From positions 1 through 64,000 of the forward strand of contig NZ_GL883837.1 of the NCBI RefSeq assembly GCF_000205165.1: DNA of 64,000 bases, written 5' to 3'. Under the pieces are notes generated by a model, which ran no database searches, had not been told where the DNA came from, and saw only the letters and a program-made list of their open reading frames with translations. Shown piece after piece: positions 1-64,000 of this stretch. Source of the stretch: Paraprevotella xylaniphila YIT 11841 (GTDB taxonomy: Bacteria > Bacteroidota > Bacteroidia > Bacteroidales > Bacteroidaceae). How positions within the stretch are numbered: position 1 is the stretch's first letter; every line of letters starts with the position of its first letter. Position numbers and translations under genes: made by a program.

Positions 1-1
1 C

Positions 2-97
2 GTGACGCTGCCCAAACTGGCGCAAGCCCTAGTAGCCGCAGGGGTACAGAAGATACATACACATTATGGAAACCGGTACCGCGTGGCGGAATCGTAA
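2..97 (+). CDS. C-terminal fragment of an unidentified protein
   Basis: An open frame enters from the left edge and ends at TAA (95-97), giving about 31 residues ending in RYRVAES. The stretch reads like a short helical, basic C-terminus with normal codon use. It lies only 7 bases from the convergent end of the next gene, which fits a real gene end. The family cannot be recognised from this piece. Confidence 0.45.
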   Translation: MTLPKLAQALVAAGVQKIHTHYGNRYRVAES

Positions 98-104
98 CTT
101 TGGC

Positions 105-1031
105 TTATACCCCCATATCCTCCCGAAGGATTTGGGAGAAATTCCGCGCCCCGACATCGGCACTCAAATGATTCCCGTCATAAAAATCATCATCTGAAAA
201 ACGCGTGTCACCTAAATAATCCAACCAACGGACATTAGGATATTCAGAAGACAGTTCGGACAATCCGTTACGGAGTCGGCTCAACGCACAGGAATCCAAC
301 CTCGCATAATAATCTTCATGCACAGGCGGCACCACTATCCACAACTTTATTCCCTTTTCCCTGCACATCTCTGCCAAACGGCATATCCGTTCCATATTGC
401 GGCCATAGCGCACCCCGTCCTTGTCCGACTGTACCAAGCCATTGTGCCCGGCAACCACAGAAGCAATCTTCTCCCGCCAATCAGCAGCCCGTTCCGACAA
501 ATCGAAGCTGTGGTCAAGCCCCAATGAGTCGCACAGCATAGTCTGCCCGTGCAACAGATAGAACTTCGACCATTTTCTCAATGAACGGGCACCGAGGGAC
601 AACAATTCACTATGCGGCAAAAAATCATCTTCCAAATGGATATCCAAATAGATGCCATGCTCCACAATACTCCATTCATCCGTCTCCACGTCATCGTCAC
701 TCCACAACGTATGGTAACACACTCCCAATATCACGTTTTCAAGCTCCGGCATATATTCCTGATATTGCCCGAACATTTGGAGGTTAAAACGCAACCATTG
801 ACCCGAAACAGCCAGATTATAAGTCCCGGACGGGAAACAAGAAGGAGCAATCCCGCACTCTGCCACGGAACTGCCCAAGACCAAGGTCTTGATATGCCTC
901 CCTTGTTCTTCCATCAAACTCCGTTTGAAAGCATAAGTATTCGGTACACGGCGCAGCATGCACTCCATGCCTATGGCCAAAGCCAATAAGAAAGAAGAAA
1001 AGAACAATACATTCACAATGAACCGTTTCAT
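105..1031 (-). CDS. SGNH-like protein, partner of the adjacent MBOAT O-acyltransferase
   Basis: A 308-residue protein with one N-terminal membrane segment (residues 4-22), so probably anchored in the inner membrane with its domain in the periplasm. A GSS motif at 53-55 resembles the SGNH block I serine, and D285/H288 in the C-terminal DGNH motif resemble the block V Asp-His pair. This is the pattern of DltD/AlgJ-type proteins that work with MBOAT acyltransferases to move acyl groups onto exported glycans. It starts 13 bases after the MBOAT stop, so the two are almost certainly cotranscribed. The glycan substrate cannot be told from sequence. The SGNH assignment rests on motifs only. Confidence 0.65.
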   Translation of the reverse strand: MKRFIVNVLFFSSFLLALAIGMECMLRRVPNTYAFKRSLMEEQGRHIKTLVLGSSVAECGIAPSCFPSGTYNLAVSGQWLRFNLQMFGQYQEYMPELENVILGVCYHTLWSDDDVETDEWSIVEHGIYLDIHLEDDFLPHSELLSLGARSLRKWSKFYLLHGQTMLCDSLGLDHSFDLSERAADWREKIASVVAGHNGLVQSDKDGVRYGRNMERICRLAEMCREKGIKLWIVVPPVHEDYYARLDSCALSRLRNGLSELSSEYPNVRWLDYLGDTRFSDDDFYDGNHLSADVGARNFSQILREDMGV

Positions 1032-1044
1032 GACTTCTTATTAT

Positions 1045-2486
1045 TTAAAATTGGAAATAAATGAACTCTTCCTGTTGCCCGGACAACAAGAACGTCGCAA
1101 TGAAAACCACGTAATAAAGCAACCAACGTACAGCCCTGTACTTAAACCAACCACCGGCACCGATTTGCAACCCGTGCTGCTTACCCCTCTGCAACCACTC
1201 GACACATAAGAGGATGCCTATATAAATCAACGGATCATTCCCATGGGCCGGAAGCCTGAACGTGAAATGTGTAAACATCCTGGCAATATATTCCCATGCC
1301 TGCCCTATCGTCTCGGCCCTGAATATCACCCAACCGAGAACGACAAGCAAGAATGTCATCAGCATCTGTAAGGCCTCTTTTACCGTAGGCAATATGCGCC
1401 CCTCGGCCACACCGTCCACATGTTTACGGTTCTTCCCGAAATAAAGCAAGGGGAAGAATAGCATGGCATGGTACGCCCCCCAACACACGTATGTCCAGTT
1501 AGCCCCGTGCCAGAATCCACTGACCAGAAAAATCACAGCCGTATTGCGCATGACTTTCCACCTCGCACAACGACTTCCTCCCAAAGGTATGTAAATATAA
1601 TCACGAAACCATGTGGTCAAGGAGATATGCCAACGCCTCCAAAATTCGGCAATGTCGCGTGAGAAATAAGGATAGCTGAAATTACGCATCAAATCCACCC
1701 CGAAAAGGCGTGCCGTACCGATAGCTATATCGGAATATCCCGAAAAGTCGCCATAAATCTGAAACGTGAAAAACAATGCACCCAAGAACAGTTGCATGCC
1801 GTCGGCGGTCTGGTAATTGGCAAAAATCTCATTCACGGCATCGGCACAATTATCTGCCACGACCATCTTCTTGAACAGCCCCCAAAGAATCTGCCGCATC
1901 CCGTCTACTGCCGCCGCATAAGAGAATACCCTGGGCTTTAAAAACTGCGGAAGGAGGTGGGTCGCCCTTTCTATCGGACCGGCCACCAACTGCGGAAAAA
2001 AACTGATAAATGCAAAAAAGGCCACCACATCGTGGGTAGGAAACATTTTACGGCGATACACGTCAATCGTATAACTCAAAGCCTGGAACGTATAGAAACT
2101 GATGCCCACCGGCAAAAGGATGTCCCGGGTCACCCAGTCTACTTCCCAACCCAACATTCGGAAAAAAGCTGCAAAGTTCTCTCCAAAAAAGTTATAATAT
2201 TTAAAATATCCCAGAATAAGAAGGTTCAATAGGATATTTCCTCCACATATCCATTTCCGCCTCAACGGATACGTATCATACTTTGCCAATAAAATGCCGC
2301 TGAAATAACTACAGAATGTAGTCAACGCCATTAGGAACAGAAACCGCCAGTCCCACCATCCATAGAAAACATAACTGGCCGCAACTATAAAAATATTCTT
2401 ACACTTACCCCCCCCCCTAAAATAAGCCAATACACTGTAAATACAAGAGGGAGGAAGAACAAAAACTCAATCGAATTAAATAACAT
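1045..2486 (-). CDS. MBOAT-family (AlgI/DltB-like) O-acyltransferase, frame broken at a G10 tract
   Basis: Multi-pass membrane acyltransferase. The main frame (1045 to about 2430) has the MBOAT core: WRRWHIS followed by TTWFRDYIYIPLGG, then SGFWHGANW with the presumed catalytic His. That frame has no ATG upstream, only a TTG. The normal family N-terminus is present in another frame, from ATG at 2484-2486 (MLFNSIEFLFFLPLVF). The two frames meet exactly at ten consecutive G (2408-2417 read on the minus strand). Eleven or eight G would join them into a protein of about 480 residues, the usual family length. As sequenced, the ATG frame stops soon after the tract. Either the gene is phase-variable and OFF, or the run length is a sequencing error. 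It lies directly upstream of its SGNH-like partner and downstream of murI. Confidence 0.8.
2408..2417 (-). repeat. G10 homopolymer inside the MBOAT coding region
   Basis: Ten C on the plus strand, ten G in the sense of the gene. It lies about 23 codons after the proper ATG, in the linker between the first and second membrane segments. Its length puts the start and the body of the gene in different frames. Confidence 0.9.
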
Positions 2487-2522
2487 ACCAAACTCCCATA
2501 TCTATCTTATCATCACTATTTT

Positions 2523-3368
2523 TTATTCCAACACCACGCGCTCGGCTTCCACATGTTGACGAAGGAAAATGGAAGCTGATTCCGTAAATTTGTCAGGGCT
2601 TTCCGTGGTCAGGAAACGGCACGTGCCGCTTTGCGTACACAACGTTTCTATTTCCGTATGGCGTTGCAGGTAATCCTTCAGGCTATAAGCCACGTACTCT
2701 CCCTGGGGGACGATACGCACATTACGAGGAGTGTATTTCAGAATCTTGTTCAGCAACAAGGGATAATGCGTACACCCCAAAATAATGGTATCTATCGCAG
2801 GGTCTTTCCGGAGCAGGTTGCCGATGCGCTTTTCCACAAAATAATCGGCTCCGGGTGAATCGTATTCGTAATTTTCCACTAATGGCACCCACATGGGACA
2901 AGCTTCCCCGCTCACGGCAATGTCGGGATAAAGTTTCCGGATTTCCAACGGGTAGGAACCGGAACTGATGGTACCTGATGTGGCTAAAATTCCTACGTGA
3001 CGGCTATGGGTTATCTGCCCGATACATTCTGCCGTAGGACGGATGACACCCAACACACGACGCGTCTCCCCCTCCATTTTGGGGAGGTCGTTCTGCTGAA
3101 TGGTTTTCAAAGCTTTGGCCGAAGCCGTGTTGCAAGCCAATATCACCAGATGGCAACCTAAGTCGAAGAGTTTCTGCACGGCTTCACGCGTAAACTCATA
3201 TACGACCTCGAACGAACGGGTCCCGTAGGGTGTGCGGGCATTATCCCCCAAATAAAGATAATCATACTGCGGCATCAACTGGCGGATCTCATGCAGGATG
3301 GTCAATCCGCCGTAACCGGAGTCGAACACTCCGATAGGCCCCGGCTTTTCAGTTAAAGCAACTTTCAT
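2523..3368 (-). CDS. murI: Glutamate racemase
   Basis: Interconverts L- and D-glutamate to supply D-Glu for peptidoglycan. The 281-residue length is normal for the family. Visible motifs are FDSGYGG near the N-terminus (15-21), ACNTAS with catalytic Cys79, and GCTHYPLL with catalytic Cys199. Its start (ATG at 3368) overlaps the stop region of the preceding OmpH-like gene by 4 bases, so translation is probably coupled. It is last in the envelope-biogenesis run that begins upstream with uppS and bamA. Confidence 0.97.
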   Translation of the reverse strand: MKVALTEKPGPIGVFDSGYGGLTILHEIRQLMPQYDYLYLGDNARTPYGTRSFEVVYEFTREAVQKLFDLGCHLVILACNTASAKALKTIQQNDLPKMEGETRRVLGVIRPTAECIGQITHSRHVGILATSGTISSGSYPLEIRKLYPDIAVSGEACPMWVPLVENYEYDSPGADYFVEKRIGNLLRKDPAIDTIILGCTHYPLLLNKILKYTPRNVRIVPQGEYVAYSLKDYLQRHTEIETLCTQSGTCRFLTTESPDKFTESASIFLRQHVEAERVVLE

Positions 3369-3895
3369 GGTTCGACACTAATGGGCAACTGAAGCTTTTC
3401 TTTCACATAGTTCGTCACATCGTCGGCCATTGCGGGATTGATAAAAGGACAGGTATTACCGTCCGTATTGATAATATAGGCATACCCTCTTTCCACACCT
3501 ACGGCACGAATGGCTTCGTTCAACAAGTAAAGCATGTCGGCCTGCAAATCCTTTTCCGCCTGCACGAGCAACTTCTGTGACTCTTCCTTGAAACGGATAC
3601 TCTTGGTCAACAGGTCTTGCAGTTCATGCTGACGTTTCAACAAGATGTTCTCCGGAAATTCTTTCTGTCCTTGAAGGAATTCCGCAAACTTCCGTTGGAA
3701 TTCTTCCTCACTCCGTTGGGCTTCCTTATCATATTTAGACTTCAAGCCTGCCAACTTTTGCCGGGAAACCTCATATTCGGGCATAGCCTGAAATATGGCA
3801 TTGTAACTCAGATAACCGAATTTGCCCTGCGTAGCCTGCGCCTTGACCGCGAAAGGCAATAACAAAAAAGAGAGACACAAGACTAACTTATTCAT
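3365..3895 (-). CDS. OmpH/Skp-family periplasmic chaperone (third copy)
   Basis: Skp/OmpH proteins hold unfolded outer-membrane proteins in the periplasm on the way to the BAM machine. About 176 residues: a signal peptide (MNKLVLCLSFLLLPFAVKAQ), a conserved start of the mature protein (GKFGYLSYNAIFQAMPEY), then a long charged coiled coil. The frame stays open to a TTG at 3934, but that codon falls inside a TAnnTTTG promoter box (3932-3939), so I use the ATG at 3895 that begins the signal peptide; ATG at 3904 is an alternative. It has its own promoter and follows a terminator, so it may be expressed separately from the two upstream copies. It overlaps murI by 4 bases. Confidence 0.9.
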   Translation of the reverse strand: MNKLVLCLSFLLLPFAVKAQATQGKFGYLSYNAIFQAMPEYEVSRQKLAGLKSKYDKEAQRSEEEFQRKFAEFLQGQKEFPENILLKRQHELQDLLTKSIRFKEESQKLLVQAEKDLQADMLYLLNEAIRAVGVERGYAYIINTDGNTCPFINPAMADDVTNYVKEKLQLPISVEP

Positions 3896-3931
3896 TTTTC
3901 GCATCATGAACCGTATATTATTATACCGTAA

Positions 3932-3939
3932 CAAAGGTA
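3932..3939 (-). promoter_or_regulatory. Bacteroidota -7 promoter element for ompH(3)-murI
   Basis: TACCTTTG on the minus strand matches TAnnTTTG and lies about 37 bases upstream of the ATG at 3895. I see no clear -33 TTTG. Confidence 0.55.
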
Positions 3940-4002
3940 TTCATTTTTATGTTCATACCGATAAAAAACAGCCTTTTTTTCTCGGAAAAACACATTTGCA
4001 AA

Positions 4003-4039
4003 TAAAAGACTTCCCCGGCAGCAAATGCCACCGGGGAAG
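4003..4039 (-). terminator. Intrinsic terminator after the second OmpH-like gene
   Basis: Minus-strand arms CTTCCCCGG and CCGGGGAAG form a perfect 9-bp GC-rich stem, followed by TCTTTT. It lies just downstream of the gene ending at 4072 and upstream of the promoter at 3932, so it splits the bamA-ompH run into two transcription units. Confidence 0.85.
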
Positions 4040-4071
4040 CCTGTATGCGAAAAGCACGAAAAATATCCCGC

Positions 4072-4569
4072 TTATTTCAAGCCCAACTTTTGCTTGATGT
4101 CAGCCGTCACATCCGTACTCAACGTCGTGCTGATATAAGGGATACCCGCCGAAACGTCCATGATATAAACATAGCCGCCCTCTGTCCCAATCTGCTTGAT
4201 AACTCCCAACATCTTGTCGGAAATAGCCTGCATCTTCTGCTGCGAAGTCTCTTGCAAAGACTTTTGGTTGTCCTGATAGCTTTGTTGAATGCGGTTGTAC
4301 AAATCCTGCAACTCAGCCTCACGACGCTGACGCACATTGTCCAACAGGTTTGCCTTCTCCTTGTCGTACTCCTCAGACTTTTTCTTCAGTTCGTCCTGCA
4401 TACGTTTCAGGTCGTTCTCATACTGAGCCTGGAGCTGTTGGATTTCGGTCTGCGCCGTAGTATATTCCGGCATGAGTTGGATAATGGCACTTGAATCGAA
4501 ATGGCCAAACTTCTGTGCAAAGATGCTCATCGGTACGAGCAACAATGCCATTAAAATCACTTTTTTCAT
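4072..4569 (-). CDS. OmpH/Skp-family periplasmic chaperone (second copy)
   Basis: A 165-residue protein with a signal peptide (MKKVILMALLLVPMSIFAQ) and mature start KFGHFDSSAIIQLMPEY, closely matching the other two copies, then a coiled coil of about 90 residues rich in Q, E and K. Its role is inferred from the family: chaperoning outer-membrane proteins across the periplasm for BamA, encoded two genes upstream. It is separated by 56 bases from the first copy and followed by a strong terminator. Confidence 0.92.
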   Translation of the reverse strand: MKKVILMALLLVPMSIFAQKFGHFDSSAIIQLMPEYTTAQTEIQQLQAQYENDLKRMQDELKKKSEEYDKEKANLLDNVRQRREAELQDLYNRIQQSYQDNQKSLQETSQQKMQAISDKMLGVIKQIGTEGGYVYIMDVSAGIPYISTTLSTDVTADIKQKLGLK

Positions 4570-4625
4570 CTTAATGTCTATTTTTTATATTATTATTTTT
4601 CATATAGCATGCAAATGTACGAATG

Positions 4626-5141
4626 TTAGTTGGAATATCCTAATTTCGCCAGTACTTCATTGCTTATATCTATCTTCGGAGAGGCAAAAATGATACCCGT
4701 ATCGGACGCACGGTCCAAAATCAACGAATACCCCTTACTGTCCGAAAGGTCCTTTACGGCATTGTATATCTCATCCTGGATGGGAGCCATCAGGCTTTCA
4801 CGTTTCTTGAACAACTCACCTTCCGGACCGAAATATTTCTTCTTCAACTCGGCTGCCTCCTTTTCCTTGGCTACGATTTCCTCTTCTTTCTTGGTTTTCT
4901 GTTCCGTACTCAGGAAGACGGCCTCACTTTGGTAATTCTTATATAAAACCTGTGCCTCTTCCGTCAATGCGTCCACCTCGGCCTGCCATTTTTTGGAGAC
5001 TTGGTTCAACTGCTCGCTGGCACGCTCGTATGCCGGGATATTCTTCAGGATATACTCCATGTCGACCAACGCGAACTTCTGTGCCATTGATTGTGCGCCC
5101 ACTATCATGAGCAAACACAACAAAGTGAATAACTTTTTCAT
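4626..5141 (-). CDS. OmpH/Skp-family periplasmic chaperone (first copy)
   Basis: A 171-residue protein with a signal peptide (MKKLFTLLCLLMIVGAQSMAQ), mature start KFALVDMEYILKNIPAYE, a central charged coiled coil (about residues 45-120) and a C-terminal segment shared with Skp. It begins 18 bases after the bamA stop, so it is almost certainly in the bamA transcript. The bamA-ompH linkage is widespread in Gram-negative bacteria. Confidence 0.93.
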   Translation of the reverse strand: MKKLFTLLCLLMIVGAQSMAQKFALVDMEYILKNIPAYERASEQLNQVSKKWQAEVDALTEEAQVLYKNYQSEAVFLSTEQKTKKEEEIVAKEKEAAELKKKYFGPEGELFKKRESLMAPIQDEIYNAVKDLSDSKGYSLILDRASDTGIIFASPKIDISNEVLAKLGYSN

Positions 5142-5159
5142 CTTTCTTCTGTTTTTAAA

Positions 5160-7793
5160 TTAGAATTCTTGTCCCAAAATGAAATGGAACTGGCTTCCGC
5201 CATATTGTTTGGAACCGAAGACATCATCGAAACCGTATGCCCAGTCGATTCCCAACAGACCTACCATCGGCAAGAATATACGCACACCGACTCCGGCTGA
5301 ACGTTTCATGTCGAACGGATTGAAATCTTTCACGCTCGACCACGCATTACCGCCTTCGATGAAGGTCAGCGCATAGATGTTCGTTGAACCTTGCAGCATG
5401 AGCGGATAGCGCAACTCCAACGTGAAACGGTCGTAGGCATAACCCGTATATCCGCTTGGAGTCAAAGAACCGTTGTCGTAACCGCGCAAACCGATAGTTT
5501 CGGTAGCATACGTCGTAGAGTAACCGGACATTCCGTCTCCCCCGACATAATAGGTTTCAAACGGCGACTTCTTATACTTGTTATAAGCTCCCAACAACCC
5601 GAATTCCACACGGGTCATCAACACCGGGCATTTCACCGCACTGCTCAAAGCCGTGTAGGTGCGGAGTTTGAATTTCCATTTGTGATACTCGATCCATTTG
5701 TACTTCTCCTGCATCTCACGGTCGTAACTTGCGCTTTGGTAGTTGTTCGCGAGATTCTTGTAATCCTTGTTGTCAAACAAAGAATACGGGGGCGTCAATC
5801 CTACGGATAATGTAAACTCAGAACCTCGACGCGGATAAATCGGATTGTCCGTAGAATTACGGGACAATGCCAGATTCAACGCAATGTTATTGCAAGAACC
5901 ATTTGCGATGAGGAAATAATTCCAATCTTTCAAAATATACCGTTGGTAAGAGAGATCGGCCGACAGTTGGAAATAATCGTCCGGCCAACGTAAACGCTTA
6001 CCCCATCCCAACGACAAGCCGAACAGTTTCACGTACGAATCGGGGTCGAGGAAATTCTCATAATAGTTATACCCATTCGTACCATAACCATACAGGTAAT
6101 TATAGTAACTGTTATAGTAAGAGGAGTTGTAATAGTTGTCGCTCACGTCTGTCTGTTTAGAGAAGAAAGCCGAGAACGACAAGGCATTAGGACGCTTGCC
6201 TCCGAACCACGGATTCATATAGTTGACACTGTACGACTGGTAATACTGCCCGTTCGTCTGTCCGCTGATACTAAACGTCTCGCCGTTCCCCTGTGGCAGT
6301 ACCCCCCGGCGGAGCCCACCTTTTGAAAACAAATTGGCCAAACAGAAATTCGAGAACTTCAAGCCGATTTTTCCAATCACACCCGTCTGCCCGTAACCTA
6401 AAGAGAACTCTATCTGGTCGTTCGACTTCGACACCAATCCCCAATCGATGTCCACCGTACCGTCCGACTGCGAAGGAACGACCTTCGGGTCAATCTGTTC
6501 CGGGTCGAAATGCCCCATCGAAGCGATTTCACGATAGGAACGTTCCAAAGCCTCCTTGCTGAACAAGTCACCGGGTTTGGTACGCAACTCACGGCGAACC
6601 ACGCTCTCGTACACACGGTCGTTACCACTGATGGCGATGTGGCGTATCGTGGCCTGCGGCCCCTCGAAGATACGGAGTTCCAAATCTATCGAGTCGCCGT
6701 CGATATTCACTTCCACCGGATCCAACCGGTAGAACACATATCCGTTATTGTAATAAAGATTACCCACGGCATCCTCGTCGGTCGACGTGCGCTCCTCCAG
6801 TTTCGTCTGGTTGTATACGTCTCCTTTCTTCATCCGCAACAAATTGTTCAATGTTGTCGTGGGATAAATCGTATTGCCGACCCATTCAATATTGCGCAGA
6901 TAGTACCTTTGGCCTTCTTCCACCTTCACATACACGTCCACCGTCTTCTCATTATGAGGCACCACGCTGTCTTCCAAAATCACGGCATCCCGATATCCCA
7001 GTTCGTTATACTTCTTAATCAGGTTTTCCTTGTCTTCCTTGTACTTTTCCTCAATAAATTTCTTCGTACGGAACCAACTGCCGGGACGTCCTTTCTCGTT
7101 GGTCTTCTTGAAAACGCCCGGAACGAACATCGTTCCTTTTATCTTCTTCGTGCTCAAAGCATGGTTCCCCTCGATCGTAATGGAGTGTATCTTCACCTTC
7201 TCTTTCTTGTCGATGCGGATGTCCACGATGGTCTTGTCCGGTGCGGCCACATCATCCCGCTGCAAAATCTCGATTTCGGCATTCTTGTATCCCTTTTCAT
7301 CGAAATACTTTTTAATCAAGAACTTCGCACGGTCTATCATGTTCGGAGTGAGCTGGTTGTCTTTCAACAGACCGATACGGTTTTCCAAATCTTCACGCTC
7401 TCCCTTTTTCACACCGCTGTAATTGATCTGCGACACACGCGGACGCTGTGTCAGCTTGATGCAAAGGAAAATCTTGTCTTCCACCACGCTATCCGCTTCT
7501 ATCGAAACATTCGAGAACAAACCGTTACGCCAGAAACGCTTGACAGCATCAGTTATTTCTTCCCCCGGAATATCGACTTTCTGGCCGACCGTAAGCCCAG
7601 ACAACCCGATAAGCATATAATCGTCATAGTTCTTTGCTCCCTCCACGGAAATTCCTCCGATAGTGTAGGAACGGGGCACACGGGAATATTCTACGGTTGG
7701 CTTGATTTGTTTTTCTCCCGTTTGAGCTTGCACGGATGAAATACCCGTACCCAATATTAATAATGTAAGGCAGATGCTCTTTACTGTTTTCAT
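5160..7793 (-). CDS. bamA: Outer membrane protein assembly factor BamA
   Basis: Core of the BAM complex that folds beta-barrel proteins into the outer membrane. About 877 residues: a signal peptide (MKTVKSICLTLLILGTGISS), POTRA domains over roughly residues 40-430, then the Omp85 barrel ending in Phe (FILGQEF). A GLRGYDNGS segment matches the conserved RGF/RGY motif of barrel loop 6. The frame is open further upstream but that part overlaps uppS in another frame, so the ATG at 7793 is chosen. It starts 13 bases after the uppS stop and is followed by two ompH genes. Confidence 0.96.
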   Translation of the reverse strand: MKTVKSICLTLLILGTGISSVQAQTGEKQIKPTVEYSRVPRSYTIGGISVEGAKNYDDYMLIGLSGLTVGQKVDIPGEEITDAVKRFWRNGLFSNVSIEADSVVEDKIFLCIKLTQRPRVSQINYSGVKKGEREDLENRIGLLKDNQLTPNMIDRAKFLIKKYFDEKGYKNAEIEILQRDDVAAPDKTIVDIRIDKKEKVKIHSITIEGNHALSTKKIKGTMFVPGVFKKTNEKGRPGSWFRTKKFIEEKYKEDKENLIKKYNELGYRDAVILEDSVVPHNEKTVDVYVKVEEGQRYYLRNIEWVGNTIYPTTTLNNLLRMKKGDVYNQTKLEERTSTDEDAVGNLYYNNGYVFYRLDPVEVNIDGDSIDLELRIFEGPQATIRHIAISGNDRVYESVVRRELRTKPGDLFSKEALERSYREIASMGHFDPEQIDPKVVPSQSDGTVDIDWGLVSKSNDQIEFSLGYGQTGVIGKIGLKFSNFCLANLFSKGGLRRGVLPQGNGETFSISGQTNGQYYQSYSVNYMNPWFGGKRPNALSFSAFFSKQTDVSDNYYNSSYYNSYYNYLYGYGTNGYNYYENFLDPDSYVKLFGLSLGWGKRLRWPDDYFQLSADLSYQRYILKDWNYFLIANGSCNNIALNLALSRNSTDNPIYPRRGSEFTLSVGLTPPYSLFDNKDYKNLANNYQSASYDREMQEKYKWIEYHKWKFKLRTYTALSSAVKCPVLMTRVEFGLLGAYNKYKKSPFETYYVGGDGMSGYSTTYATETIGLRGYDNGSLTPSGYTGYAYDRFTLELRYPLMLQGSTNIYALTFIEGGNAWSSVKDFNPFDMKRSAGVGVRIFLPMVGLLGIDWAYGFDDVFGSKQYGGSQFHFILGQEF

Positions 7794-7806
7794 ACGTCGG
7801 TGTTGC

Positions 7807-8547
7807 TTATTTTGTAGCCACTTGTTCACTGGTCTTGCCAAATCGGCGTTCCCGCGACTGGTAATCCGCAATCGCCTTGCGGAACTCTTTCTCATCAAAA
7901 TCCGGCCAATAGGTATCACAGAAATAAAATTCCGTATAGGCACATTGCCATAACAGGTAATTGCTGATACGGTATTCACCGCCTGTACGAATCAGCAAAT
8001 CCGGATCCGGCATAAAACGGGTAACCAAATGGGCTTCGATGGTCTCTTCCGTAATCCGGGACGGCGACAAAACACCTGTTTGCACCTCTTCAGCTATTTG
8101 CCGCATGGCCTGCGCCAATTCCCAACGGGAAGAATAGCTCAATGCGATGACCATCGTCATCTTCCCGTTAGCGGCCGTATGCTGCATACATTCTTCCAAA
8201 CGCACACGCACGGCTTCCGGAATACGGGACATATCGCCGATTACACGGAAACGGACATTGTTTTTCATGAAAATCTCATCTTCAAGATGGTCGAGAATCA
8301 ATCCCATGAGTGCCGCTATCTCGGGCACCGGACGATTCCAGTTTTCTGTGGAAAACGTATATAAAGTCAAGTACTTGACACCTAACCTGACAGCTTCCTC
8401 CGTAATCTTCTTCACGGTTTCCACCCCCTCCTGGTGCCCGGCCGTGCGCGGCAACCCTTTGGCTTTCGCCCAACGCCCGTTACCATCCATAATAATGGCC
8501 ACGTGGCGAGGAACACGCGCAGCGTCTATTTCGTTGTTAAAAGACAT
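7807..8547 (-). CDS. uppS: Isoprenyl transferase (undecaprenyl diphosphate synthase)
   Basis: Condenses isopentenyl diphosphate with farnesyl diphosphate into the C55 lipid carrier used for peptidoglycan and surface glycans. The 246-residue length is normal. Motifs: [17 protein letters not shown] with catalytic Asp21, and the C-terminal [15 protein letters not shown] block of cis-prenyltransferases. The first 11 bases of the gene overlap the end of the preceding DUF6089 gene, and 13 bases separate it from bamA, so the three look like one transcript. Confidence 0.96.
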
Positions 8548-9268
8548 ATTTTATATTATTACAATTTACACACTTAGGGAACAGATCGTAAGTGACCGAC
8601 AACATCGTAAACGAATAGCAGTCCTTGTTCTTAAAACCGCCACTCTTCACACCGTACGGATCGTGAAGTATCACCCCATCCATATTGGATACATCCAAAC
8701 GGTCTGTTGTCGTAAAACGCATGCTCCATTCGAACCCGATATTCAACCGGGGCCTTACCTTAAACTTGACTCCGACTCCCACCGGGATATTAAATCCCGC
8801 ATCGGCCTGTACCGGCTTGGGGGCCAATGTCAGTCCGGCTCCGATTAACATATAAGGAGTGATACGGCTGTATCCTTCGTAGCCGCGCCCGATACCGTAT
8901 CCCCAGAAGTTAAATTCGAACTGGGCACCGAAATCTATCACATTGCGCTTGAAATGCGCCACGCCGGGCCTCCCCCCGTCAGCATCGCCGCTTCCAGCAT
9001 TCTCGGGAAAGAAGTCTTTCCCCGTCTCACCCGATATATGCCCCAAAGCCAGGTTCCCTTTTATCGCCATACGAGGATTGAAGATGTAGCGCGCCACAAC
9101 GCTTCCCATGGCTCCCAAATGAGCAAACGGCTTGCTGTTGGCATCGCCCAAATAAAAGCATCCGCCTACGCCGCCGCCCAACTCCATCCGGTAAATGTCG
9201 TCCTGCGCCTTGCCCCCCCAAGGAAGCCCCAACCACAAGCAAAACAATGTTACCAGAACCTTCTTCAT
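8537..9268 (-). CDS. DUF6089-type outer membrane beta-barrel protein
   Basis: A 243-residue protein with a signal peptide ([19 protein letters not shown], cleaved before QDD), then alternating amphipathic strands with Gly and aromatic residues typical of a small outer-membrane barrel. The Bacteroidetes families placed beside uppS-bamA are commonly annotated as DUF6089; I assign it by that context and by the pattern [14 protein letters not shown]. The C-terminus has three Cys (KCVNCN and nearby). The function is unknown. It overlaps uppS by 11 bases. Confidence 0.75.
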
Positions 9269-9304
9269 CCCCGTTGTATCTATATTTAAGCCTGCCCGCT
9301 TGAA

Positions 9305-10678
9305 TCAACGGTCTTCAAACCCCAACTGGTTCAACCGTCCGCGCCAAACCTCGCTGCCTGCAACAAGCCACACATGGTATTCGGCATCCACTGCGGCGGA
9401 CATCAACACATCTTTTCCTTCCAAACCACCGGGCAGGACGTATACCCCGTCGGTTTTCCAAGTCACACCATTATCCCGGCTCACATACATATTGTCGAAA
9501 GCCTTATGGGCCGTCCCGTCCAGTGACTTACCGCCCAAAGCCAACAACACATCATCGTAACGCATGAGATTCAGGGATTGCAAACGGGGACAAGTATAAC
9601 GGTTGTCCGGCGCGGCATTGAAATAAGCCCAAACAGCCGTTTCCTGCCCTGCGGCCAGACTATGGCTCCACACCGTGGCCGCCTCGTCTGATGGATAATC
9701 GTCCATGCTGCGGTTGCCAATCCACAACGTCCGCTCCAAGCCATTCTCTTGCGTATAAGAGACGGCTGCAAAATCCTGTACCGGCAAGAAAGCCGGCGTT
9801 TCGTCCAAAGCTTCTTCAAGCCATAACGCGCCATCCGCCGAACGCCAAACACGTCCGTCCGAAAGCGCATAAAGATGCGTCCTGTCGGCCACCAACAAAC
9901 GTACGCTGCGGTCTGCCGCACATACGCTCCAATTCAGTCCGTCTTCCGAGCGCATCAACGTACCGTCCACCCCGCTCACATACAATTCATTGCCAAATAC
10001 CACCAAAGTCGACACATCGGCCGCCGCACATCCCGACAAGGTCCGTTCGGTCCAACTTTTTCCGTCTGCCAAAGCTGTCGTAAACGCACGCACACCGCCA
10101 TTCTCCCGGCTGAACAGCCATACGTATCCTTTCCACACCACCGTCTTTACCGCTTCCGCAGTCGACCATGCTGCCGGTTCCGCCACTTTTTCCCAGGAAA
10201 ACACTTCTCCGTCTTGTTGGTGTACATTCACCTGCAAAGTATAATCGCGGCTTGCCGAATAGTCGGGCGAATATACCCGGAAAGTCAAAGGCGACGTAAA
10301 ATCAATCGAGTCCGAAGTAGAATAAGCCTTCCACGCGTCCTCTCCCTCGGATACCTTCTTGTACACTACGGTTCCGGAAGATTCCACAGTGGCCAATACA
10401 GCTTTCACATCACTGTTTACAGGAAGAGAGTCTTTGTTGGCTATCGTCCCGTCTAACTGATTGACCGTCATAGGAAAGTAAGAAGCACTATAAGAAATGG
10501 TATAAGTAGTATCCCGACCGGCAGAGTTCACCGTCGTAATCTGCCTCTTCACATTCCCCAACGTAAAACTGCTAATATAACAATCAGAACTCAACACAAC
10601 CTCGTCGTCGTCCTTACACGAGCATATCAATAACACGGAAAGCACGGCTAAAGACAATGACAATATGGATTTTTTCAT
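9305..10678 (-). CDS. DUF6242-type lipoprotein with beta-propeller-like repeats
   Basis: A 457-residue lipoprotein with signal peptide and lipobox (LLICSC). Residues 30-150 form an Ig-like N-terminal region. The rest holds repeated W-x-R-S-x-D-G units (MRSEDGLNWS, WRSADGALW, YVSRDNGVTW), like Asp-box or BNR propeller blades. This layout matches Bacteroidales DUF6242 proteins. The function is unknown; it is probably surface exposed. It ends 36 bases before the DUF6089 gene in the same direction and may lead that operon. A TACTTTTG promoter box lies 34 bases upstream. Confidence 0.75.
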   Translation of the reverse strand: MKKSILSLSLAVLSVLLICSCKDDDEVVLSSDCYISSFTLGNVKRQITTVNSAGRDTTYTISYSASYFPMTVNQLDGTIANKDSLPVNSDVKAVLATVESSGTVVYKKVSEGEDAWKAYSTSDSIDFTSPLTFRVYSPDYSASRDYTLQVNVHQQDGEVFSWEKVAEPAAWSTAEAVKTVVWKGYVWLFSRENGGVRAFTTALADGKSWTERTLSGCAAADVSTLVVFGNELYVSGVDGTLMRSEDGLNWSVCAADRSVRLLVADRTHLYALSDGRVWRSADGALWLEEALDETPAFLPVQDFAAVSYTQENGLERTLWIGNRSMDDYPSDEAATVWSHSLAAGQETAVWAYFNAAPDNRYTCPRLQSLNLMRYDDVLLALGGKSLDGTAHKAFDNMYVSRDNGVTWKTDGVYVLPGGLEGKDVLMSAAVDAEYHVWLVAGSEVWRGRLNQLGFEDR

Positions 10679-10711
10679 AAATCTATCAATACAATATTAT
10701 TTATCAAGGTA

Positions 10712-10719
10712 CAAAAGTA
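10712..10719 (-). promoter_or_regulatory. Bacteroidota -7 element upstream of the DUF6242 gene
   Basis: TACTTTTG on the minus strand fits TAnnTTTG, 34 bases upstream of the ATG at 10678. No convincing -33 element is seen. Confidence 0.5.
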
Positions 10720-10806
10720 CGCACATTTTTTACTTTTACGAAACATAGAGCGTTGAATTATGCAAAATTTCGATAAATCGAAGTATTTTTGCGTTCATCC
10801 ACACGA

Positions 10807-11883
10807 TTATACGGCCGAACTGCCTCGCGACGAGAGTATATGAACCAACAAATGTCTTTCCACCTCTGTAGTCCGTATCCGTCCGTGAGGCCATGACGGA
10901 GACGGAACGCCCTCTTTTAACCATACCGGGGACTGCTCCACCCTGATTTCATCCCAAAGTCCGGCTGAAATGAAACTTTCCAGCAACCGACGTCCTCCTT
11001 CCACCAAAAGGGACTGGACTGACAAATGGTATAAATCATCCAAAACCTGCGGCAAAATATCCCGACTGAAATCCAAACGCACGCAAGTAACTCCCGCCTG
11101 TTCCCCGTACAGAGGATGAACCGACAAAGCATCCAGATACACGCGTGTTTCCGCTCCATCGTTAAAAAGAGCCAGATGCTTTGGAAGACTGCCATTCCGG
11201 TCTACCACCAAGCGTAAAGGAGATTTACCCGGCCAAAGCCTCAAATTCAGCAAAGGATTGTCGGCCAGAGCGGTCTGCCGCCCGACCAAAATAGCCTGAT
11301 GACCCGCCCGGCAACGATGTACCAACATCCGGGTGTACGGCGTGGAGAATGCGTAAGGTTTTTCCTTTTCATAGTCCGTGCGCAGGCCATCCATAAAGCC
11401 ATCGGCCGATTCAGCCCACTTCAACGTAATATAAGGACGACGGTGCGTATGGAAAGTCATGAACCTGCGGTTCAACGCCAGGCATTCGGCCTCCAACACA
11501 CCGACCGTGACTTCAATGCCGGCCTCCTGTAATTTCCGTATGCCCCGGCCCGCCACTTTGGCAAACGGGTCCATGCACCCGACCACTACACGGGGAATCC
11601 CTTTTTCCACAATCAAATCGGCACAAGGAGGCGTCTTTCCATAATGCGAACATGGCTCCAGACTTACGTATATCGTACTCTCTTTCAACAGTTCCGGATT
11701 ACCCACAGAACGGATCGCGTTCACCTCGGCATGCGGTCCGCCGCAACGCACATGATACCCCTCGCCGATAATCTTCCCGTCGTGTACAATGACAGCCCCC
11801 ACCATAGGATTCGGTGCTGCGCCATAAAACCCGTTGCGTGCCAGTTGTATGCAACGGGACATGTATTTTTCGTCTGTTGTCAT
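10807..11883 (-). CDS. ribD: Bifunctional riboflavin biosynthesis deaminase/reductase
   Basis: Catalyses the second and third steps of riboflavin synthesis (pyrimidine deamination, then side-chain reduction). About 358 residues. The N-terminal cytidine-deaminase-like zinc domain has HAEVNAI (zinc His, catalytic Glu) and EPCSHYGKTPPC with both zinc Cys. The C-terminal reductase domain (from about residue 145) has TLKWAESADGFM and LVEGGRRLLESF. The frame extends to a TTG at 11889, but the first ATG is at 11883. Divergent from prmC with about 50 bases between the start codons. Confidence 0.95.
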   Translation of the reverse strand: MTTDEKYMSRCIQLARNGFYGAAPNPMVGAVIVHDGKIIGEGYHVRCGGPHAEVNAIRSVGNPELLKESTIYVSLEPCSHYGKTPPCADLIVEKGIPRVVVGCMDPFAKVAGRGIRKLQEAGIEVTVGVLEAECLALNRRFMTFHTHRRPYITLKWAESADGFMDGLRTDYEKEKPYAFSTPYTRMLVHRCRAGHQAILVGRQTALADNPLLNLRLWPGKSPLRLVVDRNGSLPKHLALFNDGAETRVYLDALSVHPLYGEQAGVTCVRLDFSRDILPQVLDDLYHLSVQSLLVEGGRRLLESFISAGLWDEIRVEQSPVWLKEGVPSPSWPHGRIRTTEVERHLLVHILSSRGSSAV

Positions 11884-11904
11884 ATCCAATCCGATAAAAA
11901 TGCC

Positions 11905-11912
11905 TATTTTTG
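11905..11912 (+). promoter_or_regulatory. -7 promoter element for prmC
   Basis: TATTTTTG fits TAnnTTTG and lies 22 bases before the ATG at 11934. It contains the in-frame TTG at 11910, which therefore cannot be the prmC start. Confidence 0.6.
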
Positions 11913-11933
11913 TCCGACAAACCCATCACAGAG

Positions 11934-12788
11934 ATGAATGCTTCTTTCAAATATATCTTCGACAAGCTTTCCACAGCCTATCCCGAAAGGGAAGCACGCG
12001 CCATCGCACGTCTGGTATTGGAAACCCGTTTCGGCCTCACGCAAGTCGACATCTGCATGGGACGGGAGCGGACTTTCTCTTTAGAAGAACGCCGGGACCT
12101 TGAAAATATTGTGAAACGCCTGTCGCAAAAAGAACCTGTACAATATGTTTTAGGGCAGGCGGATTTCTGTGGCCGCACTTTCTCCGTGGCTCCGGGTGTC
12201 CTTGTGCCGCGTCCCGAGACGGAAGAATTGGCGGAGTGGATCATACGAGACGAAAAAGCATCTGAATTTTCATCGCCCCACATATTGGACATCGGGACGG
12301 GTAGCGGCTGCATAGCCATCACGCTGTCCCAAGAACTGCCGCAGGCACAAGTGTCAGCCATCGACATCAGCCCGCAAGCCCTTGCCATCGCCCGAGAGAA
12401 TGCAGAGTGTTTAGGGGTCGCCGTGAATTTCCGGTGTCAGGACATTCTGGACTCTCCGTCCAAAGAGCAGGATTCCCCGCTTTGGGACATCATCGTCAGC
12501 AATCCCCCCTACATCTGCGAGCATGAACGGGAGGACATGGAAGAGAATGTGCTGCGCTACGAACCTTCGCAAGCACTCTTTGTCCCAGACCATGACCCGT
12601 TGCTCTTCTATCGGGCAATAGGGGAATATGCCGTAAAGATGTTGAAAGAAGGCGGACGGCTTTACATGGAAATCAACAGGGCATACGGACGGGAAACCGC
12701 CCGGCTCTTCCAACACCTCGGCTTACGGGACATCATCGTGAGAAAAGACTTATATGGCAATGAACGGATGGTAAGATGCAGAAAATGA
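11934..12788 (+). CDS. prmC: Peptide chain release factor N5-glutamine methyltransferase
   Basis: Methylates the GGQ glutamine of release factors RF1 and RF2. From ATG 11934 the protein has 284 residues, a normal length. It has an N-terminal helical domain, VPRPETEEL (91-99), the SAM-binding motif DIGTGSGCIA (119-128) and the catalytic NPPY motif (190-193). An in-frame TTG at 11910 is rejected because it lies within the promoter box. The end overlaps recX in an ATGA arrangement. Confidence 0.95.
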   Translation: MNASFKYIFDKLSTAYPEREARAIARLVLETRFGLTQVDICMGRERTFSLEERRDLENIVKRLSQKEPVQYVLGQADFCGRTFSVAPGVLVPRPETEELAEWIIRDEKASEFSSPHILDIGTGSGCIAITLSQELPQAQVSAIDISPQALAIARENAECLGVAVNFRCQDILDSPSKEQDSPLWDIIVSNPPYICEHEREDMEENVLRYEPSQALFVPDHDPLLFYRAIGEYAVKMLKEGGRLYMEINRAYGRETARLFQHLGLRDIIVRKDLYGNERMVRCRK

Positions 12789-13258
12789 AAGAACTGACCA
12801 CACAAGAAGCCTTCAACAAGGCGGCAGCCTGCTGTTCCGGCGCGGAATACTGCCTTTCCGACATCCAAAAGAAGCTGGACAAATGGGGAGTCGGGGCTGC
12901 GCAGCAGAAGGAAGTGCTCGCACGCCTCCAAACGGAAAAATTCATCGACGAAGCCCGGTTCAGCCGGTGCTTCGTGCGCGACAAATTCAGGTATAACCAA
13001 TGGGGGCGCATCAAAATCATGCAAGCCCTCCGGTTGAAGAACATCCCTGACGGTTGTTGCCGGGAGGCACTGGAAGAAATCGAAGAGGAGGAATACCAGT
13101 GTGTCCTCCGTAAGCTTCTGCAAAGCAAAGCCCGGAGCGTGAAGGCTGCTTCCGACTATGAGCGCAACGGGAAGCTCATCCGCTTCGGCCTCAGCCGCGG
13201 ATTTGAAATGAATACCATTACGCGTTGCCTGCATGTGGAAAAAGAAGATTTTACATAG
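12785..13258 (+). CDS. recX: Regulatory protein RecX
   Basis: RecX modulates RecA filament activity. About 157 residues made of three-helix repeats. Typical features are LxxKGxx-like turns around residues 25-40 and a FIDEARFSRCFVRDKF segment, diagnostic for the family. An ATG at 12776 is in frame, but the ATG at 12785 forms an ATGA overlap with the prmC stop and gives a normal N-terminus (MKELTTQEAFNKAA). It overlaps comF by 26 bases. Confidence 0.88.
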   Translation: MKELTTQEAFNKAAACCSGAEYCLSDIQKKLDKWGVGAAQQKEVLARLQTEKFIDEARFSRCFVRDKFRYNQWGRIKIMQALRLKNIPDGCCREALEEIEEEEYQCVLRKLLQSKARSVKAASDYERNGKLIRFGLSRGFEMNTITRCLHVEKEDFT

Positions 13259-13955
13259 CCTCTCGCCGTACCTCCAAGCCCTTTTGGACTTTTTCTTCCC
13301 CCGGTATTGCCTTTGTTGCCGCAGGCGCATGTCGCCGGGCGAAGAGGTAATTTGTGTACGATGCCAGGCCGACCTTCCACGTGTCCGGACCGTCTCGTTT
13401 GAAGAAAACGACATCGCCCGCATATTCTGGGGACTGGTTCCCATCGAAAAGGGAATTTCTTTTTTCCATTACGCCCCACACTCTCCTTACAGCCGCATTT
13501 TGTTCGAACTGAAATACCATAACCATCCCGAAGTAGGGAAAACCATGGGGCGTATGATGGCCGAGGAACTGAAAGCCACAAGCTTTTTCGACGGGATAGA
13601 CCTCATCGTGCCCATTCCCTTGTCCCGGAAAAAGGAACGGCAACGGGGCTACAACCAAAGCGATTGGATAGCATGGGGCATATCCGAAGCCACCGGCATC
13701 CCCACCGATACGACAAGCGTGGTGCGCACCAAATCCAATCCGAGCCAAACCACCTTGGACCACCGGCAACGGCGCGAGAACGTCCGGGACATCTTTGCTG
13801 TCCGGCACCCCGAGAGTTTGGAAGGCCGCCATATCTTATTGGTGGACGACGTCATCACCACCGGAGCCACCATGCTGTCCTGTGCCGAGACCATTGCCCG
13901 TGCCTGCCGCGTCCGCTTCAGTGTGCTCAGCCTCGCATGGGCCGGGCATTCGTAA
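13233..13955 (+). CDS. comF: ComF-family phosphoribosyltransferase-like protein
   Basis: A 240-residue protein with an N-terminal zinc-ribbon-like region (C26, C28/C29, C41, C44) and a C-terminal type I phosphoribosyltransferase domain with the PRPP-loop motif LLVDDVITTGAT. LIVPIPLSRKKERQRGYNQ is the ComF/GntX signature. Linked to DNA uptake or recycling in other bacteria; its role in Bacteroidales is not established. It starts inside the end of recX, so prmC-recX-comF form one overlapping set. Confidence 0.9.
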   Translation: MWKKKILHSLSPYLQALLDFFFPRYCLCCRRRMSPGEEVICVRCQADLPRVRTVSFEENDIARIFWGLVPIEKGISFFHYAPHSPYSRILFELKYHNHPEVGKTMGRMMAEELKATSFFDGIDLIVPIPLSRKKERQRGYNQSDWIAWGISEATGIPTDTTSVVRTKSNPSQTTLDHRQRRENVRDIFAVRHPESLEGRHILLVDDVITTGATMLSCAETIARACRVRFSVLSLAWAGHS

Positions 13956-14023
13956 AAAGCAGGAATCCGCTCATGTTCTTAAAGAAAAACACCCAACCGT
14001 TTTCCTTATTCAGAGATAAATTG

Positions 14024-14031
14024 TAAATTTG
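14024..14031 (+). promoter_or_regulatory. -7 promoter element for the putative RNA at 14038-14360
   Basis: TAAATTTG fits TAnnTTTG. The -33 region is only TTTTCC-like. Transcription should begin around 14038. Confidence 0.45.
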
Positions 14032-14037
14032 CCACAT

Positions 14038-14360
14038 CCTCACCTTGAAGCAGTCTGACAAGCAGAAGCGGAGGGGTGGGACGACATATAGGAAAAGGCG
14101 TTTATCAGACGCTTTGTTCTTTTGACTCTTCAAAGTCTCGCAAACTTGAATCCCTGTCAAATGACAAAGCAACGATAGATGCCCATTGGGATATGTATTC
14201 ATACAGCCCTTGTTGTGTCCGTTCGTCAGCACGGATGCAAACAGAGGGGGTGTACGCATATTCTGCGTGGGCTTCTGCGTTGCTCGTCCTTGACGGGGAG
14301 GCAATGCGAGACGCCTTGAAGAGTGGGACGAGCGACAGGTACAGCGACCCACGCTTTTTT
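14038..14360 (+). ncRNA. Putative structured non-coding RNA, about 320 nt
   Basis: This 472-base gap between comF and the large secreted protein has no convincing coding frame but has the parts of an RNA gene. A promoter-like box is at 14024-14031. Long-range pairing: 14265-14271 (GCGTGGG) with 14348-14354 (CCCACGC), and 14279-14289 (GTTGCTCGTCC) with 14326-14336 (GGACGAGCGAC), which is 11 bp with one G-U. Six T follow the outer stem (14355-14360), as in an intrinsic terminator. Another hairpin lies near 14094-14115. The start is inferred from the promoter. I do not see tmRNA, RNase P or SRP RNA signatures. A 6S-like RNA or a Bacteroidales-specific RNA is possible. Confidence 0.5.
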
Positions 14361-14427
14361 GTATATGGCCGATGATTCCTTGATTAAACGCCGCTCCGGG
14401 GTTGCATAAGGCACAAAAAGTATAAAT

Positions 14428-17400
14428 ATGGAAAAACATTATCATGATGCCTTCTCCGGCGCACCCCCTCTCACATCCAATGGCACTCTCCTTCTGCTAT
14501 CCCGTGCCTTATTCCTTGTGCTCTGCAGCCTATGGGGAGCAATGGCAGCCCAAGCACAAGATGACAGCTACCGTTGGACGGAGCAGAACGGCGTATACAC
14601 CCTGACCGGCACAGCCCAAAAAGGCGAAATAGCCACCATTAAAGTCGGTTCGTTCTATGCCTCGGATGACCACGCAGATGCCACCGTGTATTTCCATGCC
14701 AGTGGCATCGATAGCCAAAAGGACAATATTTCACTGTTCTATCCGATTAAACAAGATGGCACAGGAAGCGACACCCAACACAGAGAACTAATCCAAGAAG
14801 GTTGGAATGATGTGTATCTGACAGCCCAACATGTGGAAGGTACCACCGCCAATGTACAAATCAGCCACATTGTCCTGCCGACAAACACGACCCACCCCGT
14901 CGAAGCCATGAGCAACATCTATGACATCAACGGAGACGGCAAGATGGAATTTTTAGGAACGGATTTCCGTTTCCATTCTTACCAATATCCGGGACTAATG
15001 CCTATGGAACAATACTCCATACCCGAAAAAGGGGAACATGCCCGACTGTGCAACCTGAACAACGATGCATTCCCGGACATCCGCTATTTGGAGGGCGGAA
15101 CCATCGCCCTCTCCGGACAAGACGCTTCATGGCAAATTCCAGAAAATGTCAGCGAGGCCCCCTATCCCTGCGACTACAACAACGACGGGCGCATCGACCT
15201 GATGCACGACAACCGTAAAATATACCGCCAAGCTGCCGACGGCAGTTTCAACTCCATCGAAATCATACCAATCTCATCAGAAGAAGACACATTGGTATAT
15301 AACCGTTGGGAATCACAACCCTCCTCCTCAGGCATAGGACTGGGCAACTTGGGCGGCGATGTGGGCGTAGCCATCGGTGGCTCCCCGTCAGCCCACGTCG
15401 CCACCTTCTCCAGTAACCGGGAATTCTATAGCATGGACTTCAACAAAGACGGACACGCAGACTTGATTGACGAATCCACCGGCACTTTATTGCTCAACCG
15501 GGGCAACAACCGTTTCCTTGTAGCCCCACAAAGCGGCAGGCTATATCCACGCGACTTGAACGGCGACTTCATCATGGACTACATCTGTTATGATGAGGAA
15601 ACCCAGACGGTGGAAAGCATGGTGTTCCAAAAAGACGGGAGCATCAAAAGGCAAACGTTGATGAGCAACCTGGCCATGGACAAACGCATTTACTTCTGCG
15701 ACTTCAACGCCGACGGCTATGTGGACGTACTTTTGCCTTTCAGCCATTCGTCAGCCACGGGGGAATACTGCTATCTGGTAATGGCCATCAACGACGGAAA
15801 AGGAAATTTCGCCATCAACGAAGACAACACCTTCCACCGCCAACTGTTTTTCATCGGATGCGCCGATGTAGACAACGACGGATGTTACGACATACTGGCT
15901 TTGGAAAAGAACGCAGACCGCAAAGTCTGGAATGGATGGGAATGCGACCTTTATTGGCTGAAAGGAAGCAAGGACATGCTTTTCAAGGAAATGCCGGACG
16001 CATTGATACCCACCCAAATCGTGCAATATGAATCTTCGGGAGGATTGGAGGGCGACGCCGAAGCTTACGTCGGCGATTTCGACAATGACGGTTTCTGCGA
16101 CATCCTGGTCCATAGCATGTACTTTGAACGCCTTTCGGACAAGCTGCCTACAGCCTCAAACAGCTTCCTTTATTCTTTCAAACAGGAAGCCACAGCCGCC
16201 AACCAAGCCCCGGAGAAACCGGACATGCCGACCCTCGTGTCCGATGCCGCATCCGGGATGCTGCAAATCAACTGGCAACCGGGAAAGGACGACCTGACTC
16301 CAACCACCGACCTGACCTACGCCCTGCGCATCGGTACCGCCCCAGGCAAAGGGGACATCCTTTACGCCTGCGCCGACGAACAGGGACACCGCCTGAACCT
16401 CATGCCGGGCAATATGGAGTACAACTTGGACAAGACGCTCAACGTGTCCGGTTGGCGAAAAGGGGATTATTACATCGCCGTGCAGACCATCGATGCCATG
16501 GGGAAAGGCAGCGCGTGGTCGGATGCCGCCATCTACCGGCACGAAGTGGCGCATGCCCCGTTCTACATCGCGGACAAGGACATCACGACTGCCGACACGG
16601 CCATCATAGGTTATGACGGCCCAGCCGACCCCTCGCTCAGCTACGACTGGGATTTGGACGGCGGCACCATCATCTCTTCCGAGGCTTCAGGAAGCATCCT
16701 AAAAGTCGTGTTCGACCAACCAGGACAGAAACACATCACGCTGAGTGTGATCGACGCGGAAGGCAACACCAGTACTCCCCGGACAGACGACCTTCATGTC
16801 AGTGCCGTCCGGTTTGACAAAAGGACGTTAGGCAACCCCATCTATAGCATACAACAGATTGCCGACATCGACATAGACGGGCAACCCGAACTGCTCGCTT
16901 CAGACGGCGTGTACCAAACCACGGAAGGGCAAGACTTTGAAAAAGCACCGGGCATTTACAACACGAACCTGAATGTCAGCCTGAACTTTGCATGGGATTA
17001 CAACCGGGACGGGCTAATGGACTTCATTGGCGGTATGAATGCTGAGAATGGGACATTCAAAGACAACCTGATGCTCAACCAAGGCAACAGGCGTTTCACC
17101 GTAACTAATGCCATAGGCGATGCATTCGTACCTAAAATAGGCATTAGTGATTTTTGGGAATACCCCATCTATGATTTCAACAACGACGGCTTGCCCGACT
17201 ACCATTGGCGCAACTCGTCCGGATATTCCGGCCAAAACGATACCATCTATGAGAATACAGGAGACTGGCGCACGTTCGTGGCTCATCCCATCGACTGCAT
17301 CGCCTATTCAGGTACCAGTAATGAATTCCAGTACGACTTCGTGTATGCCGACATCAACGGGGACAACCTGATGGACATGGCCGGTTGGGGCAAACAGTGG

Positions 17401-20187
17401 GACGAATACGGCCATTATTCCCATGACAGACTGGTGCTGTTCATCAACCAAGGCGGCTTCAAGTTCCAAAGGATAGATACCGACATCATCGACGATGACC
17501 ATTGGCAATGGAGCTATCCGGCGTTTGCCGACTTGAACAACGATGGCATCAAAGACATCATCATAGAAGAGGAAGCCAATGTCGAAAACCGCATCTATCA
17601 TATTTACCTCAGCCGAGGCGGACAAATTAACTATGACTCTCCCATAAAAGTGGAAGGTCCCGTGGGAACAACCCAAGACCTCATCTTCTACGACCTGGAC
17701 AACAACGGATACCTTGATTTGGTCGGTACGCATTTGAACAGTTGGCTGTACAATTACGGAGGAGGAAAGTTTGAGTTGCAAACCACCGATGACGACAACG
17801 GTTCCTATATGCTATTTGGAAAAGATGCCAACGGAAAGCCCTTGTTCCTGAACAACGCCGGAGACGACATGAACACGGCCAACAGCCGCATTTCCAATAC
17901 GCCACCGCACACTCCGCAAGGCTTGCGCGCCACGCAAGACGAAGACGGGTATCTCACCATATCATGGAACGCTGCCGAAGATGCCGAAACCCCGGCCTGC
18001 CAGATGCGTTATAACCTGAGCGTGAAAAAACAAGGGGCTTCCGGAGAAGGGGCATTCATCATCTCCCCGTTGAACGGGCTAAGCAATGAGGCCGCCCCTC
18101 TGCCCTCCCCATTGCAAGAACTGACGGGGACACAGATACGCATACCTGTATCTGCACTGCCGGTAGGCAAATATGAGATTCAGATGCAAAGCATAGACAG
18201 ATGGTTCGCCACTTCGGATTTCACCACCCCCTTGGCGGTGGAAATCCTCCCTAAACCGTTATTGTCCTTGCCGCCACGCATCTGTCGTGACAAATCGGCC
18301 ACCATACGGTATGTCGGCACAGGAGGAAAGAACATAAAGGTGGATTTCGGAGCCGATGCCACCGTATTGGACAGTAGCGACGGCCACACGTACGAAGTGG
18401 TGTGGAGCACAGCCGGACAAAAGACCCTTACCGTAACCGTGGACGGCATCAGCAGCAAAGTGTCCACCTATGTCAATCCCCCGTTGGACGCCACATTCAC
18501 CCTGCCCGGAATCACGTTGGCCCACACGAAAACCAACTTTGAAATATCGGACGACATCTTCATGGCCAACCGGAGCGTAAGTTTCACCGTCAAGTCACAA
18601 GACGACAATGACTTTTATACTCCCGAGCACTATGGTATCAGTTTTGAACGGAAAGAAAACACGAAAGAGGTACGGGCCACATTCACGCATACCGGACATT
18701 ATACCGTGCGCATGAACGTGGAAGACGATGGCTGCGGAAACATCTACCAAGAACGCGACATCGACGTGCTCGAAGGTATGGAAGCCCCGCAGATCGCCTT
18801 GGTCACGGTAGACCCCACGACCGGGAAAAACCGGATTAACTGGAAATTCAAAAACCTTCCGGATTACATTTCCACGGTCTGCATCTACAAAGAGGGCAGC
18901 CACTACAACCAATTCGACCTGATTGGCGAAGCACAACCGTCAGACGAGGGGTTCACCGACATGGCCTCCAACCCGGCCGTCACCACTTCACGCTACCGTA
19001 TCTGCCTGAACACCAGTTTCGGTATACCGACGGAAAGCGGTACGCCCCACCAAAGCGTCCACCTGACCATCAACAAAGGCATGAACGGCAGTTGGAACCT
19101 GATGTGGAATGCTTACTCCGGACGCGACATAGACCATTACCGCATCCTGAGAGGCACCTCGCCTGAAACCTTAACCGAAATAGCTACCGTTCCGGGCAGC
19201 ACCCAGTCATACACCGACCTCACAGCTCCCGAAGGCGTGGTTTATTATGCCATAGCTTATAGTGCTTATTACGAAGATGAATGGCAACCGATGAAGCGCA
19301 ATCTCGCCATGGCTTCTGCCCAATCGAACACAGCCAGTGCAGCGCAAGCCCAAAACTTGCGGTTGGCCGAAGAACTGGCCGTCACGCATTTGGAGAAAGA
19401 GGCCGTATTGAACGAGCAACAAGCCAGCCTGCACCTGTATGCCCACATCTATCCTGCGAACGCCTCGTGCAAGAATGTGAACTGGACGATTATACAGGGG
19501 GAAGAACTGGCCTATGTCACCCCACAAGGACTATTGGTCGCCCATGGAACTCAGGCCGGGCAGATTATCGTACGCGCCACGACCATCGACGGCTCACAAC
19601 TGCATCAGGACTTGACGGTAGAAAAAGCATCCTTCCCCGTCCCGGTAGAAAGCATCCGCATCTACCCCGAAGAGGAACTCTATATCGACAATAGCACCGG
19701 AGTGCAACGCATAGAACTGGCAGCACAGGTTTACCCGGAAGAAGCCACGAACCCGCAAGTCGCCTGGAACATTATCGAAGGCAGTGAATTCGCTTATATC
19801 GAAGAGGATGCTTCCGGACACACGTACCTCCATGCCACCCAAAACGGCAAGGGCACGATTGAGGTAAAATCACTGGCCTATCCCGAGATACGGGATACCC
19901 GTGCATTCCACGCCGTGGGATTCCCCGGAAGCGACATCCGCTCTTCCCGCGAAAACACCATCCACGTCTATCCGACCATCGTGACCGAAAACCTTCATGT
20001 CTGCCACATGCCGGACAACAGTGAAAAACAGATTCACGTCATCGGATTGGACGGACGGTGCAAGCATACGGAACAAACATGGGAAACGGACATCCGCATC
20101 CCATGCCACAGTTATCCTCCTGGCATTTACCTGTTAAAGGTAATCACCAACGGACAAACCGTAACGCGCAAGTTCATTAAGAAATGA
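14428..20187 (+). CDS. Giant secreted multidomain protein with VCBS/FG-GAP repeats and T9SS sorting domain
   Basis: A 1919-residue protein with a signal peptide (hydrophobic about residues 20-42, cleaved near AAQAQDD). In order: FG-GAP/VCBS-like repeats rich in D-x-N-x-D-G calcium loops (about 165-570), a fibronectin III-like domain (about 590-690), a PKD-like domain (about 725-790), a second VCBS block (about 810-1125), fibronectin III-like (about 1160-1275), two Ig/PKD-like domains (to about 1450), two more fibronectin III-like domains (to about 1630), and two bacterial Ig-like (Big_2) domains (about 1650-1830). The last 75 residues (YPTIVTENLHV ... GIYLLKV ... RKFIKK) form a type A T9SS sorting domain. 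Probably a surface adhesin or scaffold; no enzyme domain is visible. Confidence 0.85.
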   Translation: MEKHYHDAFSGAPPLTSNGTLLLLSRALFLVLCSLWGAMAAQAQDDSYRWTEQNGVYTLTGTAQKGEIATIKVGSFYASDDHADATVYFHASGIDSQKDNISLFYPIKQDGTGSDTQHRELIQEGWNDVYLTAQHVEGTTANVQISHIVLPTNTTHPVEAMSNIYDINGDGKMEFLGTDFRFHSYQYPGLMPMEQYSIPEKGEHARLCNLNNDAFPDIRYLEGGTIALSGQDASWQIPENVSEAPYPCDYNNDGRIDLMHDNRKIYRQAADGSFNSIEIIPISSEEDTLVYNRWESQPSSSGIGLGNLGGDVGVAIGGSPSAHVATFSSNREFYSMDFNKDGHADLIDESTGTLLLNRGNNRFLVAPQSGRLYPRDLNGDFIMDYICYDEETQTVESMVFQKDGSIKRQTLMSNLAMDKRIYFCDFNADGYVDVLLPFSHSSATGEYCYLVMAINDGKGNFAINEDNTFHRQLFFIGCADVDNDGCYDILALEKNADRKVWNGWECDLYWLKGSKDMLFKEMPDALIPTQIVQYESSGGLEGDAEAYVGDFDNDGFCDILVHSMYFERLSDKLPTASNSFLYSFKQEATAANQAPEKPDMPTLVSDAASGMLQINWQPGKDDLTPTTDLTYALRIGTAPGKGDILYACADEQGHRLNLMPGNMEYNLDKTLNVSGWRKGDYYIAVQTIDAMGKGSAWSDAAIYRHEVAHAPFYIADKDITTADTAIIGYDGPADPSLSYDWDLDGGTIISSEASGSILKVVFDQPGQKHITLSVIDAEGNTSTPRTDDLHVSAVRFDKRTLGNPIYSIQQIADIDIDGQPELLASDGVYQTTEGQDFEKAPGIYNTNLNVSLNFAWDYNRDGLMDFIGGMNAENGTFKDNLMLNQGNRRFTVTNAIGDAFVPKIGISDFWEYPIYDFNNDGLPDYHWRNSSGYSGQNDTIYENTGDWRTFVAHPIDCIAYSGTSNEFQYDFVYADINGDNLMDMAGWGKQWDEYGHYSHDRLVLFINQGGFKFQRIDTDIIDDDHWQWSYPAFADLNNDGIKDIIIEEEANVENRIYHIYLSRGGQINYDSPIKVEGPVGTTQDLIFYDLDNNGYLDLVGTHLNSWLYNYGGGKFELQTTDDDNGSYMLFGKDANGKPLFLNNAGDDMNTANSRISNTPPHTPQGLRATQDEDGYLTISWNAAEDAETPACQMRYNLSVKKQGASGEGAFIISPLNGLSNEAAPLPSPLQELTGTQIRIPVSALPVGKYEIQMQSIDRWFATSDFTTPLAVEILPKPLLSLPPRICRDKSATIRYVGTGGKNIKVDFGADATVLDSSDGHTYEVVWSTAGQKTLTVTVDGISSKVSTYVNPPLDATFTLPGITLAHTKTNFEISDDIFMANRSVSFTVKSQDDNDFYTPEHYGISFERKENTKEVRATFTHTGHYTVRMNVEDDGCGNIYQERDIDVLEGMEAPQIALVTVDPTTGKNRINWKFKNLPDYISTVCIYKEGSHYNQFDLIGEAQPSDEGFTDMASNPAVTTSRYRICLNTSFGIPTESGTPHQSVHLTINKGMNGSWNLMWNAYSGRDIDHYRILRGTSPETLTEIATVPGSTQSYTDLTAPEGVVYYAIAYSAYYEDEWQPMKRNLAMASAQSNTASAAQAQNLRLAEELAVTHLEKEAVLNEQQASLHLYAHIYPANASCKNVNWTIIQGEELAYVTPQGLLVAHGTQAGQIIVRATTIDGSQLHQDLTVEKASFPVPVESIRIYPEEELYIDNSTGVQRIELAAQVYPEEATNPQVAWNIIEGSEFAYIEEDASGHTYLHATQNGKGTIEVKSLAYPEIRDTRAFHAVGFPGSDIRSSRENTIHVYPTIVTENLHVCHMPDNSEKQIHVIGLDGRCKHTEQTWETDIRIPCHSYPPGIYLLKVITNGQTVTRKFIKK

Positions 20188-20205
20188 TAGCGTGCCCACT
20201 CATCT

Positions 20206-20250
20206 CCCTTGCCTCCCGCAGCCTCGTACCCGGGTTGGCAAGGGGTTTTT
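20206..20250 (+). terminator. Intrinsic terminator after the giant secreted protein
   Basis: CCCTTGCC (20206-20213) pairs with GGCAAGGG (20237-20244), followed by five T (20246-20250). Confidence 0.75.
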
Positions 20251-20277
20251 GTATGACATAAAAGCGCCCGAATTTTC

Positions 20278-20340
20278 TGCGCCAAACGCAAAATCATTCT
20301 CAGCCGAACGATTTTTCGTTTGGCGCAGAATGATTTTGCG
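20278..20340. repeat. Dispersed palindromic repeat, copy 1
   Basis: A 50-base palindrome (20278-20327): 22-base arms matching at 20 positions around a 6-base loop, followed by a third copy of the inner module (GAATGATTTTGCG, 20328-20340). The reverse complement of 20294-20327 matches 37384-37417 at 33 of 34 positions. The rest of the 20251-20601 gap shows no gene and no further structure I can support. Confidence 0.75.
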
Positions 20341-20601
20341 TGCTGCCGCAAACAGTTTCATGCCGTATGCCACCTCGGCCACCCATACAATGAGATTGAA
20401 CGAAAAAAGGGTTCACGTCCTTCATATAAACTGTGCTTCAACTCGTTACGGTGAACTCTCTTTCTCACAGCCTTCACCTGCCCTTCACGGAGAAGCAAGC
20501 GTCTCCACATGAGTGCTCAAGAGCCATAGAACGGTCTGAGCCAGACATGAATCTATACATTGAAAAAAGTTCTTTTTCCCCGAAAGGTCATCCTCTTCCA
20601 C

Positions 20602-20609
20602 TACCTTTG
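20602..20609 (+). promoter_or_regulatory. Distal -7-like element upstream of pyrE
   Basis: TACCTTTG fits TAnnTTTG, about 115 bases upstream of pyrE. It may be a second, distal promoter; no clear -33 element. Confidence 0.35.
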
Positions 20610-20665
20610 CAAATACGAAGACAGGGTACAGTCCGGCACAGCCCAATTAAAAAACTCCGTTTTCA

Positions 20666-20697
20666 TTTGCCCCTGCGCTCACCTTTCACTATCTTTG
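20666..20697 (+). promoter_or_regulatory. pyrE promoter (-33 TTTG, -7 TATCTTTG)
   Basis: TTTG at 20666-20669 and TATCTTTG at 20690-20697 are spaced 20 bases apart, the Bacteroidota pattern, 28 bases before the pyrE ATG. Confidence 0.7.
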
Positions 20698-20725
20698 CAG
20701 CACGAATCATAAACTTAGGACAGTT

Positions 20726-21358
20726 ATGGAAACATTAGAGAAGATCTTCGCAGCTAAGTTACTTAAAGTCAAAGCCATCAAACTTCAGCCGACCAACCCT
20801 TTCACATGGGCTTCCGGATGGAAATCCCCGTTCTATTGCGACAACCGTAAGACATTGTCTTACCCGGAACTGCGCAATTTCGTAAAAATCGAGATAGGAC
20901 GCCTCATCGCCGAGCGTTTCCCTGAAGCCGACGCTATTGCCGGCGTGGCTACCGGAGCCATCCCGCAAGGTGCATTGGTTGCCGACTTGTTGAACCTGCC
21001 CTTCGTCTACGTGCGTTCCAAACCCAAAGACCATGGCTTGGAAAACCTGATTGAAGGCGAACTTCGTCCGGGCATGAAAGTCGTTGTCGTAGAAGACCTG
21101 ATTTCTACCGGCGGAAGCAGCCTGAAAGCCGTGGAAGCCATCCGCAACAACGGTTGCGAGGTGAGCGGCATGGTGGCAGCCTACACTTACGGGTTCGACG
21201 TGGCCGCCCAGGCTTTCAAGGCGGCTAATGTAAAACTGGTCACCCTGACTAATTATGAAGCCGTAGTGGCAGAAGCCGTACGCATCGGCTATATCGACCC
21301 CTGCGACGTGGAGGTGCTCAACGAGTGGAGAAAAGACCCGGCCCATTGGAACGGTTAA
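20726..21358 (+). CDS. pyrE: Orotate phosphoribosyltransferase
   Basis: Joins orotate and PRPP to form OMP in pyrimidine synthesis. The 210-residue length is standard. FTWASGWKSPFYCDNR at the N-terminus and the PRPP-binding motif VVVEDLISTGGSS (about 120-132) are diagnostic. It leads a run pyrE - SRPBCC protein - argH with gaps of 27 and 16 bases, so the three are probably one operon driven by the promoter at 20666-20697. Confidence 0.97.
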   Translation: METLEKIFAAKLLKVKAIKLQPTNPFTWASGWKSPFYCDNRKTLSYPELRNFVKIEIGRLIAERFPEADAIAGVATGAIPQGALVADLLNLPFVYVRSKPKDHGLENLIEGELRPGMKVVVVEDLISTGGSSLKAVEAIRNNGCEVSGMVAAYTYGFDVAAQAFKAANVKLVTLTNYEAVVAEAVRIGYIDPCDVEVLNEWRKDPAHWNG

Positions 21359-21385
21359 TCGTCTCATCAACAGGAAAACGGAAAA

Positions 21386-21868
21386 ATGTCAAAACAACAA
21401 TTTGAAAGCAACATCAAGCCAATTCCCTACGCGCAGTCGTGCGTCTATGCCAAACTGGCCGACTTGAACAACCTGTCCGTCATCAAGGAACGGTTCAACG
21501 ACCCGTCGGTACGCACCATGATGTCGGGCCAGGTGCCGGAAGACAAGTTGAACCAACTGAACGAACGTATCCAGGAAATGACGTTCGACACGGACTCCGT
21601 GAGTTGCAAGATTTCCCCTTTAGGGGAAGTCTCCCTGCGAATCATCGAGCGCGAAGAGCCGAAGTGCATCAAGTTCGAAACGGTCAATTCCCCTATCCAT
21701 CTCAACCTGTGGATTCAACTGTTGCCCACTTCCGAAACGGCATGCAAGATGAAACTGACGGTAGGGGCTGAACTCAACCCGTTCATCAAAGGCATGGTGG
21801 CCAAACCGCTGAAAGAGGGGGTAGAGAAACTGGCAGACATGTTGGCCATGATTCCATACGGAGCTTAA
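21386..21868 (+). CDS. SRPBCC (START-like) superfamily protein
   Basis: A 160-residue soluble protein without a signal peptide. The N-terminal strand SNIKPIPYAQSCVYAKLADLNN, a middle CKISPLGEVSLRIIEREEP region and a C-terminal amphipathic helix ending in LADMLAMIPYGA fit the helix-grip fold of SRPBCC/polyketide-cyclase-like proteins. The ligand is unknown. Fixed between pyrE and argH, so a link to nucleotide or arginine metabolism is possible but not shown. Confidence 0.65.
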   Translation: MSKQQFESNIKPIPYAQSCVYAKLADLNNLSVIKERFNDPSVRTMMSGQVPEDKLNQLNERIQEMTFDTDSVSCKISPLGEVSLRIIEREEPKCIKFETVNSPIHLNLWIQLLPTSETACKMKLTVGAELNPFIKGMVAKPLKEGVEKLADMLAMIPYGA

Positions 21869-21884
21869 TCACATCAAAGACAAT

Positions 21885-23225
21885 ATGGCAAGCAAACTTT
21901 GGGAAAAAAACACGGAAGTCAATCAAGAAATAGAAAAGTTCACGGTCGGCCGCGACCGTGAACTTGATTTGTATCTGGCGCGGTACGACGTACTGGGTTC
22001 GATGGCGCACATCACCATGTTGGAATCCATCGGACTGCTCGGCAAGGACGAACTGCCGGTGCTGTTGAAGGAACTGCGCCGCATCCATGCCGACATCGAA
22101 GCCGGGCGCTTCACCATCGAAGAAGGTGTGGAAGACGTGCACTCGCAAGTGGAACTGCTGCTCACCCGTAAACTGGGCGACATGGGGAAGAAAATCCATA
22201 GCGGACGGTCGCGCAACGACCAGGTATTGGTGGATCTGAAACTGTTCACCCGCGCACAACTCCAGGAAATAGCCGAAGAAGTCCGGGTGCTGTTCGAAGA
22301 ACTGCAAGCCCAGAGCGAACGCTACAAAAGGGTGCTCATGCCGGGCTATACCCACCTTCAGGTGGCCATGCCCTCCAGTTTCGGATTATGGTTCGGAGCC
22401 TACGCGGAAAGCCTGGTGGACGACCTGCTTTTCCTTCAGGCTGCCTACAAGATGACCAACCGCAACCCGCTCGGTTCTGCCGCTGGTTACGGTTCATCAT
22501 TTCCCCTCAACCGTACGCTGACCACCGAACTTCTCGGATTCGATTCGATGAACTACAACGTGGTCTATGCCCAAATGGGACGCGGGAAGATGGAACGCAA
22601 CGTGGCCTTCGCCCTCGCAGGCATCGCCGGGACGCTGAGCAAACTGGCCTTCGATGCCTGCCTGTTCAACTCGCAAAACTTCGGTTTCGTCAAGTTGCCG
22701 GACAACTGTACCACGGGGTCGAGCATCATGCCGCACAAGAAAAACCCGGACGTGTTCGAGCTGACGCGTGCCAAGTGCAATAAAATCCAGGCACTGCCCC
22801 AACAGATCATACTCATCATGAACAATCTGCCGTGCGGCTACTTCCGCGACCTGCAAATCATCAAGGAAGTATTCCTCCCGGCATTCGAGGAATTGAAGGA
22901 TTGCCTGCGCATGGCGGCCTACATTATCAATAAGATACAAGTGAACGAGCATATCCTTGACGACCCGAAATACGACAACATGTTCAGCGTGGAAGAGGTG
23001 AACCGGTTGGCCACGGGCGGCATGCCGTTCCGCGATGCTTACAAGAAAGTGGGACTGGACATCGAAGCCGGGAACTTTACCCCCGACAAACGCGTGCACC
23101 ACACCCACGAAGGAAGTATCGGCAACTTATGCAACGACAAGATACATGGGCTGATGGAACAAGTGTGGAACGGTTTCAACTTCGCCCGCACCCGTGAAGC
23201 GGAAAACCGCCTGCTCGGAAAATAA
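21885..23225 (+). CDS. argH: Argininosuccinate lyase
   Basis: Splits argininosuccinate into arginine and fumarate. The 446-residue length is normal. It carries the fumarase/aspartase-superfamily signature GSSIMPHKKNPD, the early HSGRSRNDQV block and MPGYTHLQVAMP. It begins 16 bases after the SRPBCC gene and is followed at once by a terminator-like hairpin. Confidence 0.96.
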   Translation: MASKLWEKNTEVNQEIEKFTVGRDRELDLYLARYDVLGSMAHITMLESIGLLGKDELPVLLKELRRIHADIEAGRFTIEEGVEDVHSQVELLLTRKLGDMGKKIHSGRSRNDQVLVDLKLFTRAQLQEIAEEVRVLFEELQAQSERYKRVLMPGYTHLQVAMPSSFGLWFGAYAESLVDDLLFLQAAYKMTNRNPLGSAAGYGSSFPLNRTLTTELLGFDSMNYNVVYAQMGRGKMERNVAFALAGIAGTLSKLAFDACLFNSQNFGFVKLPDNCTTGSSIMPHKKNPDVFELTRAKCNKIQALPQQIILIMNNLPCGYFRDLQIIKEVFLPAFEELKDCLRMAAYIINKIQVNEHILDDPKYDNMFSVEEVNRLATGGMPFRDAYKKVGLDIEAGNFTPDKRVHHTHEGSIGNLCNDKIHGLMEQVWNGFNFARTREAENRLLGK

Positions 23226-23245
23226 GAAGCACCACAATAAAAGGT

Positions 23246-23290
23246 AAAAAACTCCGTTTCTTTGATATGAAAAGAATACGGAGTTTTTTT
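23246..23290 (+). terminator. Terminator-like hairpin after argH, overlapping the next start codon
   Basis: AAAAAACTCCGT (23246-23257) pairs with ACGGAGTTTTTT (23278-23289); the U-rich side continues to 23290. The ATG of the next gene (23267-23269) lies in the 20-base loop. Confidence 0.75.
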
Positions 23291-23818
23291 ATCTTCACGG
23301 CATTGCTATGCCTCACGGCCTGCAAGGAGGACGTACAAAACACCTACTCCAACTATCCGGCCTATTTCGTGTACAAAAACGTCAACACCGTACCGCAGCT
23401 CAACGCGGCCCTGAACAGCTTAGGGGTCTATACGACCATCTGCCGCGACCGCGACCGTTTCCTGTTCACGGACGAAAGCGGACACACCACCCCGGTCAAT
23501 GCCACGGCCATTGCCGGTAACTCTTCCATTCAAATGGGTATCGCCGGTTTTATTGCCGGCCTGCCCAACATCCCGGAATTGGGCAACACGGTTTCTTTGC
23601 CCGTCTGCTACGATTTGGCCTGCCCCAACTGTTATTCCGCTTACAACATATCCCGTGCCCTGCAACTGAAAGAAGGCGGTTATGCCGCATGCGTATCCTG
23701 TGGCCGGACGTACAACCTGAACAATCAGGGACAAATCAGTATCGGTGAGGAAGGGGTAAGCCTGTTCCGTTACCGTATCACGTATTCCGGCAACACGATG
23801 GTCATCAACAACCGGTAA
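23267..23818 (+). CDS. Small uncharacterised lipoprotein
   Basis: A 183-residue protein with signal peptide and lipobox (LLCLTAC, Cys18), so it is membrane anchored. The mature part includes paired Cys in CYDLACPNC and CVSCGR, suggesting a rubredoxin-like or zinc-binding knuckle. I do not recognise the family. Its start codon lies in the loop of the hairpin that terminates argH, so it is read either by run-through or from a promoter inside the hairpin (a weak TTTCTTTG at 23257-23264). Confidence 0.75.
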   Translation: MKRIRSFFIFTALLCLTACKEDVQNTYSNYPAYFVYKNVNTVPQLNAALNSLGVYTTICRDRDRFLFTDESGHTTPVNATAIAGNSSIQMGIAGFIAGLPNIPELGNTVSLPVCYDLACPNCYSAYNISRALQLKEGGYAACVSCGRTYNLNNQGQISIGEEGVSLFRYRITYSGNTMVINNR

Positions 23819-23833
23819 AAAATAAAAGAAAAA

Positions 23834-23865
23834 TTTGGTGTAAACTCCGAAATACGCTATCTTTG
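23834..23865 (+). promoter_or_regulatory. Promoter for the tRNA pair
   Basis: TTTG at 23834-23837 and TATCTTTG at 23858-23865, spaced 20 bases, lie just before tRNA-Gly. Confidence 0.7.
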
Positions 23866-23888
23866 CAGCCGTAATACAAAAGTCCCCT

Positions 23889-23964
<76 letters not shown>

Positions 23965-23969
23965 AGGTT

Positions 23970-24054
23970 GCTCGAATGGTGGAATCGGTAGACACGAGGG
24001 ACTTAAAATCCCTTGGCCATTACGGCTGTGCGGGTTCAAGTCCCGCTTCGAGTA
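23970..24054 (+). tRNA. tRNA-Leu (TAA)
   Basis: An 85-base class II tRNA with a long variable arm: acceptor GCTCGAA/TTCGAGT (first pair G-U), anticodon stem AGGGA/TCCCT with loop CTTAAAA (anticodon TAA), T loop TTCAAGT. No encoded CCA. It follows tRNA-Gly by 5 bases. Confidence 0.95.
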
Positions 24055-24056
24055 CG

Positions 24057-24101
24057 AAAAAAATCGCAATCATCCGGCAAAGGAATGGTTGCGATTTTTA
24101 T
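24057..24101 (+). terminator. Terminator after the tRNA pair
   Basis: AAAAATCGCAATCAT pairs with ATGGTTGCGATTTTT (one G-U), ending in a T-rich stretch. Confidence 0.8.
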
Positions 24102-24141
24102 TTTATACGATAAATAGTAACAAGTCGTTCAAAACAAAAAA

Positions 24142-25152
24142 ATGAGAACTATACTTCTGATATGCATTAGTCTGTTAGGTACTTTACCTACTGTTTACGG
24201 CCAAAACTCCATAGAGAAAGACCGTGATACGTTCCGTCGCGAAGCCGACCGGTTCTTGTCGGCCATGCCCGACGGGTTACAGGAACAACAGACCCAAGCC
24301 ATACTGCAAGCCATACAAGGAGACACCGTACCCCTCACTCGTATCCGGGTATCACGTAATATTCCTATACCTTTACCAACCGACGTGAATGCCCTCCAAA
24401 TCACTCCGTCCCTGCGCCTGTACACTCCCGTAAAAAAGAATCAAAGTCCTCTGCCTCTCCTCATTTACCTGCATGGAGGAGGATGGACATTCGGAAGCAT
24501 TAACAGTTGCGCCCGGTTTTGCCAGACATTGGCCGCCACGGGCAATGTCATCGTGTTGGCAGTAGACTATCGTCTGGCTCCCGAACATCCGTTTCCGGAC
24601 GGACTGGAGGACTGTATACGTGCCGTAAAATTGGCTCGCAAAAAAGCTTTGGAATGGGGCAGCTCACCGGAACTTGTTTCCATAGGAGGAGACAGTGCCG
24701 GAGGTAACTTGGCCTTGTCCGCCACGCTCAGTTTCTTACAGGAAAGCACATCTCCCATACGCTCCCTTTTGCTGTTCTATCCGGTGGTCTCCGCATGGAA
24801 CGATGCCTCTCCCTCTTGGAATACCTATCAGAAAGGAGCTGCTTTAGACGGCCCTTTGATGGAAGCCTTCAACCAAGCCTACACGTGCGGTCAGGCTCAA
24901 CATCCTTTCATCTCTCCCTCCCTTTGCCCGGACAGCCTGCTCTCACGTCTGCCCCGACTGCTTCTCGTGGCTGCCGAACGCGACATCTTATGCGACCAAG
25001 GAAAGGCTTTCACCGACCACGTGAAACGCCTCGGCGTGACAGCGCACCGTGAAGTATTGCCAGGCACCGTCCATCTGTTCATCACCGTACCGGGGCAGGA
25101 TACAGCTTTCCGACATGCCGTATCTTTGGCAGAAGATTTCCTTCGGCCTTAA
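24142..25152 (+). CDS. Secreted alpha/beta-hydrolase (HSL-type esterase)
   Basis: A 336-residue protein with a signal peptide (MRTILLICISLLGTLPTVYG). The hormone-sensitive-lipase family oxyanion motif HGGG is at 111-114, the nucleophile motif GDSAG at 183-187 (Ser185), with Asp281 and His311 (PGTVHLF) completing the triad. It hydrolyses an ester of unknown nature, probably in the periplasm. It stands alone between the tRNA terminator and the TonB locus and is not obviously part of that operon. Confidence 0.88.
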   Translation: MRTILLICISLLGTLPTVYGQNSIEKDRDTFRREADRFLSAMPDGLQEQQTQAILQAIQGDTVPLTRIRVSRNIPIPLPTDVNALQITPSLRLYTPVKKNQSPLPLLIYLHGGGWTFGSINSCARFCQTLAATGNVIVLAVDYRLAPEHPFPDGLEDCIRAVKLARKKALEWGSSPELVSIGGDSAGGNLALSATLSFLQESTSPIRSLLLFYPVVSAWNDASPSWNTYQKGAALDGPLMEAFNQAYTCGQAQHPFISPSLCPDSLLSRLPRLLLVAAERDILCDQGKAFTDHVKRLGVTAHREVLPGTVHLFITVPGQDTAFRHAVSLAEDFLRP

Positions 25153-25190
25153 CGGATTCCCGTTTAAAGATATTTAGTAAATATACTTAT

Positions 25191-25224
25191 TATAAGTTAT
25201 TCCTGCGTAAGGGAATGACTTATA
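25191..25224. promoter_or_regulatory. 34-base inverted repeat upstream of the TonB-receptor promoter
   Basis: 13-base arms (25191-25203 and 25212-25224) match at 12 of 13 positions around an 8-base loop. No T-run follows, so it is less like a terminator and more like an operator, although it also lies just after the esterase gene. Confidence 0.5.
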
Positions 25225-25272
25225 TCCGAACAATACACCCGATACACAACAAAATATACCGATATTTAAGTA

Positions 25273-25303
25273 TTGACGAACATTCTCGAATGGGATAATT
25301 TTG
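25273..25303 (+). promoter_or_regulatory. Promoter of the TonB-receptor/peptidase operon with embedded palindrome
   Basis: TTG at 25273-25275 and TAATTTTG at 25296-25303 fit the -33/-7 pattern with 20 bases between. A perfect CATTC-TC-GAATG inverted repeat (25281-25292) lies in the spacer, where a repressor could block the promoter. The start codon follows 21 bases later. Confidence 0.65.
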
Positions 25304-25324
25304 TAACCTCAAAAATTAAACGTC

Positions 25325-28156
25325 ATGTTACAAGGAAAAAATCCCATTCTCGGCATCATCCTACTCTTTTTCTTCTCTCTCCCGTCTTTTGCTCAAAATG
25401 CTTCAAATATATTGGAAGGAACCGTGCGCGACATAAAGGGAAAACCTATAGAGTTAGCTACGGTAAGCCTGAACAACGTCATAGGTTCCCATACCGACAG
25501 GAACGGACACTATAAGCTGACCCGGCTGAAAGAAGGTACCTACCAGTACCGTGTTTCTTTTGTAGGTTATGAAACGGTGACGGGCACGGTGCATATCCAA
25601 TCCTCAAAAACAAGACTGGATGTCACACTCAAAGAGCTGAGCCTCAACCTTAAGAATGTAACAGTGACAGCACGGCAAGAACAAATGGGCTCTAAATCGC
25701 TTATCGGAGAGGATGCCATACGCCACGTACAACCCAAAAGCCTGAACGATTTGTTGCAGCTCGTACCGGGCAACCTGATTGAAAATCCGAACTTGAACAA
25801 CTTAGGGCAGGCACACATACGCGAAATAGAAGATGACGACAACAATGCCTTAGGCACCTTGGTGGTAGTAGACGGCACCCCTTTAAGCAACGAATCGAAC
25901 CTGCAAGTGGTATCGCCCAGCAAATTCGGTGCCAATTCCGGCATGCAAAGCGACGGGATGAGCGAACAGACCACAGCCGGAAGAGGCGTGGACCTACGCA
26001 CCGTCAGTGCCGGAAATATAGAATCGATGGAGGTGATACGCGGTATCCCCTCCGTGGAATACGGTAATCTGACGTCGGGCGTAGTGGTGGTCAAGACCAA
26101 GGCGGGACACACGCCTTGGGAAGCCAAGTTCCAAACGGACCCAAACTCCAAACAAGTCTTCGCCGGCAAGGGATTCAACCTCAAAAGGGGCGGAGCTGCA
26201 AACTTCAGCGTAGACTGGTCGCAGTCGTGGGCCGATACGCGCAAGCACTACATGGGATACGACCGCATCACGGCCTCGGCCGGATACTCCGCCCAATTCG
26301 GGCCGCTTTCCCTTAACGTGAAAGGAGCCTTTTACTCTAACGTGAACAACCGTAAGGACGATCCCCAGTTCGAGGAACAACAAATACATTACAAAAACAC
26401 CAACGTGGGCGGACGGCTTTCCGTAAGCGGACGTTACAAGCCTGCCGGAGGCTTTCTCTCTTCGTTGGACTATAATCTCTCAGCTCAAATGTCACGCACG
26501 GTAGACAGCCACGACAATTGGGTGAACAATCCCGACGGACTGGTCACGACAGCCCGCGAACCGGGTGTACACGTAGCTCAGATACGTAATGTGGGCTACA
26601 CATCGGCTTACCGCATTGAGGGCATCCCCGTCAACCTGTATGCCCAGGCTGTGGCAAACAAATACTTGCAAATCTCGGAAAACGACTATGCCAACCTGAA
26701 ACTCGGCGCAGAATACACTTACGATGCCAACCGGGGTGAAGGATTCACTTACGACGAAAATAACCCGCCGCAAGCTCAAGGGGCACAGACTCTCCGTCCA
26801 CGGAGCTACAAGGACATACCTGCCCAAAGCACCTTGTCGGGTTTTGCCAGCAGCCGTCTGCGTAAGGGGTTGGGCTCCATGGGGCTTATGCTGGAAGCCG
26901 GAGTACGCGTCAGCAACATGTTTGTAGACCGGAAACAAAGCGGAGGTATCAGCCACTTCCTCGTAGCCGAGCCTCGTGTCAACGCCACGCTAAACCTGTT
27001 GGACAGCCGGAACAATCCTGTCTTCGACCTGCTAGCCCTGACCGGAGGTTTCGGCATCTCCAACAAGATGCCCACACTGATGTACCTCTATCCCGACTAT
27101 GCCTATTTCGACAATGCCAGCCTGTCTAAATACGGGACGGAAACAAAGGACCGTTTGGGATTGATCACGACGGACGTAGTAAAGAATACGGCTAATCCCG
27201 ACCTGCGTCCGGCACGCTCCACGAAATGGGAAGCGGGCCTGTCTTTCCGCATCAACAGGATAAAGGGTTTTGCCACTTTTTTCCATGAATCCCACCGGCA
27301 CGAACTGGGCTTTACGTCGCAACTCATCTGGCAAAACTATGACAAGTACACCGTGCCGGCCACGGCTACCGACCCCGTATTCGATGCCGCAAGCGGCGAC
27401 GTGACCTACCGCACGGACGGGACGGAGCATACAGCCCTGCGGACGAAGACCACCGAGATGTATACCTGGAGCCGGGCAGCCAACGGTACGACCACGCACA
27501 AGCATGGCATCGAGTACGGGTTGGACTTCGGTGAAATCAAGCCCTTGCACACCTCGCTGAACATCAGCGGGGCATGGTTCCATATCAAGCGCAAAAATGA
27601 GAACATGCCCCTGAACTATATCAATTCTTCGTTCGACTACGTAGGCGTGCTCCCTTCGGGCGGAGGGAACCTGCGAGACCGGTTCAATTCCACGTTCCGG
27701 CTCATCACCCACATCCCGGCCATCAAAATGGTATTCACCACATCGGTACAGGTCGTATGGTACGAAAGCACCCAAACCATCTACGAAGACGAGAACGGAA
27801 ACAGCCGCTACTATCTCAAGTCTTACGAAGACAAGGATTACCTGGTAGTCGACCCTGTGGGATACTACGACAAGCAGGGCCGTTACACGGCATGGAGCCC
27901 GGCCGATGCCGACGACGCGGACAAGTCGCGCATCATGTACCGCACACAACCTTACTTGTACGAAAAGGATGTCATCAAGCCATGGGCATTGCTGAGCTTC
28001 CGTTTTACCAAAGAAATAGGCCGTGTAGCCGAACTGTCCGTCATCGCCAACAACTTCACCAATACCAAGAAGTGGCACACCAACCCGCACAGCCTGGCCA
28101 AAACGCAACTATACCCGGACATGTACTTCGGAGCGGAACTGAAGCTGAAACTTTGA
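25325..28156 (+). CDS. TonB-dependent outer membrane receptor
   Basis: A 943-residue protein with signal peptide (cleaved near SLPSFAQ), a CarboxypepD_reg-like domain (about 28-113) that begins ILEGTVRDIKGKPIELATVS, a plug domain (about 120-255), then a 22-strand barrel to the C-terminal ELKLKL. There is no SusD partner. The barrel has an NPDL motif (NPDLRPARS, near residue 625), which occurs in heme receptors such as HmuR but also in other TonB receptors. It leads a seven-gene run with extracytoplasmic peptidases and a HmuY-like gene, so heme, metal or peptide uptake is the best guess. Confidence 0.88.
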   Translation: MLQGKNPILGIILLFFFSLPSFAQNASNILEGTVRDIKGKPIELATVSLNNVIGSHTDRNGHYKLTRLKEGTYQYRVSFVGYETVTGTVHIQSSKTRLDVTLKELSLNLKNVTVTARQEQMGSKSLIGEDAIRHVQPKSLNDLLQLVPGNLIENPNLNNLGQAHIREIEDDDNNALGTLVVVDGTPLSNESNLQVVSPSKFGANSGMQSDGMSEQTTAGRGVDLRTVSAGNIESMEVIRGIPSVEYGNLTSGVVVVKTKAGHTPWEAKFQTDPNSKQVFAGKGFNLKRGGAANFSVDWSQSWADTRKHYMGYDRITASAGYSAQFGPLSLNVKGAFYSNVNNRKDDPQFEEQQIHYKNTNVGGRLSVSGRYKPAGGFLSSLDYNLSAQMSRTVDSHDNWVNNPDGLVTTAREPGVHVAQIRNVGYTSAYRIEGIPVNLYAQAVANKYLQISENDYANLKLGAEYTYDANRGEGFTYDENNPPQAQGAQTLRPRSYKDIPAQSTLSGFASSRLRKGLGSMGLMLEAGVRVSNMFVDRKQSGGISHFLVAEPRVNATLNLLDSRNNPVFDLLALTGGFGISNKMPTLMYLYPDYAYFDNASLSKYGTETKDRLGLITTDVVKNTANPDLRPARSTKWEAGLSFRINRIKGFATFFHESHRHELGFTSQLIWQNYDKYTVPATATDPVFDAASGDVTYRTDGTEHTALRTKTTEMYTWSRAANGTTTHKHGIEYGLDFGEIKPLHTSLNISGAWFHIKRKNENMPLNYINSSFDYVGVLPSGGGNLRDRFNSTFRLITHIPAIKMVFTTSVQVVWYESTQTIYEDENGNSRYYLKSYEDKDYLVVDPVGYYDKQGRYTAWSPADADDADKSRIMYRTQPYLYEKDVIKPWALLSFRFTKEIGRVAELSVIANNFTNTKKWHTNPHSLAKTQLYPDMYFGAELKLKL

Positions 28157-28194
28157 GAGCACACCTATATATAAACATTTAACAAACAGAAAAC

Positions 28195-29412
28195 ATGAGA
28201 AAGAAGTTTCTTAAAAGTGGTGTCATAGCCATGATGGCCGTATGCGGCCTCTCCTTCGTGTCTTGTAGCGAAGATAACGACGAGGGTATGAAGAGTTACA
28301 AACTGACGGTCAGCTATTCCCTTCCATCGGACGTGGAAGCGTCTAACGTGGAAGAGCTTAAGCTCATTTTGGGTTCGACTACTAAAAACGACACGTTGTC
28401 CTTGGACGCTAACCCGAAAGAGATAGAACTTCCGCAGGGACAGTACAAAGTGACGGTCACCGGCAAGGTGGCCGATGAAGCCAAGGCTTCCCTCAGCGGC
28501 AGCACGTCAGTGGACCTTTATGCCCATACTCCGGTTACGGTCAACCTACAAAAAATCATGCAATCGACCCTGATATTCAAAACCATCCACAACGCAGGAA
28601 GCAAACAGTATTACATGCACGAGAGCTATTTTGAGATTGTCAACAACTCGGACGAAGTGCAATACTTGGACAACCTGATTCTGACTGCTCCTGCCGGGAA
28701 CCAACAAACGGCAAATGCATGGCAGGCCAATGGCTACGAAGACCTTTACGCCTGCGGACAGGGTTCCGTGGTGGCATTCCCCGGAAACGGGCACGACTAT
28801 CCCCTCCAACCGGGTGAGAGTGTCCTGATTGCCAACGATGCCACAAACCACAAACTGGCATACGGCGAAGATGCGTCGCAAGCGGCAGACTACGCCAACT
28901 GCCCGGACCTGAGCAACGCCGATTGGGAAATCTATTTGGACTACAACGCCAACGATGTGGACTATGCAGCTCCCAACTTGAAAACCATCTTCTACAACAA
29001 CAAATACATGTTTGCTTTCGGACTGGGAACCTCAGGACGTTCCTATGTGTTGGCAAAATTGCCGGAAGGCATGACACCGGAGGCTTACGCGGCTTTGGAG
29101 TCGAGCGTGATGTACGAACCGGGAACCTCATCCACTACTATGACCTATCTGGTCATCCCTAGCAAATATGTGCTTGACGCAGTAGACATCTACGATGCGG
29201 ACAGCGAAACCCATTACCCCACCTTCTTGCCGCAAGATGATGCTACCGGCGTGAAAGGCAACCCTATGTATTCGGCCAAATGTATCCGCCGCAAGGTCGT
29301 CGAAATGAAGAACGGGCGACCCGTCTACAAAGATACCAACGATTCTGCCGCCGATTTCTTGCGCGACCAACCGTTGACCCCGGGAGAAACTCCTACAAGT
29401 GTTGATGAATAA
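28195..29412 (+). CDS. DUF4876-type lipoprotein
   Basis: A 405-residue lipoprotein with signal peptide and lipobox (LSFVSC). Residues 33-120 form a carboxypeptidase-regulatory or Ig-like fold (YKLTVSYSLPSD...). The central part has IHNAGSKQYYMHESYFEIVNN, which matches the start of the DUF4876 region as I know it; assignment is by memory of the family. Probably outer-membrane anchored, working with the TonB receptor 38 bases upstream, as a substrate-binding partner might. Its ligand is unknown. Confidence 0.75.
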   Translation: MRKKFLKSGVIAMMAVCGLSFVSCSEDNDEGMKSYKLTVSYSLPSDVEASNVEELKLILGSTTKNDTLSLDANPKEIELPQGQYKVTVTGKVADEAKASLSGSTSVDLYAHTPVTVNLQKIMQSTLIFKTIHNAGSKQYYMHESYFEIVNNSDEVQYLDNLILTAPAGNQQTANAWQANGYEDLYACGQGSVVAFPGNGHDYPLQPGESVLIANDATNHKLAYGEDASQAADYANCPDLSNADWEIYLDYNANDVDYAAPNLKTIFYNNKYMFAFGLGTSGRSYVLAKLPEGMTPEAYAALESSVMYEPGTSSTTMTYLVIPSKYVLDAVDIYDADSETHYPTFLPQDDATGVKGNPMYSAKCIRRKVVEMKNGRPVYKDTNDSAADFLRDQPLTPGETPTSVDE

Positions 29413-29424
29413 TTATGAGAACTG

Positions 29425-29456
29425 ACAGGGACGGGATCAAATCCCATCCCTGTTTT
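29425..29456 (+). terminator. Internal terminator or attenuator hairpin
   Basis: 13-base arms (29425-29437 and 29441-29453, one mismatch) with a 3-base loop, followed by TTTT. It lies between the DUF4876 and DUF6850 genes, so it probably lowers transcription of the peptidase genes relative to the receptor genes. Confidence 0.65.
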
Positions 29457-29470
29457 AATCCGAAAAGAAA

Positions 29471-31066
29471 ATGAAACGTTACTTCCTGTTACTGTCGTTG
29501 AGTTTGGGTCCACTCGTCCCAATGCACGCGCAATCTTTAGAAGAGTACCGAAGCGAATGGAATGAAAGTTCGGCTAATGTGTCGGACAATATCCGGTATA
29601 CTAGCCTGAACCCCTCGCGCATCTCTTCTAATTCCTACAAAAACAAGGGTGTGGCCAAACTGGACTATACGATTGGACGTGGAAGTTACCGGGCGGTGGA
29701 TGAAGGTAGACAGTCGGATAATCTCAAGTTTTATATGGGTGGAATTAAAAACCTGGGCAAGGTAGACGTGTCGGGCTTCATCAGTTACCGTAATTTACAA
29801 GAGAAAGACAAGAAGTGGAACTCCACCCTTTTCCTCAACCCCGATAACCCATTTGTGCTTTGCGATTCAGTGGCAAGCGACGCTACCACGGAATCTTTTG
29901 AAATGGGCATGACGGCCTCTTATGCATGGAATGAATCCTGGAAAGGGGGAATCTCTATCGGATTGACATTAGGAAGCCTGTCCGACCAGACAGACCCTCG
30001 CCCCAAAACCAATACCACCGTCCTGCCTATTTACGTAGGAGCGGAACACCGGTTGAACTCCCAATGGGCACTAGGTGCTACGGCCGGCATTTCCTTTTAT
30101 AATTCGGACATCGCCTATACGTTGGTCAACACACTCAACAGCCACCGTTATTTCCTGATGAAAGGTATGGGGGACTATTACCGTATCTCGTCGGGTGACG
30201 TATCAGGCTACCAACGTGCCTATAAGGGACTGAATTATACCGGTGCCTTGCAACTTGTATGGGAACCGGAACACAAAAAATACGGGAATTTCACGGAAGT
30301 CCGTTATACGCATGTTTCGGAAGAAGCTACAGACGGAGGTTCTTCCTATAAATTTTACGGAGGAGACTACACTTCGGATGAATGGATGCTACAGAACCGT
30401 TTCCTCCTCTCCCCTCACCGTCTGACACGTCACCATCTGGTATTGACGGCTTCCTACCATTCCGGAAAAGGTATATGGCGGGACCAGAAAATGATGACAG
30501 ACACCGAACACGGGAACCTGGTATATTACGAGACGCTCAGCAAATATAAAATTCAGGATGACCAGCGAATGACCGCCGGACTGGAATATCGCTTCGAACG
30601 ATTGAAAGACGACAAGCAGGATTTCTTCGTAGACGCTTTGGCCGCATTCACGTCATCTGCCTATAATCACCAGTTGTCCACCGGAAAAGCCAAACAAACA
30701 TCCACCTTACTAACCACACAACTTTCTGCAGGCAAGTTCCTGAAAATCAAATCTGCAGGTTTGGACTTGTCTGTCCATGGCGGTTACCGTATACCGTTGA
30801 ACCGCACTTACGGAAATGGAAACACCAGAACGGCCGATGAAGACATTTCTGCCGTATACACCCGTCCACAATTCGAGTATGCCACTTCCGGACACGCCTT
30901 GATAGGGGCTTTGGCACAAGTAGCAATCCCCCTTCCTAAGAAAATAACTTTAGGCATTTATATATCCACGGATTTCAAGTTCTATAGGGACAAGAACGAA
31001 TATGATGATACTTTCGACGGTACGAACCGTTCGCTTTCTACCGCAGGAGTATATTTGCAATTTTAA
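29471..31066 (+). CDS. DUF6850-type outer membrane beta-barrel protein
   Basis: A 531-residue protein with a signal peptide (MKRYFLLLSLSLGPLVPMHAQ), then many short amphipathic strands with a C-terminal STAGVYLQF, ending in Phe as barrels do. The N-terminal mature part (YRSEWNESSANVSDNIRYTS) and the overall pattern match the Bacteroidales DUF6850 family found with TonB receptors and DUF4876 proteins. It starts 58 bases after DUF4876, beyond an internal hairpin. Role unknown; perhaps a second channel or surface component of the uptake system. Confidence 0.75.
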   Translation: MKRYFLLLSLSLGPLVPMHAQSLEEYRSEWNESSANVSDNIRYTSLNPSRISSNSYKNKGVAKLDYTIGRGSYRAVDEGRQSDNLKFYMGGIKNLGKVDVSGFISYRNLQEKDKKWNSTLFLNPDNPFVLCDSVASDATTESFEMGMTASYAWNESWKGGISIGLTLGSLSDQTDPRPKTNTTVLPIYVGAEHRLNSQWALGATAGISFYNSDIAYTLVNTLNSHRYFLMKGMGDYYRISSGDVSGYQRAYKGLNYTGALQLVWEPEHKKYGNFTEVRYTHVSEEATDGGSSYKFYGGDYTSDEWMLQNRFLLSPHRLTRHHLVLTASYHSGKGIWRDQKMMTDTEHGNLVYYETLSKYKIQDDQRMTAGLEYRFERLKDDKQDFFVDALAAFTSSAYNHQLSTGKAKQTSTLLTTQLSAGKFLKIKSAGLDLSVHGGYRIPLNRTYGNGNTRTADEDISAVYTRPQFEYATSGHALIGALAQVAIPLPKKITLGIYISTDFKFYRDKNEYDDTFDGTNRSLSTAGVYLQF

Positions 31067-31077
31067 GGATTAGTTTT

Positions 31078-33261
31078 ATGAGAAAAAGAAACATCTACTC
31101 TATTATCAGCCTGTGGTGCGTGCTATTCTTTTGCCCTACACTGCACGCCGAACGAAAAGGCTTTGCCGTCGTCATCGACTCCATCAGCTACCAACAGGCT
31201 CAACACGAACTGGCTGAATACATCCAGGCATTGGAATCCAAACAACATTTCAAAGTCTATACCGTAATCGACCGGTGGGGAATACCGGATTCTATCCGTG
31301 CTACTCTCAAAGGTCTGCACGCCCGGCCTCACGAAGCCATCATAGGCACCGTTTTTATCGGTGACATCCCCATTCCTATGATTCGCGACGCACAGCATCT
31401 TTGCAGTGCGTTCAAGATGAGCCAGAAAATGCCTTGGCAAGAATCCTCTGTCCCGTCAGACCGTTATTATGACGACTTCTCGTTGCAATTCGACTTTCTG
31501 AAACGCGACAGTATAGCCCCATATTATTACTATTCATTATCGGCACGGGGAAGTCAGCAAGTACACCCCGATTTGTTTTCCGGACGCATCCGTCCCACCG
31601 ACGGCGATATACCCGGTTCACGTTACACCAAGCTCAAAGCTTACTTGCAGAAAGCAACGGAAGCAAAATTGCATCCCGAACGTATGATGTCCGTCTTTGT
31701 CTATACAGGCAGCGGCAGCCTGTCAGAATCCAAAACGGCCCATATCGACGAAATGGCTTCCATGCATGCCCACTTCCCTTCGCTCGCACACCGTCCCAAT
31801 GCCTACCGCTACATGGACTATTCCGACGAGAAACTCATCAAACAAAAATTGATGAACGCGCTCATGTCGCCGGACCTGAGCGTGGCTTTCATGCACCATC
31901 ATGGCGATTACGACACACAGTACCTCAGTGCTTGGCCCCAACCCTCAACTGCGGAAGAAGCACGCGAGTACTTGCTGCATTGTTACCGCGCCTCCCTGAG
32001 CCGTGCCCGGCATTTCGGATATGATACGGACAGTATCAGACGAAACTTACAAAGCCGGGACCAGTTACCCGACGCTTGGATGGCAGAGTTGGATGACAGC
32101 ACTTTGGCAAAGGACGACTCTTTGGAAAGCGCCATGACCCACATTGTGTTGTCTGATTTCGCCCGCTACGCTTTCCGGCCGAATTGCAGAGTAGCCTTCT
32201 GGGACGCCTGTTACAACGGTTCCTGGCATCGTGAGAGCTGCATTGCCAACGAATACATATTCCAACCGGGAAAGACAATCTGCGGACTGGGAGGCTCTGT
32301 CAACGTACTTCAGGACAAGTGGCCGGACCGCTTTGCCGGCCTGTTGGAACAGGGTGTTATGATCGGATTCCTGAACCAACTCAATCCCGATTTGGAAATG
32401 CACGTGGTAGGCGACCCCACTTTTGCATTCCTTCCGGAACAAGATCACTCTCTTAATGACCTCATCAGTTCCGGCAAGCCGAAAGATTGGAAAAGGTTGC
32501 TCCGCCACAGTCTCCATCCGGATATACAGGCATTGGCCTTGCACCAATTGCAAGAAAGCAAGGAAGTTTCCGACCCACACCTGTTGGAATATCTGAAAAC
32601 GTCACCCTACGGAAGTGTCCGCCTGGAAGCGTTCTTGCTCCTCCAACAACAGCATTCCGACGACTTTGTCTCTGCCATTGAAAACGCGGCATACGACAAT
32701 TTCGAATTGCTGCAGCGTTTTGCAGTCAATGCGCTTATCAAAAACGGTGACCCTCGTCTGGCAAATACGCTGGCCGGGAAACTCTGCGACGTAAATACAT
32801 CGGCGCGAGTGGCATTCAATGCCCTGCAAGGCGCACAGTTCTTTTCCCGACAGGACCTGCTCCCCGCCGTAGAAGACAAGCTCCGGCAAATGGCTCCCTA
32901 CGTGGTCCACCCCGGAACTTATGCCGAAAAAGTATTGAAAAACGCCGGAAACTATGCCGGAAGATGGGACGAAGAGATTGAAAAGCTGTGTAAAGGGGAA
33001 ATGTCCCGCAAACGTGCTTTGGCACAAATCAACTTCATGCGAATCTATTGCCCGCCTTACCTCTTGCCCCAAGTTGCCGATTATGCCGCCACGCTAAAAG
33101 ACGACGAACTGCTGTTACCGTTACTCGAGGCTTTGGGATGGCACCGCCAGGCCTATACTTCGGCACAGGTACTCCCCGTAGTGGAAAAACTCATGAAAGA
33201 CCCTTCCCACTCGGAACAAGTGCGCCAAGAAGCTCTGAAAACCTACAAACGATTAAAATAA
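31078..33261 (+). CDS. Caspase-fold (gingipain/C25-like) peptidase with HEAT-like repeats, copy A
   Basis: A 727-residue protein with a signal peptide (to about residue 24, ALHA-type site) and no lipobox. Residues 25-450 form the peptidase-like part: GTVFIGDIPIPMIRD, SGRIRP, a histidine cluster FMHHHGD (H273-H275) and DACYNGSWH with Cys378, then HVVGDPTF. His-Gly and Cys-x-x-Gly motifs in this order fit clan CD/C25 peptidases. Residues about 460-727 are repeated helix pairs like HEAT repeats (HQLQESKEVSDPHLLEYL, ...RQEALKTYKRLK). No T9SS sorting domain is seen. It starts 11 bases after DUF6850. Activity and cut site are inferred from motifs only. Confidence 0.72.
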   Translation: MRKRNIYSIISLWCVLFFCPTLHAERKGFAVVIDSISYQQAQHELAEYIQALESKQHFKVYTVIDRWGIPDSIRATLKGLHARPHEAIIGTVFIGDIPIPMIRDAQHLCSAFKMSQKMPWQESSVPSDRYYDDFSLQFDFLKRDSIAPYYYYSLSARGSQQVHPDLFSGRIRPTDGDIPGSRYTKLKAYLQKATEAKLHPERMMSVFVYTGSGSLSESKTAHIDEMASMHAHFPSLAHRPNAYRYMDYSDEKLIKQKLMNALMSPDLSVAFMHHHGDYDTQYLSAWPQPSTAEEAREYLLHCYRASLSRARHFGYDTDSIRRNLQSRDQLPDAWMAELDDSTLAKDDSLESAMTHIVLSDFARYAFRPNCRVAFWDACYNGSWHRESCIANEYIFQPGKTICGLGGSVNVLQDKWPDRFAGLLEQGVMIGFLNQLNPDLEMHVVGDPTFAFLPEQDHSLNDLISSGKPKDWKRLLRHSLHPDIQALALHQLQESKEVSDPHLLEYLKTSPYGSVRLEAFLLLQQQHSDDFVSAIENAAYDNFELLQRFAVNALIKNGDPRLANTLAGKLCDVNTSARVAFNALQGAQFFSRQDLLPAVEDKLRQMAPYVVHPGTYAEKVLKNAGNYAGRWDEEIEKLCKGEMSRKRALAQINFMRIYCPPYLLPQVADYAATLKDDELLLPLLEALGWHRQAYTSAQVLPVVEKLMKDPSHSEQVRQEALKTYKRLK

Positions 33262-33283
33262 CCCTCATAGAACAAGGAACATC

Positions 33284-35458
33284 ATGAAAAAATTATTATT
33301 ATCCGTCCTTACTTGCCTGGCTTTTACGGCTCAAACTGCGGCACGTAACGGATTTGCCATCGTCATAGACTCGGTAAGTTATCAGGAAGCACGGCCTGAA
33401 GTGGACGCTTATGCCCGCGCCATAGAACGCCTACATGGCCTTAAAGTGTACACGGTCATCGACCGGTGGCAGATGCCCGACTCCATCCGTGCCACCCTGA
33501 AACATTTGCACGAACAGAAATCCGATCCTATCGTAGGGACTGTTTTCGTGGGAGACATCCCCATCGTCATGGTTCGCGACGCACAGCACCTGACCAGTGC
33601 CTTCAAGATGAACCAAAAGAATGACCGCCGCGAATCGTCTGTCCCTTCAGACCGGTTCTACGACGACTTCGGCCTGCAATTCGAGTTTCAGGGGAAGGAT
33701 GAGGAGAAACCTTATTTTTATTATTCCCTCACCCCCCAAAGCAGCCAGAAAGTCTATCCGGACTTGTACAGCGGACGTATCCGGCCTACCGACACGCCCG
33801 AAAGCTCCCGCTACCAGAAGCTCAGGGAATATCTGACCAAGGCTGTAAGGGAGAAAGAAAGACAACGGACGCTCGGACAACTGTTTTTCTTCGGCGGCCA
33901 CGGGTATATCTCCGAATCCAAAACCGCCCGCATGGACGAGAAAGCGGCTTATTTCGAACATTTTCCCTCATTGGCCGGACGCACCAACCGCATTAGCTAT
34001 ATGGACCACACCGACCACAATCCGGTAAAAGAACATCTGATGAACGAAATGATGCGTACCGACCTGGATCTGGCCATCTTGCACCACCACGGCTATTTCG
34101 ATACGGAATACCTGAACGGTACGGCTCCCATCCGCACGGTGCGCGAGGCTAAGGAGTTTATCATCCGCAACGTGAGGATGCACGTGGAGGAAGCCCGCGA
34201 AAGAGGACGTAATTACGACTCCCTGCGCGTGGTACTGGAGAAACGTTTCGACCTGCCGTCCACCTGGCTCGGCGACAACCCTCTAGCCGACAGCCTGCGC
34301 ATCGCCGACTCTACCCTCGTAGCTAACGAAGACCTGCATCTGGAGGATTTCAAGATATTCGGCTACCGCCCCAATGTACCCGTCGTAGTGATTGATGCCT
34401 GTTTCTGCGGCTCCTTCCACCAGGATGACTGCATAGCGAACGAATACATCTTCCAGCCGGGCTCTACGGTGGCTGTCATAGCCAATACGGTCAATGCCTT
34501 GCAAGACAAATGGTACGACCGTTTCATCGGACTGACAGCCCAAGGCGGTTGCGTAGGAGACGTTGTACGCTTTTCCAATCTCCTGGAGTCCCATGTCATC
34601 GGTGATCCCACGTTCCGCTTTGCCCCCGTGCCCGGAAGTGTGGATGTGGACGGCCTGCTGTTGCGAAATAAGGTCTCTTCTTGGAAAAGGCTGTTGAAAA
34701 GCCCTTTGCCGGACGTGCAGTCATTGGCCATCGAACAGTTGAGAAGAGCCGGTGCGCTCTCGTCAGCCGACCTGCTCCGCATCTATCGTGAATCCCCTTA
34801 CGGCGTAGTCCGCTTAGAAGCGCTGATGGCCCTCTCTGCCACCCCCGACGACCATTTCATCACAGCCGTGACGGAAGCCTCGCAGGATGCCTACGAACTG
34901 GTACAGCGCCAAGCGATACGCTTCATCGCCAAAAACGGCGACCGACGCCTTATTCCGGCCCTCATCCGGCTGTCTATCGCCAATAACACCAGCGACCGTT
35001 GCAACTTTAATGTCATGACGGCTCTCGCCTGCTTCCCCAAAGAAGACCTACTCGCCGAATTCGACCGGCAGTTCGATGCGCCATCCGTACAATACCTCGA
35101 CAAGAACAACCTCCGCGGTAAAATCAGAAATACCATAGCCCACAGTGCCGACCGTCTGACCACCGACATCGACAAGGTGGTGAAGGGCGAAGCCTCAGAA
35201 AAAGACCGGACCTTCACCATCCGTGCCCTACGCAACACCTTGCCGCACCACAAAGTTCCGGAGTTGTTGGTTTATCTGCAGGACTGCGGAGACGGGAACA
35301 CTCAAATCTTGCTGCTCGAAGCCTTAGGATGGCACACCGTTTCCTGCCATGCCGCCGACATCGCGGCGACAGCCTTGAAAATGAGCGAAGACGCATCGCT
35401 CCCCGATGCCGTCCGACAGGAAGCCCTGAAAACCTACCGCCGCATCCATGAAAAGTAA
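33284..35458 (+). CDS. Caspase-fold (gingipain/C25-like) peptidase with HEAT-like repeats, copy B
   Basis: A 724-residue tandem paralogue of the gene before it, with the same order: signal peptide (MKKLLLSVLTCLAFTAQTAA), GTVFVGDIPIVMVRD, LYSGRIRPTD, LHHHG (H267-H269), DACFCGSFH with Cys373, SHVIGDPTF, then HEAT-like helices ending RQEALKTYRRI. The likely catalytic His and Cys are kept in both copies. The paralogues differ most in the repeat half, which could set different protein partners. It begins 22 bases after copy A, and its last codons overlap the next gene by 11 bases. Confidence 0.72.
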   Translation: MKKLLLSVLTCLAFTAQTAARNGFAIVIDSVSYQEARPEVDAYARAIERLHGLKVYTVIDRWQMPDSIRATLKHLHEQKSDPIVGTVFVGDIPIVMVRDAQHLTSAFKMNQKNDRRESSVPSDRFYDDFGLQFEFQGKDEEKPYFYYSLTPQSSQKVYPDLYSGRIRPTDTPESSRYQKLREYLTKAVREKERQRTLGQLFFFGGHGYISESKTARMDEKAAYFEHFPSLAGRTNRISYMDHTDHNPVKEHLMNEMMRTDLDLAILHHHGYFDTEYLNGTAPIRTVREAKEFIIRNVRMHVEEARERGRNYDSLRVVLEKRFDLPSTWLGDNPLADSLRIADSTLVANEDLHLEDFKIFGYRPNVPVVVIDACFCGSFHQDDCIANEYIFQPGSTVAVIANTVNALQDKWYDRFIGLTAQGGCVGDVVRFSNLLESHVIGDPTFRFAPVPGSVDVDGLLLRNKVSSWKRLLKSPLPDVQSLAIEQLRRAGALSSADLLRIYRESPYGVVRLEALMALSATPDDHFITAVTEASQDAYELVQRQAIRFIAKNGDRRLIPALIRLSIANNTSDRCNFNVMTALACFPKEDLLAEFDRQFDAPSVQYLDKNNLRGKIRNTIAHSADRLTTDIDKVVKGEASEKDRTFTIRALRNTLPHHKVPELLVYLQDCGDGNTQILLLEALGWHTVSCHAADIAATALKMSEDASLPDAVRQEALKTYRRIHEK

Positions 35459-36920
35459 ACTCATACCTCTTTTATACATAACCTTGCACCTATGCGCCCA
35501 AGGCGCATGGGCGCAAGTCCCCGACGGAAGCGACATGCACCTGCCGCGCACACCTTTCCGCCTGCAAAGCCGGGCAGAGGTACAGTTACCGCCTGCGGTG
35601 GACAATTCCACACGGAAATTCTTTCCACCCATATTGGACCAGATGGGCGGTTCCTGCGCCCAGGCTTCCGGCATCGGTTACATGTTCACTTACGAAATCA
35701 ACCGCCTGCTCGACCGCGACGCACATGCTTCTGCCGACCATCGCTTCAGCTATCAGTTTTCGTGGAACCTGCTCAATGACGGACAGGACCAGGGCGACTT
35801 TGTAGACCAGGGCCTCTACCTGTCTGAGCGTTACGGCATCATGACCGAACAGGACTACGGCATCTCCGGCACCTACCAATTCAAATGGGCCACGGGATAT
35901 GACAAATACTACAAGGCCCTGCAATACCGCACGCAGGAGGTGCTGACGTTTGCCGACAGCATCCCCCTGATGAAACGCTGGCTCTACGATGCCGGCGACG
36001 GCAGCGCGGTGGGCGGTGTGCTCACCTTCTCGGCCATGAGCCGCAGATGGGATATCGACGACGACTACCAGGGTCCCTCGCTCACCGGCTACCGCTCCTT
36101 GCTCAAAAGCCTTGCCACAGACGGGGCACACGCTCTCACCATAGCCGGATACGACGACACGGTCGTCTACACCGACGCGCAGGGGACACCGCACACGGGA
36201 GCCTTCATCGTGGTCAACTCCTGGGGCACCCATAGCCACGACCGCGGACGCTTCTATCTCCCCTACGACTTTTTCCGTGATGCCCGCGTGCCCGAACAGC
36301 AACTGGGCAGCACGGTGGAAGCCATCCGCGTGCGCATCCACCGCCCCCTCGTAGTCTTCCGCCTCGCGCTCGACTTCTCTTCACGCAACGACCTCTCTTT
36401 CGGTCTGGCCACGGAAAGCGACGTAGACGAACGGGGCATCATCGGCTACCACACCTGCCGGGCTTTCTACAACCAAGGGGGAGACTACCCCATGCAGGGA
36501 CAATACATGCCCGGAAATATCGAAATAGCCCTGGACCTGACCGAATACATGACGGAAGAAGGGCGCGGCGGCGAAACATTCTACCTCAATATCCTGCGTG
36601 GTTTCAGGGGCAAGGTGAAGGGCACGGGGCGCGTCACGGCCCTCTCCATCGTGGACTACCGTGGGACGCAGCCCGTGGAATACCCCTACCGTGGCACCCT
36701 ACCAGTGGAGCTGCGCGACGGCAGCAATCCTTTCAGCATCCGGGCCGCAGAAGACGCTCCCGTCTCTGCCTCGGCCTTCCGTTACACCGACGAGGCAGGC
36801 AACGTGACCGACCGTACCTTCCTCCTGCGCACAGCCGAAGGCCGGCAGGCCAAGATACGCTTCGCCAACCCCGACACCGGCAGCCAGACCATCACCCTGC
36901 GCTACCGGACGACGGAATAA
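35448..36920 (+). CDS. Papain-like (C1 family) cysteine peptidase, secreted
   Basis: A 490-residue protein with signal peptide (MKSKLIPLLYITLHLCAQGA, cut near AWAQ). The C1 catalytic set is visible: Gln65 and Cys70 in DQMGGSCAQA, His228 in GAHALTI, Asn257 in VVNSWG. The Trp usually after the catalytic Cys (SCW) is replaced by Ala-Gln. The peptidase domain spans about 50-290; the remaining 200 residues look like beta-sandwich material and end without a clear sorting domain. It overlaps copy B of the C25-like peptidases by 11 bases, so translation is coupled. Probably the third peptidase of a degradative uptake system. Confidence 0.85.
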   Translation: MKSKLIPLLYITLHLCAQGAWAQVPDGSDMHLPRTPFRLQSRAEVQLPPAVDNSTRKFFPPILDQMGGSCAQASGIGYMFTYEINRLLDRDAHASADHRFSYQFSWNLLNDGQDQGDFVDQGLYLSERYGIMTEQDYGISGTYQFKWATGYDKYYKALQYRTQEVLTFADSIPLMKRWLYDAGDGSAVGGVLTFSAMSRRWDIDDDYQGPSLTGYRSLLKSLATDGAHALTIAGYDDTVVYTDAQGTPHTGAFIVVNSWGTHSHDRGRFYLPYDFFRDARVPEQQLGSTVEAIRVRIHRPLVVFRLALDFSSRNDLSFGLATESDVDERGIIGYHTCRAFYNQGGDYPMQGQYMPGNIEIALDLTEYMTEEGRGGETFYLNILRGFRGKVKGTGRVTALSIVDYRGTQPVEYPYRGTLPVELRDGSNPFSIRAAEDAPVSASAFRYTDEAGNVTDRTFLLRTAEGRQAKIRFANPDTGSQTITLRYRTTE

Positions 36921-36947
36921 CCGGAATAACTTAAAAAGACAGAACGA

Positions 36948-37411
36948 ATGAAAAAACAACTCGCACGATTGATATTCTTCTCCTTTCTCGCAGCAGCCTG
37001 CTCCGCCGAGCAACCTCTTACCACCGGCGGAAGTACGGCAGACCACACGGCCGTCATCCCCAATGCCAAGGGACAATGGACTTACTTCTCGCTCAAGACG
37101 CATACCGTGGTAGGCACTTGTGCCATGACCGACACCCTCGCCCAACAGGCCTACGCAGCCCGCACAGACTGGGACATCGCCATTGCCGACGGGCGTATAC
37201 GCACCAACAGCGGCACATCGGGAATCGGAGACGGAGGCATAGCCCTCTCGCCCTACGGCTATGAACAGACTGACCCGGACATGACTGTCAAAATTCAAAC
37301 CGATTCCATACGGTAGAGGAATGGCGGAAAGAATGGCGCTCTAAACCACTTGAAACCAACATGTTGAGAATGGATAAAATTTGTGCGCCAAACGAAAAAT
37401 CATTCGGCTGA
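36948..37411 (+). pseudogene. HmuY-like heme-binding lipoprotein gene, frameshifted and truncated
   Basis: The first frame (36948-37316) gives 122 residues: signal peptide with lipobox (FLAAACS, Cys18), WTYFSLKTHTVVG, then WDIAIADGRIRTNSGTSG, a segment typical of HmuY-family hemophores, which are normally about 200 residues. It stops at TAG 37314-37316. Coding-like sequence continues one base over (from 37313: VEEWRKEWRSKPLETNMLRM) until a TGA at 37409-37411 inside a dispersed repeat that begins at 37384. So one small indel plus the repeat have removed the last third. Assignment to HmuY is by motif. Last gene of the peptidase/TonB operon, 27 bases after the C1 peptidase. Confidence 0.6.
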
Positions 37412-37452
37412 GAATGAAAAATCAATCTCAGGAGAATGATTTTTCGTTGGCA
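37384..37452. repeat. Dispersed palindromic repeat, copy 2
   Basis: Bases 37384-37417 match the reverse complement of 20294-20327 at 33 of 34 positions. The right arm (GAATGATTTTTCGTTGGCA, 37434-37452) pairs with the left arm 37384-37405 apart from a short deletion. It overlaps the end of the broken HmuY-like gene. The remaining gap to 37587 has no gene I can support. Confidence 0.75.
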
Positions 37453-37587
37453 GCAGATTGCAGAACCGACATCCTCTGCCTTCCATTCCTGTCAGGTTTT
37501 ATACATTTCAAACCCAAAGCAGACACGCATCATGTCCCAAGCATGGCTCCGGAACCGTCCCACTATCTTCGATGCTTCCCAAAACAA

Positions 37588-37627
37588 TCAGGCCGCGCTC
37601 GTGGGAGAGCGCGGCCTGACTGTTTTT
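37588..37627. terminator. Bidirectional terminator between the convergent operons
   Basis: Perfect 13-base arms (37588-37600 and 37607-37619) with a 6-base loop. Five T follow on the plus strand (37623-37627), and TTGTTTT follows on the minus strand, so it can end both the TonB/peptidase operon and the V-ATPase operon. Confidence 0.9.
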
Positions 37628-37647
37628 ATCAAATACTTGTTTAATCC

Positions 37648-38073
<426 letters not shown>

Positions 38074-38098
38074 CTAAATTTTATTTGTGATTAATTGA

Positions 38099-39946
38099 TT
38101 ATTTGTTTTTTACTATGCTGAAAGGCTCGTATGCCTCTCCTTTTCCGTCGTAGCCGGAGTTCTTGAAATATTCCACAAAGGTCAGACGAAGCGGGTGCAC
38201 GAAAGCACTCAGGCAAGACATGGCGATGTTCAACGTATGGCCGAACGCTAAAATCAGCCCGCAACCCAACCATCCAGGAACTCCGTACAATGCGTCTCCC
38301 GCACCGTCACGTACCATAAAGGCCAACTGATTGAACACACCGCCCAACATACCGCCGGCCAACCCGAGGGCATACAGACGGATATAGGAAAGCACGTCGC
38401 CCATCAGCCCCGTAGCCATGTTATACGTGTCCCACAATCCGGCTCCGATATTGGCAAAAACATTGCGGTGGAGGTTGTTCAGCAAATAAATGCCGATGGC
38501 CGCCACGCCGCCGATCACAAGGAAAGCCGTATTGGATACATTCTCCGAGATCACTTTCATAAAAGAAAGGCCGCCCGTACAGATGAAACCGACGACAAGC
38601 AGCAGCCATCCCCAATCAGAGAGCGACTCCTTGAAACCGTAACGTACCGTAGCACCGATGGCCTTCACCGTCATGGCGATGCAGATGTGCACTACGCCGA
38701 TAATCAAGGCTAACAGCATTTGTTTGTCATAGCTCGTGTCGCCTATCTTACCCACGATCATGAATTGCTTCATCCACCCGGGCACATCTACGTCGAAGAG
38801 GCTCACCCCAAAGAACGTACCCAAAACGGCACCGAACACGGTGGTGGCTGCTCCCAACGTAATCACCAAGTTCATGATACCCTTCAAAGAGGAAGAAAGC
38901 TTGTGTTTCAGGAAAAATCCCAAAGCAATCAGCACCAATCCGTAACCTGCATCGCCCATGCAGAAGGCAAAGAACAACGTGAAGAACGGGGCGACCAACG
39001 GCGTGGGGTCAAACTCCGCATAGTCGGGCATGCCGTACATCTTCGTCAGCACCTCGTACATCCGTACGAATGCATTGTTCTTCAATTTAATCGGAGCATT
39101 GTCTTCCCTGCGCGCCGCACGTATCTCATAATAGACCTCCTGAGTGGAAAGGAAAGATTTCACTTCGGCTTCCTTGTCTTCCGGAATCCATCCTTGCAAC
39201 ACCATCAAACGGTTGTCGGCCACTTGTTCCGTGCCCAACACCACGCGGTCGAAAGCTATGGAGGTGCGCAATTCATCTTCATAACCACGAAGCCGGGCTA
39301 CATAACCTTGCGCCAACCTCCCCATTTCATGTTCTATAGCGGCTATTCCTTCTTCTTTTTCACGTATCTGCTTCCGCAAATCCATCAACGAGACACAGGG
39401 CAGGCGCAACCGTTCGGCATCGAGCACCACCTCCTCGCCCACCGGCGTAAGGGTCACGAAATAGACCTTGCCCTTTTCACGGGTTACTTCAGTAGCATAA
39501 TACAATGCCGCCCACTCTTCATTGAACGAACGTTCGGGGCAGACAAAGAAGCCCATGGCATAACCGATGTCCGACAAACCTTCGACACGCGCCGGGTCGA
39601 AGTCGCCCCAAGGCAACAGCGCAGCCTCATCCTTCCGCAAACGTTGGAGTTCCGCCTCTGCCTTATGCCGGGTTTCTTCCATCCTATCCAAATGCGACAA
39701 GATATCCGCCACGCCACGGTTGTCGGCCAATGGATTGTCCGGCACCGGCATAGCCTCCAGGCGGTTTATCCACTCTTTCACATGCTCCGTCCGCCTGAGT
39801 TTGGCTTCCAATTCTGACGTAGGTTCCACCACACCTTCCTGTGCCGTCTGTACATGCAATACCCCCAGTTCCTGCATCCGTTTCAAGAAAGCTTCGTACT
39901 CCTTATAATAAATAAGGAAAGTAAGTTTCTTCATCTTCGTAATCAT
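38099..39946 (-). CDS. ntpI: V-type ATPase subunit I (a-type stator)
   Basis: A 615-residue protein. The N-terminal half (about 1-320) is soluble and partly coiled coil, the stalk-binding arm. The C-terminal half has about seven or eight membrane segments that form the ion channel against the K ring. FFAFCMGDAGYGL and the late GGMLGGVFNQLAF, then LILAFGHTLNIAMSCLSAFV segments are typical. Its start overlaps the subunit D stop as ATGA, which supports the chosen ATG. Confidence 0.94.
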   Translation of the reverse strand: MITKMKKLTFLIYYKEYEAFLKRMQELGVLHVQTAQEGVVEPTSELEAKLRRTEHVKEWINRLEAMPVPDNPLADNRGVADILSHLDRMEETRHKAEAELQRLRKDEAALLPWGDFDPARVEGLSDIGYAMGFFVCPERSFNEEWAALYYATEVTREKGKVYFVTLTPVGEEVVLDAERLRLPCVSLMDLRKQIREKEEGIAAIEHEMGRLAQGYVARLRGYEDELRTSIAFDRVVLGTEQVADNRLMVLQGWIPEDKEAEVKSFLSTQEVYYEIRAARREDNAPIKLKNNAFVRMYEVLTKMYGMPDYAEFDPTPLVAPFFTLFFAFCMGDAGYGLVLIALGFFLKHKLSSSLKGIMNLVITLGAATTVFGAVLGTFFGVSLFDVDVPGWMKQFMIVGKIGDTSYDKQMLLALIIGVVHICIAMTVKAIGATVRYGFKESLSDWGWLLLVVGFICTGGLSFMKVISENVSNTAFLVIGGVAAIGIYLLNNLHRNVFANIGAGLWDTYNMATGLMGDVLSYIRLYALGLAGGMLGGVFNQLAFMVRDGAGDALYGVPGWLGCGLILAFGHTLNIAMSCLSAFVHPLRLTFVEYFKNSGYDGKGEAYEPFSIVKNK

Positions 39947-40548
39947 GCCTCGGCCTCCTTTCTCTTCTCCTGAAGGGTTTTTAATATTTTCTGGGAAGAC
40001 TTGGACAAGTTTTCCTCATCCTCCATGAAACGTTTGATTTTCCGTAACGCATCCTCATAACCGGGTATCTGCACCTTCTCGAAAAGGTTCACCTTCTGGG
40101 TCGTCTTCTTGCGCGAATACTCCAACAGGTCGAGCTTGGCCTGCACGAATTCCTTTTCTATGGCCGTCCGCGCCAGGCCGCGCAACAAAGAAATCCCGTC
40201 ATAATACCACTTGGGACTGCTGAACATACTGAACGGACGCACCTCCAGTTCCACACTGTTCAGCACCGGCACCCGCACCCCGGCTATCTTTTTTACGCCT
40301 AAATCCACGTCCTTGACTCCGACTATCGTCGGGTCAAATTCGCTCCATAATGCAAACATCGCCTCGTAAGCCTGAATCTGCGCCTCCAGGTTGCGTGCCA
40401 GTTCCGCCGCTTCCGCCTTGCACTTCTTCACCTCCATGCGCAACGCACTCTCCTTGTTCTTGATGATAGGCAGCGTGCGTACACGCATCTTGAGTTGTTT
40501 TTCAAGCTGCTGCAACGAGGTCTTGTTATATTGAAATTTAATGGCCAT
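39943..40548 (-). CDS. ntpD: V-type ATPase subunit D (central shaft)
   Basis: A 201-residue protein, nearly all helix, with two long coiled-coil halves: FQYNKTSLQQLEKQLKMRVR at the N-terminus and ENLSKSSQKILKTLQEKRKE at the C-terminus. Subunit D turns inside the A3B3 head to drive the rotor. It begins 11 bases after subunit B and overlaps subunit I by 4 bases. Confidence 0.93.
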   Translation of the reverse strand: MAIKFQYNKTSLQQLEKQLKMRVRTLPIIKNKESALRMEVKKCKAEAAELARNLEAQIQAYEAMFALWSEFDPTIVGVKDVDLGVKKIAGVRVPVLNSVELEVRPFSMFSSPKWYYDGISLLRGLARTAIEKEFVQAKLDLLEYSRKKTTQKVNLFEKVQIPGYEDALRKIKRFMEDEENLSKSSQKILKTLQEKRKEAEA

Positions 40549-40559
40549 ATCCTTCCGAT

Positions 40560-41879
40560 TTATTTCGTCCAGAACTCATCCACCAGTTCCTTCTTGATGT
40601 TCACCTCCTCGGGTTTGAAGTACTTGGCAAACAGCCCCCAAGTCACATCGAGCATCTCCGTGGTATTCAGGTTCACGTCGATGGCCAACAGCTTGTCTGC
40701 ATAATCCTTGGCAAAAGAAAGCGTACGGTTATCGTAGTCCGTCAGGTCAAATCCGTTTTCCATCTTGGTCTTGGCGTTGGCGGCATCCGCATACAAACGT
40801 ACGGCCGCATTCATCACCTGCGGATGGTCTTTACGGGTTTTCTTACCGGCCACCAACTGTTTCAGACGGGACAACGAACGGAACGGGTCCACGATGACCT
40901 TGCCGATATCGCTGTCGCGACGCAAGAAAAGCTGCCCTTCGGTGATATATCCCGTGTTGTCCGGCACGGCATGCGTGATGTCGCCCCCGCTCAACGTCGT
41001 CACGGCGATAATGGTAATGGAACCGCCTGAGGGGAATTGCACGGCTTTCTCGTAAATCTTGGCCAAGTCCGAGTACAACGAACCGGGCATGGAGTCCTTC
41101 GACGGAATCTGGTCCATACGGTTGGACACTATGGCCAACGAGTCGGCGTATGAGGTCATGTCGGTGAGCAGCACCAATACCTTCTCATTCTTTTCCACAG
41201 CGAAATACTCGGCTGCCGTCAAGGCCATGTCGGGCACCAACAGACGTTCCACCGCAGGGTCCTCGGTCGTGTTCATGAAACTGACGATACGGTCGAGCGC
41301 ACCGGCATTCGAGAACACGTTTTTGAAATAAAGATAGTCGTCGTTCGTCATACCCATGCCGCCTAAAATGATTTTATCGGTCTGCGCACGCAGGGCCACC
41401 ATGGCCATCACCTGATTGAAAGGTTGGTCCGGGTCGGCAAAGAACGGTATCTTCTGGCCGGACACCAACGTGTTGTTCAGGTCGATACCGGCAATACCCG
41501 TCGCAATCAGTTCGGACGGCTGCTTGCGGCGCACCGGATTCACCGACGGACCGCCGATTTCCACTTCCACGCCTTCCACTTCCGGCCCCCCGTCAATGGG
41601 ATTACCGTAAGCATTGAAAAAGCGACCGGCCAGTTGTTCGCTCACTTTCAGGGTCGGAGCCTTGCCCATGAACACGACTTCCGCATCCGTAGGGATACCG
41701 CCCGTACCCTCGAACACCTGCAGCGTCACTTCGTCACCGGCAATCTTCACCACCTGGGCCAACTTGCCGTCCACCATAGCCAATTCGTCGGCCCCCACGC
41801 CCGTAGCCTTCAGGGTACAAGTGGCCTTCGTAATCTGGCTTATCTTCGTATATATCTTTTGAAATGCTTTTGTTGCCAT
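40560..41879 (-). CDS. ntpB: V-type ATPase subunit B
   Basis: A 439-residue non-catalytic head subunit, close to the usual 450-470. It has LIATGIAGIDLNNTLVSGQKIPFF in place of a working P-loop, and the B-subunit signature PDNTGYITEGQLFLRRD. It alternates with subunit A in the head. 15 bases from subunit A and in the same operon. Confidence 0.95.
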   Translation of the reverse strand: MATKAFQKIYTKISQITKATCTLKATGVGADELAMVDGKLAQVVKIAGDEVTLQVFEGTGGIPTDAEVVFMGKAPTLKVSEQLAGRFFNAYGNPIDGGPEVEGVEVEIGGPSVNPVRRKQPSELIATGIAGIDLNNTLVSGQKIPFFADPDQPFNQVMAMVALRAQTDKIILGGMGMTNDDYLYFKNVFSNAGALDRIVSFMNTTEDPAVERLLVPDMALTAAEYFAVEKNEKVLVLLTDMTSYADSLAIVSNRMDQIPSKDSMPGSLYSDLAKIYEKAVQFPSGGSITIIAVTTLSGGDITHAVPDNTGYITEGQLFLRRDSDIGKVIVDPFRSLSRLKQLVAGKKTRKDHPQVMNAAVRLYADAANAKTKMENGFDLTDYDNRTLSFAKDYADKLLAIDVNLNTTEMLDVTWGLFAKYFKPEEVNIKKELVDEFWTK

Positions 41880-41894
41880 AACTTTCCTGATTAA

Positions 41895-43646
41895 TTATTG
41901 CCTTTCCGCCACCATCTCACGAATCTGGCGTTTATAGTCTTCGAACTTCTCACTCTTGAATTCCGCGTAGTTCATCTGCTTGCACAGGTTGATGAGCTTC
42001 TTGAAATAATCCATGACTTCAAGGAAACCGTCGAACTTGTACTCGGCGCGGCAAATGTCCACCACCAGATTCAGGATGTCTTCCTGGCGTTCCATCGGTG
42101 TCACGGCATCCACCTCGTCGAAAGCGTCCTGCTGTAGGATAACATAGTCGATGACTTCCGACTTCCAGAATATCACGTGATACTCCACAGGTACGCCGTC
42201 GTCACCCAAGATATTAATCTGCTCGGCAATCTCCTTTCCTCTCAAAAGGCGTGTCTTGAGTTCGTTCACTTTCGCTGTCCATTCACCGTTAATGCGCTTC
42301 GATATATATTCTTCAAACTCGGGATATTCGATATACTTGGAATAAGAATCTATCGGGTTCACGGCCGGATAACGTTTCTTGTCCGCACGGTCCTGCTCCA
42401 ACGCATAGAAGCAACGCGCCACCTTCTTTGTGTTTTCCGTCACGGGTTCCTTCAAGTTACCGCCGGCCGGTGAAACCGTACCGATGAACGTAATGGAACC
42501 CACTTCGCCGTTGTTCAAGTACACATAACCTGCACGACCGTAGAAGTTGGAAATGATGGCGGACAAATCCATCGGGAAAGCATCCGGACCCGGCAGTTCC
42601 TCCATACGGTTGGACATCTCGCGCAAAGCCTGCGCCCAACGTGAAGTGGAATCGGCCATCAAGAGGACGCGCAATCCCATGGAACGATAGAACTCGGCAA
42701 TCGTCATGGCCGTGTATACCGATGCCTCACGGGCAGCCACAGGCATGTTGGACGTGTTGGCGATAATGATGGTACGCTCCATCAACTTGCGTCCCGTGTG
42801 CGGATCCACCAGTTCGGGAAACTCCGTAAAGATTTCCACCACCTCGTTGGCACGCTCCCCACAGGCGGCAATGATAACGATATCGGCCTCGGCCTGCTTG
42901 GAGATGGCGTGTTGGAGCACCGTCTTTCCCGTACCGAACGGCCCCGGAATAAATCCCGTGCCCCCCTCTACAATCGGATTCATCGTATCAATGGTACGTA
43001 CGCCCGTCTCCAATAATTTAAACGGACGCGGCTTTTCCTTATAATTGGTCATGGCCACTTTCACCGGCCATTTCTGCACCATGGTCACGGCAATGTCCTC
43101 ACCGTCCTCTCCCGTCAACACGGCTATCGTGTCTTCGCACAAATAGTCGCCCTCCGGAACAATGCTTTTCACCGTAGCCGCGCCCTCCATGGCTATCGGT
43201 GCCATGATTTTCAGGGGTTGGTAGTTTTCCTCCACCTCTCCCAACCAGGCTGAAGCCTCTACTTTGTCGCCGGGTTTCGCAATGGGCTTGAAATGCCACT
43301 TTTTGTCTTTATCCAACGGATAAGTGTACTGCCCGCGACGCAAGAACACACCTTCCATCTTGTCCAAGTCGTTCTGCAAACCGTCGTAGTTCTTGGAAAG
43401 CATCCCCGGCCCCAACGTCACTTCGAGCATGTGCCCGGTAAATTCAGCCTCAGCCCCGACTTTCATGCCCCGGGTGCTTTCAAACACCTGCACGTATGCA
43501 TTCCGACCGACCACCTTAATCACTTCGGCCATCAGGCGGTCTCCGCCTGTCGTGATGTAGCAGATCTCATTCTGTGCCACCGGGCCGTCCACTTGAATGG
43601 TCACGATATTGGAGATGACTCCAATCACTGTACCTCTTGTTGCCAT
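41895..43646 (-). CDS. ntpA: V-type ATPase catalytic subunit A
   Basis: A 583-residue catalytic head subunit. The P-loop GPFGTGKT is at 235-242; the non-homologous insert typical of A subunits lies between about 110 and 200; SRWAQALREMSNRMEELPG follows the Walker B region. It couples ATP hydrolysis or synthesis to rotation of the D shaft. 17 bases after the DUF2764 gene. Confidence 0.97.
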   Translation of the reverse strand: MATRGTVIGVISNIVTIQVDGPVAQNEICYITTGGDRLMAEVIKVVGRNAYVQVFESTRGMKVGAEAEFTGHMLEVTLGPGMLSKNYDGLQNDLDKMEGVFLRRGQYTYPLDKDKKWHFKPIAKPGDKVEASAWLGEVEENYQPLKIMAPIAMEGAATVKSIVPEGDYLCEDTIAVLTGEDGEDIAVTMVQKWPVKVAMTNYKEKPRPFKLLETGVRTIDTMNPIVEGGTGFIPGPFGTGKTVLQHAISKQAEADIVIIAACGERANEVVEIFTEFPELVDPHTGRKLMERTIIIANTSNMPVAAREASVYTAMTIAEFYRSMGLRVLLMADSTSRWAQALREMSNRMEELPGPDAFPMDLSAIISNFYGRAGYVYLNNGEVGSITFIGTVSPAGGNLKEPVTENTKKVARCFYALEQDRADKKRYPAVNPIDSYSKYIEYPEFEEYISKRINGEWTAKVNELKTRLLRGKEIAEQINILGDDGVPVEYHVIFWKSEVIDYVILQQDAFDEVDAVTPMERQEDILNLVVDICRAEYKFDGFLEVMDYFKKLINLCKQMNYAEFKSEKFEDYKRQIREMVAERQ

Positions 43647-43663
43647 ATCATTATTTTCGTTTT

Positions 43664-44506
43664 TTATTTCTTAAATTCTTGGGGAATCTCGACTTCGTCC
43701 TTCAGCTGTTCCACTAAACTGCGGAACACTTTCCCGCCGCGTTCCTTATCGATATGTGTCCATCGCTCTATGATGTCCAACTTGATGAGAAAGGCAAAGA
43801 GGCGTTCCACTGAAAAATAACAGAAGAAAGTACGGTTTTCCAACCATTCCCATTTCAACAAATCCAATTTACGTTCCTTCTCCACCGGGTCGGACATCTC
43901 ATGGATACGTATCACGTCGTCCATATAATCCAGTTCCGTACCCAACCCGAAATCCCGTGCTCCCGAAACAGCCAAAGCCTTCGTCACCGCATCGTCGCCC
44001 ACCAGATAGGAAACCGGATTGAATCCGTACTTCCGGGCCGTAAGGGCTATCAAGATATTGTTCACATTCCGGTTGAATGCGAACCAATCTTTTGTAAAAC
44101 GATTCTTGAACGTGCCCGCATAACGGTAATATGCCGCCGAAAGGACATCTTCCGGCAAGCGTTCCTGCACTTCTTTCAAGGTAGCATACTCTGCCATAAA
44201 CTCGTAAAAATAAGCAGGCAACACACGGCCTTGCTCATCGCCGGCCTTCACCTTCTCCATGGCTTCGGGCCACGCTTCACGCGGAAACATCGCCCGTTCA
44301 TCAAACGCCGCCCCGTCTCCTTCGGCCAACCATGCCAACAAGTTGCGATGGTCGTAACGCAAGAAAAACAAAGCCACTAGCTTCTTATCTGTCTCGGAAA
44401 GTTGCGGCCAATAGTCCTCTTTGAAGTCTGCCACCGTAAAATTCAGTTTGGCATCATCGGGGGACACGTCGGGCATACTTGCCACTAAACCATAATAATT
44501 CTTCAT
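43664..44506 (-). CDS. DUF2764 family V-ATPase-associated protein
   Basis: A 280-residue soluble, mostly helical protein, starting MKNYYGLVASMPDVSPDDAKL, the DUF2764 start. In Bacteroidetes it lies between subunits E and A, where other V-ATPase operons have C and F. It probably replaces subunit C, linking the head to the membrane part, but this is inferred from position. It lies 10 bases from subunit E and 17 bases from subunit A. Confidence 0.85.
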   Translation of the reverse strand: MKNYYGLVASMPDVSPDDAKLNFTVADFKEDYWPQLSETDKKLVALFFLRYDHRNLLAWLAEGDGAAFDERAMFPREAWPEAMEKVKAGDEQGRVLPAYFYEFMAEYATLKEVQERLPEDVLSAAYYRYAGTFKNRFTKDWFAFNRNVNNILIALTARKYGFNPVSYLVGDDAVTKALAVSGARDFGLGTELDYMDDVIRIHEMSDPVEKERKLDLLKWEWLENRTFFCYFSVERLFAFLIKLDIIERWTHIDKERGGKVFRSLVEQLKDEVEIPQEFKK

Positions 44507-44516
44507 GCAGATGGAT

Positions 44517-45104
44517 TTAGAAGAGCATTTCTATCAATTTCGGACGGAGGAAATCCTTGAAATAAGCTGCAAATTCCTCTTCGCCGAAATTCACCTTATA
44601 AGAACCGTCGGACGGAGAAACCGAAAACGCGGCCGCCTTTCCGTTCACTTTCTCTATCTTCACCCCTTTATCCAACAAGTCTTTCGCGTGGGCACGGAAA
44701 TAAGCGGTAAGCCCGTCGGCATCCGAAGCTGAAACCACCATGTCTCCGCCTGCGGCCCAACTTTTGGCTACAGCCACCATGAAATTCCCCATGAAATCCT
44801 TATTGCCGGTAAGTTCCCTCACCGCATCTTTTACCAATTTGTCGGAAACGACATTCACAATCTCCGATTTCAATGCACTCAAAGCCTGTCCCGCATACAG
44901 TTTCAATTCTGATTTCGTATTGGCCTCCAGTTCCTGAGCCTGCTTACGCGCCTTATCCACGATTTCATCCGCCTCCTTTCGTGCGTCCGCCACCAACTTA
45001 TCGGCTTCCGCCTTTGCTTTTTCCACTAAGCGCATGCCCTCGGCATTCCCTTTTTCCACCCCTTCGCGATAAAGCTTATCGGTCAATTCTTGAATCTTTT
45101 CCAT
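44517..45104 (-). CDS. ntpE: V-type ATPase subunit E (peripheral stalk)
   Basis: A 195-residue protein. The N-terminal half is a charged coiled coil with many A/E/K residues (MRLVEKAKAEADKLVADARK), the C-terminal half a compact domain. This is the E-subunit stator shape. First gene of the operon, behind the promoter at 45148-45178. No separate G/H subunit partner is seen. Confidence 0.9.
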   Translation of the reverse strand: MEKIQELTDKLYREGVEKGNAEGMRLVEKAKAEADKLVADARKEADEIVDKARKQAQELEANTKSELKLYAGQALSALKSEIVNVVSDKLVKDAVRELTGNKDFMGNFMVAVAKSWAAGGDMVVSASDADGLTAYFRAHAKDLLDKGVKIEKVNGKAAAFSVSPSDGSYKVNFGEEEFAAYFKDFLRPKLIEMLF

Positions 45105-45147
45105 TGTATTTTCGGTTTATCTATTCGCCATTTTTCATTTTGTGCAC

Positions 45148-45178
45148 TAAAAGTAGGCATATTTTCCCGTATGGCAAA
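45148..45178 (-). promoter_or_regulatory. Promoter of the V-ATPase operon
   Basis: On the minus strand TTTG (45175-45178) and TACTTTTA (45148-45155, one base off TAnnTTTG) are 19 bases apart, 44 bases upstream of the subunit E start. Confidence 0.6.
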
Positions 45179-45367
45179 GCCCAAAGAAAGAACATTTTCA
45201 TCTATTTAAGGAAAACATGCTGAATAGCATAAAAATACAGAGAAAAAAGACAATGGCGTTAAATATTCTCTACCTTTTTTGAAAGATTATGCAAATAAAG
45301 CCTTATCTTAGCTGTCTCAAATTCCACGAATCCGTATATAAACCCAGATAACCTCCGACCAACCGTC

Positions 45368-46843
45368 ATGGCAGAAAAGACACTAAAAGAAAAGACTGCA
45401 AAAGGCCTGATGTGGGGCACCATCAGCAGTGGGGTACAATTGGTGCTGGGCACCTTGTTCGGCATCTTCCTTGCCCGCATCCTCTCACCATCGGATTATG
45501 GCATGGTGGGTTTGCTGACCGTTTTCTCACAAATCGCCTCCATATTGCAAGACAGCGGTTTCCGAACCGCTTTAGCCAACCGCAGGCAAATCGTACACGA
45601 AGACTACAACGCCGTATTCTGGTTCAACGTGGCAACCGGTTGCGCCATGTACTTGTTGCTCTTCTTTCTGGCCCCGCTGATTACGGAATTTTACCAACAA
45701 TCGGATGCTGCTGCCCATCAGGACTTGTCCGAACTGACCCCGTTGGCACGTTTCTCCTTTTTAGGTTTCGTGATGGCCAGCTTGGGCACGGCGCACTACG
45801 CCTACCTGTTCCGCACGTTGCAGGTCAAGCAAAAGGCCATCATCACCGTGATTAGCCTCACCACATCCGGCGCCATCGGCCTTACGATGGCTTTAAAAGG
45901 ATACGCCTATTGGGGATTGGCCGCCCAAGGCATAGCTTTCACCACCTGCAACACCATTCTTTTCTGGTATTTCTCGAAATGGCGCCCCACCCTGCCGGTA
46001 TCTTTCCGTCCCTTAAAAGAAATGTTCGGTTTCAGCAGCAAGCTGTTGGCCAACGACATTTGCAGCAATATCAACGGCAACATCCTGTCCGTCATGTTAG
46101 GACGTTTCTATGCCGTACACGATGTCGGACTTTATAACCAAGCCAACAAATGGACGGGCATGGTGAGTTCCATGGTAATCGGCACCCTAAAAGACGTAGC
46201 CCAACCCGTATTGCGCGATGTGGAAACGGAACGCGAACGCCATAAGCGGGTATTCCGCAAAATGCTACGTTTCAACGCTTTTTTGATTTTCCCGTCCCTC
46301 TTTGGAATGGCATTGATTTCGCGCGAACTAATCCTGATTACCGTCACAGAGAAATGGTTGGACTGCGTCCCCATCATGCAGATTCTGTGCATCGGGGCAT
46401 TCACTGGACCGATACAATACTTGTGCGCCAACCTGGTCATCACCAAAGAACGTTCGGACTTGGTGCTATGGAACACCATCGGCACAGGCATCGCGCAGAT
46501 TGGAGCCATATTCTTTTCTTACCCTTACGGCATCCAAACCATGGTGTGCGTGTACACTGCCATCAATATCGCCTGGCTCACCGTATGGTTCTATTTCGTC
46601 CGGCGCGAAATCGGCCTGCGCCTGTGGGAAGCCGTCCTCGACCTGTTTCCATACGCCGCAATGGCCGCGTTGGCAATGGCCGTGACCGCCTTTATCACTT
46701 CACCGATAGAAAACGCCTACTTGCTGTTAGGAACAAAAGTCTTCACAGCCGCCTTGCTTTATGGAGGACTGATGTGGCTTAGCGGTTCGGTCACGTTCAA
46801 GGAATGTATGAGCTACTTATTGAATAAAAAAAGAGCCAGATAA
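45368..46843 (+). CDS. Polysaccharide/lipid-linked oligosaccharide flippase (Wzx-like)
   Basis: A 491-residue membrane protein with about 12-14 helices. The N-terminus KGLMWGTISSGVQLVLGTLFG and LARILSPSDYGMVGLLTVF are typical of WzxC/TuaB-type flippases of the MVF/MATE fold. It would move undecaprenyl-linked sugar units across the inner membrane. No glycosyltransferases lie beside it, so it is an orphan flippase here. It is followed at once by a bidirectional terminator. Confidence 0.88.
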   Translation: MAEKTLKEKTAKGLMWGTISSGVQLVLGTLFGIFLARILSPSDYGMVGLLTVFSQIASILQDSGFRTALANRRQIVHEDYNAVFWFNVATGCAMYLLLFFLAPLITEFYQQSDAAAHQDLSELTPLARFSFLGFVMASLGTAHYAYLFRTLQVKQKAIITVISLTTSGAIGLTMALKGYAYWGLAAQGIAFTTCNTILFWYFSKWRPTLPVSFRPLKEMFGFSSKLLANDICSNINGNILSVMLGRFYAVHDVGLYNQANKWTGMVSSMVIGTLKDVAQPVLRDVETERERHKRVFRKMLRFNAFLIFPSLFGMALISRELILITVTEKWLDCVPIMQILCIGAFTGPIQYLCANLVITKERSDLVLWNTIGTGIAQIGAIFFSYPYGIQTMVCVYTAINIAWLTVWFYFVRREIGLRLWEAVLDLFPYAAMAALAMAVTAFITSPIENAYLLLGTKVFTAALLYGGLMWLSGSVTFKECMSYLLNKKRAR

Positions 46844-46855
46844 ATCCGGCTCTTT
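46830..46855. terminator. Bidirectional terminator between flippase and LRR gene
   Basis: AAAGAGCC (46830-46837) pairs with GGCTCTTT (46848-46855), overlapping the flippase stop codon. The longer T-run is on the minus strand, ending the operon whose last gene stops at 46875. Confidence 0.85.
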
Positions 46856-46874
46856 CTACATACGAAATATCTTC

Positions 46875-49289
46875 TTATTTCCTTATCATCTTCTTACCGT
46901 CCACGATGTACACACCACGTTGCGGCAAATACGACCGCCAGTCCGTCCCGGGAGCATAAGTACCCACGTAACGCCCGTCCATGGTATAAACCGTAATCGG
47001 TTTGCCCTTCCCGTCGGACTTCATCCCAGAAATGCCACTGGCATCATATTCTATATCGAAGTCCGACCATATCTTATGGGCCTCGAACAGTTCATGATTC
47101 AGGCCGCTCACCTTCAACGTCACCGCCTTCAAATCATCAATACCGCTAAACGTATTGTTTTTAACAGCCGGTGCATCTTGCGTATCGGTATAAGCCGTAT
47201 AATCAATGAGCTTCAGTCCAGTACAGTCGGCAAACGTGTAATTGTCGGCTACGAAACATGCCGGAAGTATCACCTCCTGCAAAGCCGCACAACCTTCGAA
47301 CGCACCGACCGTGCTGCCCAACGACGTACAGCCGCTCAGGTCTGCTTTCTCTATGGCTGTTCCCTTGAAAGCCGCCTCGACGTCTGTTGCCCCAGTCAAG
47401 AGGCTCAGGTCGATATCCCTCAATGCTGTACAGCCCTCGAAAGCCTTATTCAGTTTCGTGAAATGTCCCGCCTCTTCTGCTGTTGGCATTATCACTTTCT
47501 CCAATGCCGTACAGTTATTAAAGATACCATATTCCTTAAGTCCCTGTCTCCAAAGTGGAGTATTCTCCGCAACCTTAATCCGGCTCATATCCAAGGTAAC
47601 CAATGTGGCATTCGTCGTGACAAAAAGTCCTCCGTTATTCCCCAATGCCATAGAAAGCAGATTGAATGCATCGCTATCCCATTCTCCAGTCAACGTGACC
47701 GTCACGGCTTTCTTCAAGCTCGACGGGATATCCGAAGCGTCCACTACGAAGTCCGTCACCTTCTCCGGTTCCGTGTTGTAGAGATTCAGTTCGCTCCAAT
47801 CCTCGTCGGCCGAGAACAACTTATAGGACTCATATTTCAAAGACAGGGTCACCGCCTTCAAGTCATCGATACCCATAAAGAAAGTCTTGCTCATCTCAGG
47901 TACTTCCGTCCCCTCGAAAGCCGTCCAGTCGATGGCCTTCAGCGCGTTACAATAGGCAAAGGTATTTTTCCCCATGGGGAATTGCACCGGCAACACCACG
48001 GAAGCCAATGCCTCGCAAGATTCGAAAGCATTGTCCACCGACACCAAAGCGGAAGAAGAAGACAGGTCTGCCTCCTCCAATGACGTACATCCTTGGAAGG
48101 CCATCTCCAACGAAGTCAATCCCGAACAACCGCCCAAATCTATGGTCTTCAAAGCGGTACAGTTTTGGAATGCCATCGTGAAATCCGTAAAATGGGCAGC
48201 CTCTTCCGCTGCGGGCATCACGACCTCTGCCAACACCTTGAAATTTCTGAATATGCCGTATCTGGAAAGCCCTTGCCAACAAAGCGACGTGCCTTCAACC
48301 ACCTTTACCGCACTCATGTCTATTTTCTGTAACACAGTATTCTCACTAGTCCCGAACGCAGGGTTGTCCATCAGGGCCATACACAACAGGTTGAAAGCAC
48401 TGCTGTCCCATGTACCGGTCAACGTAATCACAGTAGCCTTCTTCAATGAAGAGGGTATGTCCGAAGCATCCACCGTGAACTCCGTGGAAGGCTCCGGATT
48501 CAAATCCTCTAAGTTCAACTGGCTCCAAGAAGCGTCTGCCTTAAACAGCACATACTGCGGATGGTCCAGTTTTAACGTCACGCCCGAAAGCTCCACCCCG
48601 TCCCACATATCGGCATAAAAAACCGGCACTTCCACAGCCTGGCAAGCCGTCCAATCTATCTCCTGTAAAGCCGTACATCCGGAAAAGACCTTGGAAGCAG
48701 GGACGAACACGGCAGGCAACGTCACGTGAGTCAATGCCGTACAATTTTCAAAAGCCGAACTCCAGGCACTACTTTCCACCGCTGCCGTATTCGTGCCGAA
48801 ATCCACCGTAGCCAGATGTTCACAACCATAAAAAGCATTATTGAACGTCTCCACATTCACACAGCCCGTAAGGTCCACTTTTTCCAACGCGCCGCAGTTC
48901 GCAAAAGCTTTCTCGAAAGACGTAAAATGAGCGGCTTCTTCAGCCACAGGCATCACCACCTCTTTCAAAGCCTTGCAACCGCTGAACACGCCATTGGAAG
49001 TAAAACCGGCACTCACATACAATGAGGTCCAGTCCGCAATAAACGCTTCACTGAGGTCAACCTTGGCCAATACGGTATTGGAGGCACCGATACCGTTCGT
49101 GCCCAAAGCCATCTTCAATTCCGAAAAATTCGAAGTTTCCCACGTACCCGTCAATTTCACAGCCTCCGCATCCCTTAACGAAGAGGGAATTTCGTCAGCC
49201 GGTACAATACGGGTATCTTGTGCGCCAAGTTGCAGCGCACAAGATACCATCAGCATAAAGGAAAATATTCCCCTATATAATCTTTTCAT
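46875..49289 (-). CDS. Secreted leucine-rich-repeat (BspA-like) protein with three tandem modules
   Basis: An 804-residue protein with a signal peptide (to about LGAQ, residue 24). Three modules of about 240-250 residues (about 25-265, 270-515, 520-760) each begin with (D/E)IPSSL(K/R) and a GTW or GEW strand, then BspA-type LRR_5 units (MAFQGCTSLEEADLS and relatives, CTAL, CEAL). The last 50 residues (VYTMDGRYVGTYAPG ... GVYIVDGKKMIRK) look like a T9SS-type sorting domain. A surface binding protein for an unknown ligand. Last gene of the sigma-controlled operon, ended by the terminator at 46830-46855. Confidence 0.85.
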   Translation of the reverse strand: MKRLYRGIFSFMLMVSCALQLGAQDTRIVPADEIPSSLRDAEAVKLTGTWETSNFSELKMALGTNGIGASNTVLAKVDLSEAFIADWTSLYVSAGFTSNGVFSGCKALKEVVMPVAEEAAHFTSFEKAFANCGALEKVDLTGCVNVETFNNAFYGCEHLATVDFGTNTAAVESSAWSSAFENCTALTHVTLPAVFVPASKVFSGCTALQEIDWTACQAVEVPVFYADMWDGVELSGVTLKLDHPQYVLFKADASWSQLNLEDLNPEPSTEFTVDASDIPSSLKKATVITLTGTWDSSAFNLLCMALMDNPAFGTSENTVLQKIDMSAVKVVEGTSLCWQGLSRYGIFRNFKVLAEVVMPAAEEAAHFTDFTMAFQNCTALKTIDLGGCSGLTSLEMAFQGCTSLEEADLSSSSALVSVDNAFESCEALASVVLPVQFPMGKNTFAYCNALKAIDWTAFEGTEVPEMSKTFFMGIDDLKAVTLSLKYESYKLFSADEDWSELNLYNTEPEKVTDFVVDASDIPSSLKKAVTVTLTGEWDSDAFNLLSMALGNNGGLFVTTNATLVTLDMSRIKVAENTPLWRQGLKEYGIFNNCTALEKVIMPTAEEAGHFTKLNKAFEGCTALRDIDLSLLTGATDVEAAFKGTAIEKADLSGCTSLGSTVGAFEGCAALQEVILPACFVADNYTFADCTGLKLIDYTAYTDTQDAPAVKNNTFSGIDDLKAVTLKVSGLNHELFEAHKIWSDFDIEYDASGISGMKSDGKGKPITVYTMDGRYVGTYAPGTDWRSYLPQRGVYIVDGKKMIRK

Positions 49290-49326
49290 GGCCTTTTCAT
49301 TTTAAAGTCAAAGACTTCCTAAGATT

Positions 49327-50832
49327 TTATTTCACCATGAATTTGTAAGTCACAGTTGCCCCGTCTATCATAAAACGTGCCACATGGACTCCGGCTGACA
49401 AGGCAGACACGTTCCAAGAAGAAGACGAAGCCGGAAGAATCATCACTGCAGTACCGTTCATGTCATATACCGTAGCAGAAGTCAGACGACCCGAAGTCCG
49501 TAAGGTCAGAAACTCCCCGTCAAAAGCCACAACTGCGTCAGCTTTGGCTTTCACATCAGCTACAGACATTTCGATTTCGTCCTGCGGACAGTTGATGACG
49601 ATGGGCTTCAGTTTATAGGCCACTTGCAACTGGTCATTCGGGGTTTCATCGCCCAATTGTCCTCCACGGTTGCATCCCCAACCCCAAATATCTCCGTCCG
49701 TCGTCAGCATTACCGTATAATTCTGTCCACTTGACATTCCCGCAAATTTCAGACTGGATTTCAAAGAAGGATGAACCGGAACTTTTGCGAAAGGAATGTC
49801 CTTGTTTCCGTTGCCCAAACCTTTTCCATCACCCAATGCGCCGTCTGTATTTGAACCCAACATCCAGACTTTCTCGATAACACCGTCCGTTCCTGTGGCC
49901 ACGCTCAACGTATTCTCACAACCGGATATGGTAAGAACCTTACCTTCAATGGACGTTACATGCGTAGGTGCCGTTATCTGCGGCACCGTCACCACCTCCA
50001 CCGGATTACCTTCCGCTGTAGTCTCTTCTTCCGTCGGAGTATTGAATCCTAATAAATTATTGGCATTATCTCCCCAAGCCCACAACGTACCATCTTTCTT
50101 TACGGCATAGGCACGGAAATCTATCACAACAACTTGCTCCCAGTCTGTCTCGCTACCCAAACGGACCGGTGACAGTTGTTTACCTTCATGACCGAATAAT
50201 TCACTATACATATTGAATCCCCAGCCCCACAATGAGCCATCGGTCTTCAAAGCCAATACGGATGAACAACCGGCAGCAACCTGTTTCCAGTCCATATCAG
50301 CCCCCACTTGCACCGGTGCCGTCTGTGCCTGTATATTGCCAATGCCCAGTTGCCCGGCCGAATTTTCACCCCACGCCCATAACGTACCATTCGTTTTGAT
50401 AGCAAAACCACTATACCCCCAAAAACGAGAACAAGCCATATCGGCCCAATCGTTATCCGTGCCGATACGTGTCAAGACTTTATGGTCGATACCATCGTTT
50501 GTCCCCTGCACGCCGCTCTCATGAGTTCCAGCCGCCCACAAAGAACCATCTTCAGCCAAAAAGAAGCCGTATGCTTTCCCGCCAACGGCCTTTTTCCATA
50601 CGCGGTTTCCATCTGCCAACGTCGGAGTGGCCGTACGTTCCGATACGCCATTTCCGCCCTGCCCCTTCTCGTTCCATCCCCAGGACCATAACGACCCGTC
50701 GGAACGGATAGCGTATGTCGTCGCATCACCTGCCGTTACAAACTTCCACGTATAATCCTCGGCATTTACCGCCGCCGTTCCGGCGAACAATGCACAAGCG
50801 GCAATCGCCCACATTTTAGTAAACTTTTTCAT
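49327..50832 (-). CDS. Secreted RCC1-repeat beta-propeller protein with T9SS-like C-terminus
   Basis: A 501-residue protein with a signal peptide (MKKFTKMWAIAACALFAGTA, cut near VNA). RCC1 repeats with the recurring W-(S/A/G)-W-G motif occupy about 25-415 (LWSWGWNEKGQGGNG, LWAWGENSAGQLGIG, IWGWGCNRGGQLGD). The C-terminal 75 residues (TVYDMNGTAVMIL ... GVHVARFMIDG ... YKFMVK) are a sorting-type domain. Likely a cell-surface propeller that binds protein or glycan. It lies 37 bases from the LRR gene and 31 bases from the gene before it. Confidence 0.85.
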   Translation of the reverse strand: MKKFTKMWAIAACALFAGTAAVNAEDYTWKFVTAGDATTYAIRSDGSLWSWGWNEKGQGGNGVSERTATPTLADGNRVWKKAVGGKAYGFFLAEDGSLWAAGTHESGVQGTNDGIDHKVLTRIGTDNDWADMACSRFWGYSGFAIKTNGTLWAWGENSAGQLGIGNIQAQTAPVQVGADMDWKQVAAGCSSVLALKTDGSLWGWGFNMYSELFGHEGKQLSPVRLGSETDWEQVVVIDFRAYAVKKDGTLWAWGDNANNLLGFNTPTEEETTAEGNPVEVVTVPQITAPTHVTSIEGKVLTISGCENTLSVATGTDGVIEKVWMLGSNTDGALGDGKGLGNGNKDIPFAKVPVHPSLKSSLKFAGMSSGQNYTVMLTTDGDIWGWGCNRGGQLGDETPNDQLQVAYKLKPIVINCPQDEIEMSVADVKAKADAVVAFDGEFLTLRTSGRLTSATVYDMNGTAVMILPASSSSWNVSALSAGVHVARFMIDGATVTYKFMVK

Positions 50833-50863
50833 TTTCTCTCCAATTTAATATTAAACATAAACA

Positions 50864-52261
50864 TTACTCGTTACACAACAATTTGGCTGCGCCGGATACT
50901 TTACCGCCTTTCATAAAACGTACCAGATAGATACCTTTGGCCAAATGGGCACGCACATCGGCTTGTCCGCCGTCCAACGCAGCGTTCACGACTTTCTCGC
51001 CTCCTACATTGTACACCACGGCTTGTTCCGCACCTTCCGAACTGAGCGACAAGACACCGTCCTTATATTGGGCGTGTGCCGGTTGCAAAGCTTCCACGCC
51101 TTGAATGCCCACACCTTCTTCCGTATGGGTGTCTATCACCGGACAAATCATGAAAGACTCGCCAAGCTGACCGCCGTAATAATTAATCGGACGAAGGTAA
51201 TCATCCTCACCTTTCAAGCGGCAGTATGAATTGTGTGCCAACAGGTTACCGGCCATAGACTCATCCATCTCCACCGGCTTCACATCAATGTACAAGCGGA
51301 AATTTTCTTTGGACGGATCCGTTCCGAACCCTTCTATCGTCACCAAGAAGAAAGGCTTATCGGAAATCTTCAACGGTTCGGACAATTTAAATTCAGCCAC
51401 GGCGGCCTTTTTCAGTTTCGTATCCGTTGTCTCTTTGATATCATCCATAGATAACGTAACGGCCTCCAAAGGCAAGCCCATCAACTGAATGCTGTTTTCT
51501 CCCGTCAATGGATACCAGATTTGCATCAGCAATTCCGCCCCCTCCTCATGTTTGGGCACTTCCGGCAGATAAGCCCGTACGCTGGTAATGGAAGCTTCAG
51601 GATGGGCAATCATGAACAAATTACCATACCCCACCAGATTCAAGCTGTTGGTTCCTCCTAAATATCCTGTTCCTTCTTGTCCGAACGGACGTTGGCCGAT
51701 TACAGCCGTCGTGGCCGGATCTTTGGCATCCGTACCCAATCGCAACATATTGGAAGTACAAATTTCTCCCTTTCCTCCGACTTTAAGTTTACCGGGTGCC
51801 GTATAAGTATAGGTCTGCCCTGCTCCGTCCTTCACCGTCATGGTCGGGAAATCGTAGATACCGGACGTATTGTAAACCGCATCGGCATCCTGTGTTTCCA
51901 ACTCCGTGGCATCCGCACCGGGAATAAACCAATGATAGTCTACAGCCTGCACGGAAGAATTGTCGATATAAGACACGGTTTCCCCCATCGGTGCCCACAT
52001 ATAAGCATCCCGGTTAATGACCTTATTAAAGGACAGGAAGTTACAACAGGCATTGTCATCCTGACCAATCATCCCCAGATTACGCAAACCGACCGGATAG
52101 CTATACTCAGCCCCCTCGGCATCCCGCGCCAAAGCACGCTTTGCCACCGGGGCATTTTCCGGTTCTGCCACGATGGCACGGGTCTTATAATCCACTTGAG
52201 CCGAAGCCGGAACAGCCAGCATTCCAGTCAAAGCCCATAATACAAATGTTTGTTTCTTCAT
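50864..52261 (-). CDS. Secreted protein of unknown fold with T9SS-like C-terminus
   Basis: A 465-residue protein with a signal peptide (MKKQTFVLWALTGMLAVPASAQ). The middle looks all-beta; I do not recognise its family. Repeated aromatic and Gly-rich segments such as CCNFLSFNKVINRDAYMWAP suggest a lectin- or PKD-like sandwich. The last 65 residues (AVVYNVGGEKVV ... LAKGIYLVRFMKGGK) form a type A sorting-like domain. First of the three T9SS-type genes after DUF4302 (24-base gap). Confidence 0.7.
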   Translation of the reverse strand: MKKQTFVLWALTGMLAVPASAQVDYKTRAIVAEPENAPVAKRALARDAEGAEYSYPVGLRNLGMIGQDDNACCNFLSFNKVINRDAYMWAPMGETVSYIDNSSVQAVDYHWFIPGADATELETQDADAVYNTSGIYDFPTMTVKDGAGQTYTYTAPGKLKVGGKGEICTSNMLRLGTDAKDPATTAVIGQRPFGQEGTGYLGGTNSLNLVGYGNLFMIAHPEASITSVRAYLPEVPKHEEGAELLMQIWYPLTGENSIQLMGLPLEAVTLSMDDIKETTDTKLKKAAVAEFKLSEPLKISDKPFFLVTIEGFGTDPSKENFRLYIDVKPVEMDESMAGNLLAHNSYCRLKGEDDYLRPINYYGGQLGESFMICPVIDTHTEEGVGIQGVEALQPAHAQYKDGVLSLSSEGAEQAVVYNVGGEKVVNAALDGGQADVRAHLAKGIYLVRFMKGGKVSGAAKLLCNE

Positions 52262-52285
52262 ATTTTTACTGATAAATTAAATTGA

Positions 52286-53650
52286 TTATTGCTTGATTAA
52301 GGTAGGAATCACCATTGCCGGTGAGGGCAAGCCCTGAGGTTCGAGCACCAACCACATTTTCGCATCCGAAGCCGACACGACATAGAACATCCCATTCCGG
52401 GATGCCACCGTCACGCCTTTGGAATCGAACAAAATGCCCTTGATTTTCTTACAATACATGTTCTTGTTCAATGTATTGGCCGGAGCACCGTTGCGGATAC
52501 CTTCCACGAACTTCACTTCATCAGCATCCTTCACCTCATTCCGTTTCACGGTAAAATTCCCCCACTCGGGCAAACCGTATTGGTTGTTCACCACAAAACT
52601 CATGGAATTGAGTACGGCCTGCCCTTGCGTACGACCAACTTCCGTCACATTCTCTTGCGTGTCCACCTGATATTTCAACGTATCCACCGTAGCCTCGGCA
52701 TTGAAGAAAAACTCCGTACGCTGCCACTCCGGAAAATCTTTCGAGAATTGCAGCAACTGTAAAGTGGCCGCTGCACTCGCCCCTTTCATAAGGCAGTAAG
52801 GAGCTGCCAACAACTGTTCTACCGTCTGCCCCAGATTGAAGGGGCTGGAAGCCGCTTCTGCCAGTACCACATTACCATCCGACGTGACAAAGGTCTTCCG
52901 CGTGTTATCCCATTTCATTTCCGAAACAGTCACCCCGGCAGCCACAACCGGCGAAGCAAAGCGAAAACCGTCTGCCGTAAAATCCACCGGCACATTGCGG
53001 GTTTGCTCGTCTGCCGTCATCACATCCAGACTGCGCTTGTCGTTACCCAAGAACAACGTAGCGGCATCCTGTCCGCCCACCTGCAAGGTGTGGAAGAAAG
53101 TGATATCCTTCCCTCCGTCGATATCCAAGGCTGTTTCCAAACGGACATGCTGGATTTCTCCTTCGGCCGCCCGCGAAAGCTTGAAGTCATTTCCCGATTT
53201 GCGTCCCCGCACGTAAATCGTATCTTCCGTCACCTGGCACACCACGAACTCGAACTCTCCGCCCTTGCCTGTCCCCAACGGGTACTCCGAAGGGTCAGCC
53301 AAGTCATGCAGTATGGAATAAGTATCGAATGAAAGTACCGGACCTTCGGCATTGGCTATTTTATAAGTCGATTCGGAAGTCTCCCCTTCGGCATTTTCCA
53401 TCGTTACACGTCCGTCCTTAAAACGCATCACGTAATTCACCATCGCACTGTTAGTCGGCGTATAATCGAAACGCCAACCGTACTCCGAACTCTGCAACAT
53501 ATTGTCGCACTCCGTGATGGCCGCCTCGATACGCGATGTCGCATCCCGGTCGAATACGTCATCCACCTCATTCTTGCAACTGCCGAGCACACAGGCCGCC
53601 CAAACGACCGCCACCATCATGGCCCATCCATGTTTTCTCATTTTCTTCAT
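52286..53650 (-). CDS. DUF4302-type lipoprotein
   Basis: A 454-residue lipoprotein with lipobox (CVLGSC). The mature start EVDDVFDRDATSRIEAAITE and following YGWRFDYTPTNSAMVNYVMRF match DUF4302, seen beside SusCD and zinc metallohydrolase lipoproteins. Probably a surface binding or accessory protein of the same uptake system, analogous in position to SusE/F. It is 15 bases downstream of the metallohydrolase gene. Ligand unknown. Confidence 0.8.
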   Translation of the reverse strand: MKKMRKHGWAMMVAVVWAACVLGSCKNEVDDVFDRDATSRIEAAITECDNMLQSSEYGWRFDYTPTNSAMVNYVMRFKDGRVTMENAEGETSESTYKIANAEGPVLSFDTYSILHDLADPSEYPLGTGKGGEFEFVVCQVTEDTIYVRGRKSGNDFKLSRAAEGEIQHVRLETALDIDGGKDITFFHTLQVGGQDAATLFLGNDKRSLDVMTADEQTRNVPVDFTADGFRFASPVVAAGVTVSEMKWDNTRKTFVTSDGNVVLAEAASSPFNLGQTVEQLLAAPYCLMKGASAAATLQLLQFSKDFPEWQRTEFFFNAEATVDTLKYQVDTQENVTEVGRTQGQAVLNSMSFVVNNQYGLPEWGNFTVKRNEVKDADEVKFVEGIRNGAPANTLNKNMYCKKIKGILFDSKGVTVASRNGMFYVVSASDAKMWLVLEPQGLPSPAMVIPTLIKQ

Positions 53651-53665
53651 CGTTCAAGTCCTTAT

Positions 53666-54520
53666 TTAATTACGTACCGCAGCCTTGATTGCGGCCACCA
53701 CCTCTTTCTGGAAATCCTTCATATTGACCCCCCAGTTATTTTTCATATAAGCCACCACGATGGCCTCTTTCTTACGCAAGGCCTCCACAGCCGCCGCATT
53801 CCCCGCACTCTCTATCATATTGTTCCAGTCCTCCGGAGAATTTGTCAACATGATAGACACCATCTCCGCAAAGTCCTCGTCCGCACTCGAAGAAGCATAG
53901 GCCGTGATGAACCCTTTGCTCCTCGCCGTCTCGTCGTTCATCTGCATCCATGAAGAAGAATAAGAGGGAGTGATTTTCTCGAACTCTGCATCATATTCTA
54001 CATTCTGGTGCAAAATATGGGCAAACTCGTGGTGCATCACATGGGCATACGACTGAATCTGCTCCAACTCGAAGTTGAAATCATTCACCGAATACAATAC
54101 AATCTGCCGTCCGCCTTCGGCCGTACCTTCCGTCGTACTTCCGTCATCGTTATAACTGGCACTCCCCACCAAAAGGAGCTGCTTGGGTATGTAAGAACGT
54201 AAAGTCTGTTGTCCGACTTCCGCCGTGTAGGTATCCATCCACACTTTCTCTATCATCTCCAAAAACGGTTCCACCTGGGATTCACGCGGCGGCACCAAAT
54301 TTTTCCGCATGTCATCGGACGACACGTCGCCTTGGTTCCAACGATACACGACCTCTACATTGTATGGCACCGTATAATGGTCATAAATATACTTGTCCGT
54401 CTCGCTCAGCGCATTATAATCGAACTCCGGTACATGTATATTCGACCCACCGAGGTCCTCCTTGTCGCAAGCCGTCAGGAAGGACAGGCACAATGCTGCA
54501 AATATGATAATCTTTTTCAT
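53666..54520 (-). CDS. Substrate-import-associated zinc metallohydrolase lipoprotein
   Basis: A 284-residue lipoprotein (lipobox FLTAC, Cys18). The zinc motif HEFAH is at 164-168 within MHHEFAHILHQN, where the family has HExxH. It belongs to the lipoproteins found with SusC/SusD that probably clip a peptide or protein substrate before import. The frame is open to about 54553, but the ATG at 54520 begins the signal peptide MKKIIIFAALCLSFLTAC, so I use it. 39 bases after the SusD gene. Confidence 0.85.
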   Translation of the reverse strand: MKKIIIFAALCLSFLTACDKEDLGGSNIHVPEFDYNALSETDKYIYDHYTVPYNVEVVYRWNQGDVSSDDMRKNLVPPRESQVEPFLEMIEKVWMDTYTAEVGQQTLRSYIPKQLLLVGSASYNDDGSTTEGTAEGGRQIVLYSVNDFNFELEQIQSYAHVMHHEFAHILHQNVEYDAEFEKITPSYSSSWMQMNDETARSKGFITAYASSSADEDFAEMVSIMLTNSPEDWNNMIESAGNAAAVEALRKKEAIVVAYMKNNWGVNMKDFQKEVVAAIKAAVRN

Positions 54521-54559
54521 CTGTTCGCTTTTTTTAATTATAGTTACTACCAAAGTTCC

Positions 54560-56080
54560 TTACCGGGGATTAGGAGCTACCCCGTACGAAATGACTTCTT
54601 CCGGAATCTGCACGGCACGGCGAAGGTCGCGACGTACCAACACATCGGTTGCCCCTGTCTGATAAGCTTCGTGGGTAATTTCAATGTCGAAACGCTTGAT
54701 GTCGAACCAACGTCCGCCCTCCATCAACAGTTCCCTGCGACGGAAATCTACCGCACAGTTGACAAAAGCCATCTGCTTCCCACTCATCTGGTTCTCATAA
54801 TAAGGATGCAACGGGGCAAACTTCTTGTAATAAGTCTCCACCATCGAGGGGGTAACGGGTTGGGCTATCGAATCGTAGTTCTTTATCTTATTCGTCAAAA
54901 ACAGTTCGATGTCCTCGCAAGCCTCATCGTAACGTCCGGCCATGGCCAAAGCCTCGATGCGGTCGCACACTACCTCGTCGGTCGTGAAAAGGGGTTCCAT
55001 CACGTAATACACACCACTGTTGGAGTTCACGCCGTCGCTCTTCAAATAGGGTTTCCACTTCATCATGGTCAAAGCCTCGCTAGACACATTATAAGCTTCG
55101 GCACGATAAGCCCACACTCCGTTCACCACATTGTCATTTTGCTGGAACAGGGAATTGTTGACGGCCGTAGAATACCCGTAACGATAGAACGACTGATCCA
55201 CGGCAAACTGAGATACGGTGGATGCCAACAGCAAGTTCGCACTCTCCTGCACCGAAGTATAGTTTTTCTCCCGGTTGGCTGTAGACATCTGGATATACTC
55301 GTTCCAATTGCGCAACGTCGGGTTATCTCCCAAAGCCTCGTCTGCCGCTTCGATAGCTTTCTGCCATTCTCCGACATACAGATAGAAACGGCAGGCAAAA
55401 GCCTGGGCCGCCTCACGAGTGAAATGGTATTTCGGCGTGTCGCCGTATGCCTTATTGGAAATCAGGGGCAAGCCTTCTTCCAAATCCTTGCGGATTCTGT
55501 CGTATGTATCTTTCACCGACACACGCTCGTAATGCCCGAACACTTCTTTTTCCGGTTCCGTCACGTAAGCCACTCCCATATCGGTAGCGGCAAACGCAGG
55601 ATTATAATGTTGCGCAAACACATTCACCAACATAAAATGATTGTAGGCCCGGCATAACAACGCCTCTCCTTTCTGTACGGAACAATCCACGCCTTTGGCC
55701 TCCAATTCTGCAATAGCTTCAAGTGCATGGTTGGCCGCCGCAATAGCCTGGTAACTGGCCATCCAGAAATAATTCGGGCTGTCCTGATATGTCATGTCGA
55801 TGTCCTCCCAATAGAACGCCTGACGATTGGCCCGATTCCATTCGGGTTGCACATAAGGATCAAGCGTATTGCCCCGGTCAGTCACATTGTCCGACATGGA
55901 CTCGGTGAAAAAGACACAGTTGGCATCGGGATAGGCAGAAACCAACAACTCCGATACAGCCTCGGGCGTGTCGATGACCGTACGGTTGTCGGGCACCTCG
56001 TCCAAAAAGTCGTTGCAGGCCGTAGAAAGCAAACCGGCACAAAACGCAGCTACATAGCACGATATATATTTATTTCTCAT
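54560..56080 (-). CDS. SusD/RagB-family surface lipoprotein
   Basis: A 506-residue lipoprotein (lipobox LLSTAC, Cys22). The DFLDEVPDN start and TPR-like helices of the SusD fold follow; near the C-terminus it has FRRRELLMEGGRWFDIKRF, a near-universal SusD motif. It caps the SusC barrel and binds the substrate outside the cell. It begins 21 bases after the SusC stop and leads to the metallohydrolase gene. Confidence 0.94.
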   Translation of the reverse strand: MRNKYISCYVAAFCAGLLSTACNDFLDEVPDNRTVIDTPEAVSELLVSAYPDANCVFFTESMSDNVTDRGNTLDPYVQPEWNRANRQAFYWEDIDMTYQDSPNYFWMASYQAIAAANHALEAIAELEAKGVDCSVQKGEALLCRAYNHFMLVNVFAQHYNPAFAATDMGVAYVTEPEKEVFGHYERVSVKDTYDRIRKDLEEGLPLISNKAYGDTPKYHFTREAAQAFACRFYLYVGEWQKAIEAADEALGDNPTLRNWNEYIQMSTANREKNYTSVQESANLLLASTVSQFAVDQSFYRYGYSTAVNNSLFQQNDNVVNGVWAYRAEAYNVSSEALTMMKWKPYLKSDGVNSNSGVYYVMEPLFTTDEVVCDRIEALAMAGRYDEACEDIELFLTNKIKNYDSIAQPVTPSMVETYYKKFAPLHPYYENQMSGKQMAFVNCAVDFRRRELLMEGGRWFDIKRFDIEITHEAYQTGATDVLVRRDLRRAVQIPEEVISYGVAPNPR

Positions 56081-56101
56081 TTTCTTCTGTCTTGCAAATC
56101 A

Positions 56102-59100
56102 TTAAAAACTGGTTCGTATAGATAAAGTCAACTGGCGCGGCAAAGGCATGGAAACCCCTCCGCTCTGGAAGAATTCCGGGTCCTGCCCGTTCAGTTTCTT
56201 GTCGGCATAGATGAGCCACAAATTGGAAGCCACCAAACGCAACTGCAAACGGTTCATGCCGATGGCTTTCATCCACTCCCCGTTGAAATCATAAGAAAGA
56301 GTGAGTTCTTTCAACCTCAGGAAACCACCGTTGGCCACACGGATGTCCGAATAGTTATAGGCATTATAGGCCACGTCCAGATTCTCGATATTCGCATACT
56401 GATAAGATGAAGGTATGGCCGGAATATTCGTGTAACGCTCATCGCCCGGCTTCATCCAACGGTTTTTCAAATCCTTCGGCATGGCACTGTAATCACCGTA
56501 TGAAGCCGAGAAGTCCGGATCCAGGCGCAACTTATTGCCGGCCTGGAAGGTGAAATACAACCCCAACGTCCAAGCCTTATATTTGAACTGGTTGTCGAAT
56601 CCTCCGGTCACGGTTGGATCCACCGAACCTTCATATTTCAAATACGTGGGATCCGTACTTTGGAAGTTGATACCCGTAGAGGTCAGTTCGCCTTTCTCGT
56701 TGATGAACTGTGGAATCCCTTGCCCGTTCAAACCTTTATACTGCAAAGAGAACAATCCCCGTACGGGATAGCCTTCCAACGGGGCACCTTCGGCCACCAT
56801 CAAATCGAAAATGCTGGAAGTAGATTCCAGATTGGTAATCTCGTTATGATTGTAAGCGAACGTCAAGTTCGAAGTCCACGAGAAATCCTTGCGTTGGATA
56901 TTCTTTGTATTCAGCGTGAACTCCACACCCCATGATTTCATGTCGGCATAGTTGGCATATTTCCACTTCTGTCCGCCCATGCCGCTGGTACGTATCAAAC
57001 CGATGAGGTCGAATCCGCGACGGCTGTAGATGTCGGAACTCAAACTGATGCGGTTACGCAACACTCCGAAATCGAACCCGAAGTTGAACTCATATTGTTT
57101 CTCCCACGTCAAATCCTTGTTCTGCAAAGACTCGATATAAATCTGCGATTCCTTGTAACCGTCATCGCCACGGTAAGTGGTCGAGTTACGGAACACGGCC
57201 AAAGCGTTGTCTGCAGGCCCCATTGTAGCTGTCAATCCGTATGTGGCACGCAAAGAGAGGGTGGAAACCACATCCTGATGTTTCATAAACTCTTCTTCCA
57301 ACATATTCCACGACCCCGACACGTTCCACGTAGGCAACCAACGAGCATCACGCGAACGTCCCAAGCGGTTGGAACCATCCATACGCCCCGTCAGGTTGAA
57401 CGTGTAGCGTCCCTTATAAGAAAAGCTTCCGGTGGCAAAGAACGCCACAAAGCGGTCATAATATTGCGACAAGCCGTAATAATTATCACCGCCCAACAGC
57501 AACTGTTGTATGATACGGTAGTCTACGAAAGGCGTACCGCCACGGTCCCATTGGAACCCGTAACCGTTGTTGAAACCGGACTGGCGGTCGGCTGATTTCA
57601 CTTCGGAACCGGCCATGATGTTGAATGGATGTTCATTGGCTATGAGTCGGTTATAATTGCCTGATACCCGGAAATAGTAACTTTTCAGGATATTGTTCGT
57701 CGTGTTATAAAAACCACCTTTTGGCATCACGACTTCAGGCACGGCATCCGGGTTATCCGGGTCACGATAGAGGAACTTGTTCTTTTCACGGATGGTCGCA
57801 TCTCCCGCCGCACGGTAAGCCATGGCCAAATTGGAATTCCCCGTAATCTTATGCTCCTGAGTTGACTTCACATAACGGAAAGCACCAATGGCACTCAAGT
57901 CCAAGCCCTTGACCGGCTTGTAAGTCAGTTCCATCTGATACTTCATGTCGGTCATGTCCAAATCTATATAATTGTTCCTGGCTTCGTTCAGGATGTTGAA
58001 CGGGGCATAATTCATGATATACGTCTCGTCAGGGCTCATCGTCCGGCTGGTATTCAACGCATAACTGAAAGGATTGATATCAAAGTCGCGCGAATACTCA
58101 CCGCTCACCGGATCTGCCGTACGGTCCAATGTACCCGGCGCACGCTGGTTGCGCACCGACCCATTTACACTCACGCCAAACGTGAGCCACTTGCTGATGT
58201 CGTACGAGGCATTCACGTTGGCCGTGTAACGGCGAACCTTGTCCGACACGCTCCATCCCGGATCATCCAAAAAACTCATCGACACGTAATAACGGCTGCG
58301 GTCGGTACCCGAGGAGATGCTCACCGAGTTATTGCTTTGGATGGTGGGCCGGAACAGCTCCTTGAACCAATTGGTATTCCGCATCTCGGCCTTCTGCAAA
58401 TAAGCCAAGCGAGCCGACTCCGTATTCATCAGTTCTCCCCTGTATATCAGGTCGTTCATCAGATAGAACACCCCGCCGTTCTCCGTACGCGCCATCTTGG
58501 AATGGTTGAACCACCCTTTATCTTCCAACTCCATCAGGACAGACATCTGGTCTTTGGAATTCATGATATTATACTGGCGGTAAGAGGGACGGGTACGCAC
58601 GGTGAACTCACCCGTGTAACTGATACTGGCATGCCCATTCTTTCCTTTCTTGGTATTCACCACAATCACCCCGTTCATGGCACGCGCACCATACAATGCC
58701 GTGGCCGAAGCGTCTTTCAATATCTGGAAATTGTCGATGTCATCGGGATTCAACCCAGCCACAGCGGAACTGATCAGCGTGGCGGCATTACCGGAAGAAA
58801 GGTCATCGGCGGAAATCTCCACCACATCCTCCAACACGACACCGTCCACAACCCAAAGCGGCGTCTGGTTTCCATAGATGGAAGAAGCACCACGCACACG
58901 GATCTTCGGCGCAGCACCGAACGTACCGGACACGGACTGTACGCCCACACCGGCCGCCTTGCCTTGCAACATCTGGCTCACATCGCCCACACCGTCCACT
59001 TTCGCTTCTTCACCGGAAATACGACTGGCCGCACCGGTAAACAACTTGCGGTCGATTTTCTGATAACCGGTCACCACGACCTCGTCCAGTTTCTTTTCCT

Positions 59101-59662
59101 TGTCACTCATCACGACTTTCATCGGTGCATCTGCCACTGCCAATTCCTGCGGAGCCATACCGATGAAAGTAAATTGTAGCGTCTTGCCGTCCGTTGGTAC
59201 ATTCAGTGTGAACTTACCGTCCATGCCTGTAGCACACATGGCATCCGGATGTTCTTTGCAACGCACGGCCACTCCCGGAAGCGGTTCTCCCAGGTCGTCC
59301 AACACTACGCCTTCCACCCTTTTCTTCGCCTCCTCACCGTCTTTCTTCGCAGGGTATATATTTATTGTCCTATCCTTCACCTCGTATGACAACGGTTGGC
59401 CGGCCAAGATTTTAGCCAACACGTCATTGACACTCCCGTTCGTCACGTTCAGGCTGATTCTTCACGATAAATCCACATCGCCCACGTTCAGCCACAAGGA
59501 ATAAGACGTCTGGGTATTCAATTGCTCCAAAGCCTCTTTGACGGTCACGTTATTCAGATTCAGTGTCACAGTGCCCTGCTGCGCCCAAACCGCTCCCGAA
59601 CTGCAAAACAGGCTTAAAATCAGAAACCTTTCAAGTAGTTTTTTACGTTTTGCGTTAAACAT
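56102..59662 (-). pseudogene. SusC/RagA TonB-dependent transporter with N-terminal STN domain, interrupted by a TGA
   Basis: Read from the ATG at 59662, the gene encodes about 1185 residues: signal peptide (cut near GAVWAQQ), an STN signalling domain (about 27-95), CarboxypepD_reg (about 108-185, VEGVVLDDLGEPLPGV), a plug with the SusC-type KDASATALYGARAMNGVI motif, then the barrel ending LTLSIRTSF. An in-frame TGA at 59462-59464, after DVDLS in the STN domain, splits it; downstream residues RISLNVTNGS continue the domain in the same frame. A single CGA-to-TGA change would explain it. A GTG at 59446 could restart translation but leaves no signal peptide, so function is doubtful unless the TGA is read through or is a sequencing error. 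Confidence 0.85.
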
Positions 59663-59690
59663 TTCTCTATTTACTATGATTATTAAATGA

Positions 59691-60788
59691 TTATTCTCCG
59701 ATAAAGACCGTGTCGCCTTTGATCTGATAGGAAACCTGTTCGCCCCTCAACATCACGTCCAATATGGCAAAAATGTCTTTCCGGTTCCGGAAATCGCCAT
59801 AATATTTTTCCTGCAATATTCCGGGATTCTTCACCACTATATTCACATGAAAAACCCGTTCCAACTCCTGCACAATCTGTTCCATAGACATCTCATCGAA
59901 AAACAAGGCTTCCTCACCTCCCGCATGCCCTGTCATTTCTGTTTCCGACGTGTCCTCGGACATGGATTCACCCCTTTGTCCCACACAAGTCCAAGCTACA
60001 TCCGGTGCCGTTTCCACCACCTTCTTCTCCATCACATCCCTACTGCGGTCCAACACGACCTGTTCGCACGGCTTCAACGTCACGGTATGGGGCACACGTC
60101 CCGTCACACTCGACACATCCAGACTGCCGCGTACCAAAGTGACCTTGGCAAAACGTTCCTCCGGATAGGACTTGAAATTAAATACAGTCCCCGTCACCCG
60201 GACACGGATATCACCGGAACGAATAATAAAAGGTTTCTGCTTATCCTTAGCCACGTCAAACATTCCTTCTCCTTCCAACTGAAGTTCGCGGTCGGTCTGC
60301 CCGAATCCCGGACCCAATGTCAGACAACTTCCGGAGTTCAGCCAAACTTTGGTTCCATCGGCCAATATGATCCGTTCTTTCATCCCCTTCGGCACTTTGA
60401 TTTCTCGCGCACATCCTTGCACAACTTGTTCCCCCGCCGCTTTACCTTGCTGTTGCCATACAGCCAGTCCGCCTCCCAAAAGGACGACCACCATTGCCGC
60501 ACAGGCCACAAACTTCCGACTGAAAACCTTGTGAACGAAAGGAACCGGCATATTCTCTCCCTTTATACTTCTCAGGAAACGCCCGTATGCTTTCTTCCTT
60601 TCTTTTTCGAATACGGGCATACGCTTCCGAATGCCCATCCACCGATACAAAAGTATGCGGCGCTCGTAATACTTACGGTGCCCTTCATCTGCCGAAACCC
60701 ATTCACGCAACACGTCTTCCGACTCCAGAGACAGCCCCTCCGACCATTGCTTCTCTATCAATGAATCTATATTGCTATTTGTTTCCAC
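59691..60788 (-). CDS. FecR-family anti-sigma factor
   Basis: A 365-residue inner-membrane regulator. Residues 1-90 are cytoplasmic and would bind the ECF sigma factor; a membrane helix is at about 95-112; the periplasmic FecR domain (about 125-230) contains VPKGMKERIILADGTKVWLN, and a C-terminal DUF4974-like region (about 295-365) begins FDEMSMEQIVQELERVFHV. It would sense the STN domain of SusC and release the sigma factor. 28 bases upstream of the susC start. Confidence 0.94.
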   Translation of the reverse strand: METNSNIDSLIEKQWSEGLSLESEDVLREWVSADEGHRKYYERRILLYRWMGIRKRMPVFEKERKKAYGRFLRSIKGENMPVPFVHKVFSRKFVACAAMVVVLLGGGLAVWQQQGKAAGEQVVQGCAREIKVPKGMKERIILADGTKVWLNSGSCLTLGPGFGQTDRELQLEGEGMFDVAKDKQKPFIIRSGDIRVRVTGTVFNFKSYPEERFAKVTLVRGSLDVSSVTGRVPHTVTLKPCEQVVLDRSRDVMEKKVVETAPDVAWTCVGQRGESMSEDTSETEMTGHAGGEEALFFDEMSMEQIVQELERVFHVNIVVKNPGILQEKYYGDFRNRKDIFAILDVMLRGEQVSYQIKGDTVFIGE

Positions 60789-60856
60789 TTTGATGCTTTT
60801 TTCTTCTAAGACGAAACAAATAGACAGAATGGGTAGTATAAAAACAGAAATAATTT

Positions 60857-60881
60857 ATTTATGCTTCAAAAAACAGCATAA
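60857..60881. promoter_or_regulatory. Inverted repeat between sigma and anti-sigma genes
   Basis: TTTATGCT (60857-60864) and AGCATAAA (60874-60881) form a perfect 8-bp stem with a 9-base loop. It lies in the 173-base gap before fecR and could be a weak attenuator or an operator. Confidence 0.35.
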
Positions 60882-60961
60882 ACCGCCAAACCTTTCACAA
60901 GAAAGCCTATAGAAATTATGAATTAAAACCACAAGGCATGTTATCCTGACACGAGCATTTC

Positions 60962-61576
60962 TCAATTCAAAGAATGTAGCATCTTTGAAAGTAACATAAA
61001 AGACAATATTTGTAGCAAAATGTAAGACCCCAACTTATCCTGCAACTCCGCATGCGCCCTCTTCAGATGATATTTCACGGTATTCACCGAAATATGTAAC
61101 ATATCGGCTGCTTCCTGGTAAGTCTTATTCTCCATGCGCACCAGTATAAAAACCCGCCTACGTTCCTCCGGCATCTCATCAATCGCCCGGTCCAGCAACT
61201 CCGCCAATTCATCCGAAATCAATTGCTCGAACAAGTCCTTTTCGTCTGCCATTGCCCCTCCGAACATCCCGTCCAAGGAATCATAGTAACCTAAAAAGCC
61301 CGAGACCTGACGATGTGTCCTGAGATGGTCGATACATTTGTTGCGCACGGCACGTAAAAGATAAGCACGCAAGGAAGTCGTAATCACCACTTCGCGTTTC
61401 TTTTCCCAAAGGTTCAACAAAACATCCTCCGTCAAAGTCTGACATACGGCAGAATCATTCACATAATCCATGGCCACACTGCACATCAAAGCATAATAAT
61501 CCTTAAAGACTCTCTCAAAAGCCTTTAAATCACCCTCTTTAATGTACTTGATTAACTCATTATCCCCTGCGTCCAT
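60962..61576 (-). CDS. ECF RNA polymerase sigma factor
   Basis: About 204 residues. Sigma region 2 (about 10-80) begins LKAFERVFKDYYALMCSVAM and sigma region 4 (about 125-185) has MPEERRRVFILVRMENKTYQEAADML, the helix-turn-helix. It would direct transcription of the fecR-susCD operon when released by FecR. The frame extends to a TTG at 61606 that lies within a promoter box; the ATG at 61576 is chosen. Confidence 0.93.
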   Translation of the reverse strand: MDAGDNELIKYIKEGDLKAFERVFKDYYALMCSVAMDYVNDSAVCQTLTEDVLLNLWEKKREVVITTSLRAYLLRAVRNKCIDHLRTHRQVSGFLGYYDSLDGMFGGAMADEKDLFEQLISDELAELLDRAIDEMPEERRRVFILVRMENKTYQEAADMLHISVNTVKYHLKRAHAELQDKLGSYILLQILSFMLLSKMLHSLN

Positions 61577-61603
61577 GAACAGCTTAATTAAATAAGTCAA
61601 ATA

Positions 61604-61611
61604 CAAAGATA
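61604..61611 (-). promoter_or_regulatory. -7 promoter element of the ECF sigma gene
   Basis: TATCTTTG on the minus strand fits TAnnTTTG, 27 bases upstream of the ATG at 61576. No clear -33 element. Confidence 0.5.
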
Positions 61612-61646
61612 AAACAAATGATTTTATTTCCCTTATATCTAATTCA

Positions 61647-61689
61647 CAAAAAATACGGGATATTCCGCTAAAAACGCAAAATACCCCGT
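61647..61689 (-). terminator. Terminator after the small secreted protein gene
   Basis: On the minus strand ACGGGGTATT and AATATCCCGT pair imperfectly, followed by ATTTTTT. It separates the 61725-63391 unit from the sigma gene. Confidence 0.6.
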
Positions 61690-61724
61690 CTATTTCATCC
61701 GGTTTCCCGATTTGCCAAACATGG

Positions 61725-62135
61725 TTATAATGGAGCTATTTCCAACACGCCTCCTTTCTCGCATTCAAAGCCGGCTTCCAATGTGGTGGTGCCGGAGGCT
61801 TTCATCGTCACGTTTGCCCCGGACTTCACCACGACCTTTCCCTGCGGCTGCGCCGTCGTCACCTTCTCCCCGGCCACGATATTTTCCCCCGTAACGGTAT
61901 GCGTGGAAGTAAACGTCTGGTTTTGTACATAAACCACCCCGTCGTCTTGCACACGAGCCACGTAGGGCTTATAATCATGCTTGTCCACCGAAACAGAGCT
62001 GCTCTGCGGGACTTTTTCCAAAGCAGCCGCCGACACGTTTTCCACGGACGAGAAACAAGTGCCGTCCTCGGTAGCAGCCATAATGGTACAAGCCGTCCCC
62101 CATAACAAAAAGAACAGGTTCATCCAACGTTTCAT
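61725..62135 (-). CDS. Small secreted beta-repeat protein
   Basis: A 136-residue protein with a signal peptide (MKRWMNLFFLLWGTACTIMA). The C-terminal half (KVVVKSGANVTMKASG then TTTLEAGFECEKGGVLEI) resembles the single-stranded beta-helix ladder often found near the C-termini of Bacteroidetes surface proteins. Function unknown. It follows the tail-fibre-like gene by 14 bases in the same operon. Confidence 0.65.
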   Translation of the reverse strand: MKRWMNLFFLLWGTACTIMAATEDGTCFSSVENVSAAALEKVPQSSSVSVDKHDYKPYVARVQDDGVVYVQNQTFTSTHTVTGENIVAGEKVTTAQPQGKVVVKSGANVTMKASGTTTLEAGFECEKGGVLEIAPL

Positions 62136-62149
62136 AAGTGCCTCCTTCC

Positions 62150-63391
62150 TTATTGGGTAATGATCATACGCTTGGTGTCGATCACCTTGCCGTCGGCCAC
62201 CAAGGCATAAAGGTACATCCCCGGGGCGAGGCTTCCGGCTTCAAGCGTCACGGAAGACTTGCCACGGCTCTGTAACGTCTTTTGATCTACCTGCGTGCCG
62301 TTCAAATCATAAATGTATAGGAATGCAGACTTCACGCTTTCCGGCAACGTATAGCGCACCACTGTCGTTTGCGTGAACGGGTTCGGGTCGTTTTGCTCCA
62401 ATGCCGTGACATCCAATGCGTTGCCGCCGATGCCCGTTTCATTTCCGTTCCGGGCGCGCACATTATAGGTCTGCGCCCCTTGCAACGATACCACTTGTGC
62501 ACGGAGTTCATTGACGGACTGCACCAAAAGTGGAATCATCTCTGTGTAGTTGATACAAAGGTCTCCTTCCTGACTTTCATAGATCAAGTCCGGATAGACT
62601 TCCTTCAGCACTGCGGCATCCAAGCCGTAATGTGTTTTCTCCAATGCCTGCACGTCTGTCACGGAACGGGGAGCTGCTGCCACGGTATCCCCCGATGCCG
62701 CAAAAGCCTGTGCCGCCTGCGGTTCGGACAGGTTATACTGCACGGCGGTCAACCGCGAAAGTTTCTCGCCCACCGACATGCTGTTCTCCCCGTCACTTTC
62801 AGCCGACAGGGGCATCACTGCCGAACGCCCCATCAAGGCAGACCGGGAAGCCGAAGGGGTCAGCACCGTACCGTAGAAATTCCCTGTAGTACGGACATCG
62901 CCTTGGAAGTAACCGGCATAACGTCCAGGAACTTTGACATCCAAATTATCTAATGCCCCAACTACAGCCGCTCCATTCTGAGTACTAGTCAAATTTCCAT
63001 ATACAGCATAATTATATCCCGATGTCGTAAAACCAGCCTGACCATAAACACCAAAAGCACGGCCTTTATTTAAAAGAAGACTATTCTTCGTTCCAACAGC
63101 ACTACTCACTCCCATTAACATTCGAGTATCTGATGCAAAATTTCTAATTAGAATAGCCCTATTCCATACACCACTTTCCGTACATACCCCATCTCTTTCA
63201 ATATACGCAGGCAAATTATTAGATTTCACAAACAAAGACTGGGTTGCGTCTCCCGCCCCACCTATTGCCAAAGCCGCATTAGGCGTTTCTGTAGTTTTAA
63301 TACTTACATTCCCATTGGAATGCACTTTTAACTGTGCAGACATATTGGTAAAAGCAAAAACAACACTTACCAAGGTAATTAACTTTCTCAT
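62150..63391 (-). CDS. Secreted protein with tail-fibre chaperone-like (Peptidase S74) region and T9SS sorting domain
   Basis: About 413 residues from the ATG at 63391 (signal MRKLITLVSVVFAFTNMSAQ). Residues 20-165 resemble repetitive trimeric tail-fibre shaft. The central part (about 200-300) has LSRLTAVQYNLSE, HYGLDAAVLKEVYPDL and LCINYTEMIPLLVQSVNEL, the pattern of an endosialidase-type intramolecular chaperone. The C-terminus (NPFTQTTVVRYTLPESV ... GMYLYALVADGK ... RMIITQ) is a type A sorting domain. The first third is much more AT-rich than the rest. Confidence 0.8.
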   Translation of the reverse strand: MRKLITLVSVVFAFTNMSAQLKVHSNGNVSIKTTETPNAALAIGGAGDATQSLFVKSNNLPAYIERDGVCTESGVWNRAILIRNFASDTRMLMGVSSAVGTKNSLLLNKGRAFGVYGQAGFTTSGYNYAVYGNLTSTQNGAAVVGALDNLDVKVPGRYAGYFQGDVRTTGNFYGTVLTPSASRSALMGRSAVMPLSAESDGENSMSVGEKLSRLTAVQYNLSEPQAAQAFAASGDTVAAAPRSVTDVQALEKTHYGLDAAVLKEVYPDLIYESQEGDLCINYTEMIPLLVQSVNELRAQVVSLQGAQTYNVRARNGNETGIGGNALDVTALEQNDPNPFTQTTVVRYTLPESVKSAFLYIYDLNGTQVDQKTLQSRGKSSVTLEAGSLAPGMYLYALVADGKVIDTKRMIITQ

Positions 63392-63542
63392 AAGCACACT
63401 TTTTAAAATTAACATGGCATAAATATAGGAAAGAAAATATTAGCATCCAAATATTAGGATATATTTTTTATTAAATGGGTATAAAAAAACACGCTCATTA
63501 AATAAAAGGCATTCAAAATCACTATGAAAACAAAATATTTCA

Positions 63543-63550
63543 TACTTTTG
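63543..63550 (+). promoter_or_regulatory. -7 promoter element of the glycosyltransferase gene
   Basis: TACTTTTG fits TAnnTTTG, 20 bases before the ATG at 63570. No convincing -33 element in this AT-rich stretch. Confidence 0.5.
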
Positions 63551-63569
63551 CTACAAACAAACAAGCCTT

Positions 63570-64000
63570 ATGGAGAAAAAAACAGTATCTGTCGTAATGT
63601 GTACCTACAACGGAGAACGGTTTCTACGTGAACAAATGGATTCCATACTCGCGCAAACTTATCCTATCCACGAAATTATCATCAGTGACGACTGTTCCAC
63701 AGACGGCACGATAGATATACTACGAGAATATGCTGCAAAACACACTTTTATCAAAATACACCAAAATGCACGAAATAAAGGATGCAACCAAAACTTTCAT
63801 GACACATTCAAATTCGTATCCAAAGAAACAGACTATATAGCAATTTCCGACCAAGACGATATTTGGTTTCCAGAGAAAGTAGAAAAATTAGTACAATCAA
63901 TAGAAAAGAAAAAAGGATACGACCTGTGCTTCTCTGACATTATATCTTCCCCAACCTGCTCTCATCAGCAAACCAAAGACTACCTCCCATTGCCTTTCAC
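63570..64000 (+). CDS. Glycosyltransferase family 2, N-terminal part
   Basis: The gene starts at ATG 63570 and runs off the right edge, so only about 143 residues are visible. VSVVMCTYNGERFLREQMDS then YPIHEIIISDDCSTDGT is the GT-A nucleotide-sugar fold, and YIAISDQDDIWFPEK carries the DxD-like metal site. This is the rhamnosyltransferase-like branch of family 2. The AT-rich sequence differs from the rest of the window, as is common for surface polysaccharide clusters. Confidence 0.9.
   Translation, partial: MEKKTVSVVMCTYNGERFLREQMDSILAQTYPIHEIIISDDCSTDGTIDILREYAAKHTFIKIHQNARNKGCNQNFHDTFKFVSKETDYIAISDQDDIWFPEKVEKLVQSIEKKKGYDLCFSDIISSPTCSHQQTKDYLPLPF

Follow-up and report, generated by a model that had tools for sequence, protein, structure and literature searches.

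A ten-base G tract splits an MBOAT O-acyltransferase gene of Paraprevotella xylaniphila and is a probable slipped-strand switch of glycan acylation

The window analysed here, a stretch of 64,000 nucleotides from Paraprevotella xylaniphila YIT 11841 (contig NZ_GL883837.1), carries an MBOAT O-acyltransferase gene that is broken at a run of ten G (Table 1). A gap of 13 bases parts the stop of this gene (1045) from the next ATG (1031), which opens an SGNH-like gene, while murI lies 36 bases upstream. The MBOAT and SGNH genes come after a uppS-bamA-skp-murI group (gene names taken from the translations), a neighbourhood that is uninformative on the identity of the acylated glycan. The murI-MBOAT-SGNH order is also found in a sister genome (G011), where the MBOAT gene is 84% identical and intact. 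The same pairing of an MBOAT with an SGNH protein underlies AlgI-AlgX and PatA-PatB, two systems that O-acylate glycans (PMC9558356). Scans for sigma-70-type promoters and repeats around the MBOAT gene gave nothing notable above shuffle level.

Table 1. Features at the MBOAT locus, in window coordinates
Feature	Position	Strand	Remarks
SGNH-hydrolase-like partner gene	105..1031	-	Membrane helix at the N-terminus; motifs GSS and DGNH; DltD among the nearest folds
MBOAT gene body	1045..2430	-	Open frame that begins at TTG 2430 and crosses the tract; O-acyltransferase of DltB fold
G10 tract	2408..2417	-	C10 on the plus strand; TAA directly 3' on the G strand; point where the differing frames of MBOAT start and body meet
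MBOAT gene start	2418..2486	-	ATG + 23 codons (MLFNSIEFLFFLPLVFTVYWLIL); conserved first helix
murI (glutamate racemase)	2523..3368	-	Directly upstream of the MBOAT gene

The plus strand holds exactly ten C at the tract, and it is here that two reading frames join. Translation from the ATG at 2486 gives MLFNSIEFLFFLPLVFTVYWLILGGGVSVRIFL and then a stop, for a product of 33 residues, and the frame of the body is open from the TTG to the stop (461 aa). It is the length of the tract that sets the reading frame: any length of 3n+2 places start and body in a single frame of 480 residues, and ten is out of frame. The sequence-only reading had held that the G10 run breaks an MBOAT gene and that eleven or eight G would give a full-length protein of about 480 residues, and both statements were borne out. 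The in-frame TTG could serve as an alternative start, a use not evidenced here, and would then yield a protein that lacks the first helix.

The MBOAT body matches the Pfam MBOAT family (PF03062, E 6.5e-23), and its solved relatives by sequence are DltB proteins (E 1.1e-27). A structural model of an intact relative (L027, 75% identical) finds its best fold match in DltB, followed by PORCN and HHAT, and the MBOAT alignment contains an invariant WHGANW block with the conserved catalytic histidine. These matches agree with the initial assignment to the MBOAT O-acyltransferases. The equivalog for DltB proper (D-alanylation of teichoic acid, TIGR04091) is missed, at 160 bits against a cut-off of 375, and the protein is, by sequence and model, an MBOAT of DltB fold but not DltB itself by the NCBI cut-off. 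The SGNH-like gene has no good family match; its alignment places GSS near residue 53 and DGNH near residue 285, behind the membrane helix, in keeping with the GxS and DxxH motifs of SGNH enzymes. Its predicted structure (mean pLDDT 70, with residues 114-180 poor) has its top fold matches among SGNH enzymes or hydrolases and DltD. Together with the 13-base gap, these motifs and folds uphold the proposal that an SGNH-like partner lies immediately downstream.

The position of the tract within the protein is also as had been supposed, namely in a non-conserved linker. In the model of the intact relative, the first helix is predicted to span residues 5-22 and the second residues 26-40, with the tract corresponding to residues 23-25, in a loop that is variable in the alignment. 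As the tract would code for the loop between the first two helices, an out-of-frame length would remove either the first helix or everything beyond it. In nearly all close MBOAT relatives, a MLFNSxxF start is joined directly to the same body; the relatives read straight through the point of the tract, and the two MBOAT halves are therefore one gene.

A homopolymer at this site was absent from all relatives examined, comprising 80 genome loci and members of the genus (including G011 and L027); one locus (L080) has a G5 near the site and no long run. In G011, the aligned stretch codes for KSRLHR and is equal in codon number to the present gene read in frame, so that the tract looks like replaced linker sequence and not like an insert. 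Since the exact site is without a homopolymer in relatives, the MBOAT tract appears to be young or species-specific. The search for a homopolymer in relatives had been put forward in the sequence-only reading as a check on phase variation, and no species representative has one at this site. This weakens the claim of a switch at the site, although a young contingency tract would appear alike. By itself, the MBOAT site proves little, and it is the genome-wide set of tracts that decides. The comparison across species drew on one assembly per species. For variation within the species, the flank of the tract was scanned in viral contigs and had no match, and a plasmid search recovered only 60-80% relatives.

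The restriction of both tract and break to this one species would suit a recent, fixed frameshift in a gene on its way to becoming a pseudogene, with the tract as a mere bystander. We regard this as decidedly improbable, as the 461 codons of the body carry no second lesion in the form of another stop or shift, the MBOAT motifs are kept, and the partner gene and synteny are retained. The dN/dS value against G011 gives a purifying signal, but synonymous sites are saturated and a recent loss therefore cannot be dated by it.

Throughout the whole assembly, there are 47 runs of seven G, 19 of eight G and 15 of at least nine G, the last made up of nine G9, three G10, two G11 and one G12 (six runs of G10-12). 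Markov models of order 4 and 5, built from the window, lead one to expect approximately 2 runs of at least nine G and approximately 0.3-0.4 of at least ten. Models of lower order expect approximately 10 (order 1) and 2.5 (order 3) runs of at least ten G, and the excess is thus clearest for the longest runs under higher-order models and less clean under the lower orders. The G10 of the MBOAT gene lies inside a gene and belongs to a length class in excess of the higher-order expectation, as a long repeat at a contingency locus should. That the gene breaks exactly at a rare type of tract, one in excess in this genome, is a further argument against a fixed frameshift.

Of the 15 tracts of at least nine G, 13 are inside or ahead of genes for the envelope, glycans or glycan sensing. 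Six of the 15 split the genes in which they occur. Besides the MBOAT gene, these are a family-4 glycosyltransferase gene, two hexapeptide acetyltransferase genes and the genes of two hybrid two-component sensors, which combine Reg_prop propellers with histidine kinase, receiver and AraC domains. In-frame tracts are found in the genes of a Wzc-type kinase, a T9SS plug protein, a Big_2-domain protein and another glycosyltransferase, as well as in two acyltransferase-3 genes; still other tracts stand upstream of the genes for a small putative lipoprotein and a T9SS-tail protein. One tract lies inside a UvrD-type helicase gene, and some of the G9 tracts, such as this one, may be chance runs.

Four of these tracts occur at orthologous positions in a sister species (G001), and three of the four differ in length. 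The first sensor gene has a G12 and is split in P. xylaniphila, whereas the tract is G11 and the gene intact in the sister, with an open frame of 1378 codons; the second has a G11 and is split here, whereas it has a G9 and is intact there (1369 codons). The sensor tracts lie at L107:4000-4011 and L111:4004-4014 in the present genome and in L152 and L149 of the sister. An acetyltransferase tract is G11 here versus G10 in the sister, and one upstream tract is G9 in both. The site of the first sensor tract reads G6 A G2, in frame, in G011, and orthologs of this sensor in two further genomes (G007 and G012) are without a run. A homopolymer in a related species is therefore seen at these four tracts and not at the MBOAT site. 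On the sequences compared, this is the pattern that would be expected for contingency tracts that are gained, kept with shifting length, and lost. Elsewhere in the genus, G tracts either split or lie in frame within acyltransferase-3, glycosyltransferase, pyruvyl-transferase and HsdS genes, and the split cases in sister species include acyltransferase, glycosyltransferase and HsdS genes.

The orthologous tracts also bear on the reading of G10 as an assembly or base-calling error, in which case the true length would be in frame and the gene intact, with a tract that is perhaps still somewhat unstable. The source assembly is a draft of 87 contigs, misreading of G-tract lengths is a known problem (PMC9187656), and several very long G runs of sister assemblies lie at contig ends or beside N runs. 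Yet relatives have mixed sequence at the site, which an error in length would not turn into a G10, and six genes of the genome are split at such tracts, two of which are intact in the sister with the same tract at another length. An error thus seems unlikely. It is also conceivable that slippage occurs in expression, with RNA polymerase or the ribosome slipping on G10 to make a fixed fraction of full-length protein as a dosage device. The G10 is a plausible slippery sequence and the two frames meet at it, but the orthologous tracts vary in DNA length and frame state between species, which programmed slippage would not need, and we give this reading very little weight.

Other G runs of this kind are found in genes for the cell surface and for sugar sensing, both in this genome and in its sister species, and two of them are position-matched in opposite frame states; on these grounds a switch is the most likely reading. 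The MBOAT locus is probably a slipped-strand contingency (phase-variable) locus that would switch the O-acylation of an exported glycan. Phase variation as first proposed for this gene is made likely by the tracts of the genome and genus, some of them position-matched with another length, and is weakened at the site itself, where relatives have no homopolymer. In the proposed mechanism, replication slippage in the G tract would shift its length by about one base. At a length of 3n+2, full MBOAT would be made; at other lengths, including the ten of the assembly, translation from the ATG would stop early, here seven residues past the tract. The full protein is proposed to hand acyl groups through the inner membrane to the neighboring SGNH protein, the partner that would then attach them to a glycan, either exported or periplasmic, on the model of DltB-DltD, AlgI-AlgX/J and PatA-PatB. 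A switching population would be mixed for the acyl decoration of its glycan. The MBOAT tract is one of a set in the genome, most of which concern glycans, acyl transfer or glycan sensing. It is inferred here that the tract varies in length within the species and that expression and glycan acylation change with it; the sequences themselves show the structure of the locus and the pattern among species.

The tracts share more than their length. Directly 3' of the run, on the G strand, TAA follows 36 of 76 tracts of at least nine G taken from the genus (L107-L118, L149-L208 and window 2408-2417), whereas only 2.2% of the G4-7 runs within these stretches have it; the tracts are non-independent where species share them, which inflates the statistical significance, but the effect is large. 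The MBOAT tract belongs to this TAA class, and the likeness of its 3' flank to that of other switch-like tracts is another point against a fixed frameshift. TAA occurs after sense, antisense and intergenic tracts alike, which rules out selection for an in-frame stop as a full account of it. Base composition is ruled out as its cause by the low frequency after G4-7 runs. Upstream of the tract, TTAAC or GTTAA is enriched in the TAA class only. In the P. xylaniphila genome, Gn-TAA is found in 8 of 15 tracts and the mirror pattern in none, and across 295 genomes of the order, Gn-TAA outnumbers the mirror pattern by 162 to 71. We suggest, tentatively and with more doubt than confidence, that the G tracts of the genus go beyond slippage-expanded runs in sharing a DNA motif (Gn-TAA, often with TTAAC or GTTAA shortly upstream, in any gene direction), that the motif points to a sequence-specific process of seeding or keeping the tracts, and that glycan decoration and sensing in gut Bacteroidales are under the control of a poly-G phasome, dispersed and motif-bound.

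Most of what is known of phase variation in gut Bacteroidales concerns the inversion of DNA. The capsule loci of the order, where invertible promoters give phase variation of surface glycans (PMC3090145), share with the present case their taxonomic order and the variation of a glycan, but depend on site-specific inversion and not on slippage. On slippage in Bacteroidales, the open full-text literature searched yielded one suggestion, for a run of four C in B. fragilis YCH46 (PMC3090145), and no report of poly-G contingency loci in this order. Elsewhere, poly-G contingency loci occur in large numbers per genome in Campylobacter jejuni (e.g., cgtB), Neisseria and Helicobacter (PMC6437147, PMC6321876). 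The MBOAT locus is like these in having a G tract inside a surface-glycan gene, in the frame being set by tract length, and in the multiplicity of loci per genome; it differs in phylum, in that the switched gene is an MBOAT, and in that the mixing of tract lengths is predicted here. In Bifidobacterium breve, a pilus switch consists of two frames parted by a G tract, of which G11 and G12 forms coexist in culture (PMC9187656). Here, too, the host is a gut commensal with frames parted by a G tract, but the B. breve switch concerns pili in an actinobacterium and the present one a glycan acyltransferase.

Phase-variable O-acetylation has been described for H. influenzae oafA, S. Typhi oafB and the E. 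coli K1 capsule (PMC9558356, PMC3090145, PMC11868660), and the on/off acylation of a surface glycan proposed here would be similar in kind. The oafA and oafB enzymes, however, are of the acyltransferase-3 family, which is unrelated to MBOAT; the switching of oafB is epigenetic, and that of the K1 gene depends on heteropolymeric repeats. With DltB-DltD, AlgI-AlgX/J and PatA-PatB, the locus shares an MBOAT with an SGNH-type partner, and we know of none of these systems that is phase-variable.

Confirmation of the switch would mean that slippage in this genus turns on and off not only surface acylation and capsule-type glycosyltransferases but even the hybrid two-component sensors of glycans, and short-read assemblies would then report such genes as broken, with misleading annotation and pangenome counts as a result. 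The poly-G switching of a glycan-sensing regulator may perhaps be more novel than the MBOAT case.

Among the other G tracts of the genus, runs of G16-G23 occur in L181 (near a contig end), L159 (beside N runs) and L174, and may be assembly artefacts. In G015, a type I restriction specificity gene (HsdS) is split at a G10 (L186:2000-2009), a possible phasevarion. Finally, intergenic tracts with the arrangement GTTAAC or GTTAATT, Gn and TAAT recur in several sister species (L166, L203, L199, L182, L188 and L190), those of L166 and L203 being orthologous, and are possible promoter-spacing switches.

Follow-up and report, generated by a model that had tools for sequence, protein, structure and literature searches.

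Seven plus-strand genes at positions 25325-37316 of the 64,000-nucleotide stretch of Paraprevotella DNA analysed here (the window) form one operon. It represents a gene set, conserved in gut and oral Bacteroidales, in which an importer of the outer membrane is combined with proteases of the gingipain fold. The chances are about even that the set performs a starvation-induced, protease-coupled outer-membrane import, in which an iron-bearing protein would be captured, imported and digested in a Fus/PqqL-like manner by unrelated cysteine peptidases. Inside such a cysteine-protease, Fus-type import in Bacteroidota, the balance tips slightly towards a HmuY-type beta-sandwich made from two proteins, namely a lipoprotein supplying beta1-beta6 and a papain-like peptidase whose tail supplies beta13-beta15. 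The heme-gripping thumb and fingers would have been deleted, and the assembly would be a non-covalent membrane anchor replacing a type IX sorting tail.

The operon begins with a TonB-dependent receptor gene (25325-28156; CarboxypepD_reg-like and plug domains, Pfam PF13715 and PF07715), followed by genes for a DUF4876 lipoprotein (28195-29412; PF16215, E 5e-50, 170.7 bits against a cut-off of 27.9) and a DUF6850 protein, a large, plug-less outer-membrane beta-barrel (29471-31066; PF21012, E 4e-93). These three assignments had been made in the earlier note and were upheld by Pfam. Two C25/gingipain-fold peptidases with HEAT repeats (C25-HEAT) come next: copy 1 (31078-33261) was assigned from motif positions and a homologue alignment, and copy 2 (33284-35458) from Pfam C25 and the comparison of its model with RgpB/Kgp. 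The sixth gene encodes a papain-like (C1-type) peptidase (35448-36920), assigned from its active-site residues and PDB profile matches; C-terminal HmuY strands, detected by profile against an HmuY alignment, are fused onto its end (36804-36917). The last gene encodes a mini-HmuY lipoprotein that corresponds to the N-terminal HmuY part (36948-37316; Pfam HmuY positions 3-49). The intergenic gaps are, in gene order, 38, 58, 11, 22, -11 and 27 nt, in agreement with the earlier description of seven co-directional, tightly spaced genes. Of the span given there, 25325-37411, the start was confirmed and the end was not, as the last gene stops at 37316. A long imperfect hairpin on the plus strand 3' of the last gene (37396-37443; predicted fold about -21 kcal/mol) is a candidate transcript end; a terminator scan did not flag it. 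The source genome comprises 3.79 Mb in 87 contigs.

A profile search of a species collection with C25-HEAT yielded 549 coding relatives, and the best 80 of these gave 76 distinct loci. Same-order relatives were added to reach 89 peptidase loci, and the upstream gene order was scored in the 67 with more than 6.5 kb of upstream sequence. The receptor, DUF4876 and DUF6850 genes preceded the peptidase gene or genes in 64 of the 67, two of the 64 having a short insertion between the triad and the peptidase. The three exceptions were solitary peptidase copies; two share a contig with an operon copy, and the third is from isolate SIG122, whose genome has the operon on another contig. Peptidase genes occurring without the receptor triad had been named in advance as evidence against the proposed coupling; with the triad in 64 of the 67 loci, the coupling was not refuted. 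The full order is receptor, DUF4876, DUF6850, one to four tandem C25-HEAT peptidases and, optionally, the C1 peptidase followed by mini-HmuY. This layout, kept across Bacteroidales, supports the peptidase-coupled uptake operon that had been proposed. In a survey of 295 genomes of the order, C25-HEAT was found in 11 genomes and DUF4876 in 48, and all of the 11 were among the 48. It is therefore apparent that the receptor/lipoprotein core, to which peptidases are regularly added, is itself more widely distributed. An obligate tie of DUF4876 to the peptidases was ruled out by the absence of C25-HEAT from 37 of the 48 DUF4876 genomes.

The catalytic residues of the C25-HEAT peptidases were located at 31900-31902 (His) and 32209-32211 (Cys) in copy 1, and at 34088-34090 (His269) and 34400-34402 (Cys373) in copy 2. 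His267, His269-Gly270 and Cys373 were invariant in an alignment of 21 C25-HEAT homologues. The Pfam C25 model matched copy 2 narrowly, with 24.1 bits (cut-off, 23), and did not report copy 1; HEAT repeats were assigned by Pfam as well. An AlphaFold2 model of copy 2 had a mean pLDDT of 88, and a VIA-align comparison placed RgpB and Kgp on top (Z 28.1-28.5, rmsd 2.7-2.9 over 291-298 residues), the next, unrelated matches having a Z of 12.8. The match covered region 19-451 of the model; the residues past about 453 form HEAT repeats in place of the gingipain C-terminal domains. A Foldseek search with the peptidase model returned HEAT-repeat proteins first, with no gingipains among the best 50 matches. 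On the evidence of the model and the alignment, copy 2 has both the caspase-like catalytic fold and the His/Cys pair of family C25. The view that the operon encodes two gingipain-like peptidases is thus sustained by the invariant His and Cys and by the gingipain fold (Z 28.5). No T9SS sorting domain was detected in the operon's peptidases, Por_Secre_tail giving no match at E up to 1, and the N-termini, judged by eye, resemble ordinary Sec signals; both points agree with the earlier note.

The papain-like peptidase has its active site at Gln65, Cys70 (35655), His228 (36129) and Asn257 (36216), all invariant among 42 papain-like homologues. Its profile matched the PDB entries of Lpg2622 (E 4.5e-10) and the cysteine protease 3ois (E 1.9e-5). 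The Pfam Peptidase_C1 score was 12.8 bits, under the cut-off of 20.7; despite this, the papain-like assignment, which had been proposed before, stands because of the invariant catalytic residues and the profile matches to C1-type structures. Homologues of the catalytic and middle regions occur in about one-third of the genomes of the order, in larger proteins without the HmuY-type tail. Por_Secre_tail was found at E up to 1e-3 in eight of nine such homologues examined, and in seven of the eight the score exceeded the Pfam cut-off. As far as sequence comparison can tell, the sorting tail of the non-operon relatives is replaced in the operon-type peptidase.

The replacement was traced to HmuY. 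The Pfam HmuY match of the last gene is N-terminal (38.9 bits against 27), and the profile of its product matched only the N-terminal part of HmuY-type structures (8b61, 9-119, E 6.5e-19; 8b6a, 12-128; 3h8t, 7-94). Since the lipoprotein is 112-158 aa long in all 35 homologues, this short form is not a truncated or frameshifted hmuY. When genomes were searched with the HmuY model, C-terminal matches surfaced, unexpectedly, inside the adjoining papain-like gene. A profile of the peptidase tail was compared with the whole PDB, and its best four matches were all HmuY-type chains, aligned at their C-termini (8b6a, 166-205, E 5.7e-6; 3h8t, 149-188, E 2.4e-5). Against a reference alignment of 14 full-length HmuY relatives (214 columns), mini-HmuY covered columns 2-125 (probability 99.9, E 2e-31) and the tail columns 164-212 (probability 98.3, E 2e-14). 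The two parts are not copies of a repeated homologous domain, as their mutual match had a probability of 1.8. Mini-HmuY lies directly downstream of 50 out of 50 complete operon-type papain-like genes; its apparent loss in 12 C1 loci was an artefact of ORF calling, and it was recovered in all 50. Among loci with enough downstream sequence, C1 and mini-HmuY were both present in 40 and both absent in 31. In the 295-genome survey, the short HmuY form and the tailed peptidase occurred together in two genomes, and the other HmuY matches were almost all in full-length HmuY-type frames; one match was in a 113-aa frame.

In HmuY, sheet I of the palm consists of beta1, beta6 and beta13-15 and sheet II of beta2-5, and the heme ligands are His134 on thumb strand beta8 and His166 on finger strand beta11 (PMC2671838). 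The 191-residue chain of 3h8t begins after the first 25 residues of HmuY. By this offset, mini-HmuY corresponds to about residues 32-119 and the tail to about 174-213, so both ligands fall in a segment that neither part has. Methionines serve as heme ligands in Bvu, Tfo, PinO and PinA (PMC7956564); no invariant His or Met was found in mini-HmuY among the 35 homologues. With respect to the HmuY family, then, the domain is not contained in one chain and the axial ligands of the thumb and finger strands are absent. The last gene had been read as a HmuY-like hemophore; this was not borne out, as it holds N-terminal palm strands only. Heme is consequently unproven as the cargo. The simplest reading of the alignments is that the two products jointly rebuild the palm and thereby dock the peptidase on the lipoprotein. 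We infer a docking module encoded by two genes, which would serve to anchor the peptidase and not to carry heme. No paper combining HmuY with papain was found in the open-access literature.

An acid-rich stretch at the lipobox is linked to surface export in Bacteroidota. The DUF4876 protein of the window, which has a solved homologue (4q1z, E 6e-106), carries CSEDNDE at its lipid cysteine, and acid-rich lipoboxes were present in 56 of 77 DUF4876 homologues and in part of the mini-HmuYs. These features suggest that the DUF4876 lipoprotein is probably surface-exposed. Just 23 of 139 C25-HEAT proteins have a lipobox, and one of these 23 is acid-rich; compared with the 56 of 77 for DUF4876, this favors periplasmic C25-HEAT peptidases together with a surface DUF4876 lipoprotein. 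The modeled DUF6850 protein (mean pLDDT 91.8) is a large barrel without a plug, with long strands in 58-530. Its best structural neighbors, porins and FhaC (Z 16-18, about 10% identity), indicate, as far as a model can, the fold class only. Assignment to a known barrel family was rejected, the top matches being many unrelated porins, FhaC and TBDR barrels. The open-access literature yielded no paper on DUF6850 or 4Q1Z.

These sequence features bear on the reading of the earlier note, a surface syntrophy as in Porphyromonas gingivalis, in which surface peptidases would open hemoproteins and the receptor would import the free heme. The gingipain fold of C25-HEAT, the T9SS-cargo nature of the C1-domain relatives and the acid-rich lipoboxes of DUF4876 and some mini-HmuYs are consistent with it, as is the hemin response of the DUF4876 gene in P. 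gingivalis, where it is one of the top responders (PMC10470040). However, all of the peptidases are without a sorting domain, acid-rich C25-HEAT lipoproteins are almost nonexistent, and the heme-ligand part of HmuY is in neither half. We consider this arrangement unlikely.

An operator-like palindrome, AATATACC-GATATTTA-AGTATTG, is located at 25253-25275, 50 nt before the start codon of the receptor gene. The consensus AAATACC-N8-GGTATTG was found, with up to two mismatches, upstream of the receptor gene in 34 of 56 non-redundant loci, compared with about one expected from shuffled sequences and about two from the upstream regions of other genes. In four relatives, the operator lies directly upstream of the operon and of genes for other TonB receptors, a TetR regulator, a PepSY_TM protein, a hemerythrin protein, CbiK, an ABC transporter and an OMP-barrel protein. 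It was also found, again with up to two mismatches, at three of seven flavodoxin genes and one full-length hmuY. Genes of most of these types are members of the published iron stimulon of Bacteroidetes; in iron depletion, BT1933-39 (encoding a HEAT-repeat protein, DUF4876 and a receptor) is up 3.5-7.4 fold and PG1019-22 is up 20.8-214.5 fold (PMC10434189). BT1933-39 is thus induced modestly, and a transposase falls within one gene range of that paper (PMC10434189). The iron repression of the relatives in published transcriptomes and the shared operator, which precedes iron-stimulon genes in the relatives, support the link to iron; on this comparative analysis, a lack of iron probably induces the gene set. 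In the window's own genome, no second convincing operator site was detected, the other sites being no better than the control. Neither a CobN-type chelatase/HmuS nor another HmuY domain or full HmuY was found there, and the canonical hmu operon is thus absent from this genome.

In the proposed import, the TonB receptor, partnered by the DUF6850 barrel, would under iron shortage be supplied by the surface DUF4876 lipoprotein with an iron-bearing protein or large peptide. The gingipain-fold/HEAT peptidases, which we infer to be periplasmic, would digest the imported cargo and release iron or its cofactor, while the HEAT solenoid may hold the cargo. In many species, the papain-like peptidase would join them, held at the membrane by its HmuY-type C-terminal strands, which would supply what the palm of the lipoprotein mini-HmuY lacks.

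RagAB-like peptide import exists in Bacteroidota, and this precedent, together with the three peptidases and the one to four copies of C25-HEAT, would suit an import of large peptides as an amino-acid source with only incidental iron control. Its likelihood is distinctly low, considering that Pfam searches of the seven genes found neither a SusD-type partner nor a peptide transporter in the operon, that the operator is iron-linked and that an iron response has been published. Bacteriocins commonly enter via TonB receptors, so the peptidases might instead protect the importer by destroying bacteriocin-like proteins, or might process the receptor's ligand peptide after entry. The lack of encoded soluble enzymes other than the peptidases and the occurrence of the DUF4876 family without peptidases would fit such a role; yet the invariant layout, the presence of up to four copies and the apparently docked papain-like peptidase resemble a dedicated digestion step, and we know of no matching bacteriocin-like toxin for this receptor. 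We therefore regard a protective or processing role as very improbable.

Import of an iron-bearing protein coupled to digestion would place the operon beside Fus (FusA/FusC) and YddB/PqqL, which likewise combine a TonB receptor with an operon-encoded, probably periplasmic protease and whose expression is iron-linked (PMC6793856, PMC6071955); for the operon, an iron-linked expression is suggested by the published data on relatives and by the shared operator. The proteases of Fus/PqqL are M16 metallopeptidases, whereas those of the operon are gingipain-fold and papain-like cysteine peptidases. In addition, the operon has a Bacteroidota lipoprotein and a second barrel, and the published Fus/PqqL survey concerns Proteobacteria. 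With the gingipains RgpB/Kgp (family C25), the C25-HEAT proteins share the catalytic fold and the His/Cys pair, but they have HEAT repeats after the catalytic part, have no T9SS sorting domain and are encoded in a receptor operon. With HmuY/HmuR of P. gingivalis (PMC2671838, PMC3040768), the operon shares HmuY-type strands beside a TonB receptor and gingipain-fold proteases; in contrast, its HmuY domain is divided between two genes, with the order of the parts reversed, and lacks the ligand-bearing thumb/finger segment, and CobN/HmuS is absent from its genome.

The locus itself is already known from transcriptomes, which list it but assign it no function. Two iron-stimulon loci, BT1933-39 of Bacteroides thetaiotaomicron and PG1019-22 of P. 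gingivalis, resemble the operon in combining a TonB receptor with DUF4876 and in being iron-repressed, BT1933-39 also in its HEAT-repeat protein; the paper gives no peptidase nature, DUF6850, split HmuY or function for them (PMC10434189). The open-access literature, to which the search was confined (subscription papers being outside its scope), yielded no description of the gingipain-fold/HEAT enzymes, the strict operon or the split HmuY. The protease-associated import of proteins for iron is known from Proteobacteria, where the enzymes are of the M16 type. A widespread Bacteroidales counterpart, if real, would explain what DUF4876, DUF6850 and the iron-regulated locus of P. gingivalis and B. 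thetaiotaomicron are for. It would also hint at possible uses of gingipain-type catalytic domains beyond the type IX pathway. The split HmuY would represent a new way of tethering an enzyme to the envelope, and would warn that short HmuY matches need not mean heme carriers. Paraprevotella clara has a near-identical neighbor locus, in which the value for the second peptidase is 98%.

The genome of Paraprevotella xylaniphila YIT 11841 probably contains a type IX secretion system, because a type IX sorting tail was found in the 1919-aa FG-GAP/PKD/Big_2 protein encoded at positions 14428 to 20187 of the window.

Outside the operon, the papain-like relatives (loci L210 to L227) are encoded as long proteins. 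Type IX sorting tails occur in most of those that are complete, and some of the relatives additionally contain laminin-G or Ig domains. Extra, solitary genes for C25-HEAT peptidases (gingipain fold with HEAT repeats) were observed at L037, L107, L110, L111, and L115, each located upstream of a recurring set of three genes whose products are about 480, 392, and 320–350 aa. Distant receptor/DUF6850/DUF4876 clusters without peptidases were present at L030 to L034, some of which had two DUF4876 genes or one small additional lipoprotein.

Upstream of the operon, positions 23267 to 23818 encode a lipoprotein of 183 aa that contains two pairs of the CxxC type, of a zinc-ribbon or Rieske-like kind. 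In two genomes (loci L146 and L160), the operator palindrome AAATACC-N8-GGTATTG was common to the operon and the gene of an OMP beta-barrel protein of approximately 250 aa.
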